Shown here: in pieces, positions 1 through 64,000 of the stretch
Layout of the letters: every line of letters begins with the position of its first letter
Numbering within the stretch: position 1 is the first letter of the stretch
From: Entoloma clypeatum
Lineage: Eukaryota > Basidiomycota > Agaricomycetes > Agaricales > Entolomataceae
Length of the DNA stretch: 64,000 bases
Assembly: GCA_963565915.1 (NCBI GenBank)
Contig: OY751486.1
Span: forward strand, 1,674,001 to 1,738,000
Reading direction: 5' to 3'
Made by a program: the position numbers and the translations under genes
Notes under the pieces: model-generated
Databases searched by the model: none
What the model was told of the DNA's origin: nothing
What the model saw: the letters and a program-made list of their open reading frames with translations, nothing else

Positions 1-29
1 TTATCACTAGAGGATGCCAATCATCCTCT

Positions 30-3000
30 TCACTGTTGCTTGGACAGTTGAGCAGGGCGGCGGATGCCCTGCAGTTCCAGATACTGGTCAAGGGCTGCCA
101 AGTCCTTGCATGACGACTGCGGCTCCCACATTGTGTCGCCTAAACTCCATCAAACCTCAAACTCGAGGTTCCCGCCGTTCCACCGATGGCCCAACAGTTC
201 CTCTACGAACCACTCAGCGTTGTCAGGCGCGCCAAAGTCATAGGGCTCTGGATGAACCCTGTTAGGGAATAAGGCGTCATTCGACATCTCGTACGGTCGC
301 AAAAGAGACACATGGAACATTGGATGTATCCGTCATTCCTGGAGCGCAACCGGGAGCTCCAACACATACATCGAGGTCTCCGATCTCGCTCTCAATATTT
401 TGTAGGGACCTACATTCTTAGGGCAAAGTTTTCTTGCCCTACCTTGTAGTTCCGGCTCTGCCGTACGCCTCTCGTTCACGTATTTCGCCTGAAAGGCCTG
501 CGATTCTATAATCATGTCATGTGCATCCGCCAGGTTCTGGAGAGCCTGAAGCGCAAAGTCCCTGATACCCTTTGGGATAGCCTCGTCTGACCGTATTTCT
601 TTCAACATGGAGGGCATATGTCCTCCGTTCAACTCAAACGGAGCGTACCCCGTCGTTCCTGATATGCTCACATTTATTGCGAACTCCGTAAGGTCCACCC
701 TGTCCACCCAGTCCTTCTGGTCATGACGGACAACCGTACAGAAAATCTGGCCAACACTTCTGTTGGCCCGTTCTGTCTGTCCGTCGGTTTGTGGGTGGAA
801 GGATGTCGACATTAGGAGCTTAGCTCCCAACATCCTGTGTAGCTCACGCCACCATTTTGACGTGAATTTCGAATCTCAATCGCTCACGATCGAGCTAGGG
901 AGTCCGTACAGGCACACGATTTCCCTACGATACACCCACGAAAGCTCCGATGCTTTCATATTGGTGCATACCGGGATGAGATGCACCATGCTCGTCATTC
1001 GGCAGATAACCACCCATAGGTAGTTATACCCCTTGGACTCCGGGAATGGGCCCACAAAGTCCATTCCTATGGAGTCCCAAGGCTTCATTGGGACGGGGAG
1101 TGGGTGGATTTTTCCCATAGGGGGTCGGTTCAACCCCTTCGCTTGCTGGCAGGACTCACAAGTCCTGCAGAACATCCTGGTGTCCTTCATGATGCCAGGC
1201 CACCAGTACCAACAGCGAACATAATCTGCTGTCTTCTGCTCCCCAAAGTGCCCCAGGGTCTCATGGGCTTGGGCCAAGATTTCCTGGACCAATTCATGAT
1301 CCCGGGGTACACACAGGACCTCCTCCCCGATGAGGTTCTTGGTCCACAGGAGCCCACCTGCCACTCGGAAGGCTTTGTAGTCCTCTGGGTGTTCTTTTAT
1401 CTAGTCGAACAATTTGTCCGACGAGTATCCCGTCTGTACGTGCTCCCTGAATGTGTCATTGTCTTTAGCCAACGGGGGCAGGTCCATGTTACGGCGAAGC
1501 AAGGCTTCGCCCAGCGTTTTGTTCCCCTCAGATAAGGGAACATGGGCGCTACCACTAGTTGCAACTGTGCCCAGGACCTCACTAACCGGCGCTTTCGGGC
1601 CAGCCATAACTTCCGCTTCAATAAAGCGCTCCTCCTGGCGTTCCTGTAATCGCCTACTGTGACGCATCCCTGTGTCTTGCATAGCGCGTATCTCTACCAC
1701 GCGCTTGACAACCTCCTGGTACCTTTCAAGGGGAAGATCTTCTGAGTCCATTCGTACGTCTGCGCAGATGTACTCGTTCGTGCTATGGACCTCCTCGTTG
1801 ATGTCGTTCTTGTAATAGCGAGACAGGCAGTCCGCCACTTTGTTTAACTCGCCCTTGACATACGTTATGTCAAAGTTAAATCGCGACAGGTAGTCCATCC
1901 ACCTGCGCTGTCAGTTCGTCAACCGATTTTGAGTCTTGAAGAACTCAAGAGCTTTATGATCCGTGATGACATGGACCTTGTAGCCAATCAACTTGTCCTC
2001 CCACTTCTGGAGGGCCTCAAGAATAGCTAGTGTCTCAAGTTCATGCACAGCATAGTTTCGCTGGGCATTTGTGAACTTTTTAGACATAAACCCCGCTGGG
2101 CAACATGTCTTCCATGTTGGGCCTTGTCCATACATGGCCCCAATGCCTGACTTTGAGGCGTCGCATATGAGCCAAGTGAGACAGATACGTTTTATCATGT
2201 TGAAACACCACTGGTGGATAGGGCGCCACATAAATGGGGCGCCATTTTGTGTCATCGCTAATAACGGTCCTGTATAAGCCGTTATATCGGGCAGATATGC
2301 ACCGATGTAATTAATTAATCCAACAAGTCTTTGAATGTCGTTATAGTTTCTAGAGACTCTCCAATCCCTAATGCGAGCTAGCTTATCAGCATCTACGTGT
2401 ATTCCTTCTCGGTCAATTATATGACCGAGACAATCCACGCGCTCTGCGTACAAGTCGCATTTCTTCCATTTGAGGTACAACTTTTCGTCCCTCAGTCGTT
2501 CAAACACGACCCGGAGGTGCTCCTCGTGCTCCTCTATACTGTTGGAGTAGACAAATATGTCGTCTAAGTATATGTGCATGAAACGCCCTATGGCGTCTCT
2601 GAATATACATGTCATCAGCCGTTGGAACGTTGCGGGGGCATTACAGTCCCCTATCCACATTATGTGGCTCATATATGTTCCCGTTATGGTCGCAAAAGCA
2701 TTCTTTGCGACGTCCTCAATTCGAACACGTACTTGTTCGAACGCGTCCATTAGGTCAATTTTTGACCTAATCTTTGCTCGGGCAACATCTTCCCGAATAA
2801 TGTCTTGTTCTGGCAGAGGTGTCATGTCCTTGATCGTATTGTTGTTTCTTTGATGGGCATCTACCACCGTCCTTAACCTGCCATCCCGCTTGGATAGGCA
2901 TAAAAGTGGGGCTGCTTGTGTCACTGACTTAGGCTCCCACCAACCGGCATCAACATACCGGTTGATTTTCTCATACAATTCCTCTCTAAGTGAGTGAGGA

Positions 3001-5288
3001 CATCGCGGCGTATGATACGTATACCGCTTGTGGTCATCATAGAGGTGGATCTCATGATTCACCTCACGCCAGGGTGGTAATTCACCCCGAGTCCCATTTA
3101 CTATGTCCTGGAACTCGTCGCACCATTGCTTGCGCAATCTGGGATAGTCGTGATGCAAGAGGCATTGCTTCGCCTTTGCTACACCCGACTTCTTCGTGAC
3201 AGGCTTCTGAAACCTGTCTATCAGCTTTTTTAAGCGGGCGTCTGTATCGTCCGCTCCTAGTTGAGATCTCTCCGATTCTAGTCAATTTAATCGCTCCATC
3301 CCAGGGCGATCCAGTTCGTACAGGTGTACAAACGCCTCAGGCATGGTCTCCTCCGATTCCATTGCCATGTGATAGTGCATTGAGGGTTCCTTTTGCCCCT
3401 CATTTGCACACATGGTTGCCACCATTTCATTCCATTCTTGTGGCATCCGTGGGTCATGGACCCACTCATACCGACGCTTGGGTATTGGTGCATCCCATAG
3501 TGCCTTTACATGAGCAACATGCTCTCGCTCCTGTTGAACCCTTTGCCCACCATTATTGGCGGTCGGTTCAACATATTGATGGAGACGCTCTCCATCGCTT
3601 GATTCTGGATAAACTTTCGACAGGGCAAACGTAGTATCCATCATTTCTTTCGGTATTACTATCTGGGGGATAGGCACTTCCCCCCCCTCAAGAGTACACT
3701 CGTACTCTTCTTTTCTCAAGAGGATCACTTTCGCTTCCTCTGGCAACACGTCCACCTGTGGACTTGCATCGACATCGGGCACTTCCTCTAATGTTGGCCG
3801 ATGCCTATCCAACGCTAGTCAATCCTGGCACTTATCAATGGACCGATAGTGTCGCACTCGGTCATCCATGTCCGGAATAGTGACTCTAACTGCGGGTGTA
3901 GCAACGCCCGCGACGATCACTCAATCCTTCTCAAAGTCGAGCTGCACCCGGTACTTCCTCATAAACGGAGTACCTATGATCATATCATAGCGGTCGAAGT
4001 TGGCCATGTCCGCATACATCTCAGCGGACATCTTTTGGTGGGCAATTCAATCCACCATTGTTTCCGCCCTGGGAACATACCCCAGTTTGGGCAGCTCTTG
4101 TGTTCCTTTCAGAAATGACTGTCCCATTGGCCCCTGTTGCAACCCTGCGGGTACTGACCATGAATCAACTGTGGTGCTTGCGTGGTCCATTTTGTGTGGG
4201 TCAATTCGCCCCACTTCAGCGATCCTCTGGGTTGCTTTCATCCGCTTCTCGAAACTCATCCAAGTTTCCCCCACTTGTCTGGGCACGGAGATCTGTCCCA
4301 TGGCGACCTCGATGTTGAGGTCGCGTGCTGTGGTATTGCCCAACTGGATGGGGGCATCGTCCTGCTCGAGCGATGCTCGCTGCACCACCGTTGGGCCTTG
4401 GGGAAAGTTGCTTTCCCCTTTGAGGTCTAAACCTTCTAAGTCCTCATAATATTTGTCGTGCACAATCGTCGGCGCAACGGGTTCAGGGGTTAGGATGCTT
4501 TGCAGCTGCATCTTTATAAACCTCTGCAATGTTTTTAAAAACATTGTTGGATGGTTTTGGGGCGAGACTACTCCTGGCCCCATCTCGACAAGTAATTTGT
4601 CGACTTCGTTTTGAACGGCTCTTACCACCCGTTCTTGCTGGGTTCTACTTTGAATCCCAGCCTCATTAAATATAACCTCGATTCCGATTTTGAGTCTATG
4701 ATCGCCCGAAATTGGAATGAAGGGAGGCTCCACACTAGGAACCTCCGCAGTGACTTGTCGCTGCCTATAGCCTACTATGGGTGAGAACTGCTGCCTTTCT
4801 TTGGGAGGTGGTGGAGGGAGCGCTCCTGAGTTGTAGTGCCCCGGCATTGCCGTTTGAGGGATTGAAAATCCCTCCTTAGCTCTTGGGCTGCCTTGAGCCA
4901 AGAAGCTAGTCTTTGTACCCAAGACCACTTTGGGTTGCAGCACATGTATAGGCATAACATACGCCTCTCTGGTGCCCGCAACTCTTAGAGTATCGGGTGA
5001 GCCAAGAAAGCCCTTTGAGCTATACTGGCTATTGGAGCTCATGAGCGAGTTCCTGGCCGTGCTACGTATCGCTCATCCTAAAACTGACTCGGAAGCTTCT
5101 GAAACACTTCCACACGTAGGCCGCTGACCTACATATCGGGGTACCACTTCAGCGCGGCCTCTCGTATGTGACGTGGCAGTCTCTAATTTGACTGCCATAG
5201 CTACTACTGGATTTCCAGCTGAGGGAACTACTGTTCCCTCGGTAGGTCTGACCGTATTACGGCCTGGGGAAGACTCGTGTTTTCCCAT
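30..5288 (-). pseudogene. Ty3/gypsy gag-pol polyprotein with ten nonsense codons (element G1)
   Basis: One frame runs from a Met at 5288 to a stop at 30-32, about 1,750 codons with no frameshift. It is broken only by stops whose left coordinates are 5073, 4047, 3921, 3819, 3282, 1911, 1401, 876, 333 and 150. Nine are TGA and one (1401) is TAG. In order on the minus strand: a Pro/Gln-rich gag-like part (5288-4050); a retropepsin C-terminal piece (YDMIIGTPF near 3980); reverse transcriptase with YLDD near 2570; RNase H to about 1915; integrase HHCC finger and catalytic core (1364-650, [12 protein letters not shown]); and a chromodomain-like tail (about 330-60). No capsid, zinc knuckle or protease DSG motif is visible, so an in-frame internal deletion is likely. 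The 3' LTR lies outside the window. Domain identities are secure; the gag assignment is weaker. Confidence 0.9.
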
Positions 5289-5735
5289 GAATGTCGAGAT
5301 AAGGTTTTACCTTTAGTGTTGCCGAAAAGCGTGGCGACACGTCGACAATTTTTGCCATTTTCGGTTGTAAGAGTCTAAGGGAGTATAGAACCAGTAGGAT
5401 AGTTTAAAATATGTAACATGTCGTTACAGGGAGCTCTGAATACCTCACGTAGCACGGAGTAAACTAGACCAGTGAATGGATTGCTAGGGTACTTGTGCAG
5501 GTGTGAAGATAAGGGCTGGGGCTTATGCAAGGTAAACAACTACCTAAATAGGGTTTGCCGTGAAGCCCTAGCCAAACAACACCAGATCCATTACACACGG
5601 TTTGGGCATCGAGAGTACAAGTTTTGACAATGTGCATTGCTCGGCATTGACTGCCGAGCATTTTTGGCAATCGCCGAAACTCAAACCATAAGTTGATTGC
5701 CAGCAAAACATTCCCACAGCGTTTTTTTCCCCCAC
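5289..5735. other. G1 upstream flank with a hairpin; no gene seen
   Basis: This should hold the 5' leader and LTR of G1, but I found no matching LTR in the window and could not place its ends. A perfect 8-bp hairpin lies at 5639-5659 (GCTCGGCA, 5-nt loop, TGCCGAGC). The small ORFs here show no family features. Confidence 0.4.
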
Positions 5736-5739
5736 CTCC

Positions 5740-6010
5740 ACTCCATCTGGCCACCACCTCTGCCCAATGGCCACCACTCATGCCCAACAGCCCACACTCA
5801 TGCCCACTGGCGGCCTCTAATGCCCAACACCATCCACTCGCGCCCAATGCTGTCCCTTTGAGCCCAATGGCCTCGACTCATGCCTAACACCCTGCCTTCG
5901 AGCCCAACAGCCCCCCACTCGTCTCACTCGCGCCCAACGGCGTCCACTCATGCCCAACATGCCCACTCGCGCTCAAGGATGCCCAACGTGTCGCGTCCAC
6001 TCACGCCCAA
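5740..6010. repeat. Degenerate tandem repeat, unit about CACTCGCGCCCAACGGC
   Basis: About a dozen imperfect copies of a unit near 20-25 bp built on GCCCAAYGGC and CACTCRYGCCCAA. The reverse complement of the same unit recurs at 19135-19290, so this is a dispersed family and not a local slippage product. Open frames here are by-products of the repeat. Confidence 0.7.
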
Positions 6011-6084
6011 CGGCGTCAGACGGCGAGACTCAGACAATATGCACATGCGCCGTCCAGTAGCACACTTGTAGCCTAGTACAGTAC

Positions 6085-6274
6085 ATATTACGAGTCTGGA
6101 CCGGTTTAAACCGGTCCAGTCTCATCAGACCTGAATACATGGACTGGTCAGACCGGTCTCTCACCAGTCTGGTCCGGTTTTCTAAGGTGACTATGTAAAA
6201 TTGAGACCGGTGCGGTCCTCGGTCCTTCCTTTTGGGGGGTCAAAAACAAGACCAAACCGAACTTTCAATCACTA
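6085..6274. mobile_element. hAT-like MITE fragment inserted in gypsy G2
   Basis: Rich in ACCGGT/ACCGGTTT. It ends in GACCAAACCGAACTTTC followed by a CACTA terminus, which matches the right end of the MITE at 8004-8528. The CACTA end abuts the gypsy G2 reading frame directly at 6275. The left end is unclear and no target duplication was found, so this is a relative or partial copy of the family seen whole at 33232-33832. Confidence 0.55.
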
Positions 6275-8003
6275 GGTCCATCCAGATTCCGTTTTTCCCA
6301 ATAGTTAATCCCAAGAACTCTATTTTGTCTCTATGAAAGAAACATTTTTCTGGTTTCAAGAATAAATTGTTTTCTCGTAATCTTTTCAAAACTTCTTCCA
6401 CTATGGTGTCATGCCCTTCCTTTCCTTCTGTTGCCACCAATATATCATTGATATAAATAACCACATATCCCTGGTCGATCAAGTCCCTAAAGATATTGTT
6501 TATCATGGTCTGGAACGTGCTCGGGGAATTATTCAATCCAAAAAACATGATTGTCGGTTCAAAGGCTCCATCAGGGGTCGTAAATGCCGCTTTCCACTCG
6601 TCTCCCTCCTTGATGCGCACATTGTTGTATCCCCATCTGAGATCCATCTTGGTGAACCTTTTCTTCCCTTTTAACTTATTGATCAACTCCGGAATTAACG
6701 GGAGCGGATAATTATTTCGAACAGTCCAGCTATTAATATATTGGTAATCCTGTACCATTCGTTTCTTTCCATCTTTTTTGGGTATAAAGAACACCAGCGA
6801 GGTTTGTGATGACTTGGTAGGTCTGATATATCCTTTACGTAATTGCTCGTTCACGAACTCAGATACTTCTTTCCTTTCTTCCGGTGACAGTGGGTAAACC
6901 TTAGCCTTCTTTGGGATGAAATCGGGCTTTAAGTCTATGGCATGATCCCAAGGTTTCCGAATCGGTAATCTTTCTGATGCCTTTTTCTCGAAGACAGATA
7001 AATATGGGTGATATTTACGAGGCACTTTCTGCTCTGCAGATTCCTCTTGCATAGGTTCCATCTTTGCTCCTCTGATCATATGAATAACTTCCTCTGGTAT
7101 ACTTCCTTCATCCACATTTATGGCTTCAATAATTCTTCTGCCCCATTTAGCTCTTTTATCTAAGTAGTGCGTTCTACGCATTCCACATTCTTCTGGACAT
7201 TGTGATAGTTTAATGTTTCCATGTTCCCAATCAATTTCTGGGTTATGGCGTTTCAACCAGGTGTGTCCCACAATAATTTTAGCTTTCCCCAAATTACATG
7301 CTTCAAACACCGCTATTTCCACATGCCCTTTGTGTCGCATAGCCAGAACCGCTTCATGTGTGATTGAGCCTCCTTGGTTAAGCGTGCCATCCATGTTGTA
7401 CACCCAAATAGGAAATGGTAGTTCCCTTAATTTAATGTTGTTTTTCTTGGCGAAGTCCACATCAATAAACATTCCTGTTGCCCCTGAGTCCAATAAAGCT
7501 TCAACATCGAAAGTACGTTTGTCCCGCAGTGTTTCCAGCGTGATCTTCATCATGAGCTCCTTTTCCAAAGAAGCTGATCTAATAAATGATGGTTCCCCCA
7601 TTGAGTCCGTTTGCCTATTTAAATTATCTGATTCTTCTGAACAGGGAATTAAGCATTCATCCATAGGGGACGAACCAAGCCTCATTTCCAAGGGCTCCCC
7701 AATGATATAATTTACAAGTGTATCTAAGTCCGATTCATTTTTTCTTGGTTTTTCTCTCCTAGGTTTATCTAATAGTATTTTATTGTACATAACTGCTGCG
7801 TCCAAAAGTTTCTGAAACCATGATTTTACAGTGTCTTTATGTATATAAGAGTCTATAGGCAATTGTTCATAACAATTTGTCAGAGCCAGCGGGGGATTTA
7901 CTGGTTGACATTTACAAAACCCTGCTGCCCTGCAGCTTGTCCATTGGGATTCAGCGCAGGCGTGCCATTCACACCCATTTGTCCATTTGTGGCTTGACAT
8001 GCC
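6275..8003 (-). pseudogene. Ty3/gypsy protease-reverse transcriptase fragment (G2), RT active site YIND
   Basis: A long open frame begins at 8000 and stays coding for gypsy pol down to the MITE junction near 6275. The retropepsin motif LLDSGATG lies at residues 170-176, followed by the retropepsin tail and RT fingers/palm ([20 protein letters not shown]). The RT catalytic motif reads YIND (516-519) where family members have a Y-x-DD box. The codon is AAT where GAT is expected, as from CpG decay on the other strand. RT is cut after EFLGLTIGKNGI by the MITE, so the last residues of the ORF are MITE-derived. RNase H and integrase are absent, and the upstream side is cut by the MITE at 8004. Dead despite having no premature stop. 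Confidence 0.85.
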
Positions 8004-8528
8004 CGCGGTCTCGGTCTATAAGGTTTTGGATCACAACCGGTTTCTGGTTCGTCCTTTTTCAGGATTTTAAGAGACCGCTAAAAAACCAGTTTGAACCGGT
8101 CTTTGACCAAAGGTCACCCACAGTTGGTATACTCACCAACTGCAGTTAAACTCCGAGTTTTCAGTGATTCTTTGACCAATTTCTGACATGAAAAGAATTT
8201 AAAAAAAAACCGCAGTTGGTATACTGACGAACTGCAGTTCAATCTTGAATTTTTCGATGATTCTTTGATATCAAAAACCCAAATAAAGTCAAACAATCAT
8301 CAAAAACTCAAAAAACACACCGCGGTTGGTGAGTATACCAACTGTGGGTGAAGACCGGTCTGAACCGGTCTTGGTTTCATTCTATCTGAGAAACAGAACC
8401 GGTATGACTGGTTTCACACCGGTTCGGTCTCGTTTTTACAATTTTGGTAAATTTAAGAAACCTATACCGGTCTTGGTTCTTCTTTTTGGAGGGTCAAAAA
8501 CGAGACCAGACCGAACTTTCAAACACTA
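8004..8528 (+). mobile_element. hAT-like MITE copy A, 5'-truncated
   Basis: Same sequence as the complete copy at 33232-33832 but lacking about its first 75 bp, where it joins gypsy G2. It keeps three internal palindromes (about 8111-8140, 8210-8240, 8320-8350) built on CAGTTGG/CCAACTG around GGTATACT. It ends in TTTCAAACACTA at 8528. Non-coding. Confidence 0.75.
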
Positions 8529-9061
8529 AATACCCCTACGTGCACTGGACTGGTCGAATCGTGATATTGAGGAGTCGGGGATTGGAACACCTGTTGCGAA
8601 CTAGACGTGTACGGTCTTCTCTTTCCAAACCATCACACATGCCAGCAACTTCCCCAAAGGTTAGATGTGTCGGCCTTTGGTCACCTCAACACGGGATGGG
8701 CTCAATGCTTCCCTGTGTGTCTCAAACGGCAACACTAGTTATAATGGGTGTACCAAGTGTTTCTCTTCTTATCCCTGAAGTCTGGGAGGTCCCCCTTAAC
8801 GCTAGGGTCCGTGTATAGTACTTTTGATGAAAAAGCATGAAACAGCAAAGTTGAAATGGAGGAAAGGGAAGTGAGTTTGGGCGGGCGAGTTTAGAGCTTG
8901 TTCTTTTGTTGAGGCGACGCTAAGTCTAACAACGTCGCGAGCCCAAACATCTGAACTTAGAGGAAAAAACATGGAAAGATGATGAAGGTGCTGTATTGCC
9001 AAGAGACCCAGCAGGAATCTCAAGAGAACAAGCTATCGAATACAAGTGAAAGTACCCTACT
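8529..9061. other. Unassigned stretch, no gene seen
   Basis: No repeat shared with the rest of the window and no ORF with recognisable features. It may be the pre-insertion host sequence of the first Tc1 copy. Confidence 0.3.
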
Positions 9062-9063
9062 TA

Positions 9064-10682
9064 CAGTGCCTCACAAAACTGATTCAATGTTTGCTACTTT
9101 GTGAATACCTTCAAAATAACTTTGCAGATAATGCCAATCAAAAGAAGGTATTGGTACCTGGTTAAAATTTCTGCTTCAGGACTCTCGGAATCTGCAATAA
9201 TTATGTAATTCCCATAAGAAATGATCAATATATGATCAAATTACTCCAGGGACTCATTGAATCAGTTTTGTGAGTATGTACAATAAATACAGTATTTTAT
9301 ACTTTAGTACTTGGTATTACCCTCCTTAGCTTTGATTACTGCCTCTACCCTTCTTGGCATACTTTCTATCAGGTTTTGACACACTTCTGGCTCTATATTA
9401 TTCCACACCTCTGCTGCTCTGTCCCAAATCTCCCAGACTCCCTTGGGTGGTGTTGGATATTCATTCAACTTCCTTTTAATATGAACCCAGAGGTGTTCAA
9501 TAGGATTGAGGTCTGGGGACTGTGCAGGCCAATCCAGCAGAGCAATATTCTTGCTGTCCATCCATTTTTTGGCCTTCTTGGAGGTGTGCTTGGGGTCATT
9601 GTCCTGCTGAAAAATGATCTCCTCTTCAGAGATTCCACTCTCCTCCATGCTGGGCAGCAAATTGTCCTCCAAAATGGACACATACTGATCAGCATCCATC
9701 CTCCCCTCAACCTCTGCAAGTCTCCCCACACCTTCCCAACCCATACAACCCCAAACCATAATATTTCCTCCCCCAAACTTGACTGTGCCCTGAACCTCTC
9801 TTTCAATAAGCCCCTCACCCTTCTTTCTCCAGACCCATTCCTTGCCATCTGACCCAAACCTGTTGATTTTGGTCTCATCTGACCAAATGACCCTCTTCCA
9901 GTCCTCCACTGTCCATTTCCTGTGCTTCATAGCAAATGCCAACCGCCTCTTCCGATGTATGGCCTTTAAGAAAGGTCTTTTCTTCTTTGTTACAGCCTTG
10001 AATTCATGTTTTCTGAGAACCCTTCTCACAGTTTCTGGGGAGACAGGATTGGAGATGACAGTGTTGATGTGTTTGGTAGCCTGCACAGCATTGGAGGCTC
10101 TCCCTGAGGTGATTTGTGAAAGTATGTTTCGTGTGTTGGTGGGAGAAAGCTTGGATGGACGACCACCAGAAGAGAGACTGCGATGAGGAAGAAGATTCTG
10201 AAGCACTCTGGAGACAGTTGGTTGGCTGACACCCAGGTTAGAGGCAATATGACGAGTGGAGTGACCATTGGAGGCCAGAGAAAGAATGTTTTCCTTGTGG
10301 GAAGAGGAGATAGGGCACATGATTAATTATGGAGGCTGTTGAGGTTGGATTCTTCTTATACAACTTTCCTTGACAACCCATCAGGGTTCTATTCAAGTTC
10401 CATCAGTAAGTCATGACAACTGGTTACCATACAACCAGTGAAGCATTTGATTCTGATAATTGCCATAGGTACTCACAAAACTGATTCAATGAGTTGCTGA
10501 TTTAATTTAATCATATCTCCATGGATTCTGATCTAAATCATATGATTTTTTTATATTCTGAAAGCCCTGAAGTAGGGCTTTCAATTATATACCAAAGGTT
10601 TAATTCAATTGGTATTCTTTGCAGAGTTATCTTGAAGGTATTCAAAAAGCAACAAACATTGAATCAGTTTTGTGAGGCACTG
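9064..10682 (-). mobile_element. Tc1/mariner element copy 1, complete
   Basis: 1,619 bp bounded by CAGTGCCTCACAAAAC and its inverse, with TA duplications at 9062-9063 and 10683-10684. Each end is itself palindromic: the outer CTCACAAAACTGATTCAATG is followed about 180 bp inward by its reverse complement (near 9250-9275 and 10471-10493). One transposase ORF fills the middle. Copy 2 at 15244-16862 is inverted and the same length. The ends, TA target and ORF all agree with a Tc1 element. Confidence 0.95.
9304..10320 (-). CDS. Tc1/mariner DD34E transposase, copy 1
   Basis: A 338-residue cut-and-paste transposase, normal length for Tc1. Two helix-turn-helix units (about 8-45 and 60-108) flank a GRPSK linker (53-57), which corresponds to the AT-hook-like GRPR motif of the family. 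Catalytic residues are D148 (WSDET), D240 (QQDNDPKH) and E275 (PIEHLW), with 34 residues between the last two. A basic stretch TKKKRP (111-116) could serve nuclear entry. There is no frameshift or stop. It differs from copy 2 only near the C-terminus (AKEGNTKY here, AKGGNTKY there). The Met is placed just inside the inner repeat. Likely functional as a protein; activity is inference. Confidence 0.95.
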   Translation of the reverse strand: MCPISSSHKENILSLASNGHSTRHIASNLGVSQPTVSRVLQNLLPHRSLSSGGRPSKLSPTNTRNILSQITSGRASNAVQATKHINTVISNPVSPETVRRVLRKHEFKAVTKKKRPFLKAIHRKRRLAFAMKHRKWTVEDWKRVIWSDETKINRFGSDGKEWVWRKKGEGLIEREVQGTVKFGGGNIMVWGCMGWEGVGRLAEVEGRMDADQYVSILEDNLLPSMEESGISEEEIIFQQDNDPKHTSKKAKKWMDSKNIALLDWPAQSPDLNPIEHLWVHIKRKLNEYPTPPKGVWEIWDRAAEVWNNIEPEVCQNLIESMPRRVEAVIKAKEGNTKY

Positions 10683-10684
10683 TA

Positions 10685-11033
10685 TATATGTAAATACCAT
10701 GAGGCTGCGTTGAGGCAGCGTCATGCTGCGCGATTCTGGATCTTGCGCATCCTGCTGCATGATAATGATAAGATGTCCTCATGTACGATAAGATGTAGAT
10801 AAGATTGAGATAAGATAAAGTGAAAAGTGAAAATACGATCATAACAATTAATAAATAACCCCCCGCATAAGGCAGGGGAGAGACGATCTATACAAAATAC
10901 AAAAATTAATTAACAACCCCCCGCATAAGGCAGGGGGAGGTACGAGGCAAGGGGTTAGGTACAATGGAAGGGGGTAGGTAGGAACCAAGGGGTACGACAG
11001 GGAAGGGAGGGGACGTGGTGAGCGTTGGCGGCA
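10685..11033. repeat. GATAAGAT array and duplicated CCCCCCGCATAAGGCAGGGG
   Basis: About five GATAAGAT/GATAAGA units lie at 10765-10820. After them, CCCCCCGCATAAGGCAGGGG occurs twice (about 10859 and 10918). Each copy can fold as a C5/G5 hairpin. No gene. The tail-like repeat resembles the 3' end of some non-LTR elements, but no coding part adjoins it. Confidence 0.4.
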
Positions 11034-11360
11034 TTGAACCGCAGTTTGTCAGTATACCAACTGCGGTTTTTTTTTAAATGTTTTTGATGTCAGAAATTGG
11101 TCAAAGAATCACTGAAAACTCGGAGTTTAACTGCAGTTGGTGAGTATACCAACTGTGGGTGACTTTCAGTCAAAGACCGGTTTAAACTGGTTCAAACCGG
11201 TTTTTTAGCGGTCTCTGAAAATCCTGAAAAAAGACGAACCGGAAACCGGTTGTGATCCAAAACCTTATAGACCGAGACCGCGGTCCGATCTCAAAACCAG
11301 TTCATTACAGTCCGGTTTTGGTCCGGTTATAGGTTCTTGAGACCGAACCTTGAAACACTA
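11034..11360 (-). mobile_element. hAT-like MITE copy B, half element
   Basis: Reverse orientation to copies A and C. It starts in the middle of the element at a palindrome (CCGCAGTT...AACTGCGG) and runs to the GAAACACTA end at 11360. The other half is missing. Confidence 0.7.
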
Positions 11361-12055
11361 GGCGGACCCGTCAGGGGGCGTTCTGTGACGTGGCACGACG
11401 GGAGGTGGTTGGACAGCGGCAGGCGTGCAGGGCAGACACGGCAGCTGTCAGGGGTCAGCCACATGGCCAACACATCTGGGGGGTGTTGCTGGTTGCCTTC
11501 CCTGATGTGGGATGGTAGGGAGGGTTGGGGGGCATTTCCAGGAGACAAGGGGCATCCCTGGAGAGAGGAGGAGGGGTGAGAGGGTGGGGGATTGTGCACA
11601 TAGGCAGGGAGACAGGGAGACGGCAGTGGCAGGTGGGTGGAGGTGGTGGGAAGCGGGAGGCGACTGGACGGCAGCCAGGGGTGTTGTTGGCCGCGTCCTG
11701 TGACGTGGCACAGTGGAGAGGGTTGTTGTGGTGTTGGACAGTGGTTTGGTGACGTGTCAGGGCGTGGGCAGCTGGGTGAGGTTGGGAGGTGGCTGTGCGC
11801 GGGGGGCGGCCTCGCTCGTCGTGTTTTGGTGACGTGGAATGGCGAGGGTGGGTTGGCGAGGTCAGGAGGCAATGTGCCAGCCATTGGTGCTAGTTGTCTG
11901 GTCTGTGAGTGCATGGGTAACGAGGGTTGAGGTGGGCTTACATGTCGCAGCCAACGACGCCAGGCATGGTCGTCGGCGGTCATCGGCCTGGATGCATGGT
12001 GAGGTGGTGGATGAGAGGAAGGGGTGGTGTGTTGTTTGTTTGTTATTTGTGATGG
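11361..12055. repeat. G-rich, strand-biased block with recurring TGACGTGG
   Basis: The plus strand is strongly enriched in G over C. The motif GTGACGTGGCAC occurs near 11386 and 11699, with variants near 11749 and 11829. It shares GAGGTGGGCTTAC and the TGACGTGG motif with 41690-42140. ORFs in all frames are low-complexity and I do not call any of them. Confidence 0.45.
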
Positions 12056-12059
12056 CCCT

Positions 12060-12325
12060 CAAGAATTCCTGAGGGGTGGGTGCATTCCGATGGCATTCCA
12101 TAGGAATTCCATAGGAAATCCGATAGGAATTTGAGCATTCCGAAAGGCAATTCCTATCAGAATTTCATTCTGCTTGGAATCCAATCGGATTCCTGTCGGA
12201 ATTTTACAGCCATTTTCCCTCAAATATATGGCTGAAATTCTGATAGGAATCTGATTGGATTCCTATCAGAACGAAAAATTCCGATCGGATTCCGATTGGA
12301 TTCCGCCAGAGGATGTGGGGGAGTG
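12060..12325. repeat. Palindromic ATTCC/GGAAT repeat element, copy 1
   Basis: Many ATTCCNATAGGAAT-type palindromes, ending in GGATTCCGCCAGAGGATG then TGGGGGAGTG. The same terminal block, inverted, is at about 63700-63735, and a shorter related block is at 61820-61940. Probably a non-autonomous fold-back element that truncated the gene to its right. Confidence 0.55.
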
Positions 12326-13412
12326 CGAAGACCTTGATTCTGACAATCAAATCGTGCTTAACCTCCTCTTTGCCTGCGCTCATTGGCACTCTCTTGCAAA
12401 ACTCCAGCTACACACTGATCAAACCCTTACAGAGCTCGAGTCAGCCACTAGCATCCTTGCTGCAAAGTTCAAGGATTTTCAGAAAAAGACATGCTTGTCG
12501 TATAAGACTTATGAGCTACCCAAAGAACAGGAAAAACGACAATGAATGAAAGCAAAAAAAGCTGAAGTGAACCCTGCCAAGAAGCAGACTGCACAAGCTG
12601 AGGGTAACGGTCATAAAGAAGTGATCTTCAACCTAGCCACATATAAATACCATGTACTTGCAGACTATGTCGACACCATCAGAAAGTTTGGGACGACTGA
12701 CTCATACAGTACAGAAACGGTAAGGGTTCTTTGGAACATCTCAAAAGCTGAACATTAATTTTAGCAATCTAGGGTGAATCCGAGCACCGAACCTCAAAAG
12801 CTCGGTACAAACAAACTGACCACAGAGATTATACCAAACAGATGGTGGGGGCAGAGCGCCAACAGGCAAGACTCAGGAAGATTCGAGCCCATGCCTCCTC
12901 AAAGTTGGCATCCCCAGATTCAACCACATCTTCCAAGTCATTTGTGGTTGATCCTTCCCCCGAAGCTCATCATGCCATTGGCAAAACAGAGGATCATCCT
13001 GTGGACATTGGTCTTTTCTTTCAGGAGAATAAGAAGGATCCTGCATTCAAGGTACAAATCCACTGTTTATCAATTGATTGTTATTAACTTCAAGAAGCAT
13101 TTCATTTCAAAGCTCAAGCAGCACCTTCTACCTCAGATCCATCTCATGCTCATGACCAATGGCTTCGCACCAGAAAATTCTACCGAAGGAGACTGGAAAA
13201 AAGTATTCTTGAAGCACAATCAAATTTATGCCCACCACACAATGTGCATCAACTTTACAACTTACAATGTTTGTCGCGCGGGCAATGTTATCAACACTAA
13301 CGGCCCACGAAACAACATTCTGCTTCTTAGCCATCAGATCACTTCCACTTCCGAGCCCGAACATCTTTTCCTGTATGCAAAGGTTCTGGGTATCTTCCAT
13401 GCACATGATGCA
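12325..13412 (+). pseudogene. Fragment of a Plavaka/CMC-like transposon protein with two introns
   Basis: Three exons can be read. Exon 1 ends at 12719, with LAKLQLHTDQTL, YKTYELPKE, FNLATYKYH and FGTTDSYSTET. Intron 12720-12772 (GTAAGG...CTAG) joins to GESEHRTSKARY in exon 2. Intron 13052-13094 joins to KHFISKLKQHLLP in exon 3, which ends with YAKVLGIFHAHD. These blocks occur in order in a protein common in Agaricomycete transposable elements; the Plavaka/CMC label is from memory and moderate. Exon 1 has one TGA at 12543-12545. The N-terminus is replaced by the ATTCC element and the C-terminus is cut by the copia fragment. Intron positions are inferred from frame and splice consensus. Confidence 0.65.
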
Positions 13413-14595
13413 AACTAACCGGAGCACCTGTGAAATGCTGCACGGATGTGTTTGTCATGCGATTGAGAAGTTCTCTCACACCTGCAGTCATGATATGTTC
13501 AGCGGGACTAGATGTCAACCACGATTCGAGAGGAGGAGGACAACGAGGATCAGTCGTCTGAGCAGAAGATTGTTGGGAGGGAATGACGCTTCCCGAGCCC
13601 GTGACAGTGGTGAAGGAGGCTGTCGGCAGATTCATAGTCATTGCTGATGAGGCAATATGAGAGCAGCCGGCGGTGTCGCCTGCAGCGGCTTCTTGGGCGC
13701 ACTGGGCCTTTTTCCAACTCCGCAACCCTTCCTTTTTGGATACAAATGGCTGCTTCTTATTTTGATCACTGGAGTTGTTCGACAGTGTCTCCTTTGCCTT
13801 TCCTTTTCCTTTGTTCTGTTGTTGAGGTTTGCTGGAATTCTGGTTTGACCCAGAAGCATCAGCAGGTCCCAGACCATTACGCCAGCAGGGTTCCTGTCCT
13901 TTCCGCTTGACAGCGGAGATCTTGTTGGCAGCCGGAAGTTGTGCTTTGGCTTGTATGCACATATACTCCATGGTTATGATGGCTTCAACATCGGCAAGTT
14001 TGAAAGTATCTAACTTCCATTCTTTTGCCAGATGCGAACCAAGGTGTTTCCACTTTGGAGGGAGACAGTGCACAGCAAGCATCCCTTGTAATTTTGTTGC
14101 AAAGGGGATCTTGTGCCTTTTGAGGTGTGCCAAGAGATCACGGAATTTAGAGAATTCCAGACGGGGGTCACCACCAGACAGGTGCCAATCGAGAGTCAAG
14201 GCGAAGTCCTTGAACGTCTCATCAGGGCCTTTGTTCTCAAAGAGAACCTTCAACTGATCCCAAACTTCTTTCAAAGCTTTGAATGCAGTAACCTCATGCT
14301 TTACAGATTCCACCAGAGATAAGATGATTGCGCCGTGCGCTTTCAAGTCTTTCTCCTTCCACTTGCAGAACTCCTTTCGTTGTTCAGACATTGAAGCGGC
14401 TGTTAAGGAGGTTGGCTGTCTCCAGTCCCTGGATACAAGCATCCAGGTCCCTTCAAACTGTAAAAACCCTGTCATCTTATCGCTCCACTCCTTCCAGTTA
14501 GAGCCGGTCATCTTGACGACAGCGGATTTGTAATCAAAAGAAGACATGATTTGATGCGAAGGGTGAGAGCGCAAAAGACTAGAAATAGAATGCAT
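13413..14595 (-). pseudogene. Ty1/copia gag with a degenerate protease start
   Basis: An open frame of 418 residues from Met 14595, about 390 of them element-derived. The N-terminal part (MTGSNWKEWSDKMTGFLQF, then LFENKGPDETF) is the helical gag domain of fungal copia elements. A Lys/Gln-rich stretch follows. The segment around WLTSSPAEHI may be a decayed DSGA-x-x-H protease site. The last 25 or so residues are read through the junction into antisense of the neighbouring gene fragment. RT, RNase H and integrase are missing, so this is a 3'-truncated copy. Confidence 0.7.
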
Positions 14596-14614
14596 CAGTC
14601 ACATGTCAAATCAC

Positions 14615-14820
14615 TGGATCTTAGATGAAACAGGGATACAGCAACATGTGTTTTGCTCCACTAGGGTCCATCAGACCCCTATTCCACATTTAACGTCGTA
14701 CACAGAGTTAACTGGTAGACACATGTATGGAGGCGGATGGGCGTCGCGATCATCAGGGTGTTATCGCCTGAATCTGCTAGCTCATCGTGCTACACGATGA
14801 TGTGGGATTAAACATCCACA
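14615..14820 (-). repeat. Putative 5' LTR of the copia fragment
   Basis: On the minus strand this begins TGTGGATGTTTAATCCC and ends about 20 bp before the copia gag start codon, as a copia LTR would. No second copy exists in the window, so both ends are inference. Confidence 0.35.
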
Positions 14821-15243
14821 TAATCATTAATGTTGTATGTACAGATCGAGGTGCACTTGATCTATTGCATTTGCAATATAGCTGTTAAGTACTGATTGAC
14901 AAAACATCGGAGCTACGTCGGACATGTCGGAAGGTCGGAGGGTCGGAGTGCGTGCAACGTAGGGGCAAGGAGTTGGCTTCAACTTGTGTGTTGCGCCCTC
15001 GCTAATATGTCGGTGTCCTTATTTCGGAGGATCGGAGGATTGGAGGGTCGGAGGTCGGACTCAAGTTAAGAGTCGGAAAGAGGACGGGAGGTGTGATGTC
15101 GAATCTAAGTTGATATTCAAACTGAAGCTAATACATGATTCTACATAAGTTTAAATACTATGTCGGAGGTCGTGTGGCTTCGTCGGAGTCGGATAATAAG
15201 TGGCTGTCGGAGATGCTTAACATGGTCAGATGTAAGTAATGTA

Positions 15244-16862
15244 CAGTGCCTCACAAAACTGATTCAATGTTTGTTGCTTTTTGAATACCTTCAAGATAAC
15301 TCTGCAAAGAATACCAATTGAATTAAACCTTTGGTATATAATTGAAAGCCCTACTTCAGGGCTTTCAGAATATAAAAAAATCATATGATTTAGATCAGAA
15401 TCCATGGAGATATGATTAAATTAAATCAGCAACTCATTGAATCAGTTTTGTGAGTACCTATGGCAATTATCAGAATCAAATGCTTCACTGGTTGTATGGT
15501 AACCAGTTGTCATGACTTACTGATGGAACTTGAATAGAACCCTGATGGGTTGTCAAGGAAAGTTGTATAAGAAGAATCCAACCTCAACAGCCTCCATAAT
15601 TAATCATGTGCCCTATCTCCTCTTCCCACAAGGAAAACATTCTTTCTCTGGCCTCCAATGGTCACTCCACTCGTCATATTGCCTCTAACCTGGGTGTCAG
15701 CCAACCAACTGTCTCCAGAGTGCTTCAGAATCTTCTTCCTCATCGCAGTCTCTCTTCTGGTGGTCGTCCATCCAAGCTTTCTCCCACCAACACACGAAAC
15801 ATACTTTCACAAATCACCTCAGGGAGAGCCTCCAATGCTGTGCAGGCTACCAAACACATCAACACTGTCATCTCCAATCCTGTCTCCCCAGAAACTGTGA
15901 GAAGGGTTCTCAGAAAACATGAATTCAAGGCTGTAACAAAGAAGAAAAGACCTTTCTTAAAGGCCATACATCGGAAGAGGCGGTTGGCATTTGCTATGAA
16001 GCACAGGAAATGGACAGTGGAGGACTGGAAGAGGGTCATTTGGTCAGATGAGACCAAAATCAACAGGTTTGGGTCAGATGGCAAGGAATGGGTCTGGAGA
16101 AAGAAGGGTGAGGGGCTTATTGAAAGAGAGGTTCAGGGCACAGTCAAGTTTGGGGGAGGAAATATTATGGTTTGGGGTTGTATGGGTTGGGAAGGTGTGG
16201 GGAGACTTGCAGAGGTTGAGGGGAGGATGGATGCTGATCAGTATGTGTCCATTTTGGAGGACAATTTGCTGCCCAGCATGGAGGAGAGTGGAATCTCTGA
16301 AGAGGAGATCATTTTTCAGCAGGACAATGACCCCAAGCACACCTCCAAGAAGGCCAAAAAATGGATGGACAGCAAGAATATTGCTCTGCTGGATTGGCCT
16401 GCACAGTCCCCAGACCTCAATCCTATTGAACACCTCTGGGTTCATATTAAAAGGAAGTTGAATGAATATCCAACACCACCCAAGGGAGTCTGGGAGATTT
16501 GGGACAGAGCAGCAGAGGTGTGGAATAATATAGAGCCAGAAGTGTGTCAAAATCTGATAGAAAGTATGCCAAGAAGGGTAGAGGCAGTAATCAAAGCTAA
16601 GGGGGGTAATACCAAGTACTAAAGTATAAAATACTGTATTTATTGTACATACTCACAAAACTAATTCAATGAGTCCCTGGAGTAATTTGATCATATATTG
16701 ATAATTTTTTATGGGAATTACATAATTATTGCAGATTCCGAGAGTCCTGAAGCAGGGCTTTTAACCAGGTACCAATACCTTCTTTTGATTGGCATTATTC
16801 GCAAAGTTATTTTGAAGGTGTTCACAAAGTAACAAACATTGAATCAGTTTTGTGAGGCACTG
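15244..16862 (+). mobile_element. Tc1/mariner element copy 2, complete
   Basis: 1,619 bp, inverted relative to copy 1, with TA duplications at 15242-15243 and 16863-16864. The arm before the ORF matches copy 1 almost perfectly. The other arm shows several differences (for example near 16650-16800). It interrupts the solo LTR, so it is younger than that LTR. Confidence 0.95.
15606..16622 (+). CDS. Tc1/mariner DD34E transposase, copy 2
   Basis: 338 residues, identical to copy 1 except for Gly in place of Glu seven residues before the end. The catalytic Asp, Asp and Glu of the DD34E triad and both helix-turn-helix units are intact, with no stop or frameshift. With copy 1 it frames a 4.6-kb segment between inverted elements. 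Two intact ORFs among heavily decayed retroelements suggest recent arrival. Confidence 0.95.
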   Translation: MCPISSSHKENILSLASNGHSTRHIASNLGVSQPTVSRVLQNLLPHRSLSSGGRPSKLSPTNTRNILSQITSGRASNAVQATKHINTVISNPVSPETVRRVLRKHEFKAVTKKKRPFLKAIHRKRRLAFAMKHRKWTVEDWKRVIWSDETKINRFGSDGKEWVWRKKGEGLIEREVQGTVKFGGGNIMVWGCMGWEGVGRLAEVEGRMDADQYVSILEDNLLPSMEESGISEEEIIFQQDNDPKHTSKKAKKWMDSKNIALLDWPAQSPDLNPIEHLWVHIKRKLNEYPTPPKGVWEIWDRAAEVWNNIEPEVCQNLIESMPRRVEAVIKAKGGNTKY

Positions 16863-17334
16863 TACGTAGTAACGAGATTCATAACAGTAAGTATGCATAA
16901 TAAGTATTAGTCAAAATGTCGGAGGTGTCGGAGGTGTTGGAATTGGTTGGAAATCATTGGAGCTGATTGGAATGTAACAATAGCGGCATTGAGTCTTACT
17001 GAGACTGCCAGCGACGAGCGCAATGGCGAGTCTCAGGGCTCATAACCTGTTGGAACAGCATACAATCACATCAACACTGGAGGTGATCACAGTGGATGGG
17101 TCGTTGTGCAGTCCTAGCATACTCTATGCTACGCGCTACAGATTGTGTATCTATGATAGAGGGGGAACCTTACTACTAACCTTGGGAGGTGTTTGCAAGG
17201 TGGGGGTTACTCAGTAAGAGTGTTATATTGCACAGAGAATAAGGACAGTCTTATATACTAGTCTACTTATTTGTACACTATTTGTATGTCATGGGGTTGA
17301 GCACATGGCGCGTCTAATGGAAGCATAAGTTATT

Positions 17335-17732
17335 CAACAGCAATGCAGAGAATACCGGCAACAAAAGCAGCATCTGTTGGGTGGCAATGCAGAGAAAACC
17401 GACATCTGTTGAGGCGGCAATGCAGAGAAAACCAGCAATCTGAACTGATGCTGGTTTTCTTTGCATTGCTGCTTTTTTTTGCAAGTTTTCTCTGCATTGC
17501 TGCCTCAACAGATGCCGGTTTCCTTTGCATTGCCGCCTCAACAGATGCCACTTTTTTTGCCGGCTGCATTGCCACCTCAACAGATGCTGGTTTCCTTTGC
17601 ATTGCTGCCTCAACTGATGCCGCTTTTTTTGCATTACCGCCTCAACTCATGCCGCTTTTTTGCCAGTTTTCTCTGCATTGCCGCCTCAACAGATGCCGGT
17701 TTTCTCTGCATTGCTGCCTCAAAAGCCTCTCC
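17335..17732. repeat. Minisatellite that reverses orientation in the middle
   Basis: The unit is about 33 bp. To about 17440 it reads GGCGGCAATGCAGAGAAAACC plus CATCTGTTGA. From about 17450 it reads as the reverse complement, including TTTCTCTGCATTGC, seven or more times. The two halves could fold into a long hairpin. Frames stay open because the unit length is divisible by three; they are not genes. Confidence 0.8.
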
Positions 17733-17884
17733 AACAACATTGTGGCCAGAGATATGAGAATGCTACTCATTGCATGACAGAATTATGCAGATAGACAAGA
17801 AGATAGCAGCACAATCTTATATGTATTATAGATAGTAGTTGCAATGCATATACAGTTGCGAGTGGATGGTTTGCCAGCACATAT

Positions 17885-18056
17885 AATACAGGCCATTGCC
17901 GTCTCAGAAATAAATACTAGGTCACACATTTGCCACCAACAGCTGGTACATATAGTACAGGCAATGCAAGTTCATATAGCACAGGCAATGCCGGTTCATA
18001 CATTACAGACAATGCCAGTTCATACAGTACAGGCAATGCCGCTCCGCTGGAGCTCT
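17885..18056. repeat. Second minisatellite, unit about ACAGGCAATGCCGGTTCATA
   Basis: Five or six copies of a unit near 24 bp around ACAGGCAATGCC and TTCATACAGT. It shares the core GGCAATGC with the preceding array, which points to one element's subterminal repeats. Confidence 0.75.
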
Positions 18057-18142
18057 AGCAGGCCCGCTGTTGCCGACTCACTCAATACATTGTATGCCTT
18101 CGCTACACCGTCTTAGTCAGTACACTATAGGTTGACTACCTG

Positions 18143-18730
18143 CCAGCTCTACTCATTGTTTTATAGACTCCCATTATGCTTCATCTTATAAACTCCCTTT
18201 CACCTCCATACCTCCATTGAACTTAAATTATTTGACGGAACATCCAACTCCGTCATTACTCAGGCAGTTGATCTCCCTGTATACTTTTCCTCCAGTAAAT
18301 ATATGGCCATTATAGCCTATGTGACTCCGCTTGATTCCTCTTGTTCTATGGTTCTTGGATACAACTGGCTCACCCACTACAATCCTATGATTGACTGGGT
18401 ATTGGGCAGTATGATTTTCCATCCACAGCTCTTGAAGGAGTCTCCAACCTTGACATCTTCTGCCAGGTCAGCTCCACTACCTCTGCAGATCCTTTCCGAT
18501 ACTCCAACCTCCAACTCCGACACACCTGTTGCAACTCCGGATGTTGTTCCAAACATTGCACTAGTAAATGCAGCCGCATTTGTGCAAGCTTGCAAACTTC
18601 TGGGTGCCCAATCTTTCCAAATTCACCTCTCTGACCCCACGATCTCCACTCAATCTGCTCCCATGTCTGAGAGACCTCCGGATCTCTCCCATGTCCAGCA
18701 AGACTATCACGACTTCACCAATATTTTTAG
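18143..18730 (+). pseudogene. Ty3/gypsy protease-to-RT spacer fragment (G3)
   Basis: Starting near 18200, the frame reads LKLFDGTSNSVITQAVDLP then MVLGYNWLTHYNP, the C-terminal half of a gypsy retropepsin. The spacer leading to RT follows (NAAAFVQACK, DYHDFTNIFS). The DSG active site lies upstream of what is preserved. One TAA lies upstream near 18190. It stops abruptly at 18730, where a hAT-like terminus begins. It is on the same strand as the integrase pieces at 19855-20311 and 41382-41612 and probably belongs to the same copy. Confidence 0.7.
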
Positions 18731-19080
18731 TAGAGTTCAAAAGTCCAGTTTTTTTAAAAAAAATTAACCACTAACCAGACCAAACCAAACCAGTGGTTTG
18801 CTTAACTGACCAGTTTGAGTTAATCAGATTCAGACATACCACTGGTTTAAGTTAATCACTTTTGGGGGAAAAAATTAACCAGGCTTAACCAGTTTAAACC
18901 ACTTTCAACCAATGAACCTCATGCAAAGCAAGAGGGTACTCCAAGTCATCTAAGCTATTGACATACACCCCCAAACACAGTATTTAACTCATAACAGGTC
19001 TCTCTTGGATTTGGAAAAAAATAAAAACTATAAAAAACCAGTTAAAACTGCTCTCAAGAGGTTATATTATTTGAATCATA
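18731..19080. mobile_element. AACCAGT-rich element with a hAT-like left end
   Basis: The left end TAGAGTTCAAAAGTCCAG matches the MITE terminus TAGTGTTTAAAGGTCCA at 14 of 17 positions. The body is rich in TTAACCAG and AAACCAGT. The right end and target duplication were not found, so the boundaries are approximate. Confidence 0.4.
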
Positions 19081-19134
19081 TATTTTATTTGGGCAATTCT
19101 TATTTACAATTAACTATTGATGTTAAGAAATATT

Positions 19135-19290
19135 TGATGGGGACATGAGAGGCTGGTGTTGGATATGAGAGCCGGCCGTTGGGCATGAGGAGGGGGCTGA
19201 TGGTGGTGAGAGATGGCCGTTGGGTGTGAGTAGACACCATTGGGCGTGAAAGGAGGCCATTGGGCTTGAGTAGACGCCATTGGGCACGAG
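19135..19290. repeat. Degenerate GCCATTGGGC repeat, inverse of 5740-6010
   Basis: Five or six copies of GCCRTTGGGC with GTGAGTAGAC spacers, the reverse complement of the unit at 5740-6010. No gene. Confidence 0.65.
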
Positions 19291-19294
19291 TCAG

Positions 19295-19851
19295 TGTTAC
19301 ACTTTTTCACCCCTTTCCTATGCACCTTCACGCAACCCCTCGACCCTGATCCTTATCAGACCCCATTTCACTTAACTCCAACAACCCTAGGACATGAGTC
19401 CTCTCTAAAAGCGCTATGACTCACAATAACTCGGACTATTCTCCCTTTAGATATATTTTCACTTGTTATCTCTGACTCATGGCCTCGAGGCCTTATCTCT
19501 GACTCCTATGCCACAACCCCCTTGAAACATCTATCTAACCAATGGCTTATTTAGCTCCTGCACAGCACCTACTCATTTATAGCTATAGGATAACATATAT
19601 AAGACCTGTAACCTTAGAGTATAGGTCCTTAGCTTGACCTAGGCATACAACACTTACTTGTCTATTCCTTCAAATGCTCTCCAACTAAGTGCCTTGCAAG
19701 GACTTAGCTCTGCCGAACCTGAACCGAGTCGTCCTTCTGAGGAACTTGCTGACCTTGACCAAGTCGATCTATTGAGGGACTTGTTGTGGAACCAATTTGA
19801 ACCCACGTGATCTGATCCTTGGACTTTCTGTTGTAGGCTATCGCCATAACA
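19295..19851 (+). repeat. Solo LTR of gypsy family L (same family as G6)
   Basis: Begins TGTTACACTTTTTCACCCC and ends ATCGCCATAACA. It is a diverged copy of the LTRs at 30978-31532, 50924-51468 and 57565-58109, including a TATA-like box and AGCTTGACCT downstream of it. No adjoining family L internal region and no target duplication, so flanks have been lost or rearranged. Confidence 0.8.
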
Positions 19852-19854
19852 GAA

Positions 19855-20311
19855 AGGATCCTTAACATTGTGGATCACTTCTCCAAGATGGTAATCGCGG
19901 TCTTCACTTCCATCACTTTGACATCCTCCCAGCTTGCAAACATCTACCAGGAAAAGGTCTTCCCCCTCTTTGGTGTCCCCAAGAAAGTTGTGTCAGACCA
20001 TGGTCCACAGTTTGCGAGCAAATTTACTTGTGACATCTGCAAAATCCTCAACATCAAACAGAACCTCTCAACCGTATACCACCCAGAGACCAATGCCCAG
20101 GTCAAACAGATGAACCACGAAGTCACCCAATACCTCCGAATGTACAGTATGTGAGCTACCACCAAGATGACTTGTCCAACTGGCTACCTCTGGCCCAGTT
20201 CACCTTGAATAACCATGTCAGCACCTCCACTGGTGAATCTCCTTTCTATCTCAACCATTGACGTCATCCACACATGCCACACATTTGAGATGTCCATGTG
20301 AAGAAGAAGGG
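19855..20311 (+). pseudogene. Ty3/gypsy integrase core, 5' part (G3), split by KDZ-A
   Basis: Reads IVDHFSKM, VVSDHGPQFASKF and a decayed YHPETNAQVKQMNHE. After one frameshift near 20150 it continues with DDLSNWLPLAQFTLNNHVS. These are the DDE core and following segment of a gypsy integrase. TGA codons occur near 20260 and 20285. Coding stops at 20311, where KDZ-A begins, and resumes in frame at 41382 after removal of one copy of the 7-bp duplication. Confidence 0.85.
20305..20311. repeat. Target duplication AGAAGGG, left of KDZ-A
   Basis: The same 7 bp recur at 41382-41388 on the other side of the element. An 8-bp reading also fits with one mismatch (AAGAAGGG versus GAGAAGGG). Confidence 0.8.
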
Positions 20312-20440
20312 CACATACTCAACCTACATTGTATTGTAATATACGGTCCAGCGAACATATACACTGTATGGTAAATTACGGAAGCAGCGAATTCGCCATG
20401 GCGAACGGCGACAGAATGAAATGTGGTCGGCGACAAAGTC
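20312..20440 (+). repeat. KDZ-A left terminal inverted repeat
   Basis: Contains TACATTGTATTGTAATATA then TACACTGTATGGTAAATTAC, two related units of about 35 bp in tandem, followed by GAATTCGCC and GACAGAATGAAATGTGG. The right end carries the same order inverted, with a 23-bp insertion after the second unit. The tandem units are plausible transposase-binding sites. Confidence 0.85.
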
Positions 20441-20640
20441 AATGCGGCCGGCAACAAACTCTATGCCCCCGGCGACAAACTCAATGCAGCCGGTGACAAC
20501 GATCGGCCGACGACAGTCAAATGAAATGTGGCCGGCAACAACACATCAATCAACAGTCAAATGTTGGCCAGTGACAATGTCAATCCAGCTGGCGACCCTC
20601 AAATGAAATGTGGCCGGCAAAAAAACTCAATGGTCACCGG
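20440..20640. repeat. KDZ-A left subterminal minisatellite, unit GCCGGCGACAAACTCAATGCA
   Basis: About eight imperfect 21-bp units. The inverted equivalent lies at about 40960-41265. The core CCGGCGA also recurs in exons of all four KDZ-A genes. Confidence 0.85.
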
Positions 20641-20699
20641 CGAAAGGAAGGACTGGCGAAAAGGTTGAAAAGGACCGGAGAAAGGTGGCCGGCGACAAA

Positions 20700-20985
20700 A
20701 CTCAATGCGGCCGACACCAGGATTGCCGTCGTCATCTTGACGAAGTAGTCTGTCGCGGCATGAGACATTCATCTTGCCTGGACGTGTCGCCGGCACAGAC
20801 ATGTCCTGTGACCGGCGACGCGGCAAACACATACCGGCGAAACAATGGTCAGTGAAACAATGGTCACCGGCGAAAGGAAGGACCGGCAAAAAGGTTTACC
20901 GGCAAAAGGAAGGGCGGCAAAAGAATGTCGGTGAAAGGATGTCGAAAGGATGTCGGTGAGGAATCAAGCTGGCGACAACAGACAG
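20700..20985 (-). repeat. Inverted partial copy of a KDZ transposase intron and exon
   Basis: The reverse complement matches 36310-36625: the intronic array of TTCGCCGG-type units, then CCGGCGACACGTCCAGGC, then the exon start ATGTCTCATGCCGCGA...CTACTTCGTCAAGATGACG. It is out of place near the left end, opposite in orientation to the transposase. It codes for nothing by itself. Confidence 0.8.
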
Positions 20986-21004
20986 TCATCTGTTACAAAC
21001 CAGG

Positions 21005-21203
21005 AGGTGTTTCACATTATCCTATTTTACATTGCAACCCCTAATGTACCTATTCCCCATCGCCCAACCGCCCACCCGCACCCTCCCCATCTTGTTCCTG
21101 CATTGCCCCACTATCTATATTGATGATCCTGTCGGCGATATTGTTGCTGACCATCTCATCAACCACTCACCGGGTGCCAGCCGCCCGGCGCCAGGAAGTG
21201 TCA
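21005..21203 (+). other. Possible ORF of KDZ-A split by gypsy G4 (first part)
   Basis: An open frame reads IDDPVGDIVADHLINHSPG and continues across the G4 target site TGTCA into 27366-27500 as VDPVYLCRLQTVCSILVADA, ending at a TAG. Not recognised. The continuity across the duplication supports real pre-insertion sequence, not necessarily a gene. Confidence 0.35.
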
Positions 21204-21606
21204 TGTTATGCTTAACAAACTGTTCCAAGGTTCAGGCAGAGTATGCAGGAAAGTGGAAAGGCGAAGAGCAATGTGCTTGCTAAATCTAAGGAATCTACTA
21301 TAGTACAGGAGGTTTATATAGGTACTGACTATAGGCGATAGCGGATGAGTCAGTACTACGGAAGGCAGTGCGCATGAGTAAGGCGACTGCGGAAGGCTAT
21401 GTACAATGAGTAAGCTGACTGCGGAAAGTGAGTCAGCGCGGGAGCGAAGTATACTAAAGGGGCTGACGAAGTAAAGATAGTGAGTCAGACTGGGAATCGA
21501 AGGTTGCGAAAGTAGACATTAGACATAGTAAGCTCGTAAGAGGGCGCCGAGCCGGGCCGATAAGTAAAAGTGATGATGTCGTCTGCATACCGTAGAGTCC
21601 GTAACA
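21204..21606 (-). repeat. G4 3' LTR
   Basis: 403 bp. It aligns end to end with 26963-27365 with about ten substitutions, mostly transitions (for example ACTGTTCC versus ACCGTTCC). Confidence 0.95.
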
Positions 21607-21640
21607 TGTTCCCCTCTTCAAGCTCTGTGTCCTCACAGAG

Positions 21641-22012
21641 TCATTGTCCCCATCCCTCGTTGTTGCCGGGATCGGACCAGTTCGGACTCTCCTTGAGACT
21701 CCAATCATATATCAACTCCTCGTTGATGGCAACGGCGAGTTCGAGGCCTTTGATAGCCAGCCGAATACGTCGATTTTCGATCACGAGGGTGCTGGTGTAA
21801 TTTCCGAGGATTTGTTTTTCCTCGGGACTCGGGGCGATGGGGAGGTTGGACAGCGAGTGAAGCCGGATATGCATCTGGCAATGAAGGAGGTCGGCAAGGG
21901 AAGTTTTGAGGGCATGGATTTGGTCTCTCATGGAGAGTGCTTCGTTCATGAGGGCGGCAATGGTGGGGTTGATGTCGGTGGTGGAGGTGGAGGTAACGGT
22001 GGTGTTGGACAT
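21641..22012 (-). CDS. Extra ORF downstream of pol in G4 (helical, unknown)
   Basis: A 123-residue ORF starting 104 nt after the pol stop and ending just before the 3' LTR, in the sense orientation of the element. The middle is rich in Leu, Ile, Ala and charged residues, with likely helices (IAALMNEALSMRDQIHALK; NRRIRLAIKGLELAVAINEE). It has no signal peptide or membrane segment, so it is not envelope-like. I do not recognise a family. G6 has a different, longer ORF in the same place. Confidence 0.5.
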   Translation of the reverse strand: MSNTTVTSTSTTDINPTIAALMNEALSMRDQIHALKTSLADLLHCQMHIRLHSLSNLPIAPSPEEKQILGNYTSTLVIENRRIRLAIKGLELAVAINEELIYDWSLKESPNWSDPGNNEGWGQ

Positions 22013-22116
22013 GGCGGTGAGGATGGTTGATTGGGCGGGGAAAAGACTAGAGCGGGGAACTCGGTGTGTGGTTGACTGATGAGGTCGATACTGTTATGGA
22101 TTTCGAACACTGTCTT

Positions 22117-23270
22117 TTATCGTGGGCGAGACGGGTTCTGCCGATGGAAATCATGGATCAAATCTTGAGCGTTCTGAACATTAGCTTGAGGTTCCCATGT
22201 GTTCTCTTCTGGGCCATATCCTTCCCACTGGACGAGGTACTGGATCTTTCCACGGAACTTTCGAGAGTCTAGAATCGTGGACACATGGTATTCTTCTCGT
22301 CCTTCGATGATGATCGGATCAGGGGCTGGTTTCTTCTTCTGGATGGCGTACTTTGGGGTTTCGTATGGTGACAACAGGGTCTCATTGAACACAGGGTGAA
22401 TCATTTTCCAAGTCTTCAGAAGATCAAGAAGGTACGCGCTAGCTCCTTTCTTCTCTAGGACCTTGAATGGTCCATGTCGGAGTGTGTCAAGTTTCTTCAA
22501 GGGACGGTTAGTCCTGATGTTAGTCCCTTCCAGCCACACCTTGTCTCCGATGCGGTAGTTCCGAGACGGACTTCGTCGTGTATCAACTGTCTTCTTCATC
22601 TGATCCTGTGCCTGTTTCAGCGCTGCATTGGCATCTTCTCGTGCTTGTTTGAGCTTTTCCAAGAAGCTGTTGGCAGCCAGGTTGGTGTCTTCCAACACAA
22701 GTTCTCCCTTCCAAGGATGCAAGCCATAGTTGAGGTAGAATGGTGTGTGCTTTGTCGCCTGATGTTCTTTATCATTGTACTGGAATTCAACAATTGTGAT
22801 CCACTCAGCCCAATCATCTTGTAGATGGTTGACAAAGTTTCGTAAGAACGCTTCTGTTTCCTGATGCGATCGTTTGGCCTGTCCATCAGTCTGTGGATGG
22901 TATGCGGTGGACAGATTCCTTTTGATCCCTAACATGCGGCAAAGTATCTCCATGAACTTTGCAGCAAACTGTGGTCCCCTGTCACTGATGATCTTTTTGG
23001 GGATCCCATGAAGCTTCCATATCTGATCCCGATAGATCTTGGCTAATCCTTCAGCCGATAATTCCACGGTTGTCAGAATGAGATGGAGCATCTTCGAATG
23101 TCTATCCGTGATGACCAGAATCACATTCTTTCCCTCGGACTCTGGTATCGGTCCCACGACGTCAATCCCTATGTCTTCCCATGGATGACTTGGTGCTGCA
23201 TGGGGGTGTAGCGGAGCATGTCGTTTCTGTTTGTTGATCTTGTTGTTCCGTTTCATACCAGGGTAAGCGC
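22117..23270 (-). pseudogene. G4 integrase with C-terminal chromodomain
   Basis: The frame holds the DDE core ([35 protein letters not shown]), the GPF/Y-like C-terminal part (RHGPFKVLEKKG) and a chromodomain (YHVSTILDSRKF; YLVQWEGYGPEENTWEP). The N-terminal HHCC finger and the linker from RNase H are missing. The RNase H end runs into the integrase at about 23265 in another frame, consistent with a deletion of several hundred bp. The first residues of the 23328 ORF are out-of-frame RNase H sequence. Confidence 0.85.
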
Positions 23271-25263
23271 GACAGGATGTCCGCTTTTGCATTTGTCTTG
23301 CCAGGCACATGCCGTAATTCGAAGTCATAGTCTTGTAACTTCATCTTCCAGCGCCTTTGTCGTTGATTTAGGTCCTGAGGACGGCGGAAATACTCCAGGT
23401 TCTTGTGATCAGTTAAAATCTCAAAGTGTTCCCTGGCTTCAAGTAGATAGTGTCTCCAATCTTTCAGTGCTTCCATGACTGCCAAGAGCTCTTTGTCATA
23501 TATCTCGTAATTTTGTTCGGCCGCGGACATGGTCCGTGACAAGAACACGATAGGATGCCATTTGTCGTCCTGTTTTTGAGAGAGTACAGCTCCAATTGCA
23601 TAGCCCGATGCATTGGTTTCGACCCTGAACTGTCCATCTGGTTTTGGTAATGCCAAGACTGGTGCCAATGTGATCGCCTGTATGAGTCCTTCAAATGCCC
23701 TTTGTTCTGTTGGTCCCCAAGTAAACGCAGTGCCGCCTGTGAGCGCGGTAAGTGGTTTCGCGATGTTTGAGTATCCTTCAATGAAGCGCCGATAGAAGTT
23801 GGCAAACCCAAGGAACTTCTGGACTTCCTTTTTTGATGTGGGTGCTCGCCAGTTTCGGATCGTGTCCACCTTTTCGGTTTCCATCTCGACACATCCTTCA
23901 CCAACGACATATCCCAATATGGGGCATTTCGTTACTTCCCAGAAACACTTCTTCTCCTTCAGGAACAAGTCATTGTCCGATAGGATCTGCAGAATTTCTT
24001 CGGTGTTTCGCGCAAGTTCTTCCTTGGTTTTACCAAGAACCACAATGTCATCCATGTAGATCACACAGATGTGTCGGCGGATCTGGTCCCGGAATAGACT
24101 AGCCATCATCCAAGAGAACATTCCCGGGGAGTTGCAAAGGCCGAAAAACATGACCAATGGTTCAAACAATCCTCGACTGGTGAGGAAGGCAGCCTTCCAT
24201 TCATCGCCTTCCTTGATCCGGACATTGTTGTAACCCCACATGATGTCCATCTTATTGAAGTAGACTGCATCTTTCAGCACGTCCAAGAGATCGGAGATGT
24301 GCAGGAGTGGGAACTTGTCTTTGACCGTAAATTTGTTGACCATGCAGTAATCTTGTACCAATCGTTTGGAACCATTCTTCTTGTTGATGAAGAAGCAAGG
24401 GGAAGCATAAGGGATTTGGACGGGTGGATCTTTCCAGTTGCTAGACCTTCGTCGATGAATGCGTCCAATTCCTCTTGTTCCTTTTGTGTCATGGGATATG
24501 TATTTCCCCCTAGTTCCTTTGGTGCGTCCGGTGTAAGTTCAATACCATGGTCCCATTCCCTTTCCTTTGGGATCTTATCAAAGTTCTCCTTCTCGAAGAG
24601 GTGAGTAAACCGATCAACATATGAGGGTCGTTTGGTTGTGGGAGGTGGTGTGGGAGTGACAGCTTCCAATATAGGGTCTCCAGGCTTCCATTTCTGATCC
24701 GACTTCTTGGGTGCATCTTTGTCACGCACCTCAACCATGCGAACCCGGTGTTTGCGACCATCGAGGTTAACCCTGAAATCCGAATGTTTGGTTCGGCATG
24801 TTGTTGGGCACCGGTTGAATGTTACAGCGCCGGTTGTCCAATTGATCGTAGGGTTGTGGTGTACCAACCAGTCATGTCCCAAGAGCATGTCTGTTCTCCC
24901 AATGTCCAGTACCATTGCTTCCATGGTTTCCTGATGTGTTCCCAAATCCAGTTTGACTTCGGCAAGTTGGTTTGCTTTCTGTTGTCTATTTGGTGATCCA
25001 TCCGCATTTAGAATTGCTATGGGCGGTATCCCTCATGTGGGGAGGTTCTGTTCACGTACTATTCTGGGATGGATGCATGTGCGTTCACATCCGCTATCAA
25101 CCTCAGGTCGAATGACCTTTGGTCCTCGTCGTGTTTTGAGCTGAGCTAACAGCCTGATCTCTCGTCGTTTTGGAGGTTTGTCTCCCTTCACAATCTTAGT
25201 CGACGCAGCGGCTCGCTTGGCAGGGATGACATAGGTTCTATTGTCTGCAGTCATACAAGGCAA
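23200..25263 (-). pseudogene. G4 protease, reverse transcriptase and RNase H
   Basis: The protease has VDSGCERTCI near 25095 and GHDWLVHHNP near 24865. A TGA interrupts it at 25033-25035. A frameshift near 24380 moves into the RT frame, which has KMDIMWGYNN and the active site YMDD (about 24050). RNase H reads ETNASGYAIG where the family has ETDASGYAIG. The Asn codon near 23612 replaces a catalytic Asp and fits CpG decay. DHKNLEYF and KADILSRLP mark the RNase H end. Confidence 0.85.
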
Positions 25264-25304
25264 GCAAGTCCGTTTAATAGATAAGGGTCACGACTTAGCG
25301 TCGT

Positions 25305-26932
25305 TTAATCGGACGCTTCGGGAAAATCCTTCTCGTCGGCTTCTAAGATTGTGGTTTCATCATTCTCGGCATCTTCCTCAGACACCTTCCTAACCCTTCC
25401 GGAGTTCTTCTTCAGCTTGCGACAGTTGCGTGCAATATGGCCTTCTTGGTCGCAGTTGAAACACTTGCGACCATCTTTCTTCTTTGGAGCGCTGCAGTCT
25501 TTAGCGAGGTGACCGAAGCGTTGACAGTTGTAGCAACGGGCCACTCCTGCTTTGTCGATCTCCATGGCCTTGCCCTGACCACCATAAGTGGTACCCGATC
25601 CGGTGCGCATGTCGCTACCACCCCGGATGACTAGTGCATGTCCCTCCATCTGTCATCCCTTGTTTCGGATCTCCTTTGCGTACTCGGAGTATGTCTTATC
25701 CTTGCTTGCCACTTGTTCAGAGATTCTTCGGTTGATGTTCTTTTCCAGGATGTATTTCCCAGTTTCTTCACCAAGGTTTGACAGCTTCAAGAGCTCTTCG
25801 AATTCGTCCAAGAATTCATCAACGGTACGTTTCTCCTGCCTCAGGACTTCGAGTCTCGCTTTGGCAGCGACTGACTTGTTGGCGACAGAAAATCGTGTTG
25901 CGATATCCTCTGAGAATCCTAGCCAGGTGATGTTCTTGTTGTCAACGGCAAGAGCGTCTAACTTGTTACTGGCCCAGTGCCTGCTGGACCCTTCCATCAT
26001 GCGGGATAGCACCGCAAGAATCTTCTGATCGTCTGTTAGGCTCTTTTGGAACCTGATGTATAGTTTGGTGGCTTTCCACCACTCGTCAAAGGTGTGTCTG
26101 TCCTTGAACATCCCAGGATCCTTGATGATCTTGGATGTATCCATCGTTTGTACTGCCGGAGCTTCTGCCATGTCTAGAGTCTGCGGAGAAGGAGAGGGGT
26201 CGGGTTGTTGGGATGAAGATGGGGTTCGGGATACAGGTAAGGGTTGAAAATGAGTCCCTGTTCTAGGCGTCTGTTCGATATCTGACTGTGCGGAGTTAAA
26301 AGCAAATTCATCAGGGGACTTGTCGGCGGAATTGGTGGCAAAACGTTCAGGGTATTTCCTTTGTAGATCTCTAAGGAATCTCTGTTCCTGCGCGTCTGTC
26401 GGTTGTGAGAAGGGGTCAAGTCTCTCGTTTTGTGCCCAACGACCGTACTCGGTCTGTTGTTCGGTGGTTGTGAAGTGGGCGTAGATCTGTTGCTTTGAGT
26501 ACGACGTGATGATGTGGCTCTGGGACGTCTTGATGTGAGCGTCCTAATCAATCTTCTGATAACGGTTGTCTGGACACCGATAAACTCTCTGATCTCTGTG
26601 ATCCGACCTGTCTGAGGTCCTTCTTGAACACAAAAGCTTTCAAGTTCGTTCTGTCGGGCGTTGTAACGCGCGATCTGGTGTTGTCGAGCAAGATGGATGC
26701 TCTCTGCTATCTCGCCGTGGGGGCGATGCTCGTCGTTGTCTAGTTCTTCGTCAAGCACCTGCTGTAGGATGCGACAGATCTCCAATTCAATGTACTGCTG
26801 GATGAGTGTAAAATCGATGCTGTCTCGAGGACTTAGCTCCTCCTGTTGGGCTTCTGGTGAGGCGAATGGGTTACTGGTGAAGTCTTCAAAGAAGCGCGAC
26901 GTCTTGACTCGTCTGGTAGTTGCTCTCTTCAC
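25305..26932 (-). pseudogene. G4 gag with two CCHC zinc knuckles
   Basis: From Met 26932 a basic N-terminal region is read to about 26470, where a frameshift switches to the frame used downstream. The capsid-like part (MFKDRHTFDEWWKATKLY; EEFEELLKLSNLGEETG) is followed by a TGA at 25653-25655, then CYNCQRFGHLAKDC and CFNCDQEGHIARNC and an acidic tail. The knuckles bind RNA in the particle. The gag stop and protease start lie in different frames. Confidence 0.85.
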
Positions 26933-26949
26933 TCTGGGCGAACCTAACG

Positions 26950-26960
26950 AGATTTAGCAA
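26950..26960 (-). promoter_or_regulatory. G4 primer-binding site, self-priming type
   Basis: Two nt after the 5' LTR the sense strand reads TTGCTAAATCT. It is exactly complementary (11 nt) to AGATTTAGCAA in the LTR (27036-27046 on the minus strand), which begins about 33 nt after the TATA box at 27072-27079. That is the geometry of Tf1-type self-priming from the mRNA 5' end. No tRNA match starting with TGG is present. Confidence 0.7.
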
Positions 26961-26962
26961 CT

Positions 26963-27365
26963 TGTTATGCTTAACAAACCGTTCCAAGGTTCGGGCAGAG
27001 TATGCAGGAAAGTGGAAAGGCGAAGAGCAATGTGATTGCTAAATCTAAGGAATCTACTATAGTACAGGAGGTTTATATAGGTACTGACTATAGGCGGTAG
27101 TGGATGAGTCAGTACTGCGGAAGGCAGTGCGCATGAGTAAGGCGACTGCGGAAGGCTATGTACAATAAGTAAGCTGACTGCGGAAAGCGAGTCAGCACGG
27201 GAGCGAAGTATACTAAAGGGGCTGACAAAGTAAAGGTAGTGAGTCAGACTGGGAATTGAAGGTTGCGGAAGTAGATGTTAGACATAGTAAGCTCGTAAGA
27301 GGGCGCCGAGCCAGGCCGATAAGTAAAAGTGATGACATCGTCCGCATACCGTAGAGTCCGTAACA
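26963..27365 (-). repeat. G4 5' LTR
   Basis: 403 bp, TG...CA bounded by TGTTA/TAACA. On the sense strand TATATAAA (27072-27079) precedes the predicted mRNA start near 27046. Confidence 0.95.
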
Positions 27366-28030
27366 TGTCAAGGGTGTGGATCCTGTGTACCTCTGCAGGC
27401 TACAGACAGTGTGCAGCATCCTTGTAGCTGATGCCCAGCTGTGCCTGGAGGGCTTTGACCTCCGCATGAAGCACAAGAAGTTCTCTATGGCTCAAACCCT
27501 ATAGAAAGCGGTGAGAGCGAAACACACAAGGGAGGGAAATGATGTACTGGTACAGCGGGTGCTGGGACAGTACCCCGGTTGATGAGGCCTGAAGACAGGG
27601 CTTCCATAGAAAGGGGCTGAGGAGCAAGGAGGTCAGCCAGATGAATAAGACCGCTGATCGGTGAAACATAGCAAAAGGCTGCTCGGCGAACAGACCGGCG
27701 AACAAGACCGGCGAATACTGCACGGCGAATAACCGGCGCAGAGCATTGGCAAATGACCGGCGACAACTCGTCGGCCAACAAATATTGGCGACGATGCTCA
27801 TCCACACACATGAGGTGGATGGAGTCAAGGAATGTGGTGGTGGGTGGTATGGGGAACAGCTCACCCCTCCTGCGGCGTGCTCAACATCAAGAGAGCGCCG
27901 CATCTCTGCCATGTTCAGGGCCAGATTGGGGTTGGTTGGATGGGGCAGACATGAGGAGTAGCAGAAAAGAAGGCGACCGGTGGGAATTAGGTTGCCGATC
28001 ATCACAATGATCAGGGTGGAAGTAGTCACG
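27366..28030. repeat. KDZ-A interior: ORF tail and CCGGCGAA repeats
   Basis: 27366-27500 is the second part of the possible ORF described at 21005. From 27650 to 27790 CCGGCGAA, CGGCGAAT and ACCGGCGACAA recur about eight times. No other gene seen before 28138. Confidence 0.5.
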
Positions 28031-28137
28031 TGTTAGAAAAGTTTGTTTTTTTCGTTTATTCAACGGCGAGCGGCAATTACACATGTTTCCAACTCATCTA
28101 CCTACTACCAACGCATTTCCACAACACCGCCCTCAAG

Positions 28138-29219
28138 ATGTCCGCTACTCCCCGCAAGACCGAAGACATTGTCGCCGACTTCGCCCGTTTCGACGCCATG
28201 ATTCGCAGGGGATGGCTGATGGGACCATCATTGAAGGGTTAAAGGGGATGAAGGGAAAGTTGGTGAGTAACCCCCGGAGCCATTGTATTGACCCGATTCT
28301 AACGTATTTCACGAATAGTTGAAATTGTTCAAGGAAGTGGCAGGGCAACCGGCGGCACCGTTTGCCAGGTTCACCTGGATAAATCAGTTTGTCATGTCCT
28401 GGGCCCACAAGCGCAAAGAGGACGGGTTTCTGGAAGGTCAACGCCTTGCCCTGGCAACGTTCGACAGCCTGCGGGTACAAGAGGCAACAGCCCCTGTAAC
28501 TGCACCATTGGCTGGGCCAAGCAATGTGCCGACAGGAGCCGCGGGTGGACGTCCGACACCACGTCGCCTTACGGCGAAGGGCAAAGTACCAGCGAAGGGA
28601 AAAGAGACGGCGAAGGGAAAGGACACGGTGAAGGGAAAGGAAACGGCGAAGGAACAGGAGGGGGAGGGGAATGGCAGGCGATCAAGGGAGACAGGGGAAG
28701 CCCAACGTGGGGGGTCAGAGGAGATGGAGGTGGACGAGTTGTTGAAGGAGAAGATGGCGACGGCAAAGGAGAAGACAGAAACGGCGACGACGGCAAAGCA
28801 ACCGGCGAAGAATATAGTGGGTGCAGCAAAGGCAGGAACGGGAAAGGTGGCGAAGGACGCACCTGCAAAGATGACACTGAGGTCGAAGCCAACCATGGCT
28901 TCAAGCAGTGATGAGGACAAGCAACCGGCACCAGCCCGAGGCGAGACGATGCAAGGCCGCAGGAATTATGCTCGGCGAGCCCCTGTCCACACCGGCAAAT
29001 ACAACAACATCCCGTGTGATAGGTGCAAATTCAAGGTGCAGCCATGTGAGAAGGAGAAGTTTGCTGCAGCGTGTTATGCCTGCTACACGCTGAAGGGGAA
29101 ATGCCTGTGGCGAGGCACCTCAGAGGAAGAAGAAGACCAAGATGGAGGGCCGCAGTGCGTCACGAAAGGCAAAACCGGCGAAGGAGGCAGCACGGCAGAA
29201 GGCGACGAAGGCGACTGAA
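28138..29219 (+). pseudogene. KDZ-A accessory gene 1: Zn2Cys6-like cluster protein
   Basis: Exon 1 starts MSATPRKTEDIVADF at 28138. Intron 28263-28318 (GTGAGT...ATAG, with TTCTAACG as branch site) leads into KLFKEVAGQPAAPF. A one-base loss near 28210 breaks exon 1 (stop TAA near 28239); the other frame carries GTIIEGLKGMKGKL. A Lys/Ala/Gly-rich middle with repeated AKGKETAKGK is followed by C-x2-C-x6-C-x8-C-x2-C-x6-C (29012-29105), the spacing of a fungal Zn2Cys6 binuclear cluster, and an acidic tail. The cluster suggests DNA binding. Unlike typical regulators it sits near the C-terminus, and no activator domain is recognised. A frame switch near 29130 may mean it was once joined to the next gene. 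Confidence 0.6.
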
Positions 29220-29247
29220 TATGTGGAGGTAGAGACAGAGGTGGACG

Positions 29248-30593
29248 GTGATGATGAGGACGATGAAGATAAGAACGGCGATGTGGCGACTGGCCCAGGA
29301 GCAACCACCTCCTGGCGACGACCCATCGGCGACGGCGAAGCCAGGGGTGACACTTCGCTGGTGGCGCGTTCAACACTGCCCCCCACCCTCACAGATGCGT
29401 GTGAGTAATTATACTGAATCATTATCATCTCACGCAGTCTGGCCTGGCAGTGGAGCTATACCTGGTGGACTGGTTCCGCCAGCAGGGAACCATCTCGCAG
29501 CGGGCATACCATACACAGAGTTGCGCCCTGTTCAAGCTCGAAGGGCAGATTAACAAGCTCACAAACCGCTTCAACCGAATCCTGGAGGGGGCAAATGCAC
29601 AGCTGGCGATGCAGGAGGAGAATGTGTACTCCCGCCTGTTGTACATGGAGGACACACTCGAGGGGTTGAACATCAGGTTGACGGACATCGAGAACTACCT
29701 GGGTTTCGACCGCCGTCCCGCCCACGACGACCGCGAGTACTGGCGACCCTACCTTCCCCCACCACCAGAAGTCAACATGGAGCGCCTCTGGCCTGCGGAC
29801 CCCAAGGGGATGGACCCTGAGCACTACAAGATGGGGGGGTGGCAGCAAGACAAGGGTGCATGGCAAGATTTGCCCCTGCGATGGCTATCGACAATGAGTG
29901 ACCCGCCGTCATCGACCCCTCACGCCTCGCGCCGACCACCCTTCGCCGGATCCTTCACTGGGTCTCTCGCCAAGCCCTTTGCCAGGTCCTTTGCCGAGCC
30001 CTTTTCCGAAGATTCTGGGGCCACGCCTGGCCCATCTCAGCGAGTGCCATTCGCCAGACAACCCCTACGCTGCTTCCTTCGCCATTGGGCATTCGCCGGT
30101 CAGTCGCTGGGATGACTCTCCCTCGCCATCGCCCCCAGCTGTCACTGCCACCACCACTACCACCACCACTGCCGCTGCCACCATCACCGCCGCCTTCCAC
30201 CCCGTCACACACCCCGTCGTCGCCCCTCCTGCAGTCTCCCACCCTGTCGTCGCCCCCCCTGCAGTCAACCTTATCACGCCGACACCAACGACATCCCAGG
30301 AGACAGCGCAAGGCACGGTGCAACTCATCCCCCCCCCACCTGCGAGTCCTATGGCTGTCGTCGCAGAGGAGGAATCTGTGATGGAAGAGGATGTGCCCGA
30401 CACCACCGACACTCGTCCAGTGACCCTCGCCGCCTTGCCTGCTGATGCGCCTCGGCGAAGTCCTCAGCTAAGCAACCACTCACGTTTGCCATCTGCATCA
30501 GGCAGTACAGCATCATCTGAGGGGAAACGTGGACGAAAGCGCAAGGGTGGGGATGACAGCAGCACGACTGGGGGAAAGCAGTCTCGCGCGTGA
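29248..30593 (+). pseudogene. KDZ-A accessory gene 2: coiled-coil protein with GRKRK tail
   Basis: A 37-nt intron (29401-29437, GTGAGT...CGCAG) leads into AVELYLVDWFRQQ and a heptad-like coiled coil (KLEGQINKLTNRFNRILEGAN; LEGLNIRLTDIENYL). After a frameshift near 30040 it becomes Pro/Ser/Thr-rich and ends with GKRGRKRKGGDD, a likely nuclear signal. A paralogue with the same order (short first exon, intron, coiled coil, Pro/Ser region, RRGRKRK tail) lies at 62027-63501. The start is uncertain: an acidic frame from 29142 also leads to the intron. Role unknown; position suggests a helper of the transposase. Confidence 0.55.
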
Positions 30594-30977
30594 ACACGGC
30601 TGGCGAATTTTTTATTTTTTATTCACATATCCATTCAACTCACTTTCATTTGTTTTACAATTTTATTATTGCTTGTCATGTAAGTATTGTATGAAAGGCA
30701 ATACTGCTTTTGTCGTTTGGAATGGCGAAGGCCATTTGAGTGATCTGAATCAGTTATTAGCATGGTGACAATTCAAGATCAGAAACATGAATATCCTACC
30801 ATTTGGTGTAATCAATGTTGGATCAATCACTGAGTCGTTTGCTCGATTCAACATCAAAGCCCGTACGGCAGAGGCTGGGACACTATACTGTGGGTCACCA
30901 TCCAGTGGGCCATTGATCGGCACCGTGACCATCATGCCCTGTTGAATGAGTTCATTCATTTGCATTTGACCTACAGT
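30594..30977. other. Downstream region of accessory gene 2
   Basis: An AT-rich stretch (30600-30700) followed by a minus-strand frame (30965-30750) reading VTVPINGPLDGDPQYSVPAS, which I do not recognise. Family L LTR begins at 30978. Confidence 0.3.
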
Positions 30978-31532
30978 TGTTACACTTTTTCACCCTCTTC
31001 TCTATGCACCTGACACGACCCTTCGACCCTTGATCCCCATCACACCCCGTTTCACTTACTCCAATGACCTTGGGACATGTGTCCCCTCTACCAGCACTAT
31101 GACTCACAATGACTCAGACTATTCTCCCTTTAGATACATTTTCACTCGCTATCTCTGACTCACGGCCTCGCGGCCTTATCTCTGACTCCTATGCCACAGC
31201 CCCCTTGAAACATCTATCTAACCAATGGCTTATTTAGCTCCTGCGCAGCACCTACTTATTTATAGCTACAGGATAATGTATATAAGACCTGTAACCTTAG
31301 AGTAGAGGTCCTTAGCTTGACCTAGGCAAACAACACTTACTTGTCTATTCTCTCGAACACTCTCCAACTAAGTGCCTTGCGTGGACTTAGCTCTGCCAGA
31401 TCCAAACCGAGTTGTCCTTCTGAGGAACTCGTTGATTGACCAAGTCGACCTATTGAGGGACTTGTTGTGGAACCAGTTCGAACCCACGCGATCCGATTCT
31501 TGGACTTTCTGTTGTAGGCTATCGCCGTAACA
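30978..31532 (+). repeat. Family L LTR (5' LTR of a truncated gypsy)
   Basis: 555 bp, TGTTACACTTTTTCACC to ATCGCCGTAACA. TATATAAG is at 31279-31286 and AGCTTGACCT at 31314-31323. Diverged from the G6 LTRs. Confidence 0.9.
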
Positions 31533-31788
31533 AAGGTCAAGCTGATCAACGCCGCCAACCCACCGCGGGTTTAGACGCAAAGATTCCTCCCCGACGATCT
31601 ACCTTTGGAGTCCCATCCAACTCAGAAGACGAACAGGAGTTTGTTGACGCACCCATCACACCATGACCACCGCCGACACCGTACAGAAGAGTAACCTCCT
31701 CTTTCATACCAGTCAACCCCACATCACCCTCTTCTTACCTCTCTCCGAGACGAAACCCACCGCCGCCAGCTGTTGCTGTTGCTGCACC
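31533..31788 (+). mobile_element. Family L leader and gag start, cut by a LINE
   Basis: Aligns with the G6 leader (57564 downwards). The self-complementary site AGGTCAAGCT is at 31534-31543. The gag frame here has TGA at 31664-31666 where G6 has CGA, and CGA at 31751-31753 where G6 has TGA. Sequence stops at GCTGCACC, immediately followed by a T24 tract. Confidence 0.85.
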
Positions 31789-33200
31789 TTTTTTTTTTTT
31801 TTTTTTTTTTTTGGTCAACAATTTATATAGTGGTATACTAGGGGTACAGTCCGCTTGACATAGATTAAACTACATCGATCCGAGGATCTACATACGCATG
31901 AAGAACAGGCGGCGCAAAGCTCCGTCGAGCTGATAAGTCCTCGCGCCAGGACAGGGGGGTCTGTTATAAACAAACATGTTAGCATACACACCCGAATATT
32001 CGGCTGCGCGATGCAAGAGCACTCCAACCTTGTGAGGTTGGCCGTTGACGGCGCTGGGGGGTGTCTGCGCCCTACCCACCAAAGAAGCGCCTGAGCGGTT
32101 CTTACCCTTCGATCATGTTCACTTGCCAGAGGGGGCTGCACCCCTTTGTACCCAGCACCACGCGATTACCGCCAACGGTTGTGTTGGGTGTTGGACGATC
32201 CCTAAAGGCAAAGGCCCCTGGGTTATCCATAATGAATTTCCCGAAGATGTCCCAAATGGGAGTGTTCCTCGAGAAGGTGGGCATGTCTGGGGGCCTGGTG
32301 GGGTGGTGCAGACATTTGTAGAATACATGGGCGAAGTCCTCGATGGACCCCAATCCACAGTCGCATTGTTCAATCTTGTCACCAATATTGAACCTATGTC
32401 TATAGTGGCCAATTGGGGCGTGACTGGTGAGGCCGTGGACCATTTGAGCCGTGAGGGATTGGGAGTGACCCACATCCTTAAGCCATGTGCTGCCCTTGAG
32501 GTGGGACAGTTTCATTCTTTTGGCCCGAGCGTGGTCTTGGCATCTGACGCACGACCTCGGGAATTGGTAGTGACGGCCAACATACTTGGGGGACTGATAC
32601 AGGTTGTTCCAGTCGACTAGCATGTCATCCGTGAATTGTTTCGTGTTGAAATTGAGGGATCTGGAGGCGAAGTCGTACACTGCATGATGGGGTTCGAAGC
32701 CATGGTCCGAGCAATCAGGGACATGGTGAAAGAAGACCTTGGATTTCAGACCTGGTTCCTCAAACCAAGGGACCAGGTTACTGATGATAGCAAGCGCAGT
32801 TGCCTGCGATGAGTGGAGGTCCGGGTCTGTGGCGCGCCGAATGGCGTTAACAGAGTCGGTGAAGATATGGATTTCTTCCAGTTGGGAGAGACCCCCTAGC
32901 AGAGTGACCAGGTTGGAGAACCCCCCCGTGTCCTATTGCTAAGGTTTCAGTGTCGTCAGAGACTGCGAGGCCACCAGCTGCCCAGTCTTTGTTGATGGAG
33001 TACCCCATGTGCCAGGTTTCCCAAGCTGCAACAGCTTGATGGCCCGACACAAGGGAGGGAATGGCCACGTCAGTGCCTACTGACAGTCGGCTCGAGGCTT
33101 CCTTTGTGGCACAAAGTCGGACATGGGTGGTGGGATGTGGAATTATTCAAGAAACATCCTCGATGGAACCCATTGGACATATATTGCTTTAGTGATTTTT
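31789..33200 (-). mobile_element. Non-LTR retrotransposon (LINE) 3' end with poly(A)
   Basis: A 24-nt T run (31789-31812) is the poly(A) tail of an element on the minus strand. Upstream on that strand come a 3' UTR, then a frame reading VHGLTSHAPIGHYRHRF and CDCGLGSIEDFAHVFYKC, the terminal Cys/His segment of LINE ORF2. Before it is an RNase H-like stretch (HIFTDSVNAIRRATDPDLHSS) and a damaged start near 33070-32850. RT and endonuclease are absent, so it is 5'-truncated. It lies inside the gypsy leader. The clade is not determined. Confidence 0.75.
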
Positions 33201-33231
33201 GTGAACACATGTTTAATACTTTGATCATTGA

Positions 33232-33832
33232 TAGTGTTTTGAGGTCCAGTTTACTTTTGTTGGTTTCAGACTGAGACCGGACGGAACCGAACCGGTGAAA
33301 GACCAGACCGCCGGTCTTGGTCTTTAAGGTTTCGGATCACAACCGGTTTCCGGTTCGTCTTTTTTCAGGATTTTCAGAGACCGCTAAAAAACCGGTTTGA
33401 ACAGTCTGTGACCAAAGGTCACCCACAGTTGGTATACTCACCAACTGCAGTTAAACTCCGAGTTTTTCAATGATTCTTTGACCAATTTCTGACATCAAAA
33501 GAATTTTAAAAAAAACCGCAGTTGGTATACTGATGAACTGCGGTTCAATCTTGAATTTTTCGATGATTCTTTGATATCAAAAACCCAAATAAAGTCAAAC
33601 AATCATCAAAAACTCAAAAAACACACCGCGGTTGGTGAGTATACCAACTGCGGGTGAAGACTGGTCTGAACCGGTCTTGGTTTCATTCTATCTGAGAAAC
33701 AGAACCGGTATGACCGGTTTCACATGGTCCGGTTCAGTTTTTCAAGATCATGTGAACCGAAAAATTGGTCTCGGTCTCAGTCTCTAAATTTTGAGGGTCA
33801 AAAACCGGACCGAATCGGACCTTTAAACACTA
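33232..33832 (+). mobile_element. hAT-like MITE copy C, complete with 8-bp duplication
   Basis: 601 bp. Ends TAGTGTTTTGAGGTCC and GGACCTTTAAACACTA are inverted repeats. Perfect 8-bp duplications ATCATTGA flank it (33224-33231 and 33833-33840). The TAGTG tip and 8-bp target size fit the hAT superfamily. The interior has three imperfect palindromes sharing GGTATACT, and no coding capacity. Confidence 0.9.
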
Positions 33833-36289
33833 ATCATTGATGATGTACAAAAATGATAGAAGACAAGCTTTTGCGGTGACAAGTGAACACACGGAGATCA
33901 TTGTGGACATGTGTTCACCATGCGCCGTCGCATTTTTGCCCGTTTGAACCAATCCTCTCTCGTGAACCAATCCTCCCCAACCTTTCAATGTTGAGCCAAC
34001 GATCAAAGCGACAGAAGAGGATTCATGTATATGATGAGGATGAGAATTATCAGGTGGTTACAGTAAAGAAGGTGACTGTATTGACTCGACAAGGACTAAT
34101 TACCTGAGATGTTGATGTCCCACTATACCCGCCCACCAATTCCAATCTACAATCAGATGACGAGGCAGGTCCAACCACTGAGCCTGTCAGTGTTGCGATC
34201 CCTCCAGATGGCCCTTTTGGTGATGCTGGATGGGAAGGATTGGCGAGTGATGACATGAATCCAAATAGAAACAAGATACCAGCTAATAAATGATCTCAAG
34301 TATAATTACTAACAGGCATGGTAAAGCAACACTATTGGATGCAAGAATTTGTCCATCGTGCTGATTCCTTGTTGGCCGCATTACTCTCCCGAGAAGCTTT
34401 GCCGGCTGGTGGATACTGCCAGACATGCACTGGTGAGAAAAGAGCTGTGTGGAGGTGCATAGATTGTACCATAACACCTTTACTCTGTCATGGGTGCATG
34501 CATCATGCTCATCAACATGACCCGTTGCACTGCATTGAGTGTTGGACTGGTAGTTTTTTCGCCGTGCTGCCTTGTGGGAGGTCGGTACATACATTCTTGT
34601 TCCACATCATCTGGACACAGACCTCTGCCCATCATTGGAATGGCAAGTCACATTCTTGGAGGAACTTCAGATCCAGCAAGATGAGAAGGAACAGCATTGA
34701 CTCACGGCAACAACCTTCGCTGGTGACACTATATTCGCCGGTGACACTACATTCGCCGGTGACACTAACTTCGCCGATGATGATACATTCGCCGGTGACA
34801 CTACCTTCGCCGGTCCTACTGCCGATGGGGTGGACAATGATGATACTGACTACCCGAGTACCGAACTTGGCGAGGATGACGATGAGGACGGCAACTTGAT
34901 GCCATGCCATGGATATCTCGCCGAGAATCCCCTGAAGGCGGCGCCCTTCGCCGACAACTCAACGGCCGGCGATTCAGCTGCTGCCGAGGCACACACTAGT
35001 TCCATCCCCACCATACCCCAGCATGACTCATTGCTCAACCCTATGTGCATGTTGTTCACCCTAATGGGATCCATCATCTTGCGCTGGTTACCTGTCAGTG
35101 CCAAGGCCAGGAGAGTGTTCACGGCGACCTGATGCACTGTCGCCTGGTGCCAACAACCTTCATCCGGTACAGAACTCTGTTCTCTGTCGCTGTTCTGGAT
35201 GATTTCTGCCTTTCAAACCTCGAGTGCAAGGCCACGGCATACCAATACTTTCAAAAGCTTCGTCAACTCACATTTCCCATGGCACCTCTGAAGGCACCCA
35301 ACCTCTATCAAGAACTGCTTTGGCTGTCGCGCATCTGGCGCTGGTTGAAGAAGAAGAAGTGGGCTGGTCATGGCCACAGAATGGCGACCAGCAAACAGAC
35401 GGCACCCCCCGAATTTGGCAACTTCTGTCCAGCATGTCCCCAACCAGAAATCAATCTCCCAGAACACTGGAAAGAGGATCCACGACAGTAGGTGCATCAT
35501 CCCGATATCGTGTTCCTTGGTGAATCAAATGCACAGGGTGGGTGTACAATCGGTCTTTTGTCGCCGACAGCAACTTCAAGGCCGACCATGTTCGGCAAAA
35601 AACCTCCGGCAAGGTGTGGCTGGATGAGAGTGCTGGTATGATGTCAAAGCGTGAAGACTATCTCGGATTCCTGAAAACCGCCATAGAGCGCCTCACAGTA
35701 TGAAAGTTTCTGCATTGTTATACAGCCCAGAGATGCTGAAAAATTGATCTTTAGAAGGCACCATGTGAGAACCAGTTTCGTGCCATTGAGCTTGCTATGC
35801 TTGGCTCCAAGGCATGCGACATCACTGGCACTGTTGCCGTTGCCTGTGCACAGCATGGGTGTTTTGTCCCCAACGCGATTGCCAATCTGTTCAAGGGTGA
35901 GGGCCAAAGAAATGCTGACTGGGTTCTTCTTATGGGTATCAAGTATGGCAATGTGGATGTGGAACAGATCGTCATGATCATCTACGACATCATCTGTCAA
36001 TACTTTGTCTACCTTTATGACCACATTGGTCACCTCCTCCCCCCTGGCCTGGTGCTAGACCGGGCTATCGGCCTCTTTCATGTACATGGCCACAAGGAAG
36101 AATGTTTTTTCCGGTATGCCACGTCCTTCATTCCTGGCGCCGCCGTCACCGCCGGTGAAATCCTTGAGACTCTGTGGTCAAATTTGAACGTCATTACAAC
36201 AACAGTACGGACGGCTACACTGGCAAATAGGGCCGAAACCATTGATGACCATGCAACAGACTCAAATCACAAGAAGATGTTGAACATGG

Positions 36290-36571
36290 GTAAGTATTCC
36301 ACAATCATCCCTTTCTTGTTTCCCTGACGATTTCTTCGCTGACATCCTTTCGCCGACATTCTTTCGCTGATCATCCCTTTTGCTGGTCCTTCCTTTTGCC
36401 GATCCTTCCTTTTGCCAGTCCTTCTTTTCACCGGTGACATCCTTTCACCGACATTGTTTCACCGATCCTCCCTTTCGCCGATCCTTCCTTTCGCCGGTTA
36501 CCATCCTTTTGCTGGTACATGTTCGCTGTTTCGCCGGTCTCAGTACATGTCTTGTGCCGGCGACACATCCA
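36290..36571 (+). repeat. 282-nt intron of the KDZ transposase filled with TTCGCCGG repeats
   Basis: GTAAGT at 36290 and CCAG at 36568-36571; splicing joins LNM to ARSMSHAAMDY in frame. A dozen CCTTTCGCCGAC/CCTTCCTTTTGCCGG units fill it. The same array, inverted, lies near the left end of KDZ-A. Confidence 0.7.
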
Positions 36572-37535
36572 GGCGAGATCAATGTCTCATGCCGCGATGG
36601 ACTACTTTGTTAAGATGACGACAGCAATCACCCATGATCATGTGAACAACTGGGAGACAGAAATTAAAGCTGCTGAAACACGTCGCCTCACCAATGTCAC
36701 GGCAATGGATATTCTATGCACTCGTACAACCGATCCCAAGGAGCCTGTCGACATAATGCCAAGCGAGGTGCACACCCCGGTGGAAGAATGGATAGGAATG
36801 GCCCTCGATATCAAGGAGAAACAGTGCATGTTTTATGTGTCACTCACTTGTAATCCTTCTGATTGCTGGGCAGGATTGAGTTAGAGGACCGTCTCCGGCA
36901 TTGGAAAAAGAACCCTCGGCCTGAAGATGCAAAACAGATTGAACACCTTCAAGATAATCTCACATCCCAGCTGACTGTGCTCGATACATTGCAACAGCAG
37001 GTTGGGGTGCTGGGAATAGTGGCACCAGATACATCAACATCAGATGATCTGACAGCCTTTGACGATCTTGATGATGATGAGCCTGAAGGTGAGAGCAAAG
37101 ACGACGGCGACGTCCCTGGCTGCTATACTGTCACCGGCAACCTCCCACATGAACACCGGCCACTTGTCTTGCCTTCCACTGCGTCTGGTCGCAATCAAGC
37201 TCACTGTACTGTAGAGGTGGCCGAGCGAACGAGACAGGCCACACGGCATCTCAATGCACTTCGCACCATCATCACCGACAAATCCTTTCACTACTCCCAT
37301 GTCATCCGAGTAGCACCCCGGAAAAGTGTCAAAACTCGAGCTCGAGCCGCGATCATCAAGCTCAATCAGCAGATTTCTTTCCATTCTCAAGTATATACAC
37401 GATGCAGGGCGGCCCTCGGCCGGCTGCAAGCTTCGCCGGACGTCATGGCGAGATTTCAGGTTTTAAGCCGAGACGACCTGAAGTGCAGCACAGCTGTTCT
37501 GGATCCCAACATCCAGGGTTCAACAACTCTACGCC

Positions 37536-38147
37536 TAGTGTTTAAAGGTCCAATTCGGTCCGGTTTTTGACCCTCAAAATTTAGAGACTGAGACCGAGAC
37601 CAATTTTTCGGTTCACATGATCTTGAAAAACTGAACCGGACCATGTGAAACCGGTCATACCGGTTCTGTTTCTCAGATAGAATGAAACCAAGACCGGTTC
37701 AGACCAGTCTTCACCCGTGGTTGGTATACTCACCAACCGCGGTGTGTTTTTTGAGTTTTTGATGATTGTTTGACTTTATTTGGGTTTTTGATATCAAAGA
37801 ATCATTGAAGAATTCAAGATTGAACCGCAGTTCATCAGTATACCAACTGCGGTTTTTTTTTAAATTCTTTTGATGTCAGAAATTGGTCAAAGAATCACTG
37901 AAAAACTCAGAGTTTAACTGCAGTTGGTGAGTATACCAACTGTGGGTGACCTTTGGTCACAGACTGGTTTAAACCGGTTCAAACCGGTTTTTTAGCGGCC
38001 TCTGAAAATCCTGAAAAAAGACGAACCGGAAACCGGTTGTGATCCGAAACCTTAAAGACCGAGACCGGCGGTCTGGTCTTTCACCGGTTCGGTTCCGTCC
38101 GGTCTCAGTCTGAAACCAACAAAAGTAAACTGGACCTCGAAACACTA
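37536..38147 (-). mobile_element. hAT-like MITE copy D, inserted in a KDZ exon
   Basis: 612 bp, reverse of copy C. Ends are TAGTGTTTAAAGGTCC and GGACCTCGAAACACTA. Target duplications TCTACGCC (37528-37535) and TCTACACC (38148-38155) differ at one base. Joining across one duplication restores the conserved LRLSWIW of KDZ transposases. Confidence 0.9.
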
Positions 38148-38650
38148 TCTACACCTGTCCTGGATATGGCAGATGCAACTGGGTATCAATCCTACGTCGC
38201 CGGGTATTGTCGCCGTGGATCTTCTGATCGCCTTTTAGTCCAACATGTTCATTGGTTACATGCACGAGCACGAAGCCACCGCTGGGAGGAGGAAGTCATC
38301 CTCGTCCAATATGAGATGGGTTGGACGACCCGATATTTTATCCATCAACGGGACATTTGGGACGGCCGGCGACAAGTCGCCGCTTCGCCGGGACTCATGG
38401 CACATGCAGCGAGAAAGGCGGCGATGTGGCAGATCCTTGCGACAGATGCTGAAGATGAATTTGTGGGTACTACAAGGTCATATGTGCGGATAATTGAGTA
38501 GTGTTTTCACATTTACATATAACATCGGATTAAAAAAGGAAAAAAAAAACATGCATGTAACGTGTAACGATGTGACACATGGCATAAGCACATTGTTATC
38601 TGTCACATTTACCGCCATCTTCTTCTCATCCACAGTCTATTGCAACTACA

Positions 38651-40812
38651 ATGCCCTCTTCCTCCACCTCAACTTCGTTTATGACTGCTCCTCCTCGTCC
38701 GGATCCAAATACAGTAGTTGCATACTGTGAGTCACGCTTCTGTGCCACTTTGCTTGGTATCCGGCGGGCGCCGGCGAATCAGCATGGGTGGATGAAGGAT
38801 ATACTTGCCTCGGAATTGGTAAGCTGATGTACCGATTAAATAATCTGTATACTCACATATCATAGGCCGTGTCGATGCACTTTGTCGGCCTGGCGGCAAG
38901 TGCTGGAGTGCCAATAGACATTCCAATCATCACTCGCACACTGTCGTTCACCAATCTGGGTGGATATGGAAATGATGCTCATCCCCATTTTCCTTGGTCA
39001 GCCGTGCTTGATGGGAGCTCCCACCCAACGCAAGAATTTGGCATTGTGCCGCACTACCACCTCGACTGGTGGAACCACCCAGAGTGCCCCCAGCAGATTT
39101 TGGATGATGACACACTCACCCAGTGTCTCGAAGTCCACCACGGCGTGCTTGGTCACCCGCCGGGCAGCGAGACTGTCGCCGGTCCATTCGCCGGTCACTC
39201 TCTTGCCGACTATCCATCAATTCCCCCTCCCCATATCTCTCTGAACTCTGAGGCAGCGGCAGGGTACCGTGCCGTGGCCCTTGACGCCTCTCACCAACTC
39301 CAAGCGGTGGCAAACAGGCTTCATGCTCAGGAAACAGCGTCGGCGAATGCATTGCACTTGGCCATCCATCGTGCTAGTGGTTTCAACATGCTCTATGAGC
39401 ACGCCATGACTCTTGAATCCCTGGAACCCGCAAGGGGACACATTGCAGGACCACCATATCAGCCATCGGCAACCATTGGCAATCGCGCCGGTTCGCCAGC
39501 GGCCACTCCCCAACCCTCATCCTCACGGCCGATGTGCAAATCAACCACCGCTCAAACACAATGGAAAGGTAGGCCAAAGAGCAAGAAAGTCACCCTCCAG
39601 GATCTGGCCACCATGATCCAGGAGACTGCAGCGGCCGAACACGACCGATACCAGCAGCACCCCTCCCTGAAGTGGACCTGGGGCGTTGATCTCGAAGTTG
39701 ACGACATCAGGAAGCTGGTGAGAGCAGCAGAAAACCAGTACCAGCTGCCGCATTCTGGATATAACGAGTCCCTAGCCGACGGCAGTTTTGCAGGTAACGA
39801 CTCTGATGGCCCAGGAGAAGCCCCCTTCTCGGACATGATTGGTCGCCATTCCGCTGCCTCGCCATCTCTCATCACTGATCTCGGCACCCTCAATATTCCC
39901 CACCATTCCAGAGAGTACCCTCTTCACCGAGCCCACACGGCCACGCCGGCAGACAACCTGCCACATGGGGCAGGTGACAACTCCGCTGCTGCTTTTCTTC
40001 CTGCCCCTTCCCTCATCACTCTCGATGCCGAGTGTGACTCACCGATTTTCACTCCAATCCCCAGGTCACCCCCAACTCAAACTCCGGCCACCTCCACATC
40101 GCCTGTCGCCGATCACCAGGAGGTCGTCGACATTATCATGGGCGATATTCCTCTCCACCTTGTCATGCAGACACTGGAGGATATGAGTGACACCGACTTG
40201 CCATCCCAACATTCGCCGGCCGACCCTTCGCCGTCCAAACCTTCGCCATCCAAACCTTCGCCGTCTTCGCTGTCTTCGCTGTTATCGCTGTCTTCACCGT
40301 GCCACCCTTCGCCGAAGCCTGTTGCACCAATAAGGCGTTCACTGTCCATTGATTCCCCAGTCACTCCTTCCACCGCAATCTATCATCAGACTCTGGATGT
40401 TGTCATGAATGTCCTAGAGGAGGAGGTGAGTGACATAGAGGATGACCAGAGCGGGCCCCCACCGTCAACACTATTTGACAATGCACTGGCGGCTCTTGAG
40501 GATTCCGATGAAGCCAACGACGAGGCTGATGGCAGCAACGAAACTGACGGCACCCATAACGGCGACAGTGACGGGACAATCACAGCAACGGCAAACCTGA
40601 TGGCGAAACTGACAGCGAAACTGACAGCGACAGCGACAGCAATGGATCTGTCACCAATGCACCTACTGCCGCCAACATCGCCAGGGCACTTGAAGGTGTC
40701 GACTCCAATGTCTCTGATAGTGAGCCAACTGGACCCCCCCTCTCATTCGTTTGCTGGGGCTCTTTGCCCATGCCCCTGGGACTCAATTCCAATGCCGCCC
40801 TTGGACCACTGA
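38651..40812 (+). CDS. KDZ-A accessory gene 3: LKWTWG-motif protein
   Basis: Exon 1 (38651-38818, MPSSSTSTSFM) and exon 2 (38866-40812) are joined across a 47-nt intron (GTAAGC...ATAG). The predicted 705 residues have no stop. The N-terminal part reads VVAYCESRFCATLLG and SMHFVGLAASAGVPIDIPII. The centre has LKWTWGVDLEVDDI, RAAENQ and LPHSGYNESLADG. A long Ser/Pro/Asp-rich tail contains repeated SPSKP and acidic runs. A paralogue lies at 46376-48627 behind another KDZ transposase end, so the pairing is not accidental. No known domain recognised. It is the only KDZ-A gene I read without a frameshift. Confidence 0.75.
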
Positions 40813-40959
40813 AGATTTAGCTGATGTGCGTGTCCCTGGCAGTTCGAGTGATACTGGGTCATCAGAGAGCGAGGGTGCAGAGTGATATGCCTATAGTGGG
40901 GTACCATTGTTATTACATACTATACAGATGTCTACCCTTCTTCTCTACAATAAAATGAG

Positions 40960-41265
40960 CCTTGGTTGTCGCTGGCCATATTGAACCACATTGAATTGTT
41001 GTCACCGGCGGCATTGAGTTTGTCGCGGGCCACATTGATGTTGTCGCTGGCTGCATTGAGTTTGTCGCCGGCTGCATTGTCGTTGTTGCTGGCCATATTA
41101 CATTGAATTGTTTGTCGCCGGCTGCGTTGGGTTTGTCGCCGGCCACATTGTCATTGTCGCCGGCTGCATTGAGTTTGTCGCCAGCTGCATTGAGTTTGTC
41201 CCCGGCTGCATCGATGTTGTCCCCAGCCACATTGACTTGTCGCCAGCCACATTTCATTCTGTCAC
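40960..41265. repeat. KDZ-A right subterminal minisatellite
   Basis: About a dozen units of TGCATTGAGTTTGTCGCCGGC, the inverse of the left array. The minus-strand ORF 40913-41257 is a translation of this array. Confidence 0.85.
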
Positions 41266-41381
41266 CGCCCGCCGTGGCGAATTCGCGGGTGCTCTAGCAA
41301 ATTTGCTGCTTCCGTAATTTACCATACAGTGTATGTGTTCGCTAGACCATATATTACAATACAGTGTACGTTGACTACCTG
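41265..41381 (-). repeat. KDZ-A right terminal inverted repeat
   Basis: Inverse of 20312-20440. The 64-bp outer core differs by four C/T changes, and a 23-bp insertion lies between core and GAATTCGCC box. Terminus GTTGACTACCTG at 41370-41381. Confidence 0.85.
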
Positions 41382-41612
41382 AGAAGGGGGCAGCTCAGTT
41401 TGGTGATTGGTTGAGGAGAGTGAGGAAGGAAGCAGAAGAGGAGATGAAGCAAGCCTTACAGGTATCACACAAGTCATTCAATAGAAGCATTTGTCCTACA
41501 ATCTATTTCAAACCGGGGGATCTGGTATACATTGAGGGTACAAACATAAAGACTACTCGCCCCTCGAACAAACTCGCCCAACGCTGTTATGGCCCTTTTG
41601 AAGTCCCATTCA
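41382..41612 (+). pseudogene. Ty3/gypsy integrase C-terminal part (G3), right of KDZ-A
   Basis: Reads GAAQFGDWLRRVRKEAEEEM, then FKPGDLVYIEGTNIKTTRPS and RCYGPFEV, the segment that follows the DDE core in gypsy integrases. It continues the frame of 19855-20311 exactly once the KDZ-A element and one AGAAGGG are removed. It is cut at about 41612, and the chromodomain is missing. Confidence 0.85.
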
Positions 41613-41639
41613 CCCCTGATACTGCAGTGACTTGGGCTT

Positions 41640-42240
41640 ACCAGGGGGGTTTCCTTTCTGCTCATTTTGTTGCAATTGGTGGCTGATGGTGGTGGTGAGG
41701 GGCAACATTGTTGTCACCCAGATTGAGGGGGAGGGCAGAGGAGGTGGATGCACGCCTGGGGTACCCGTTTCTGGCACGGGCAGGGGCGAGAGGCATGGGG
41801 TTGGGCCTTTTTGTGTTCAGCGATGGCCGTGGTGGTGGCAAGGTGGGTCGTGGCAAAATGGGTTGTGACGTGGCACCCAGGCATGGCATTGTGGGCCCCA
41901 GTGTGGACATTGGGGATGGTCAGTTATTGGGGGTGGCTGTGGTCAGTTGGGCTCACCGTGGGATAGCTGAGGATGGTGGCGAGGCATTGAGAGGTGGGCA
42001 GTGGGGCTTCATGTACAGTGGCAGCTGTGGAGGTGGCAAGGCGGGTGTTGACGTATGGGTTGACATGATCATGGTTAGTGTTGGGCATGGCCAGAACATG
42101 AGGTGGGCTTACCTGGGGTCCCCATTGTGGCGACACATTGGGGGCATTGTCACAAGACAGCAGGAGAGGCAAGGATCTCAGGTTGGTGGCTACACAGACT
42201 GCCGAGCCAGGTAAAAGGTATATCACAATTAGAGGATGGG
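41640..42240. repeat. G-rich strand-biased block, relative of 11361-12055
   Basis: G greatly exceeds C on the plus strand. GTTGTGACGTGGCACCC near 41864 and GAGGTGGGCTTAC near 42101 match 11.4-12.0 kb. Long frames reflect composition. It could be the 3' part of the DIRS-order element on the minus strand, but I cannot show this. Confidence 0.35.
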
Positions 42241-42344
42241 ACATCAAAGTGCCCATGAGCGCGGAGTGGAGGTGGAGGCGGCGAATGCTCCAAAGAAAGG
42301 GGACTGCCAGAAGCCATCTTCGGCAACTCCCCAGCGCATGGTCC

Positions 42345-44133
42345 TCATGTTTGAGTTGATTGTGAATGTGTGCGCCTCCACTTAGTAGGATGCTTGAAGT
42401 CTGCAGCATGACATGCGTGGATGTGCACATTTTCTTTGGTTGACCTCCAGTAATGGAGAAAGGCATCCAAGGACCATTGCCCCATGATCTTGACTATATT
42501 GGGGGATGCCCGTAAGGAGTAATTCAGTAGTTCCACCAATGCGGAATGAATGGCCAGTGACCCGTGGGTAAACTGCACTCTGTCAGATATCATTACAGCA
42601 CTTCATGAAACAATCTTTGGTGAGGTGGCTGACCCCATGGGCTGCTCAGAAAGAGAAAGGGGGTGGGTCATGGGGGAGTTGGTTGTGTTGCATGTGTCTT
42701 TTAACTGCGTGGAGCAGGTCTAGGCATGCATGGGATGGATATTCTATGTATGTTGCTTTGGCAACGCAAGCGGCGTAGGTGTGAATGCAAGGGGACGTTG
42801 GAGGTAGGTGACCTGTTCAAGAGGGGCAAGAGTTCTCCTAGTCTACATTGACCCCAGAAGGCAATGGTCACACAGGCAAAAACGGCTGCATCATAGCGGT
42901 ATTTCAGGTCTAGTTTGTCACAGAGTAGCTCCATCATGGTGTGATTGACAGGGATATGGGGTGGACAAGAGGAGGAGAGGGGAGAGAGTGGGGCGACACC
43001 ATTCAAGACATAGTGAAGTTGTTCCACAGCATGTTGTGGAAGGAATGCCATGCCTTGAGACCTGAGACATGCTTGTGTGCTGTGTCTCCCGATATGGACC
43101 CAAGTCATGATGCTGTGTATACACAAAGAACAAATTCATTGGCCAGGAAGCATAGTTTTGGGGAATCCTTTCAGCTTCACAGAACCTGAGAAGGAGGCAT
43201 ACATGAGAGCTGTAAGAGTCCAAGGTGGGGCCTGCCCCCCTGTTTTGAAGGGCCATTTGGAGATTGGAGACCATGCACAAGGTAAAAATGAAGAACAACA
43301 AGGGTGGGTTGAAAGTAAACAGCTGTGTGTGCTGCCCCTTGCTGTTGTCACAGTTCAACATGTGTTTGGTGTGGTGCGATTTTGTGTGAAATTGGGGGGT
43401 ACTAAGTCTGGAATGGGGATTGGGAAGTAAACCGGCACAGGAGTATGTTGAATTAAACATGGTAATGATTAGACAGATGAGAGTGTAAGATAACGTGAGA
43501 GGTGGCTGGGTAGAGGAATGGGAAATGGGAATCAGGGTATAAAGGAGGGCTGTATGCCATGTGATGGTGCATCAGCAAGATTATTAATAGATTTGATATA
43601 AACAATGGATAACCAAATCTTGTGAGCATGCATTAGGATATGATGGATTTCTGAGTTAATGGCATGGTTGCGGGAATGCCCAGCTGCTGGTCGAATATGA
43701 CATCTTTGTTGTCTGATCAAATAGGAATGTGCATGTTGGTGAAACCTTGTGAGATGGCCATATGTAAGCTGGGTTTGGTGGCGGTGGTTTCCGCCCGGTT
43801 TATGTCACGTCCATCTCGATTCCATTCATCTCTCAGTTTCCAAGCATCCCAATGATCCTCCAGGACTACCCCAATCCCCAATGACGTGGATGCATCGACA
43901 AAAAATGGATGTTTGAAATTGGTGGGGGATGAGAGAGGGGAATGGGTTTGGCGAGAATGGTGTGCCACCATATGAGGTCTGGCAATAGTGTCTGGGGAGG
44001 TGGCTTTGAAATGTGTGGGGAATTGAGAAAATTCCACAATGCAGCAAAGGAAGATAAATGTGACAGGTAGCTGCAACATGCTGGAATGACGAGAACTATA
44101 TTGTCGCATCACCGGCAACTTAACACTGTGCAA
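42345..44133 (-). pseudogene. DIRS-order retroelement: RNase H followed by tyrosine recombinase
   Basis: Minus strand. First comes an RNase H-like segment (FFVDASTSLGIGVV, AWKLRDEWNRDGRDINRAE, and NNLADAPSHG near 43570). Next comes a tyrosine recombinase: SYSSHVCLLLRFC near 43230, YDAAVFACVTIAFWGQCRLGELL near 42830, HSFRIGGTT near 42545 and QWSLDAFLHYWRS near 42470. The Arg, His-x-x-Arg and Tyr of the catalytic set are present. Frameshifts near 43090, 42600 and 42508 and a TGA in RNase H break it. RNase H directly before a recombinase is diagnostic of the DIRS order; RT proper is not visible. Confidence 0.75.
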
Positions 44134-44246
44134 CTAAACCTTTTTTTTATTTGCAGGAGTAGATGGTCATCAAACCCAACCCATTGTTAACATGGTTGTC
44201 AGCAACCGACATTACTTAAACACTGTAGTCCTATGGCTGCTCTCCA

Positions 44247-45944
44247 CCTGGAGCGGGGGGTGTTGAGTTACTGTTGTCTGCTACTTCTAATGTGGTACAC
44301 AACAAGACACCGCCCCCTTGCCCTTCTTCTCCCACCTCCTCCACCTGCTCTGAACCCACCGAGAGTATAGAGTGGTGGCAGAATCTTCTCGCTAGCTTCA
44401 AGTGCCAGCAACACTACAGTTTTGGTGGTCCATTCGCCACACTTTCTCCCGATTACCAGAAGGTGATCACTATTATAAGATTCTCTTCTAGATTTTGCTG
44501 GAAGGTTTCCCCATCTCCCCTTTCCCCCTCCACCAGTCAAGAGGTCTTGCTCGACGCAGACCCCTCTGCATCACTTAGAACATGCAGAACCCAGGTGAAT
44601 CCACCTCCCCTCACTCATGAGGCTGCAGCTGTGCAAGCTGCGCCTCCAGCATCTCTCTCAGTGTCTAATCAGACATCCCCTCCTCCATCACCCTTGCAAC
44701 TGCACCCGACGGCTTTAGTGGCAGCTCGGTCACCATCCGTTGCCACAGTGTGCCTGTCTCTTTCGGCATCCACCCAGACATCCCCATCATTACATGCATC
44801 ATATGCATCGGTGGCAATGCAGGCCCAGGCCTCTCTGCCTCTGACTGCAATGTCTGTTCCTGTTCCCAAACCAGTGGCCGCTCTGTCGCTCCTCCTTTCC
44901 CCAGTTGTCTCCCCAGTGCTCACACACTTCTCGGTTGAAGATGACCTTCTCTTGCTTTCCCCCTGCTGGATGTACAACCTACCTCCCAAGAAGTATGGCA
45001 AGCTCCCCCCCCCCCCCCCAGTGGGAGGCTATGCAGGGTTTTTATCTTGCATGCCCTTCCCGTCCCCTCTCCAAGGTGCCCCCAGAGCAAGCCGCACACG
45101 CCACCTGTGGGAGCTCATCCCTCCTCCTAGTGGCTCTGTCTCTCCAGACTCGTATTTCTCTGGAATGTCCTCCCTCCCTCTTACACATAGCGACTGTGGT
45201 TCGTACCATTTGTTGCAAGACAACAATTGCAGTTCATTCCACTCGTCTCAGGTCTCTTCTCCCAATTTTTGAAGAACTCTTCGAGGGCCCCCCCCCCCCC
45301 CCCCCCCATTCAGTTCCCACTGGCACCCTCGCAAGTGCCAGACCCTGCCCCGAAAGGGTAAGGAAAAGCTTGCAAACTACCCCCTCCCTGCGTCTTCACT
45401 GCCTAAACCAGCTTTTGATGTCTTCTCTCCACAATATTCCCCATCACCTTGCTTATCTGACTTCTGGTCGGATGGCAAAGAGATCCCTATCCGCGCCTTC
45501 CAGCGTGAACTCAAGAAGAGCCTGGAACTCTTCCCCCCCTCTCGTTCTTCCGCCGCACCCAAGAAGCGAAAGAAGAACAAGAAAACAAAGCAGGTCCCTC
45601 AACCTGTTTCATCTCCCCCTCCTGCAAAGGTTCCCTGACCATCATCTCCACCTCCCCCACCACCCAGGGCACCCTCGCCCAAGGCGGCTCCCCTCAACGC
45701 AAGGGCTGTGCCCTTCGCACACCCACATGTTGCCGCCCCTCATGCGCAAGCATCTTCTGCACCCCCTGCACCCCCGGCCAGGCCCTTCCCACCACAGGCT
45801 GCTCCCATTCCGCCTCTCTTCAACTACCCCCCTTCCCCACTGCCGCTCGCTTCCATGAGCCTCCTTTCCCCCAGATCTCGACAACCATTGTCAAGATCAC
45901 ACTCCCAATCATCAAATGGGCTGCTAGTGGACCTCCAACAGTAA
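44247..45944 (+). pseudogene. Pro/Ser-rich ORF interrupted at poly-C tracts
   Basis: Frame 44274-45272 is Ser/Pro/Thr-rich. After a C15 run (45005-45019) and a C20 run (45288-45307), the coding-like frame changes. The best downstream stretch reads SDFWSDGKEIPIRAFQRELK then AAPKKRKKNKKTKQ, a likely nuclear signal, followed by a Pro-rich end. I do not recognise it. The frame before the first C run and after the second cannot both be right unless C-run length differs, so sequencing or slippage error is possible. Confidence 0.4.
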
Positions 45945-46375
45945 ACTTCCAGACCTTTACAATCCCCTCAGTCTGATTACCTATATAATGGACTACTATT
46001 ATTTATTTCTCTCTTTCCTCTTTCCTACATACATACAACACATACACAACACACTCCATGGATCAGCCATTGGTCTCTCTCCACATGCCTTCAGTCATGT
46101 CATCACACGCGCTTGCGCATCTATCCCATACTATGTTACAGTAGTAGTTGTATCTAAATTGTACTCTAGTACAGACCAGACTGCGGTTGAGCCCCGGAAT
46201 ATAAATCAGGTGTTTAAAAAAATTTTTAAAAAAAACACTGTAGTCAATTACTGGAACCCCCAGTGGGTATCCAGCCACGGTGCACCAGCAACTGAACATG
46301 TCCTCAAATGATAAAACAAAGGAATCTAGTCACATACAAAGGCCAGATTAACAACACATATATGTACATGGCAAA
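45945..46375. other. AT-rich spacer, no gene seen
   Basis: Between the Pro/Ser-rich ORF and the end of the KDZ-C accessory gene. Contains an A/T homopolymer stretch near 46210-46240. No recognised repeat or terminus of KDZ-C. Confidence 0.3.
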
Positions 46376-48627
46376 TCATGAACTATAGTCATCTGGGTCA
46401 GGATAATGTTGAAAATCTGCAAATGTGAACCGAGATTGAGCACCGAGTACCTCATTATTTGCTTGGGCCAATTTATTAGAGTCAAATTCACCATTGGAAT
46501 CATCAGAGAGTAGTGTGCAATGTGCATCATGAGCAGCAACTGATGATGATGAGGAGCCATCTTTGTCAGATTTGTCTGCATCCATCAGGGCACAGTGAGC
46601 ATCACAGGAGGAGATGGATGACGAGGTTGATGATTCTCTGTCAGAATTTTTATCCATCAAAGCAAGATGGACATCACGAGCAGAGATTGAGGATGATGAT
46701 AATGATGATGATGATGATTGCTTGTCATCAGCCATGAAGGCACAAAGCACGTCTTGAGCTGCAATGGAGTGTGATCTATCACTTTCAGCAGGGGTTGGCA
46801 AGTGGGGGGCAGGGGCATGTGGTCTAGCACTGGGAGGCGATAGGACCCTGGTGCTGATAGTGGGATAATCATGTTCACCGGCATGTGGAATGGGATTGGC
46901 ACCACTGGCACCTTCAATGTGACCGGCATCACTTGTCCTCTGCAGCGGACTGGCACCACAGGGGGTTGCCAAGTGGGGGGCAGGGGCATGTGGTCTGGTA
47001 CTGGGAGGTGATAGGACCCTGGTGCTGATGGTGGAAGGAAAGACGGCAAGACTGGGAGTTGGAACCAAATTACCATCTTCACTGGCATGTTGAATGGGAC
47101 CGGCACCACCGGCACCTTCCAAGGGTCTGGCACAACTTGGTTCCTCCAGTGGACCAGCACAACTTGTGTGACTGGCAATACTGGCATCCTCCATGCCACC
47201 AGCACCACCGGCACTGTCCCTGGGACCAGCAGATGCAGACACGGGACGAGCCTCACTGGAACAGAGAGACATAGTTACACCACAATTTAGTGGCAATAGC
47301 ATATTGGCATTCCCTCCCCTTGGCAATTCTCCTGGCAGTGCGCAACTGTAAGGCTCACTGAGGGGGAACTCATGGAAGTGCAGTAGAAAATCTCCTGGTG
47401 CAACTTCTGGGACCATGCCATCGTCTTCCACTTGGGAGTACTGCGAGGCGCCGACGCTGCTTGGACCTGGCCCCTCTGAGTACTCACCAACAGCCTTCCC
47501 ATCCAGCAATGATTCGTCATAGCCCATGTGGGGCAGCAGGTGTTTTCTGCCACGTTGAGGGCATTGTCAGGGGTCCCTGTCAGCTGCACGGAACAATTGC
47601 CAGATGTCATCCAGTTCGAGGTCTGTTCCCCATGTCCACTTCAGGGATAGTTGTGAGACAAGACGTTGATGTTCAGCATCAGCGTGTTGACTAAAGATCT
47701 TGGCAAGCTCGGCCCTACTCAGATTCTTCAGGACGGTCCCTTTAGGTTGCAAAGGCATGATAGGCTGAGGGGCAGCCCTTTGTGCATGCAGCTGATGTGA
47801 GGAAGAGGGCAGTGGTTCTGGTGGTAGTAGTGGTGCCGGTGCTGGTCACGATGTAGGACCTGGTGAGGATACCATACCAGAGACGATGAATCCGGTAGCT
47901 GTGTCTGTTCCTTCTTTTGGGAGAGCGGCTTCATACAACCTGTAGAAGGCTGAGGCATGCCATGAAGTTTGAAAGTGCCGGTTCTCTGCTGCGGCCTCCT
48001 GCACCTGAACATTCCGGCACAGTGCATGCAGGTGTCTGAGAGCACTTATTGCAGCATTGCGATACAACCGACACTCTTTGCAGGCGAGGTTGACCTCGGG
48101 CATCGGACTGAGAGGAAGCTGTACCAGATATTCACCGCTACCCACAAATGCATGTGGTGGCTGGAGGTTTGATTTGGATACACCACAATAAGCGCAAGCA
48201 GTCAGGCAGCCATTCCATGTTGAGGACTTGATCAGCTTGCGCAGGCAAGTCACTTGTCCACCAATCACAGAGATAGCTCTCAACCATGCCAGTCAGATGG
48301 CTGGGGTGTGAGCCAGCATCAAGGGTGAGCAACAAGTCCAAGGTGAGAGGTGGTGCATTGAGAGTCTCCAGCCAGTTCCAGGACAGATGCCAGATAATGA
48401 CCGGCACATCTACAGCTAGGCCAGATGACACGGCAATACCAATGAATTGTAATGAAAACATCTATGAGGCAATCTTATCAAAGTTCATGTCACATGAGTT
48501 GGGGGATCCATTCTTCTTTGGTCCCTGTCATGGCATTGAGCATGGCACGATAGCATGACTTGCAATATAACACAATCTCTTGTAGGTCCACAATAGAAGG
48601 AGTGCAGGTGGTTGGGGTGGAGGACAT
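46376..48627 (-). pseudogene. KDZ-C paralogue of the LKWTWG-motif protein
   Basis: Exon 1 from 48627 (MSSTPTTCTPSIVDLQ, VLYCKSCYRAML) has a TGA near its end. The next part reads SLQFIGIAVSSGLAVDVPVII, then CKECRLYRNAAISALRHLH, and after frame changes LKWTWGTDLELDDIWQLFRAA near 47620 and LPHMGYDESLLDG near 47530. These align in order with 38651-40812. The C-terminal frame (47527-46376) has four Ser-rich repeats with a D-[AV]-H-C-A-L-M-like core (for example CDAHCALMDADK). Several stops and frameshifts make it a pseudogene. Confidence 0.7.
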
Positions 48628-48965
48628 GATGAATAGCACAATAATAATAATGTCGTGGTTGGAGATCAAGTTGATAAATCACATGATCAGGAAAATTTTC
48701 TGTTTACTAAAGTTAACACCAACCCGTTGCCAGCCAGAGGTTGCCAGTCAAAGGTTGCTGTAAGAACACAATCTGCCGGTTGTGTTGGCATTGCGGGTCA
48801 TTTACATTGATGGGAACATGATGCCGGTAGAGTCCAGGGTGCTAGTTGCTAGTGCTGGTTGGAGAGCAGATGCTGGTTGAGTCCATCATACCAGTTTCTG
48901 GTGCCGGATGGATACTGTGGCATACATCATCTGTAAATTTATGTATTACATACAACTGGATACGG

Positions 48966-49218
48966 ATGTCAAATCGACTGGGTGGTGTATGATCTATCAA
49001 CAAGAGCAAATGCTCTGTCAGCATCAGCAGCCAGGGTATGCCACATTGCTGACTTCCTGCAAGCATTTGCTGCCGGTCCTGTGTGGGACACATTCTCCTC
49101 CTTCCGCTCATTGCACCAACTGGCCTTGAACAGAAAATACCTGATGGTCCACTGCATTTCATATCCAACAAGAATGGTTTTCTCTTCCCAACAAAGTTTC
49201 TGGGCCCGGCCACTTAAC
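48966..49218 (-). pseudogene. KDZ-C transposase C-terminal end
   Basis: Reads LCWEEKTILVGYEMQWTIRYF and CRKSAMWHTLAADADRAF, aligning with RWEEEVILVQYEMGWTTRYF and ARKAAMWQILATDAEDEF of the KDZ-A transposase. It is truncated at 49218 by the gypsy G5 LTR; ORF residues beyond that are LTR-derived. It lies directly upstream of the LKWTWG paralogue, the same gene order as in KDZ-A. Confidence 0.8.
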
Positions 49219-49540
49219 TGTAAGGGCAACCATCCGATTTCCTCAATCCGACACCTCCAACACCTCCGACCTGTCCTCCGCGTCGGAGTGCACATCGGAG
49301 CAATGATTTATACCACCACATGTATGCTTCCGATTTACATATTCCGTTCCCATCCCTACTCCCGATCTTTGTCATATTACAACATTCCTCTCCTCATTTC
49401 CAATTCTCGTCGTCTATATAGCTGCCTAGCTTGCACAGGAATCCTCAGAACTTTCTCTTTGGATTTCCCTTGCAAGTCGTCCAACATCGGAGTCGCTTTG
49501 GAGCACTTTGGAGTTGTTGGATTGTAAGATCGCCCTTACA
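49219..49540 (+). repeat. 5' LTR of gypsy G5
   Basis: 322 bp from TGTAAGGGCAACC to GATCGCCCTTACA, so the tips are a 9-bp inverted repeat. TATATAG is at 49415-49421. ACTTTCT (49450-49456), about 35 nt downstream, is complementary to AGAAAGT (49543-49549) just after the LTR, a weaker 7-nt version of the self-priming pairing of G4 and G6. No 3' LTR seen. Confidence 0.75.
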
Positions 49541-49614
49541 GTAGAAAGTCCTCTCTAAACGGACTGGGTACAAATTGTACCGTTGAAGCCATTCTGCGCT
49601 TTGGAGTTGACAAC

Positions 49615-50898
49615 ATGGACTCGAGTCCGCCCTCCTCCGACTCCGGTACATCAGATGCCCCTTCCAATCCCTCTTCCCACCATTCTGCCTACCACTCCGT
49701 AACTGGTGACTCCGTATCGCACGTAGAAATGGACGACCCCAAATGTCTTGCTGCGCTTGAACGCGAGTTCCAGGAACACCGCCAGACCCTCACCAACATT
49801 ACTGCTCAACTCAAACAACTTATCTGTGCCGCTATTCCACCTGTTCCCATTCCCAACCCCGACCCGATTCCCCCTCCAGCAGAGGCCCCAGTTCCGGCCT
49901 TTCCGCCAGCCCCGATCGCACCTGCTAATCCAGGTGTGCGTCGGGCCAAACCCACAACTCTGTCGGACTTCAACGGAGCACGTACCACTGGTTGGACCTT
50001 TCTTAATTCTTGCGAACTGTATATGGGACTGGTTCCGGAACAGTTTGCAGATGATCATGCTAGGATCTATTGGGCGCTTTCCTTCATGAAGAGTGGACGC
50101 GCGGCGCGCTTCACCGACCGCGTCATCCAACAAGAGCGTCGGACCAGAGCTCCATGCCACCAGACCTGGGTGCAGTTCCGAACCGCATTCATTGCGGAGT
50201 TCACTCCGAAAAACGAAGAACAAGACGCACGGCTCATGCTTGAGGGAAAAGCCTATTACCAAGGTAGTCGGGATGTGGAGGCTTACATTGACGACTTCAA
50301 AGATTATGTCGAAAAGGCTGGGTACACCGAAGGAACGAACATAGCACTCAAGTTCCGACATGGCCTCCAATCCAACATCCAATCCGAAATTGCGACACTA
50401 ACTTTCGGACGACCCGCGGATGACAACCCGGATGCCTGGTATGCAGCCGCATGAGTCAACAACAATAATCGAATTGCCAATAAAGCTTTTAAGTCCACAG
50501 TTCCGACATGCCCAAACCCTTTCCACACTGCTCCGACTGCACCGAAGGCAGCGGCAGGATCTGTATTTCCCCGACCTTTCATCGCCTATATTCCTCGTGC
50601 ACCTCCGACAGTTGTTGCTCCGACTCCGACCGTCTGCGACCCCAATGTGATGGATATTGATGCCTCTCGCGTTAGGGGTAAGAACGCCAATGTATGCTTT
50701 CAATGTGGTAAAACTGGTCATTTTAGTCGCGAGTGTCCGCTCCAATTCGACATCCGATTCATGACGTCGGACAAATAGGAGGAGTACATGATGGACCAAC
50801 TAGCCGCTAAAGATGCAATGGCGTCTACCTCCAACGTTGCCGGAGCGTCGGAGCAAGGGGAAGACAAACAAGAGGATTTTCCCCCCGACAACAAGTGA
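49615..50898 (+). pseudogene. G5 gag with one zinc knuckle
   Basis: Met at 49615, 74 nt after the LTR. A coiled segment (LEREFQEHRQTLTNITAQLK) and Pro-rich linker lead to the capsid (LSDFNGARTTGWTFLNSCELY; VEAYIDDFKDYVEKAGY; KFRHGLQ) and the knuckle CFQCGKTGHFSREC near 50695. Nonsense codons: TGA at 50452, TAG near 50776 and TGA at 50896. The downstream frame (NGVPSLSTS) continues across the G6 insertion into 58115. Confidence 0.85.
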
Positions 50899-50923
50899 AT
50901 GGTGTGCCCTCATTGTCCACTAG

Positions 50924-51468
50924 TGTTACGGCGATAGCCTACAACAACAAGTCCAAGGATCGGATCACGTGGGTTCGAACTGGTTCCACTACAAGTCCCT
51001 TAATAGGTCGACTTGGTCAATCAGCGAGTTCCTCAAGAGGACGACTCGGTTCAAGTCTGGCAGAGCTAAGTCCTCGCAAGACACTTAGTTTGAGAGCGTT
51101 CGAAGATAAGACAAGTAAGCGTTGTATGCCTAGGTCAAGCTAAGGACCTCTACTCTAAGGTTACAGGTCTTATATACATTATCCGATGGCTATAAATAAG
51201 TAAATGCTGCGCAGGAGCTAAATAAGCCATTGGTTAAAAGGGGGCTGTAGCATAGGAGTCAGAGATAAGGCCTCAAGGCCGTGAGTCAGAGATAACGAGT
51301 GAAAATGTATCTAGAAGGGGAATAGTCCAAGTCAATATGAGTCATAGTGCTGATAGAGGGGACACGTGTCCCAGGGTTGTCGGAGTTAAGTGAAACAGGG
51401 TCTGATGAGGATCGAGGGTAGAAGGGGCATGTGAAGGTGCATAGGAAAAGGGGTGAAAAAGTGTAACA
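50924..51468 (-). repeat. G6 3' LTR
   Basis: 545 bp. Minus strand TGTTACACTTTTTCACC to GCCGTAACA. Confidence 0.97.
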
Positions 51469-51509
51469 TTACCCCCCTTCTATGCTTGAAGTCACCGGCT
51501 TCAATGTTT

Positions 51510-52631
51510 TCAAGTCGCCATGTTGTGTATGGCGTTGTCGTCAAACTCGTATTGATCATCCTCGAGTGCTGCGTGTCCTGGTCCCAAGCACTCGTAGTCG
51601 TAGTGCCCGGGTGCTTTCTTCCAACACTTCTGACACACGTAGTGTCCGCATTGACACTCAATGTGTCCGTCGGCCCTAGCGCAAAGACCGCATTTGCGTC
51701 CTTTGTCGATGTGCGGCCATCCTGCAGGACGGCACCAAGGTCCACTTGGGGAGTGAGCGCGTCCGTGTGTATCGATCTCGTAACCAATGCAATCAGGTTC
51801 GTCGGTGAGGTCAATGGGGATTTGAATCAAGGAACCTTGTGCAAGTTCGGCGGGGATCTGATACGAGGAACCATGTCCGAGTGGGATCGACATGATGGTG
51901 CGTATGGTTTTTCTTCTGGAGCGCTTAGCAACTCCATAAGATGGTTTCTTTCCTTTCACGTCAGTCTTGACGCTGGAAAGGCTTCGGTCGCTGGTTAAGG
52001 GCGATGTGGATTCGGCGGGGGAAGGGGTGCTCGGGGGTTCAGGGTTTCTGATGACGAGGGGAATTGGGTCAGGGACGGGGGTTGGTTCAGGCGTGGTTTC
52101 AGGGATTGGGGTTACTGGAGTAGGAGATCTGCAGGTGGGGTTGACTAGCGAGAGGTCGGGGTAATTGGAGCGTGTGGGGAATAATCTCTCAAAGGGCGAC
52201 GTGGATTCGGCGGGGGAAGGGGTGCTCGGGGGTTCAGGGTTTCTGATGACGAGGGGAGTTGGGTCAGGGACGGGGATCGGTTCAGGGGTAGGAGATCTGG
52301 GGGTGGGATTTACGAGCGAGAGGTCGGGGTAGTTAGAATGTGTGGGGAATAATCTTTCAAAGCGTCGGTAGACTCCTCTGTCTACTAGGAGGTCGGCATG
52401 ATTGTCAATGAGGTGGGCAATAGAGGCGGAAGTGTTGTAATAGTACTCCCTGATGGCAATAAGCCCGTATAACGCGTTGACCAGGAACTGGTCTGTCTTG
52501 TCTTCGAGTCGCCCAAGGATGTTGTTCTCGTCTTCAGGGTTGGTGAACAGGTTCAGGAGTCGGGATCGTCTGGTGTGTCTGTCAGTGTTGAAGCAAACTT
52601 CTTTGGGAGGGGTGATGCGGAGGTTGGACAT
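51510..52631 (-). CDS. Intact extra ORF downstream of pol in G6, RING-like Cys/His cluster
   Basis: 373 residues, starting 28 nt after the pol stop and ending 41 nt before the 3' LTR. The N-terminal part is helical (VNALYGLIAIREYYYNTSASI; DNHADLLVDRGVYRRF). The middle is a Pro-rich segment duplicated in tandem (each copy FERLFPT-SNYPDLSLVNPT to PSPAESTSP, the second with an insert). A basic stretch KRSRRKTIR follows. Near the C-terminus is C-x2-C-x8-C-x3-H-x2-C-x2-C with a further Cys and His, close to a RING or treble-clef finger. No signal peptide or membrane helix, so not envelope-like. It is the only undamaged ORF in G6. Function unknown. Confidence 0.75.
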   Translation of the reverse strand: MSNLRITPPKEVCFNTDRHTRRSRLLNLFTNPEDENNILGRLEDKTDQFLVNALYGLIAIREYYYNTSASIAHLIDNHADLLVDRGVYRRFERLFPTHSNYPDLSLVNPTPRSPTPEPIPVPDPTPLVIRNPEPPSTPSPAESTSPFERLFPTRSNYPDLSLVNPTCRSPTPVTPIPETTPEPTPVPDPIPLVIRNPEPPSTPSPAESTSPLTSDRSLSSVKTDVKGKKPSYGVAKRSRRKTIRTIMSIPLGHGSSYQIPAELAQGSLIQIPIDLTDEPDCIGYEIDTHGRAHSPSGPWCRPAGWPHIDKGRKCGLCARADGHIECQCGHYVCQKCWKKAPGHYDYECLGPGHAALEDDQYEFDDNAIHNMAT

Positions 52632-52659
52632 GATGATGAAAGATGTGGATGGTTTTCGT

Positions 52660-54003
52660 TCAAAGGTGATGAGTCTGTTTGTAGTATCCCAGCATTTCTT
52701 GGGCCCTTTTTAAGTTGGATTCAGGTTCCCACGTGTTATCACTCAATGGGTATCCCATCCACTTGACCAAATATTTGTACCCTCTGCCCTGTAGCTTGTG
52801 GGTAAGGATCGCTTCTACTTCGTACTCGTGTTCTCCTTCGATCAGATCGGGAGGTGGGTTGTGGAAGTTCGGTCCATGTGTGTCATTTTCTCGATAAGGT
52901 GTCAACAAGGAGGCGTGGAACACAGGGTGGATTTTCCACTGTTCTGGAAGCTTCAGCTTGTACGTCAGGGGCCCGAGTACCTCGGCAATGGCGAAGGGTC
53001 CTTCTCTTTTAGGTGCCAGTTTTCTGGAAGGGTATCCGTTTCAGAGGTTCTTCCCTTCAAGCCATACTTGTTCTCCTTTCCCGAATGGAGTGAAGCCTCG
53101 TGTTGACCTTTCTGCCATCATCTGACGGGCTAATTCGTGCGCTGCCAGCGCTTCATCTCTTGCTTGTTTTAGTTCTTTGAGCCGTTCCTCTACGCTTGGT
53201 ACATTTGTCTTTTCAAATGCCAATGGTATGTCTCTTGGTTCATATCCCATCATGAGATAGAATGGGGATCGTTTCATTGTGGAGTGGGTTCTTTGGTTGT
53301 GACAGAACTCTATTGTTGAATTGTGATCATGCCATGTTTCAGGATTGTTCGAACAGAACATCCGGAAATAGATCTCAAGCTCTTGATTTGCTCGTTCCGT
53401 TTCTCCATCAGTTTGAGGGTGATAAGCCGTGCTCATCATCAGTTTGATCCTTAGGAGTCGTCCTAGTTCTCTGAAGACCTGAGAGGCGAACTGCGGTCCT
53501 CTGTCAGACAGAATCAAGTCTGGGAGTCCGAATCTTCGGTACACATGGTCCAAATAAAGTTTGGCAGTGAGGGTCGCATCGGTGGTTTTTGTACAAGGGA
53601 TGGAAATTACCCCCTTCATAGAACCATGGTCTACTACGACAATGATACTGTCAAATCCGTTGCTCTCGGGTAGGTCCGTGATGAAGTCAATCGTTGTCTG
53701 GGAGAATGGTCTAGCGTCCTTTTGTGCTTTGATCAGCATCAATCCAGGGTTTGTAGGGTGTGTGTTTACTTTCATTTGTTGGCAGGTTGCACATCCTCCA
53801 ATATAATTCTTGACAAACACGTACATTCCTGGCCACCAATAGTTTCGCCTGACCAATTCCAGGGTTTTCAGATGTCCTGGATGTCCACTTAGTAGGGAGT
53901 CATGGTATTTTTTCGTTATTTCCCGGCGCAGAGTCTCATCTGGCGGTACGTAACATCTGTCATGGAAGAATAATATTCCGTCTTTGGTTCTCCATTCTGA
54001 CAA
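52660..54003 (-). pseudogene. G6 integrase with chromodomain
   Basis: HHCC finger ([14 protein letters not shown] to CATCQQ near 53780), DDE core ([40 protein letters not shown]), GPF-like end, and a chromodomain ([28 protein letters not shown]) to the stop at 52660. A TGA at 53041-53043 splits it. It is in the same frame as RT upstream, separated by a TAA at 54034-54036. Confidence 0.9.
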
Positions 54004-54033
54004 ATGAGATTTAATCGGTGGCGTTCCCGATTC

Positions 54034-56354
54034 TTATAGGGCAGTGATGGCTTTTGAGAAGAGCTCATCGTTTTCGGTTGCTTTCAGAATATCTCCTTGT
54101 AGCTCAAGGTCCACTGTTTTGACAAAAATGTCATCCGGTAAGACAATAATGTCTTCGTTATCCGTGTCTTCTTCGGGTATATGGTCCGGTCGCCTTGACA
54201 AGGCATCAGACTGGATCATCTTCGATCCTGGGGTGTGTACTAGTTTGAGTTCAAACTCGGAGAGATACAATCTCCACCGTGCTTGTTGTCTGTTCAATTT
54301 CTGGGGTTCCCGGTAGTACGTCAGGTTCTTGTGATCTGATAGAACAACTGTTGGAAATGGTGACCCAAGGAGATAGTGCCTCCAAGTTTCCAGTGATCGG
54401 ATAATTCCCAAGAGTTCCCGATCATAGATCTCATAGTTCCGTTCTGGCGCAGAGAATGAGTGCGATATATATCCACAGGGGTGCCAGTCTCCATTCACAT
54501 CTTGTTGGCGCAGTACTGCTCCTGTCGCCCATTTGGATGCATCGGATTCTATGATGAACAGTTTGTCAGTGTTTGGCATTAACAATACCGGTGATTCTGC
54601 GAATTTGTCTTTTAGTGTGTCAAATGCCATCTGGCATTCCTCATTCCATTCCCACTCTAGATCCTTCTTGGTTAGATCATTCAGGGGTTTTGCAATATCC
54701 GAGTAGTGTCCGATAAACCTTCGATAGAAGTTTCCAAATCCAAGGAAGGATCTGACCTGCTTCACCGTCACGGGTTCTGGCCATTTTGCTATTCCCGATA
54801 ACTTAACGGGGTCCATTGCGATTTCATTTTCTTTGATAATAAGTCCGAGGTATTCGCACTGTTTGACTCCAAATTCGCATTTTTCCAGGTTGAGATAGAG
54901 GTCATTCTCTATCATCTTCCTGAGTATGTGGAGTGTCCGTTCAGTGTCCGTTTCATCATCAACTGAAAATATGAAGATGTCGTCCAAATAAATGAGCAAC
55001 CATCCTTCTTCCAGTTCTTCTTTGAAAATTTCATTCATCATTGCCTGAAACGTGGGTGGCATGCCTGCCAGCCCAAAGAAGGCAACCAAGGGTTCATATA
55101 ACCCTTGATTTGTTTTGAATGCAGCCTTCCATTCATCGCCAGGTTTGATCCGTACGTTGTTGTATCCCCAACACATGTCCAGTTTGGTAAATACCTTTGC
55201 TCCTTTCAGTTTGTCCAGTAAATCTCTGACCAGGGGCAACGGGTATGCGTTTTTCACCGTTCCCTCATTCAATCGCCAATAGTCCTGACAGGGTCTGAGT
55301 TTATCCAAGTCCTTTTTTGCCACGAAGAAAAAGGGTGATGCCATTGGTGATTTCGAGGGTCTGATGTACCCCTTTCGAAGGTTCTCATCAAGGAACTCGT
55401 CCAATTTAGTTTGTTCTTCCGGTGACAAAGGATAAACTTTGCAGTCTTTCGGGGTGAAGTCCGGTTTTAAGTCAATTGCGTGGTCCCATGGTTTATGTTC
55501 CGGTAATCTCTCAGATGCCGTTTTCTCGAACACCTTCTGATACTGATCATATCGTTCTGGTAGTTTTTTCTTTGGTTTGTCCGCGGTGTCCGTGTTGTGT
55601 GAGAGTTTCTGGGAGATCGAGGTTTTGGCTTGGATCCAAACATCCTCAATGGGTTCGTCCGTTGTGACATATGTCCTGAATAGGTCGAGGTCATCGTCTG
55701 ATTCTTCATCTATCCTTTTCAAGATAGGTCCATTTGCCGGTAGAGCCTCCTTTCTCGGTTTAAGGGTCTCTTCATCATCAACTTCTTCTATCGTTGCAAA
55801 GATTCTTTGTTTAGGCTCTTCTTTCAACCATGCTGCAATAGCAATGGGTTTCTTGTCTTTTGACGCCAAGAGCTCGTCAAATTTCTTCCTCATGACCCCT
55901 GCTAGGGTTTTCTTGAACCTGATACTTTCAATATCCAAGGTTCCTCTTTCCCAATCAATTTTCGGGTTGTATTGCTTCAACCAGGGTAACCCCAAAATGG
56001 CGGTTTCCTTCCAAGTCCGGTGACCAAGAATCTGACGTTGAGTTCTTTGTCATCAATCCAGATCTTCTTCCATGTACAATGGGTGATCATCCCTTCTTTG
56101 TTCTTTGTTCCGTCCACATTGAACACACAAATGGGCTTCAGTAATGGGACAAGCTCCATTCAGTTAGCTGTGGCGAACTTCTGATCCAAGAAGGTTCCTC
56201 CTGCCCCTGAGTCAATCAGGGCATTTATTTTTTGTCTCTCGTCGATGTTTTCTCCTTCTCCTGACATTGCAATGGGGATCGAAAAAGATTTGTCATTCAT
56301 GTCGGCTACAATTACAGGTGATAGGGAGATTGAAAACTGAGCGGGGGCTGACAT
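54034..56354 (-). pseudogene. G6 protease, reverse transcriptase and RNase H
   Basis: Protease ALIDSGAGGTFLD near 56215, with TGA at 56160-56162. A frameshift near 56005 moves to [17 protein letters not shown] has [10 protein letters not shown] and YLDD (about 54990). RNase H has [13 protein letters not shown] and DHKNLTYY and ends with SDALSRRPD. Catalytic residues of RT and RNase H are intact, so only the stops and frameshift disable this part. Confidence 0.9.
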
Positions 56355-56368
56355 CGGTACAGGCCGCT

Positions 56369-57290
56369 TTATTGAAAACCCTGTTTCTCCATTTCGGAGA
56401 TCAAGGCGTCTTGTTCTTCATTCGGTAAGTCTTTGAAAATGCCTCGGATATGGGCATATGCATTGGAAGCTTTTCTGAATGTGTTGTTCGCAACCGGGGT
56501 TTTTCCTCCTTTGTGTGCATCAGCACGATGTCCTGCCTGGTGGCAGACGAAGCACAACCCTTTCTTGAAGTGGTCGTCTCTTTCTTCAGCGGTCAGCCGG
56601 TCAATGTCCATGGCATTAGGGTCTGGGGCGTAATGCACGTTTCGAGGTGCGGGGGTATAGTTTACTTTGAACTTCTTCTTTCCCCCATCGGGTCTGAGTC
56701 TTAGAGCCACTGCCTTAGCCCTTCTCCACTGGTTGTCCAGTCTGGACGCCGTGGTGTACCATTCGTCAATTGTTCCTGGGACCTTATCAAGGCCCAAGAT
56801 CTTGTCTCGGAGCGCGTGTGGCAATGCCTCCATGAAGTAGTCCTTGAGAGACCGATCATCTTTGATCAGCCTCTCCGCAGCCCATAACTTGAACTTTTCA
56901 ACATATTCATCGGCTGTCATGCCTTCCATTTTCTGCGTTTTCATCATTGTCAACGCATCTCCTTCTTTGTCAACCGGGGAAAATGATTTCCTCAGTTTTT
57001 CAATGAAGTCCGCATATTTCGGGTACACAGATACTCCGGTGGTGGTAATATCTCTGTGCCAGGACTCTTTCCAAGGTCCGGCCGTTCCTCCTTTCATGTA
57101 TGAGACAGTAAAAAGGATCTTCTTTTTGTCGGAGTTGTAAACATCATCGTTCATCTCCAGGTACAAGTTCGCATCGAACAAAAATCAGACAGTTTCCTCC
57201 TGTCTCCATTGAAGATCGCCGGCAGGCTGATCTTGATCTCCTTTTCTGGGGTTCTTACTTGAGAAGTCATTTCTACAAGTGGGGTCTTTG
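56369..57290 (-). pseudogene. G6 gag
   Basis: Capsid-like segment (LFDANLYLEMNDDVYN; MKGGTAGPW; EYVEKFKLWAAE; DYFMEALPHALRDKI). The zinc knuckle CFVCHQAGHRADAH has His where the fourth ligand is usually Cys. A one-base loss in a T run near 57180 separates it from MTSQVRTPEKEIKIS at about 57273. The open frame continues up the leader almost to the LTR except for a TGA at 57346-57348. Confidence 0.8.
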
Positions 57291-57552
57291 GGGTGTCTGG
57301 GGTCGGTCTGGGTGCAGCAACAGCAACAGCTGGTGGCGGTGGGTTTCATCTCGGAGAGAGGTAAGAGGGTGATGTGGGGTTGACTGGTATGAAATCGGAG
57401 GTTACTCTTCTGTACAGTGTCGGTGGTGGTCGTGGTGTGATAGGTGCATCAACGAATTCCTGTTCATCTTCTGAGTCGGACAGGACTCCAAAGGTGGATT
57501 GTCGGGGAGGAATCTTTGCATCTAAAACCGCGGTGGGTTGACGACGTTGATC

Positions 57553-57562
57553 AGCTTGACCT
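57553..57562 (-). promoter_or_regulatory. Family L primer-binding site, self-priming type
   Basis: AGGTCAAGCT (sense) begins two nt after the 5' LTR. It is exactly complementary to AGCTTGACCT in the LTR (57773-57782 on the minus strand), about 35 nt after the TATA-like TATATAAG (57810-57817 on the minus strand). The same pairing holds in the 30978 copy (31534-31543 with 31314-31323). Confidence 0.7.
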
Positions 57563-57564
57563 TT

Positions 57565-58109
57565 TGTTACGGCGATAGCCTACAACAACAAGTCCAAGGA
57601 TCGGATCACGTGGGTTCGAACTGGTTCCACTACAAGTCCCTTAATAGGTCGACTTGGTCAATCAGCGAGTTCCTCAAGAGGACGACTCGGTTCAAGTCTG
57701 GCAGAGCTAAGTCCTCGCAAGACACTTAGTTTGAGAGCGTTCGAAGATAAGACAAGTAAGCGTTGTATGCCTAGGTCAAGCTAAGGACCTCTACTCTAAG
57801 GTTACAGGTCTTATATACATTATCCGATGGCTATAAATAAGTAAATGCTGCGCAGGAGCTAAATAAGCCATTGGTTAAAAGGGGGCTGTAGCATAGGAGT
57901 CAGAGATAAGGCCTCAAGGCCGTGAGTCAGAGATAACGAGTGAAAATGTATCTAGAAGGGGAATAGTCCAAGTCAATGTGAGTCATAGCGCTGATAGAGG
58001 GGACACGTGTCCCAGGGTTGTCGGAGTTAAGTGAAACAGGGTCTGATGAGGATCGAGGGTAGAAGGGGCATGTGAAGGTGCATAGGAAAAGGGGTGAAAA
58101 AGTGTAACA
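57565..58109 (-). repeat. G6 5' LTR
   Basis: 545 bp, almost identical to 50924-51468. Confidence 0.97.
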
Positions 58110-58114
58110 ACTAG

Positions 58115-59706
58115 CAATCATTATGCTTCCTTGTCTATAGATGAATCAGATTTTACTTCTTCTCCCTATGACTCGGCGCAGAATGAACCCTCAGACACAC
58201 CTACCCCGACTCCGAAAATGTGAATGATGACTTCCGAAAAAATACATCCTGGCCTCCGACGGCTCCGACAACACTATTGAACTAGATGTTGTTCTGGAGG
58301 CGGTGGATACCAAGGATATCCTTTCACAAAAGGCTCTCCTCGATAGCGGAGCAACTGGCTCCTTCATTGACCGCTCCCTGGTAGAGGAACATTGACTCAG
58401 TACCTGAAGGCTACAATGTGCCATCCCTGTCTACAATGTTGATGGTACTCCGAACGACGCCGGAGCAATATCGGAGGTCCTGGACGTTATACTCCGATAT
58501 CAGGATCACACGGAGCGGACCCAGCTCGCTGTAACTGGACTGGAAAAGCAGGATATTGTACTTGGATTCATGTGGCTCAAGGAGCACAATCCTGAGGTAG
58601 ATTGGACCTCCGGGGAGGTGAGAATGAGTTGATGTCCGGCTCGCTGTCGGACTTGCCATCAGGAGGCCATTCAGGAGCGGAAGGCCCGCAAACCTGAGCA
58701 GGCACGCATCCGCACTTGTCGGATGGGTCCGACGCCAGATGCTGGATTAGCGGAGGAGGCCCCGCGAGGCCCTTGGGTGGAAGACATCAGCGAGGACAAA
58801 GAACAATCATTGGATGAGCCGGTGGAAGACAATGCGGAGGAGGAAGACGAGTTCAAAGAGGAAGATCGCCTCTTCATCGGAGGCCTACCTCCGACGTCGG
58901 AATTCATCTGAGCATTGTCAACTATCTCACAACGCCTATCAGAGGCATTCCTCCAAAATCAGAAACCCAAGTCTTTTCGCAATTCCGTACCTAATCACTT
59001 ACATGATTTTGAAGATGTATTTTCCAAGACCTCCTTCGACAATCTGCCAGAGGAACATGTATGGGACCATGCCATTGAGCTGATCCCCAATGCAACTCCG
59101 ACAGGTTGCAAGGTGTATCCGCTCGCTCCGAAGGAACAGAAGGAACTCAATGCATTCTTGGAAGAAAATCTGGCCACTGGTTGGATCCGACCTTCAAAAT
59201 CTCCGATGGCCTCTCCAGTCTTTTTCATCAAAAAGAAGGACGGTTCCCTCTGACTCGTTCAGGATTATTGATCGCTCAATTCCAAGACTATCAAAAAACA
59301 AGTACCCTCTTCCGCTCATCTCCGAACTAGTCAACAAACTCCAGAACGCTCAATACTTCACCAAGCTCAATATTTGATGGGGCTACAATAATGTCTGAAT
59401 CAAGCCTGGAGATGAATGGAAAGCGGCCTTTCGGACAAATCGGGGACTCTTCGAACCCCTCGTAATGTTCTTCAGACTCACTAATAGCCCTTCAACCTTT
59501 CAGACTATGATGAACGATATCCTACAGGATCTTATTACTGAAGGTGGCATATGTGTCTACCTCGACGATATTCTCATCTTTACATCAGACCTGTCGGAGC
59601 ATCGGAGGATCACACACATAGTATTAGAGCAGCTCCGACAACATGGATTGTATCTCAAACCAGAGAAGTGTGAATTCAAACAGACACGGATCGAATACCT
59701 TGGTCC
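58115..59706 (+). pseudogene. G5 protease and reverse transcriptase, continuation beyond G6
   Basis: Continues the G5 frame after ACTAG (NHYASLSIDESDF). Protease LLDSGATGSFIDRSLV near 58340; VLGFMWLKEHNPEVDW near 58560; [34 protein letters not shown] and YLDDILIF near 59560. Stops near 58219, 58394, 58632, 58909, 59251, 59267, 59375 and 59396 include several TGA. RT ends at RIEYLG near 59703, where unrelated order begins. Confidence 0.85.
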
Positions 59707-60145
59707 CAACAACCCAAGATCAAGTCTTTACCAGACCTACGATCCGCGGCTCATACTATTGACACTCGCTACTGGGAACGTCAATGAGAGAAATCCAGAA
59801 CCAATAAACCCACTCCCAAGTCCGACAAGAAACCCTCCGCTCCGAACCAACCCACTGCACAAACATCATCTTTGAAACCATCCGCTCCTGCTACCGCTTC
59901 CGCTTCCTCTTCCGCTCCGAAACCCGACCTCTCCAGTAAACTAGGCAAGGATGGCAAACTGACGTATCAAAAATGTAAACGTTGTTTTGATAATAACCTT
60001 GCCTATTCTGCAGTAGCGTCGGACACACTGTCAAGGACTGTCCCAAGTCCACCTCCACTGCTTCCAAGGCTAAAGGGAAGGCCGCCCAAGTCGGCACCCA
60101 AGCCAAGGATAAAGGTAAGGGGGTTGAGTCAAAAAAATAGGCAGT
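59707..60145 (+). pseudogene. Gypsy gag C-terminal fragment joined to G5 RT
   Basis: After a frame change the sequence reads KPTPKSDKKPSAPN, DLSSKLGKDGKLT and, in the next frame, CLFCSSVGHTVKDCPKS, the zinc-knuckle tail of a different gypsy gag. Gag downstream of RT is the wrong order for one element, so this is a recombination or template-switch junction near 59706. Confidence 0.7.
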
Positions 60146-60670
60146 GGTCCTCATGAAGCACGGTCTGAGGCCTGCGTTGACTCTCTCTATGCCTCCGCTC
60201 CCATCCGACTCAACACGTCCGCTCTCTCCAATCCAAACTCTTTATGTATCAATATCTCATCTTCTTTTTTCTCTTCCCCAACTCCACACAATCACATGAC
60301 ATAGACTATATAGCACATTCCAGCTGTTGTAGACACACCACTTGCTATCATACTGCAACTTGCCCTACCCTCGTTGAGCCCTGCTCCGAGCTTGCCTGAC
60401 CGCTCTCCACCTCTCCACATGGTGATGACAGTGTGATTCGTACTCTAACACACCTTTTGTGACCTTGGCCAACCACCTGCAGTCGGCCTTTGCGCTGTTT
60501 GCCACGCTGTTTTATTTTTTAGAATTTTATTTTTGCGCACAGAGACACGGAAAACTGGAGAAGTAGAGAATCCGAAACCTAGAGAAGGATAGACAGTGTT
60601 ACAGCAACAGTTACATTTTTGCACCCAAGAACCCACTACTCCCTGACACGTCACAAGCCGCGATGTCGTT
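60146..60670. other. Spacer after the chimeric gypsy, no gene seen
   Basis: The first 150 bp resemble the gag-protease linker of gypsy elements (Ser/Pro codons). The rest has no recognised repeat. Confidence 0.3.
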
Positions 60671-61486
60671 ATGCCACCCCGAACAAATAAGAAGAAAGCC
60701 AACAAAAAGAATACCTCAACCCCATCTATAGAACCGACAGCCCCTGCCATTACCCTCTCCAAGCTGCTGAGTAACGAACCCATTCTGACAGCACAGCCAC
60801 CTACATCAACATCACCACGAACTCACATCACAATTCTGCCACACCTTGTCCAGTGCTACATCGACAGAATACCACCTCTGACACCCAGACTGGAGCCCTC
60901 CCATGCCCTATACCTCGATGACTACCAGCTCGAAGAGATGGTTATGAGGCAGTACGACGCGGCCTTTGAAGAGGGCCGAAAGGCAGGATATGAGGAAGGA
61001 AGGGCAACTGCCCTCGATGAAACGAGACCTGCTGTGCCGCCCATGTCCCCACCTGTACTCATGACAACACCCGTGTCTGCCGACAGGCCTCCGTCGCCTT
61101 CTCTGTCTCTGTCTCCCTCCGCATCGCCACTGTCCATGTCACCATCTGCGGCCATGCCGCCATTGACACCCACATCCGCGTCCGTGTCCATGTCACCATC
61201 GCCGTCCTCGTTCCCAGGTCCACTGACCCCCATGTCCACACCTGTGAGCCCCCTGTCGCCCCCCTCTTTCCCCCTACCCATCCAAGTACCAGAAGCGGTA
61301 CTGGCCCCGGAACTGTTTGCCATCGTCAAACGGCTATCGCACGACTACCCCGTCCTTTACAACTATATACTGATGGTGTGGCACCTCGCATTTGAGAAAG
61401 GACAACAAACAGGATACATAGGAGGGTATGATGAAGGAAGGAAAGCAGCCCCTCCCCCTTCCACCAGAACCATGGCACCTCCGTAG
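60671..61486 (+). CDS. Unrecognised Pro/Ser-rich protein with a repeated GY-x-x-GR motif
   Basis: 271 residues from MPPRTNKKKANKKN, a basic start. EEGRKAGYEEGRATA (about 97-111) and QTGYIGGYDEGRKA (near the end) are two copies of one motif, each after a short hydrophobic/acidic helix. Between them is a Ser/Pro/Met repeat region (SPSASPLSMSPS). Downstream frames to about 61815 (FDIALRDARLSPADLV; HDFWQ) look coding and may be its shifted continuation, cut by the ATTCC element. Not recognised; it could be another transposon accessory gene. Confidence 0.45.
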   Translation: MPPRTNKKKANKKNTSTPSIEPTAPAITLSKLLSNEPILTAQPPTSTSPRTHITILPHLVQCYIDRIPPLTPRLEPSHALYLDDYQLEEMVMRQYDAAFEEGRKAGYEEGRATALDETRPAVPPMSPPVLMTTPVSADRPPSPSLSLSPSASPLSMSPSAAMPPLTPTSASVSMSPSPSSFPGPLTPMSTPVSPLSPPSFPLPIQVPEAVLAPELFAIVKRLSHDYPVLYNYILMVWHLAFEKGQQTGYIGGYDEGRKAAPPPSTRTMAPP

Positions 61487-61819
61487 TCTCCGTCCCCACC
61501 TGTATCTGTGCCCGCGACCATGACCCAATCCCCATCTCTGCCGGAACCTCTCAATTGGGTGACAGACGCCACATCACTTCCAACCACGTCACGTCTACCT
61601 CCACGCAACCTCTCTGTGCTCCGTTCCCCCTCATCCGAGCCATTTGCAACACTTCGACATTGCTCTCAGAGATGCCAGGCTCAGCCCTGCTGATCTCGTC
61701 ACAACCAACCAAACGACACACCTACCCTACCTCAACCCTTGCGCCGTCGTACTCGGCACCACCATACCACCTCTTCCCCTCGACAAAACATCCAGTATCA
61801 GGCCTACGACCTTCCCCCA

Positions 61820-61940
61820 TGACTTCTGGCAGAATCCTGTAGGAATCCTCCAGGAATCCAAAAGAAATGAAATTCCTATCAGAATCCTTGATAGGAATGG
61901 TGACAATTCTGGGAGGAATTCTGCAGGAATTCTTGCCCAA
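61820..61940. repeat. Palindromic ATTCC/GGAAT repeat, short copy
   Basis: AATTCCTATCAGAATCC, GATAGGAAT and GGAGGAATTCTGCAGGAATTC resemble the block at 12060-12325. Confidence 0.5.
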
Positions 61941-62026
61941 AGTTCAATAACAGGGTCAGATGACCTAGGTGGTCGACATTCGGCAACTTCCGAATGTTGA
62001 TCAGTGTTGTCACATTGTGACGGCTG

Positions 62027-63501
62027 ATGACCATCTTTTCCTCTCGCCACCACCACTCTCGCCTCTTGCTTGCCGCCCCCTGCTCCTCGCCGCCTCCACA
62101 ACTACCGCGACCCAAGAAAAGAAAGGCGGCAATGCGGGGGCAGAAACAGAGGCGGGTGGGGAAACAGGGAGCGGCAACAACAGAGGGGGAAGAAGAACCG
62201 GGAATGCGCGACAAGGGAAAGGCGGCAATGCGGGAAGGTAAACACAAGCGGGTACGCCAGGAAGAGGAGCAAGCGGCAATGCAGGAACGTGAACAGGCGG
62301 CAAGTAGGGAGCGATGGCCGGCAACACCGATCCATATGCCTGACACCCCCCTACCACGGCAATCATCCACCCCCAAGCATAGACAACCACAAGAAAGCAG
62401 GGCAGAATGGAAATCAAGGAGGAGCAATGTCATGGCCAGCTGTAAGTCAATCAACCCATGACACAGCTCTCACAACTCATATATATTCAGTGGAGGACTA
62501 TCTGGATGGCCGTCTTCAAGATTTTGCAGATACTCTTGACTGGCGACTGGAGCTCAATCAAGAGAGGTTCAACCACAAGCAGGAACACCTGCTCGGTCTT
62601 GATCAGAAGATCCATGCAATTGCCGGGGGGCTGAATGCAGTCATCACATGAGCTGGGGCCCAGATAACAGCACAGGAGGTGGATTCGGCACAGCGGGTGG
62701 AACGGCTGGACGCAAACATCAAGAATCTCACAACAAACTTGGTACCCGTTTGTGAGTTCTTGGGTATACCGATGGAAGGCATTGACAACCCTGGGGTGCA
62801 GCCCCCACTTGACAAACCGCCTTGTGTGCAGGTTAAATGGCTTGGGCCTCGTATGGCTCCTCCTCATACCACCCCAACAGTAGATGAACAGGCGCCTGGC
62901 GGTTCCTCGCCTGCATTGCCGCCTATCTCCTTTGCATTGCCGCCCAACCCACCGCCAGCTATGCCGCCTCAAGAGCCAACTGTTTCACCCATTCCTCCTG
63001 CCATCAAGCTTGTGCCTGCAACACCTTCCAATTCCCAGGACACCGTGGTGACATATCAAACTCTCTTAAACCCAGCATCTGGCCCACCTGCATTGTCACC
63101 ATCCATGTTCCCAGTAGCCTGTCTGCCAACAAGGTCACAGACCCGCTCTGTGACACCTGGGCTTCAACGTCCCCGCCACTCCCAATCCCACCCTGTGATA
63201 CCTGCTCTATCACCTTGGTCTCGTCCCCAGACACGGTCACAATCCCGGTCCATGACCCCTGCCGCAGGTCCCCCCACCTGCAGCCCATCATATTCAATAT
63301 CTGGTAGTTCTGACATGGATGTGGAATCTGACTTGCCGCTACGGTCTCGTCCCTGGACATGGTCGCAATCTCGGTCTATGACCCCAGCTGGTCTCCTTTG
63401 ACCCCCCACCTGCAGCCCATCAAATTTGTCACAAAGGAGGGGTCGGAAGCGCAAGGCAGTAGACAAGGTGGTGCCAACACCAGGTAGGAAGCCTTGCAAG
63501 T
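62027..63501 (+). pseudogene. Paralogue of KDZ-A accessory gene 2 (coiled coil, GRKRK tail)
   Basis: Exon 1 (62027-62441) has a basic, repeat-rich product with four GGCGGCAATGC-derived segments. Intron 62442-62490 (GTAAGT...TTCAG) joins NVMAS to LEDYLDGRLQDFADTLDWRL. A coiled coil follows (AQRVERLDANIKNLTTNLV), then Pro-rich sequence, three repeats of TRSQSRSMTP type, and RRGRKRKAVDK before a TAG at 63499-63501. In-frame TGA codons at 62649-62651 and 63399-63401 are its only breaks. It shares with the gene at 29248 the order of parts and the tail. Start codon uncertain. Confidence 0.55.
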
Positions 63502-63689
63502 AGATAGATCCACATATGCCACACATTATTATCTGGTTTTATTTTCGCCATCTTTTATTTAGATATAATCATTTCTGACATGTTGTTTTTTATTTTATTT
63601 TTAATATTACTATGTTGCATATCTCACCCAAACCAGGAACTCGAGGTTAGGTGGGAATGCATAGCAGAGTCACCCACTGACACCCGGCA

Positions 63690-63845
63690 ATAGAGCTCTT
63701 TACACTCCCCCACATCCTCCAGCGGAATCCATGCAGAGTCTGAGCGGAGTCTGAGTGGAATGACTTTCTGCTCAGAATTATTGAGCAGAATTGCCTCCGA
63801 TTCCAAGTGGAATCCGCTCGGACTTGAAGTGGACTTCATTCTTGC
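63690..63845. repeat. Palindromic ATTCC/GGAAT repeat element, copy 2 (inverted)
   Basis: CACTCCCCCACATCCTCC then AGCGGAATCC is the inverse of the right end of 12060-12325. It contains CTCAGAATTATTGAG and several GGAATNC units. Confidence 0.55.
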
Positions 63846-63870
63846 CTTATTTAGTATTGAAAAAGAGAGT

Positions 63871-63952
63871 GAGCCGCAAGAATTGAACCTATGACCTTCT
63901 ACAGTGTTATGTAATTATTATGGGCCTTTCAAAACCATTGAGCCACCGAGGC
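63871..63952 (-). tRNA. tRNA-like or tRNA-derived sequence, decayed
   Basis: On the minus strand a box A-like TGGCTCAATGG is followed about 45 nt later by a box B-like GGTTCAATTC. A T5 run, as for Pol III termination, lies about 7 nt beyond. AGCCTCG and TGCGGCT can pair at six of seven positions. The middle does not fold as a standard anticodon arm, and the T stem is weak. A SINE head or pseudo-tRNA is more likely than a working gene. Confidence 0.3.
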
Positions 63953-64000
63953 TTTTGTGGTTGGGCGTGTTTGTACACTATATACCCCCTTTGCTTGTGT

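Follow-up and report, generated by a model that had tools for sequence, protein, structure and literature searches.

Kyakuja elements, the closest described counterparts of the transposon analysed here, combine a KDZ transposase with 7-bp target duplications, CA..TG ends, and an extra gene beside the transposase, and in the portion of the published account on which we draw, two Laccaria Kyakuja families are described as lacking terminal inverted repeats (PMC12730594). The same portion reports KDZ elements of other fungi that bear TET/JBP genes, interpreted as a means of escape from methylation, and it places in the KDZ superfamily both Zisupton and Dileera, which have 8-bp duplications and, in the case of Zisupton, terminal inverted repeats (PMC12730594). 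It also presents the Nuwa/Harbinger DNA transposons as two-protein systems, consisting of a transposase and a Myb/SANT DNA-binding protein (PMC12730594).

The 64,000-nucleotide stretch of Entoloma clypeatum DNA analysed here (the window) contains one KDZ DNA transposon, at 20312-41381, with the 7-bp duplication AGAAGGG on either side and nested insertions inside. As far as that account covers these features, the element resembles Kyakuja in its KDZ transposase, 7-bp duplications, CA..TG ends, and extra genes beside the transposase. It differs in having 110-bp terminal inverted repeats, which the two Laccaria families lack, and in carrying genes that we call A, C, and D where a TET/JBP gene is found there; the TET/JBP profile PF20515 matched nothing in this genome and nothing in any control either. 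Because terminal inverted repeats are present, we call the element Kyakuja-like and do not class it as a member of Kyakuja. With Zisupton and Dileera, as characterised in that source, it has the KDZ transposase in common, and with Zisupton the terminal inverted repeats, but its duplication is 7 bp and not 8 bp. The likeness to Nuwa/Harbinger, within the same bounds of the source, lies in having, besides the transposase, a second protein as putative DNA-binding partner (here that of gene A), whereas the transposase superfamily is unrelated as far as tested (KDZ here), the partner is Zn2Cys6-like, and two further genes are present. A different kind of parallel comes from the VANDAL elements of Arabidopsis, whose transposase superfamily is different from KDZ and whose VANC protein is thought to recognise short family-specific motifs repeated in its own element and to remove DNA methylation. 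Short repeated motifs that differ between families or lineages are common to both systems; in the elements analysed here, lineage-specific motifs and CpG decay are seen.

Ends and interior of the element

An extent of 28138-40812 had been given in the original prediction. It was wrong, as the ends were found at 20312 and 41381. On the left, the target duplication AGAAGGG (20305-20311) is followed by a terminal inverted repeat (20312-20401, plus strand), about 20 bp shorter than that of the copy C14a and with CACATAC as its outermost bases, and then by a subterminal region of CGGCGA-type repeats (20402-21203, plus strand). On the right, a subterminal repeat array of 21-bp period (40957-41290, plus strand) leads into the other terminal inverted repeat (41272-41381, minus strand), whose outermost bases read CAGGTAG when reversed, and into the second AGAAGGG (41382-41388). 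Element ends are of the CA..TG type (5' CAGGTAG.., 3' ..GTATGTG). Inversion of the interior of the window element was considered and rejected, the exchange between its two ends being limited to the outermost bases.

The cleaner copy C14 measures 13,647 bp, with a perfect 7-bp duplication, 110-bp terminal inverted repeats, and four genes, A, D, T, and C; these same genes were recognised in C14a, the terminal inverted repeats of which are identical at 106 of 110 positions. Among eight copies with both ends read, the 7-bp duplication was perfect in six, matched at 6 of 7 positions in one, and was absent in one. A perfect target duplication also flanks some copies that retain A, D, or C but have no detectable KDZ.

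The window copy has been disrupted by a 6.2-kb LTR retrotransposon, two repeats of ~600 bp, and one replaced stretch over gene D. The retrotransposon (21204-27365, minus strand) is nested in the element and foreign to it. Most of gene D has given way to other repeats, comprising an LTR piece and other sequence (30978-33077), a MITE-like ~600-bp repeat is inserted at 33233-33832, and the second ~600-bp repeat lies within gene T (37537-38147) in the opposite orientation to the first. Viewed as inverted arms (33230-33832 and 37536-38149), these two repeats were considered as possible termini of the KDZ element; they proved to be independent insertions, missing in C14.

Four genes in a shared order

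Gene T (33988-38501, plus strand) is a CxC2-KDZ transposase of several exons, interrupted at 37537. That the window holds a KDZ transposase, as predicted, is confirmed by a match to the KDZ transposase domain PF18758 at 123.3 bits (cut-off 26.6; window 35548-36267) and by a CxC2 cluster at 35036-35272; CxC2 (PF18803) scores 61.4 bits in gene T of C14a. Besides the lineage of this element, KDZ-A, the window has a piece of a second lineage, KDZ-B (46234-49307, minus strand), in which the C-terminal end of a transposase (48842-49307) is followed by gene C exon 2, with stops (46376-48461). An LKWTWG paralogue does therefore lie behind another KDZ transposase end in the same order, as had been claimed. 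Compared pairwise, the KDZ-A and KDZ-B transposases share 71% of 128 core residues, and the gene C proteins are 30-36% identical; five of eight other KDZ loci compared pairwise with the two lineages matched one or both, at 26-31%.

Gene A (28138-30593, plus strand) comprises a Zn2Cys6-like cluster (~28958-29155), a coiled coil (~29414-29872), and a basic tail, and in the window copy it is frameshifted between cluster and coiled coil. Cluster and intron donor were both located at 11 of 20 loci, with full length in between at eight; this stretch is in phase with the coiled-coil frame, and its frame is open at five of the eight and holds one stop at the other three. Since the frame joins in phase, the treatment of cluster and coiled coil as two genes was abandoned in favour of exons of one gene. 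The three accessory genes originally proposed for this strand thus survive as coding sequence (Zn2Cys6-like, coiled-coil, and LKWTWG), but the first two are a single gene, and the set was incomplete, a gene on the opposite strand having been overlooked. This gene, D, lies between A and the transposase, and only its two ends remain in the window: the last exon (30750-30989, minus strand) and the first (33070-33336, minus strand), which runs into the first ~600-bp repeat. Gene C (38651-40812, plus strand), encoding the LKWTWG protein, has a short exon 1 and a long exon 2 (38866-40812) that is open in the window copy.

Zn2Cys6 clusters follow the pattern CX2CX6CX5-12CX2CX6-8C; judged by eye, the cysteine spacing in gene A, CX2CX6CX8CX2CX6C, conforms to it. 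T alone of the four has a Pfam match above cut-off, the protein of A finding no family even at E 0.1, and no enzyme domain was found with Pfam in A, C, or D. With no such match for A, the motif binding proposed for it below rests on the by-eye cysteine spacing. The C protein is predicted to be mainly helical; structure prediction for part of it (four rows, window sequences only) gave a mean pLDDT of 40.1, and solved structures searched with C yielded no match at E 0.1. Elsewhere in the window, a coiled-coil protein at 62027-63401 (plus strand) is related to gene A of another lineage. Its earlier designation as a clear paralogue holds in part: it represents a genuine family, with 10 matches counting itself, but it resembles the KDZ-A coiled coil only weakly (29%, E 3e-4), a similarity that runs solely via the relative C2:462418. 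No transposase was found beside it within the window.

Eighteen copies, 15 of KDZ-A and three of KDZ-B, show the order A> D< T> C>. A comparison with chance, run in this genome, bears out the closeness of the accessory genes to KDZ: D has a transposase within 5 kb at 23 of 34 loci, always lying upstream of it and on the opposite strand (simulated mean 0.63); C has one that close at 24 of 54, always on the same strand (0.94); and A is within 5 kb of T at 16 of 40 (0.71). LKWTWG genes are not confined to scattered or single-copy host loci, as 44 of 54 lie no more than 12 kb from a transposase, A, D, or a matching element end, and the other 10 have none of these at that distance. At 61 of the 95 KDZ/CxC2 loci in this genome, no A, C, or D was detectable within 12 kb, which makes the set a feature of some KDZ elements and not of all. 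The gene arrangement is different in a third lineage, and in two islands A lies behind T in the opposite sense. We regard the complete mobile unit of four genes, A, D, T, and C, as almost certainly real.

A lineage-specific motif and the possible roles of A, C, and D

A different short motif saturates the DNA of each lineage, TCGCCGG in one and TGCCGGT in the other, at ~3.5 per kb, compared with 0-0.7 elsewhere; counts far exceed order-2 simulations, and there are almost no sites outside the lineages' elements. Density is highest near the element ends and between two transposase exons, and sites are scattered over all four genes in both orientations, read as FAG in A, T, and C and as PAN and FAG in D.

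The account toward which we lean is that of a recently mobile KDZ-superfamily family, with ends and a target duplication resembling those of Kyakuja, forming a complete unit of four genes with accessory roles; that A, C, and D serve the element as putative accessory proteins we consider likely. T would cut and paste the element, and A, through its Zn2Cys6-like cluster and the coiled coil that follows, would bind the CGG-bearing motif as a dimer. Motif-bound A might then mark the element for T or maintain its expression despite CpG methylation, while C, encoded just behind T, might partner T or A, and the divergently encoded D might take part in the same process. Several observations count against this account: the 61 of 95 KDZ/CxC2 loci at which none of the three accessory genes was detected, the differing arrangements in the third lineage and the two islands, the copies with a perfect duplication but no detectable KDZ, the weak selection signal within KDZ-A, decay of motif CpGs that is not significantly lower than that of other CpGs, and the lack of Pfam matches above cut-off for A, C, and D. 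The binding of the motif by A is a tentative step, suggested by sequence features. It is conceivable, if short of probable, that the motif is no binding site and is instead a functionless mutational product of slippage and the spread of minisatellite units, as several sites lie in tandem arrays of 18-bp and 21-bp period and the array region varies among copies; yet sites also occur throughout the four genes, encoding different peptides, and the two lineages hold different motifs at similar density. A more elaborate proposal, which we rate as distinctly unlikely, is that each lineage spreads a private 7-8-bp motif over itself, coding sequence included, that the matching A reads this motif, that both co-change, and that C and D are partners.

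Unlikely, too, is the possibility that A, C, and D serve the element solely in evading silencing, as an anti-methylation system, and not in movement. Among gene C copies, 493 of 670 substitutions (74%) are CpG transitions, which indicates that element copies have probably been methylated, and the TET/JBP genes in KDZ elements of other fungi are read as methylation escape in the part of the source available to us (PMC12730594). However, A, C, and D have no recognised enzyme domain, and decay at motif CpGs is not significantly lower than at other CpGs when one row per locus is counted (41/266 versus 82/359, p 0.16); a pooled count that suggested less decay within the motif at the two noncoding ends was set aside because it had counted overlapping rows.

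Between KDZ-A and KDZ-B, identity at codon positions 1/2/3 is 0.48/0.58/0.29 for C, in which the third position is near random, and 0.52/0.72/0.39 and 0.57/0.66/0.36 for two D exons; codon-position constraint between the lineages is seen on C, D, and T. Because the first two codon positions of C and D are conserved and the third much less so, we take these to be constrained genes and not passengers. Within KDZ-A, exclusion of CpG sites leaves only a weak sign of selection on A, C, and D, and no sign of it in the tail of gene C (1.53); the first dN/dS ratios (C 0.46; A 0.36 and 0.38; most other frames 0.65-1.23) were dropped because most substitutions are CpG transitions. It is very improbable that A, D, and C are passengers captured by one successful KDZ family and contributing nothing, for although non-CpG substitutions within KDZ-A are weakly biased to synonymous and the 61 loci mentioned above have none of the three, all four genes keep their order and orientation in KDZ-B despite the divergence of the C proteins, the codon positions of which are constrained as described. 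The original reading of the recurrent pairing as something other than passenger DNA thus gains support from a mobile unit with its own ends and duplications, an order kept in a second lineage, and codon-position constraint.

In the sections of the literature drawn on here, discussion of KDZ elements centres on the transposase and, for some families, on a TET gene (PMC12730594). A fixed four-gene unit with three conserved proteins would mean that the transposase is not all the machinery that some KDZ elements require or benefit from. The lineage-specific motif makes its putative recognition by A directly testable, and co-change of motif and A, if true, would amount to a system of self-recognition in a fungus, serving transposition or the avoidance of CpG methylation. 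We suspect that mushroom genomes commonly contain A, C, and D, in which case these results would provide a role for many unnamed proteins.

Ends and genes of the KDZ-A element

The window element (20312-41381) belongs to a lineage, KDZ-A, whose genes travel as a unit with defined ends. Comparisons were confined to one genome (60 Mb, 20 contigs), of which the window is C2:1674001-1738000 and in which many copies are alike 3' of the LKWTWG protein gene (gene C) as far as one common point, ..ACAATACAGTGTAGGTTGAGTATGTG, and diverge past it; the inverted counterpart of this end lies at window position 20312. The left end reads CAGGTAGTCAACC; read in reverse, the right end is CACATACTCAACC. Between the two ends of C14a, a cleaner KDZ-A reference copy, 106 of the 110 outermost aligned positions are identical. 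Both ends were available for eight copies, six of which have a perfect 7-bp target duplication: the window copy (AGAAGGG), C14a (TCTCCTT), the C9 copy at 678110-702682 (TTCCATG), and copies on C10 (ATCTACA), C5 (TTCAGAT) and C11 (CTGCAAG). The duplication at C2 1972706 has one mismatch, and none was found at C14b when its two ends were compared. Three further copies had no right end in the stretch examined, and the remaining copies were examined at a single end. The window copy has its outermost bases swapped between the ends (20312-20324 and 41369-41381; CACATAC on the left and CAGGTAG on the right, opposite to nearly all other ends read), with the interior in normal orientation; the left end at C9 408012 likewise starts CACATAC.

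Between these ends lie four genes in the order A> D< T> C>. The original prediction treated the Zn2Cys6-like and coiled-coil products as separate genes, but these are parts of one gene, A, as the frame joins in phase across a GTGAGT/CAG intron. The cysteine cluster (CX2CX6CX8CX2CX6C) and the coiled coil with its basic GRKRK tail both lie in open frame. Cluster and donor are both present at 11 of 20 loci, and in eight of these the intervening 394 bp is complete (five open, three with one stop); this stretch leaves one extra base and is in phase with the coiled-coil frame at the acceptor. Two of the other three loci, the window copy included, are frameshifted, and one is shorter. The exons of D lie between A and T on the opposite strand, and many other copies contain sequence that matches them. 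T encodes CxC2 plus KDZ domains, and C has a short first and a long second exon with GT..AG borders. The stretches of C common to KDZ-A and a second, diverged lineage, KDZ-B, include SLKWTWG and then GYD.SL.DG. Pfam searches matched no family for either part of A and gave nothing above cut-off for C or D, and comparison of C with solved structures found no relative.

The window copy is 21,070 bp long, against 13,647 bp for C14a, because of nested insertions. Relative to C14a, it has gained an LTR retrotransposon (21204-27365) and two oppositely oriented copies of an approximately 600-bp repeat (33233-33832 and 37537-38147), the latter interrupting T, while 2.1 kb of other repeats (30978-33077) replace most of D. 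Gene A has lost its reading frame 3' of the cysteine cluster, gene C remains open, and the copy is probably not autonomous. The 600-bp repeat is MITE-like, with internal palindromes, and has further copies or pieces at 8003-8418 and 11033-11283. The window also holds two Tc1/mariner-like elements (9057-10687 and 15239-16869), which are inverted relative to each other, share 99% identity and each keep a 340-aa DDE_3 transposase frame open. An LTR retrotransposon (LTRs 50924-51223 and 57565-57864) shows no difference between the 300-bp stretches compared from its two LTRs, indicating very recent insertion.

Three copies have no detectable KDZ or CxC2: C11 475154 (keeping A, D and C), C10 558313 (A and C) and C5 354854 (C alone). 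All have perfect 7-bp duplications, and they may have moved using T from elsewhere or have lost T after insertion.

Recurrence of the gene set in the genome

Exon-level searches returned at least 118 KDZ, 52 CxC2 and 64 gene D matches, at least 65 and at least 68 for gene C (queries from KDZ-A and KDZ-B; 125 of 143 candidates scored in the second search), at least 30 for the gene A cluster, and at least 29 and at least 10 for two coiled-coil queries. After merging, the loci numbered 95 for T, 54 for C, 40 for A and 34 for D; they fall into 115 islands, and 36 islands combine different gene kinds. The order A> D< T> C> was found 18 times (15 KDZ-A, 3 KDZ-B), exactly in 12 islands and with extra pieces in five more, twice in one. 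The KDZ-B instances lie at C2 1774591-1788319, C9 3441990-3450507 and, as a mirror copy, C9 3456200-3471297.

Within 5 kb of T lie 23 of the 34 D loci (all 23 upstream on the other strand), 24 of the 54 C loci (all on the same strand, 22 downstream) and 16 of the 40 A loci (14 on the same strand, two downstream). When loci were placed at random on the 12 hit-bearing contigs (1,000 runs), the means were 0.63, 0.94 and 0.71 for D, C and A, with maxima of 5, 6 and 4. Because element copies cannot count as independent cases, these counts show a unit and not repeated invention, and the second lineage is the stronger evidence.

At C9, where we read 3460001-3474500, KDZ-B carries D (-), CxC2-KDZ (+) and C (+) in that order, with A located upstream at 3456200, beyond a nested LTR retrotransposon. 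Its right end at 3473273, ..GGTACAATGTAGGTTGACTATGTG, resembles that of KDZ-A; within the stretch read, neither a left end nor a target duplication could be identified. The window piece at 46234-49212 is 89% identical to this KDZ-B. The two mirror-oriented cassettes at C9 3441990-3471297 are 100% identical over a 317-residue gene C query, which points to a recent inverted duplication.

The association is not universal. No detectable A, C or D lies within 12 kb of 61 of the 95 T loci. Of the 54 C loci, 38 are within 12 kb of T, A or D, six more have a KDZ-A end only and 10 have neither; 40 of 162 candidate element ends were scored, of which 33 lie within 12 kb of A, D or C and seven do not. A third lineage, with C upstream of T, arranges the same gene families differently: C> D< T> A< at C6 1649377-1665980, where A is further off and reversed, and C> T> at C1 3963681-3967497. 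The arrangement at C2 5204829 is mixed, and in two islands A stands behind T in the opposite sense.

Constraint, CpG decay and lineage-specific motifs

C, D and T are constrained between the two lineages. Amino acid identity is 76% for T (179 residues), 30% for C (342 aligned columns; 33-36% in full-length search matches), and 42% and 34% for two exons of D. Identities at codon positions 1, 2 and 3 are 0.83, 0.86 and 0.41 for T, 0.48, 0.58 and 0.29 for C, and 0.52, 0.72, 0.39 and 0.57, 0.66, 0.36 for the two D exons, the pattern expected from protein selection.

Within KDZ-A, 493 of 670 substitutions in gene C (21 copies, 1,730 bp) are CpG transitions (C>T or G>A). Of CpG bases, 9.1% have changed, versus no more than about 0.6% of other bases, which strongly points to CpG methylation and decay of young copies. 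Per-copy divergence from the majority base is 0.1-1.5% outside CpG, and 3.5-15.8% of CpG positions have changed; the family looks young and its copies were probably methylated. Lower omega-like ratios from a first calculation were set aside, as most substitutions are CpG transitions. With CpG sites excluded, the ratios are 0.70 for the conserved part of C (124 of 2,000 simulations as extreme) and 1.53 for its tail, 0.68 and 0.46 for the A cluster exon (556 and 66 of 2,000), 0.72 and 0.87 for the coiled coil and tail of A (295 and 583 of 2,000), and 0.73 and 0.99 for D (515 and 1,263 of 2,000); read out of frame as a control, C had a ratio of 1.15 and the coiled coil of A one of 0.74. None of these signals on A, C or D is strong, likely because most differences post-date insertion.

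Each lineage also carries its own repeated motif. C14a contains the 6-mer CGGCGA 122 times on either strand and TCGCCGG 49 times (3.59 per kb), and the window has TCGCCGG 34 times in the element's own 11,434 bp and once in the 42,923 bp outside it. KDZ-B (7,654 bp) lacks TCGCCGG and contains 26 TGCCGGT sites (3.40 per kb); the density of TGCCGGT is 0.66 per kb in C14a and 0.44 per kb in the window beyond the element, a part that contains a KDZ-B piece. In eight loci from other KDZ lineages (28,731 bp), TCGCCGG occurs once and TGCCGGT never. The most frequent 8-mer has 28 occurrences in KDZ-A and 14 in KDZ-B, versus maxima of 8 and 7 in 50 order-2 simulations. With feature borders approximate, CGGCGA is densest near the two KDZ-A ends (15.9 and 17.2 per kb, facing opposite ways) and in one stretch between transposase exons (32.6 per kb); it reaches 0 to 13.4 per kb in coding exons and is sparse or absent in three short intergenic stretches. 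In exons it occurs in both orientations and is therefore translated differently: as FAG in A, T and C, and as both PAN and FAG in D. Motif CpGs in the left noncoding part showed no significant protection from decay (41/266 vs 82/359, p = 0.16 by site).

Zn2Cys6 proteins bind CGG triplets as dimers. Because TCGCCGG and TGCCGGT both contain GCCGG, and hence such a triplet, we propose the gene A protein as a putative reader of the motif.

Relation to known KDZ elements and putative roles

KDZ-A resembles Kyakuja in its transposase, its CA..TG ends and its 7-bp duplication, the latter two being described for Kyakuja, whereas Zisupton and one Dileera family have 8-bp duplications (PMC12730594). It differs in its long TIRs, as two Laccaria Kyakuja families have none (PMC12730594). 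Since the long TIRs depart from one described Kyakuja feature, we call the element Kyakuja-like and stop short of assigning it to that group. TET/JBP genes have been described beside KDZ transposases, and the available part of that account makes no mention of A, C or D (PMC12730594).

The biochemical roles that we infer for the four proteins are as follows. T would most likely be the transposase of the element, and A most likely a dimeric DNA-binding protein recognising the motif arrays. C and D would most likely be partners in the same process, which may be the building of the transposition complex or keeping the element expressed.
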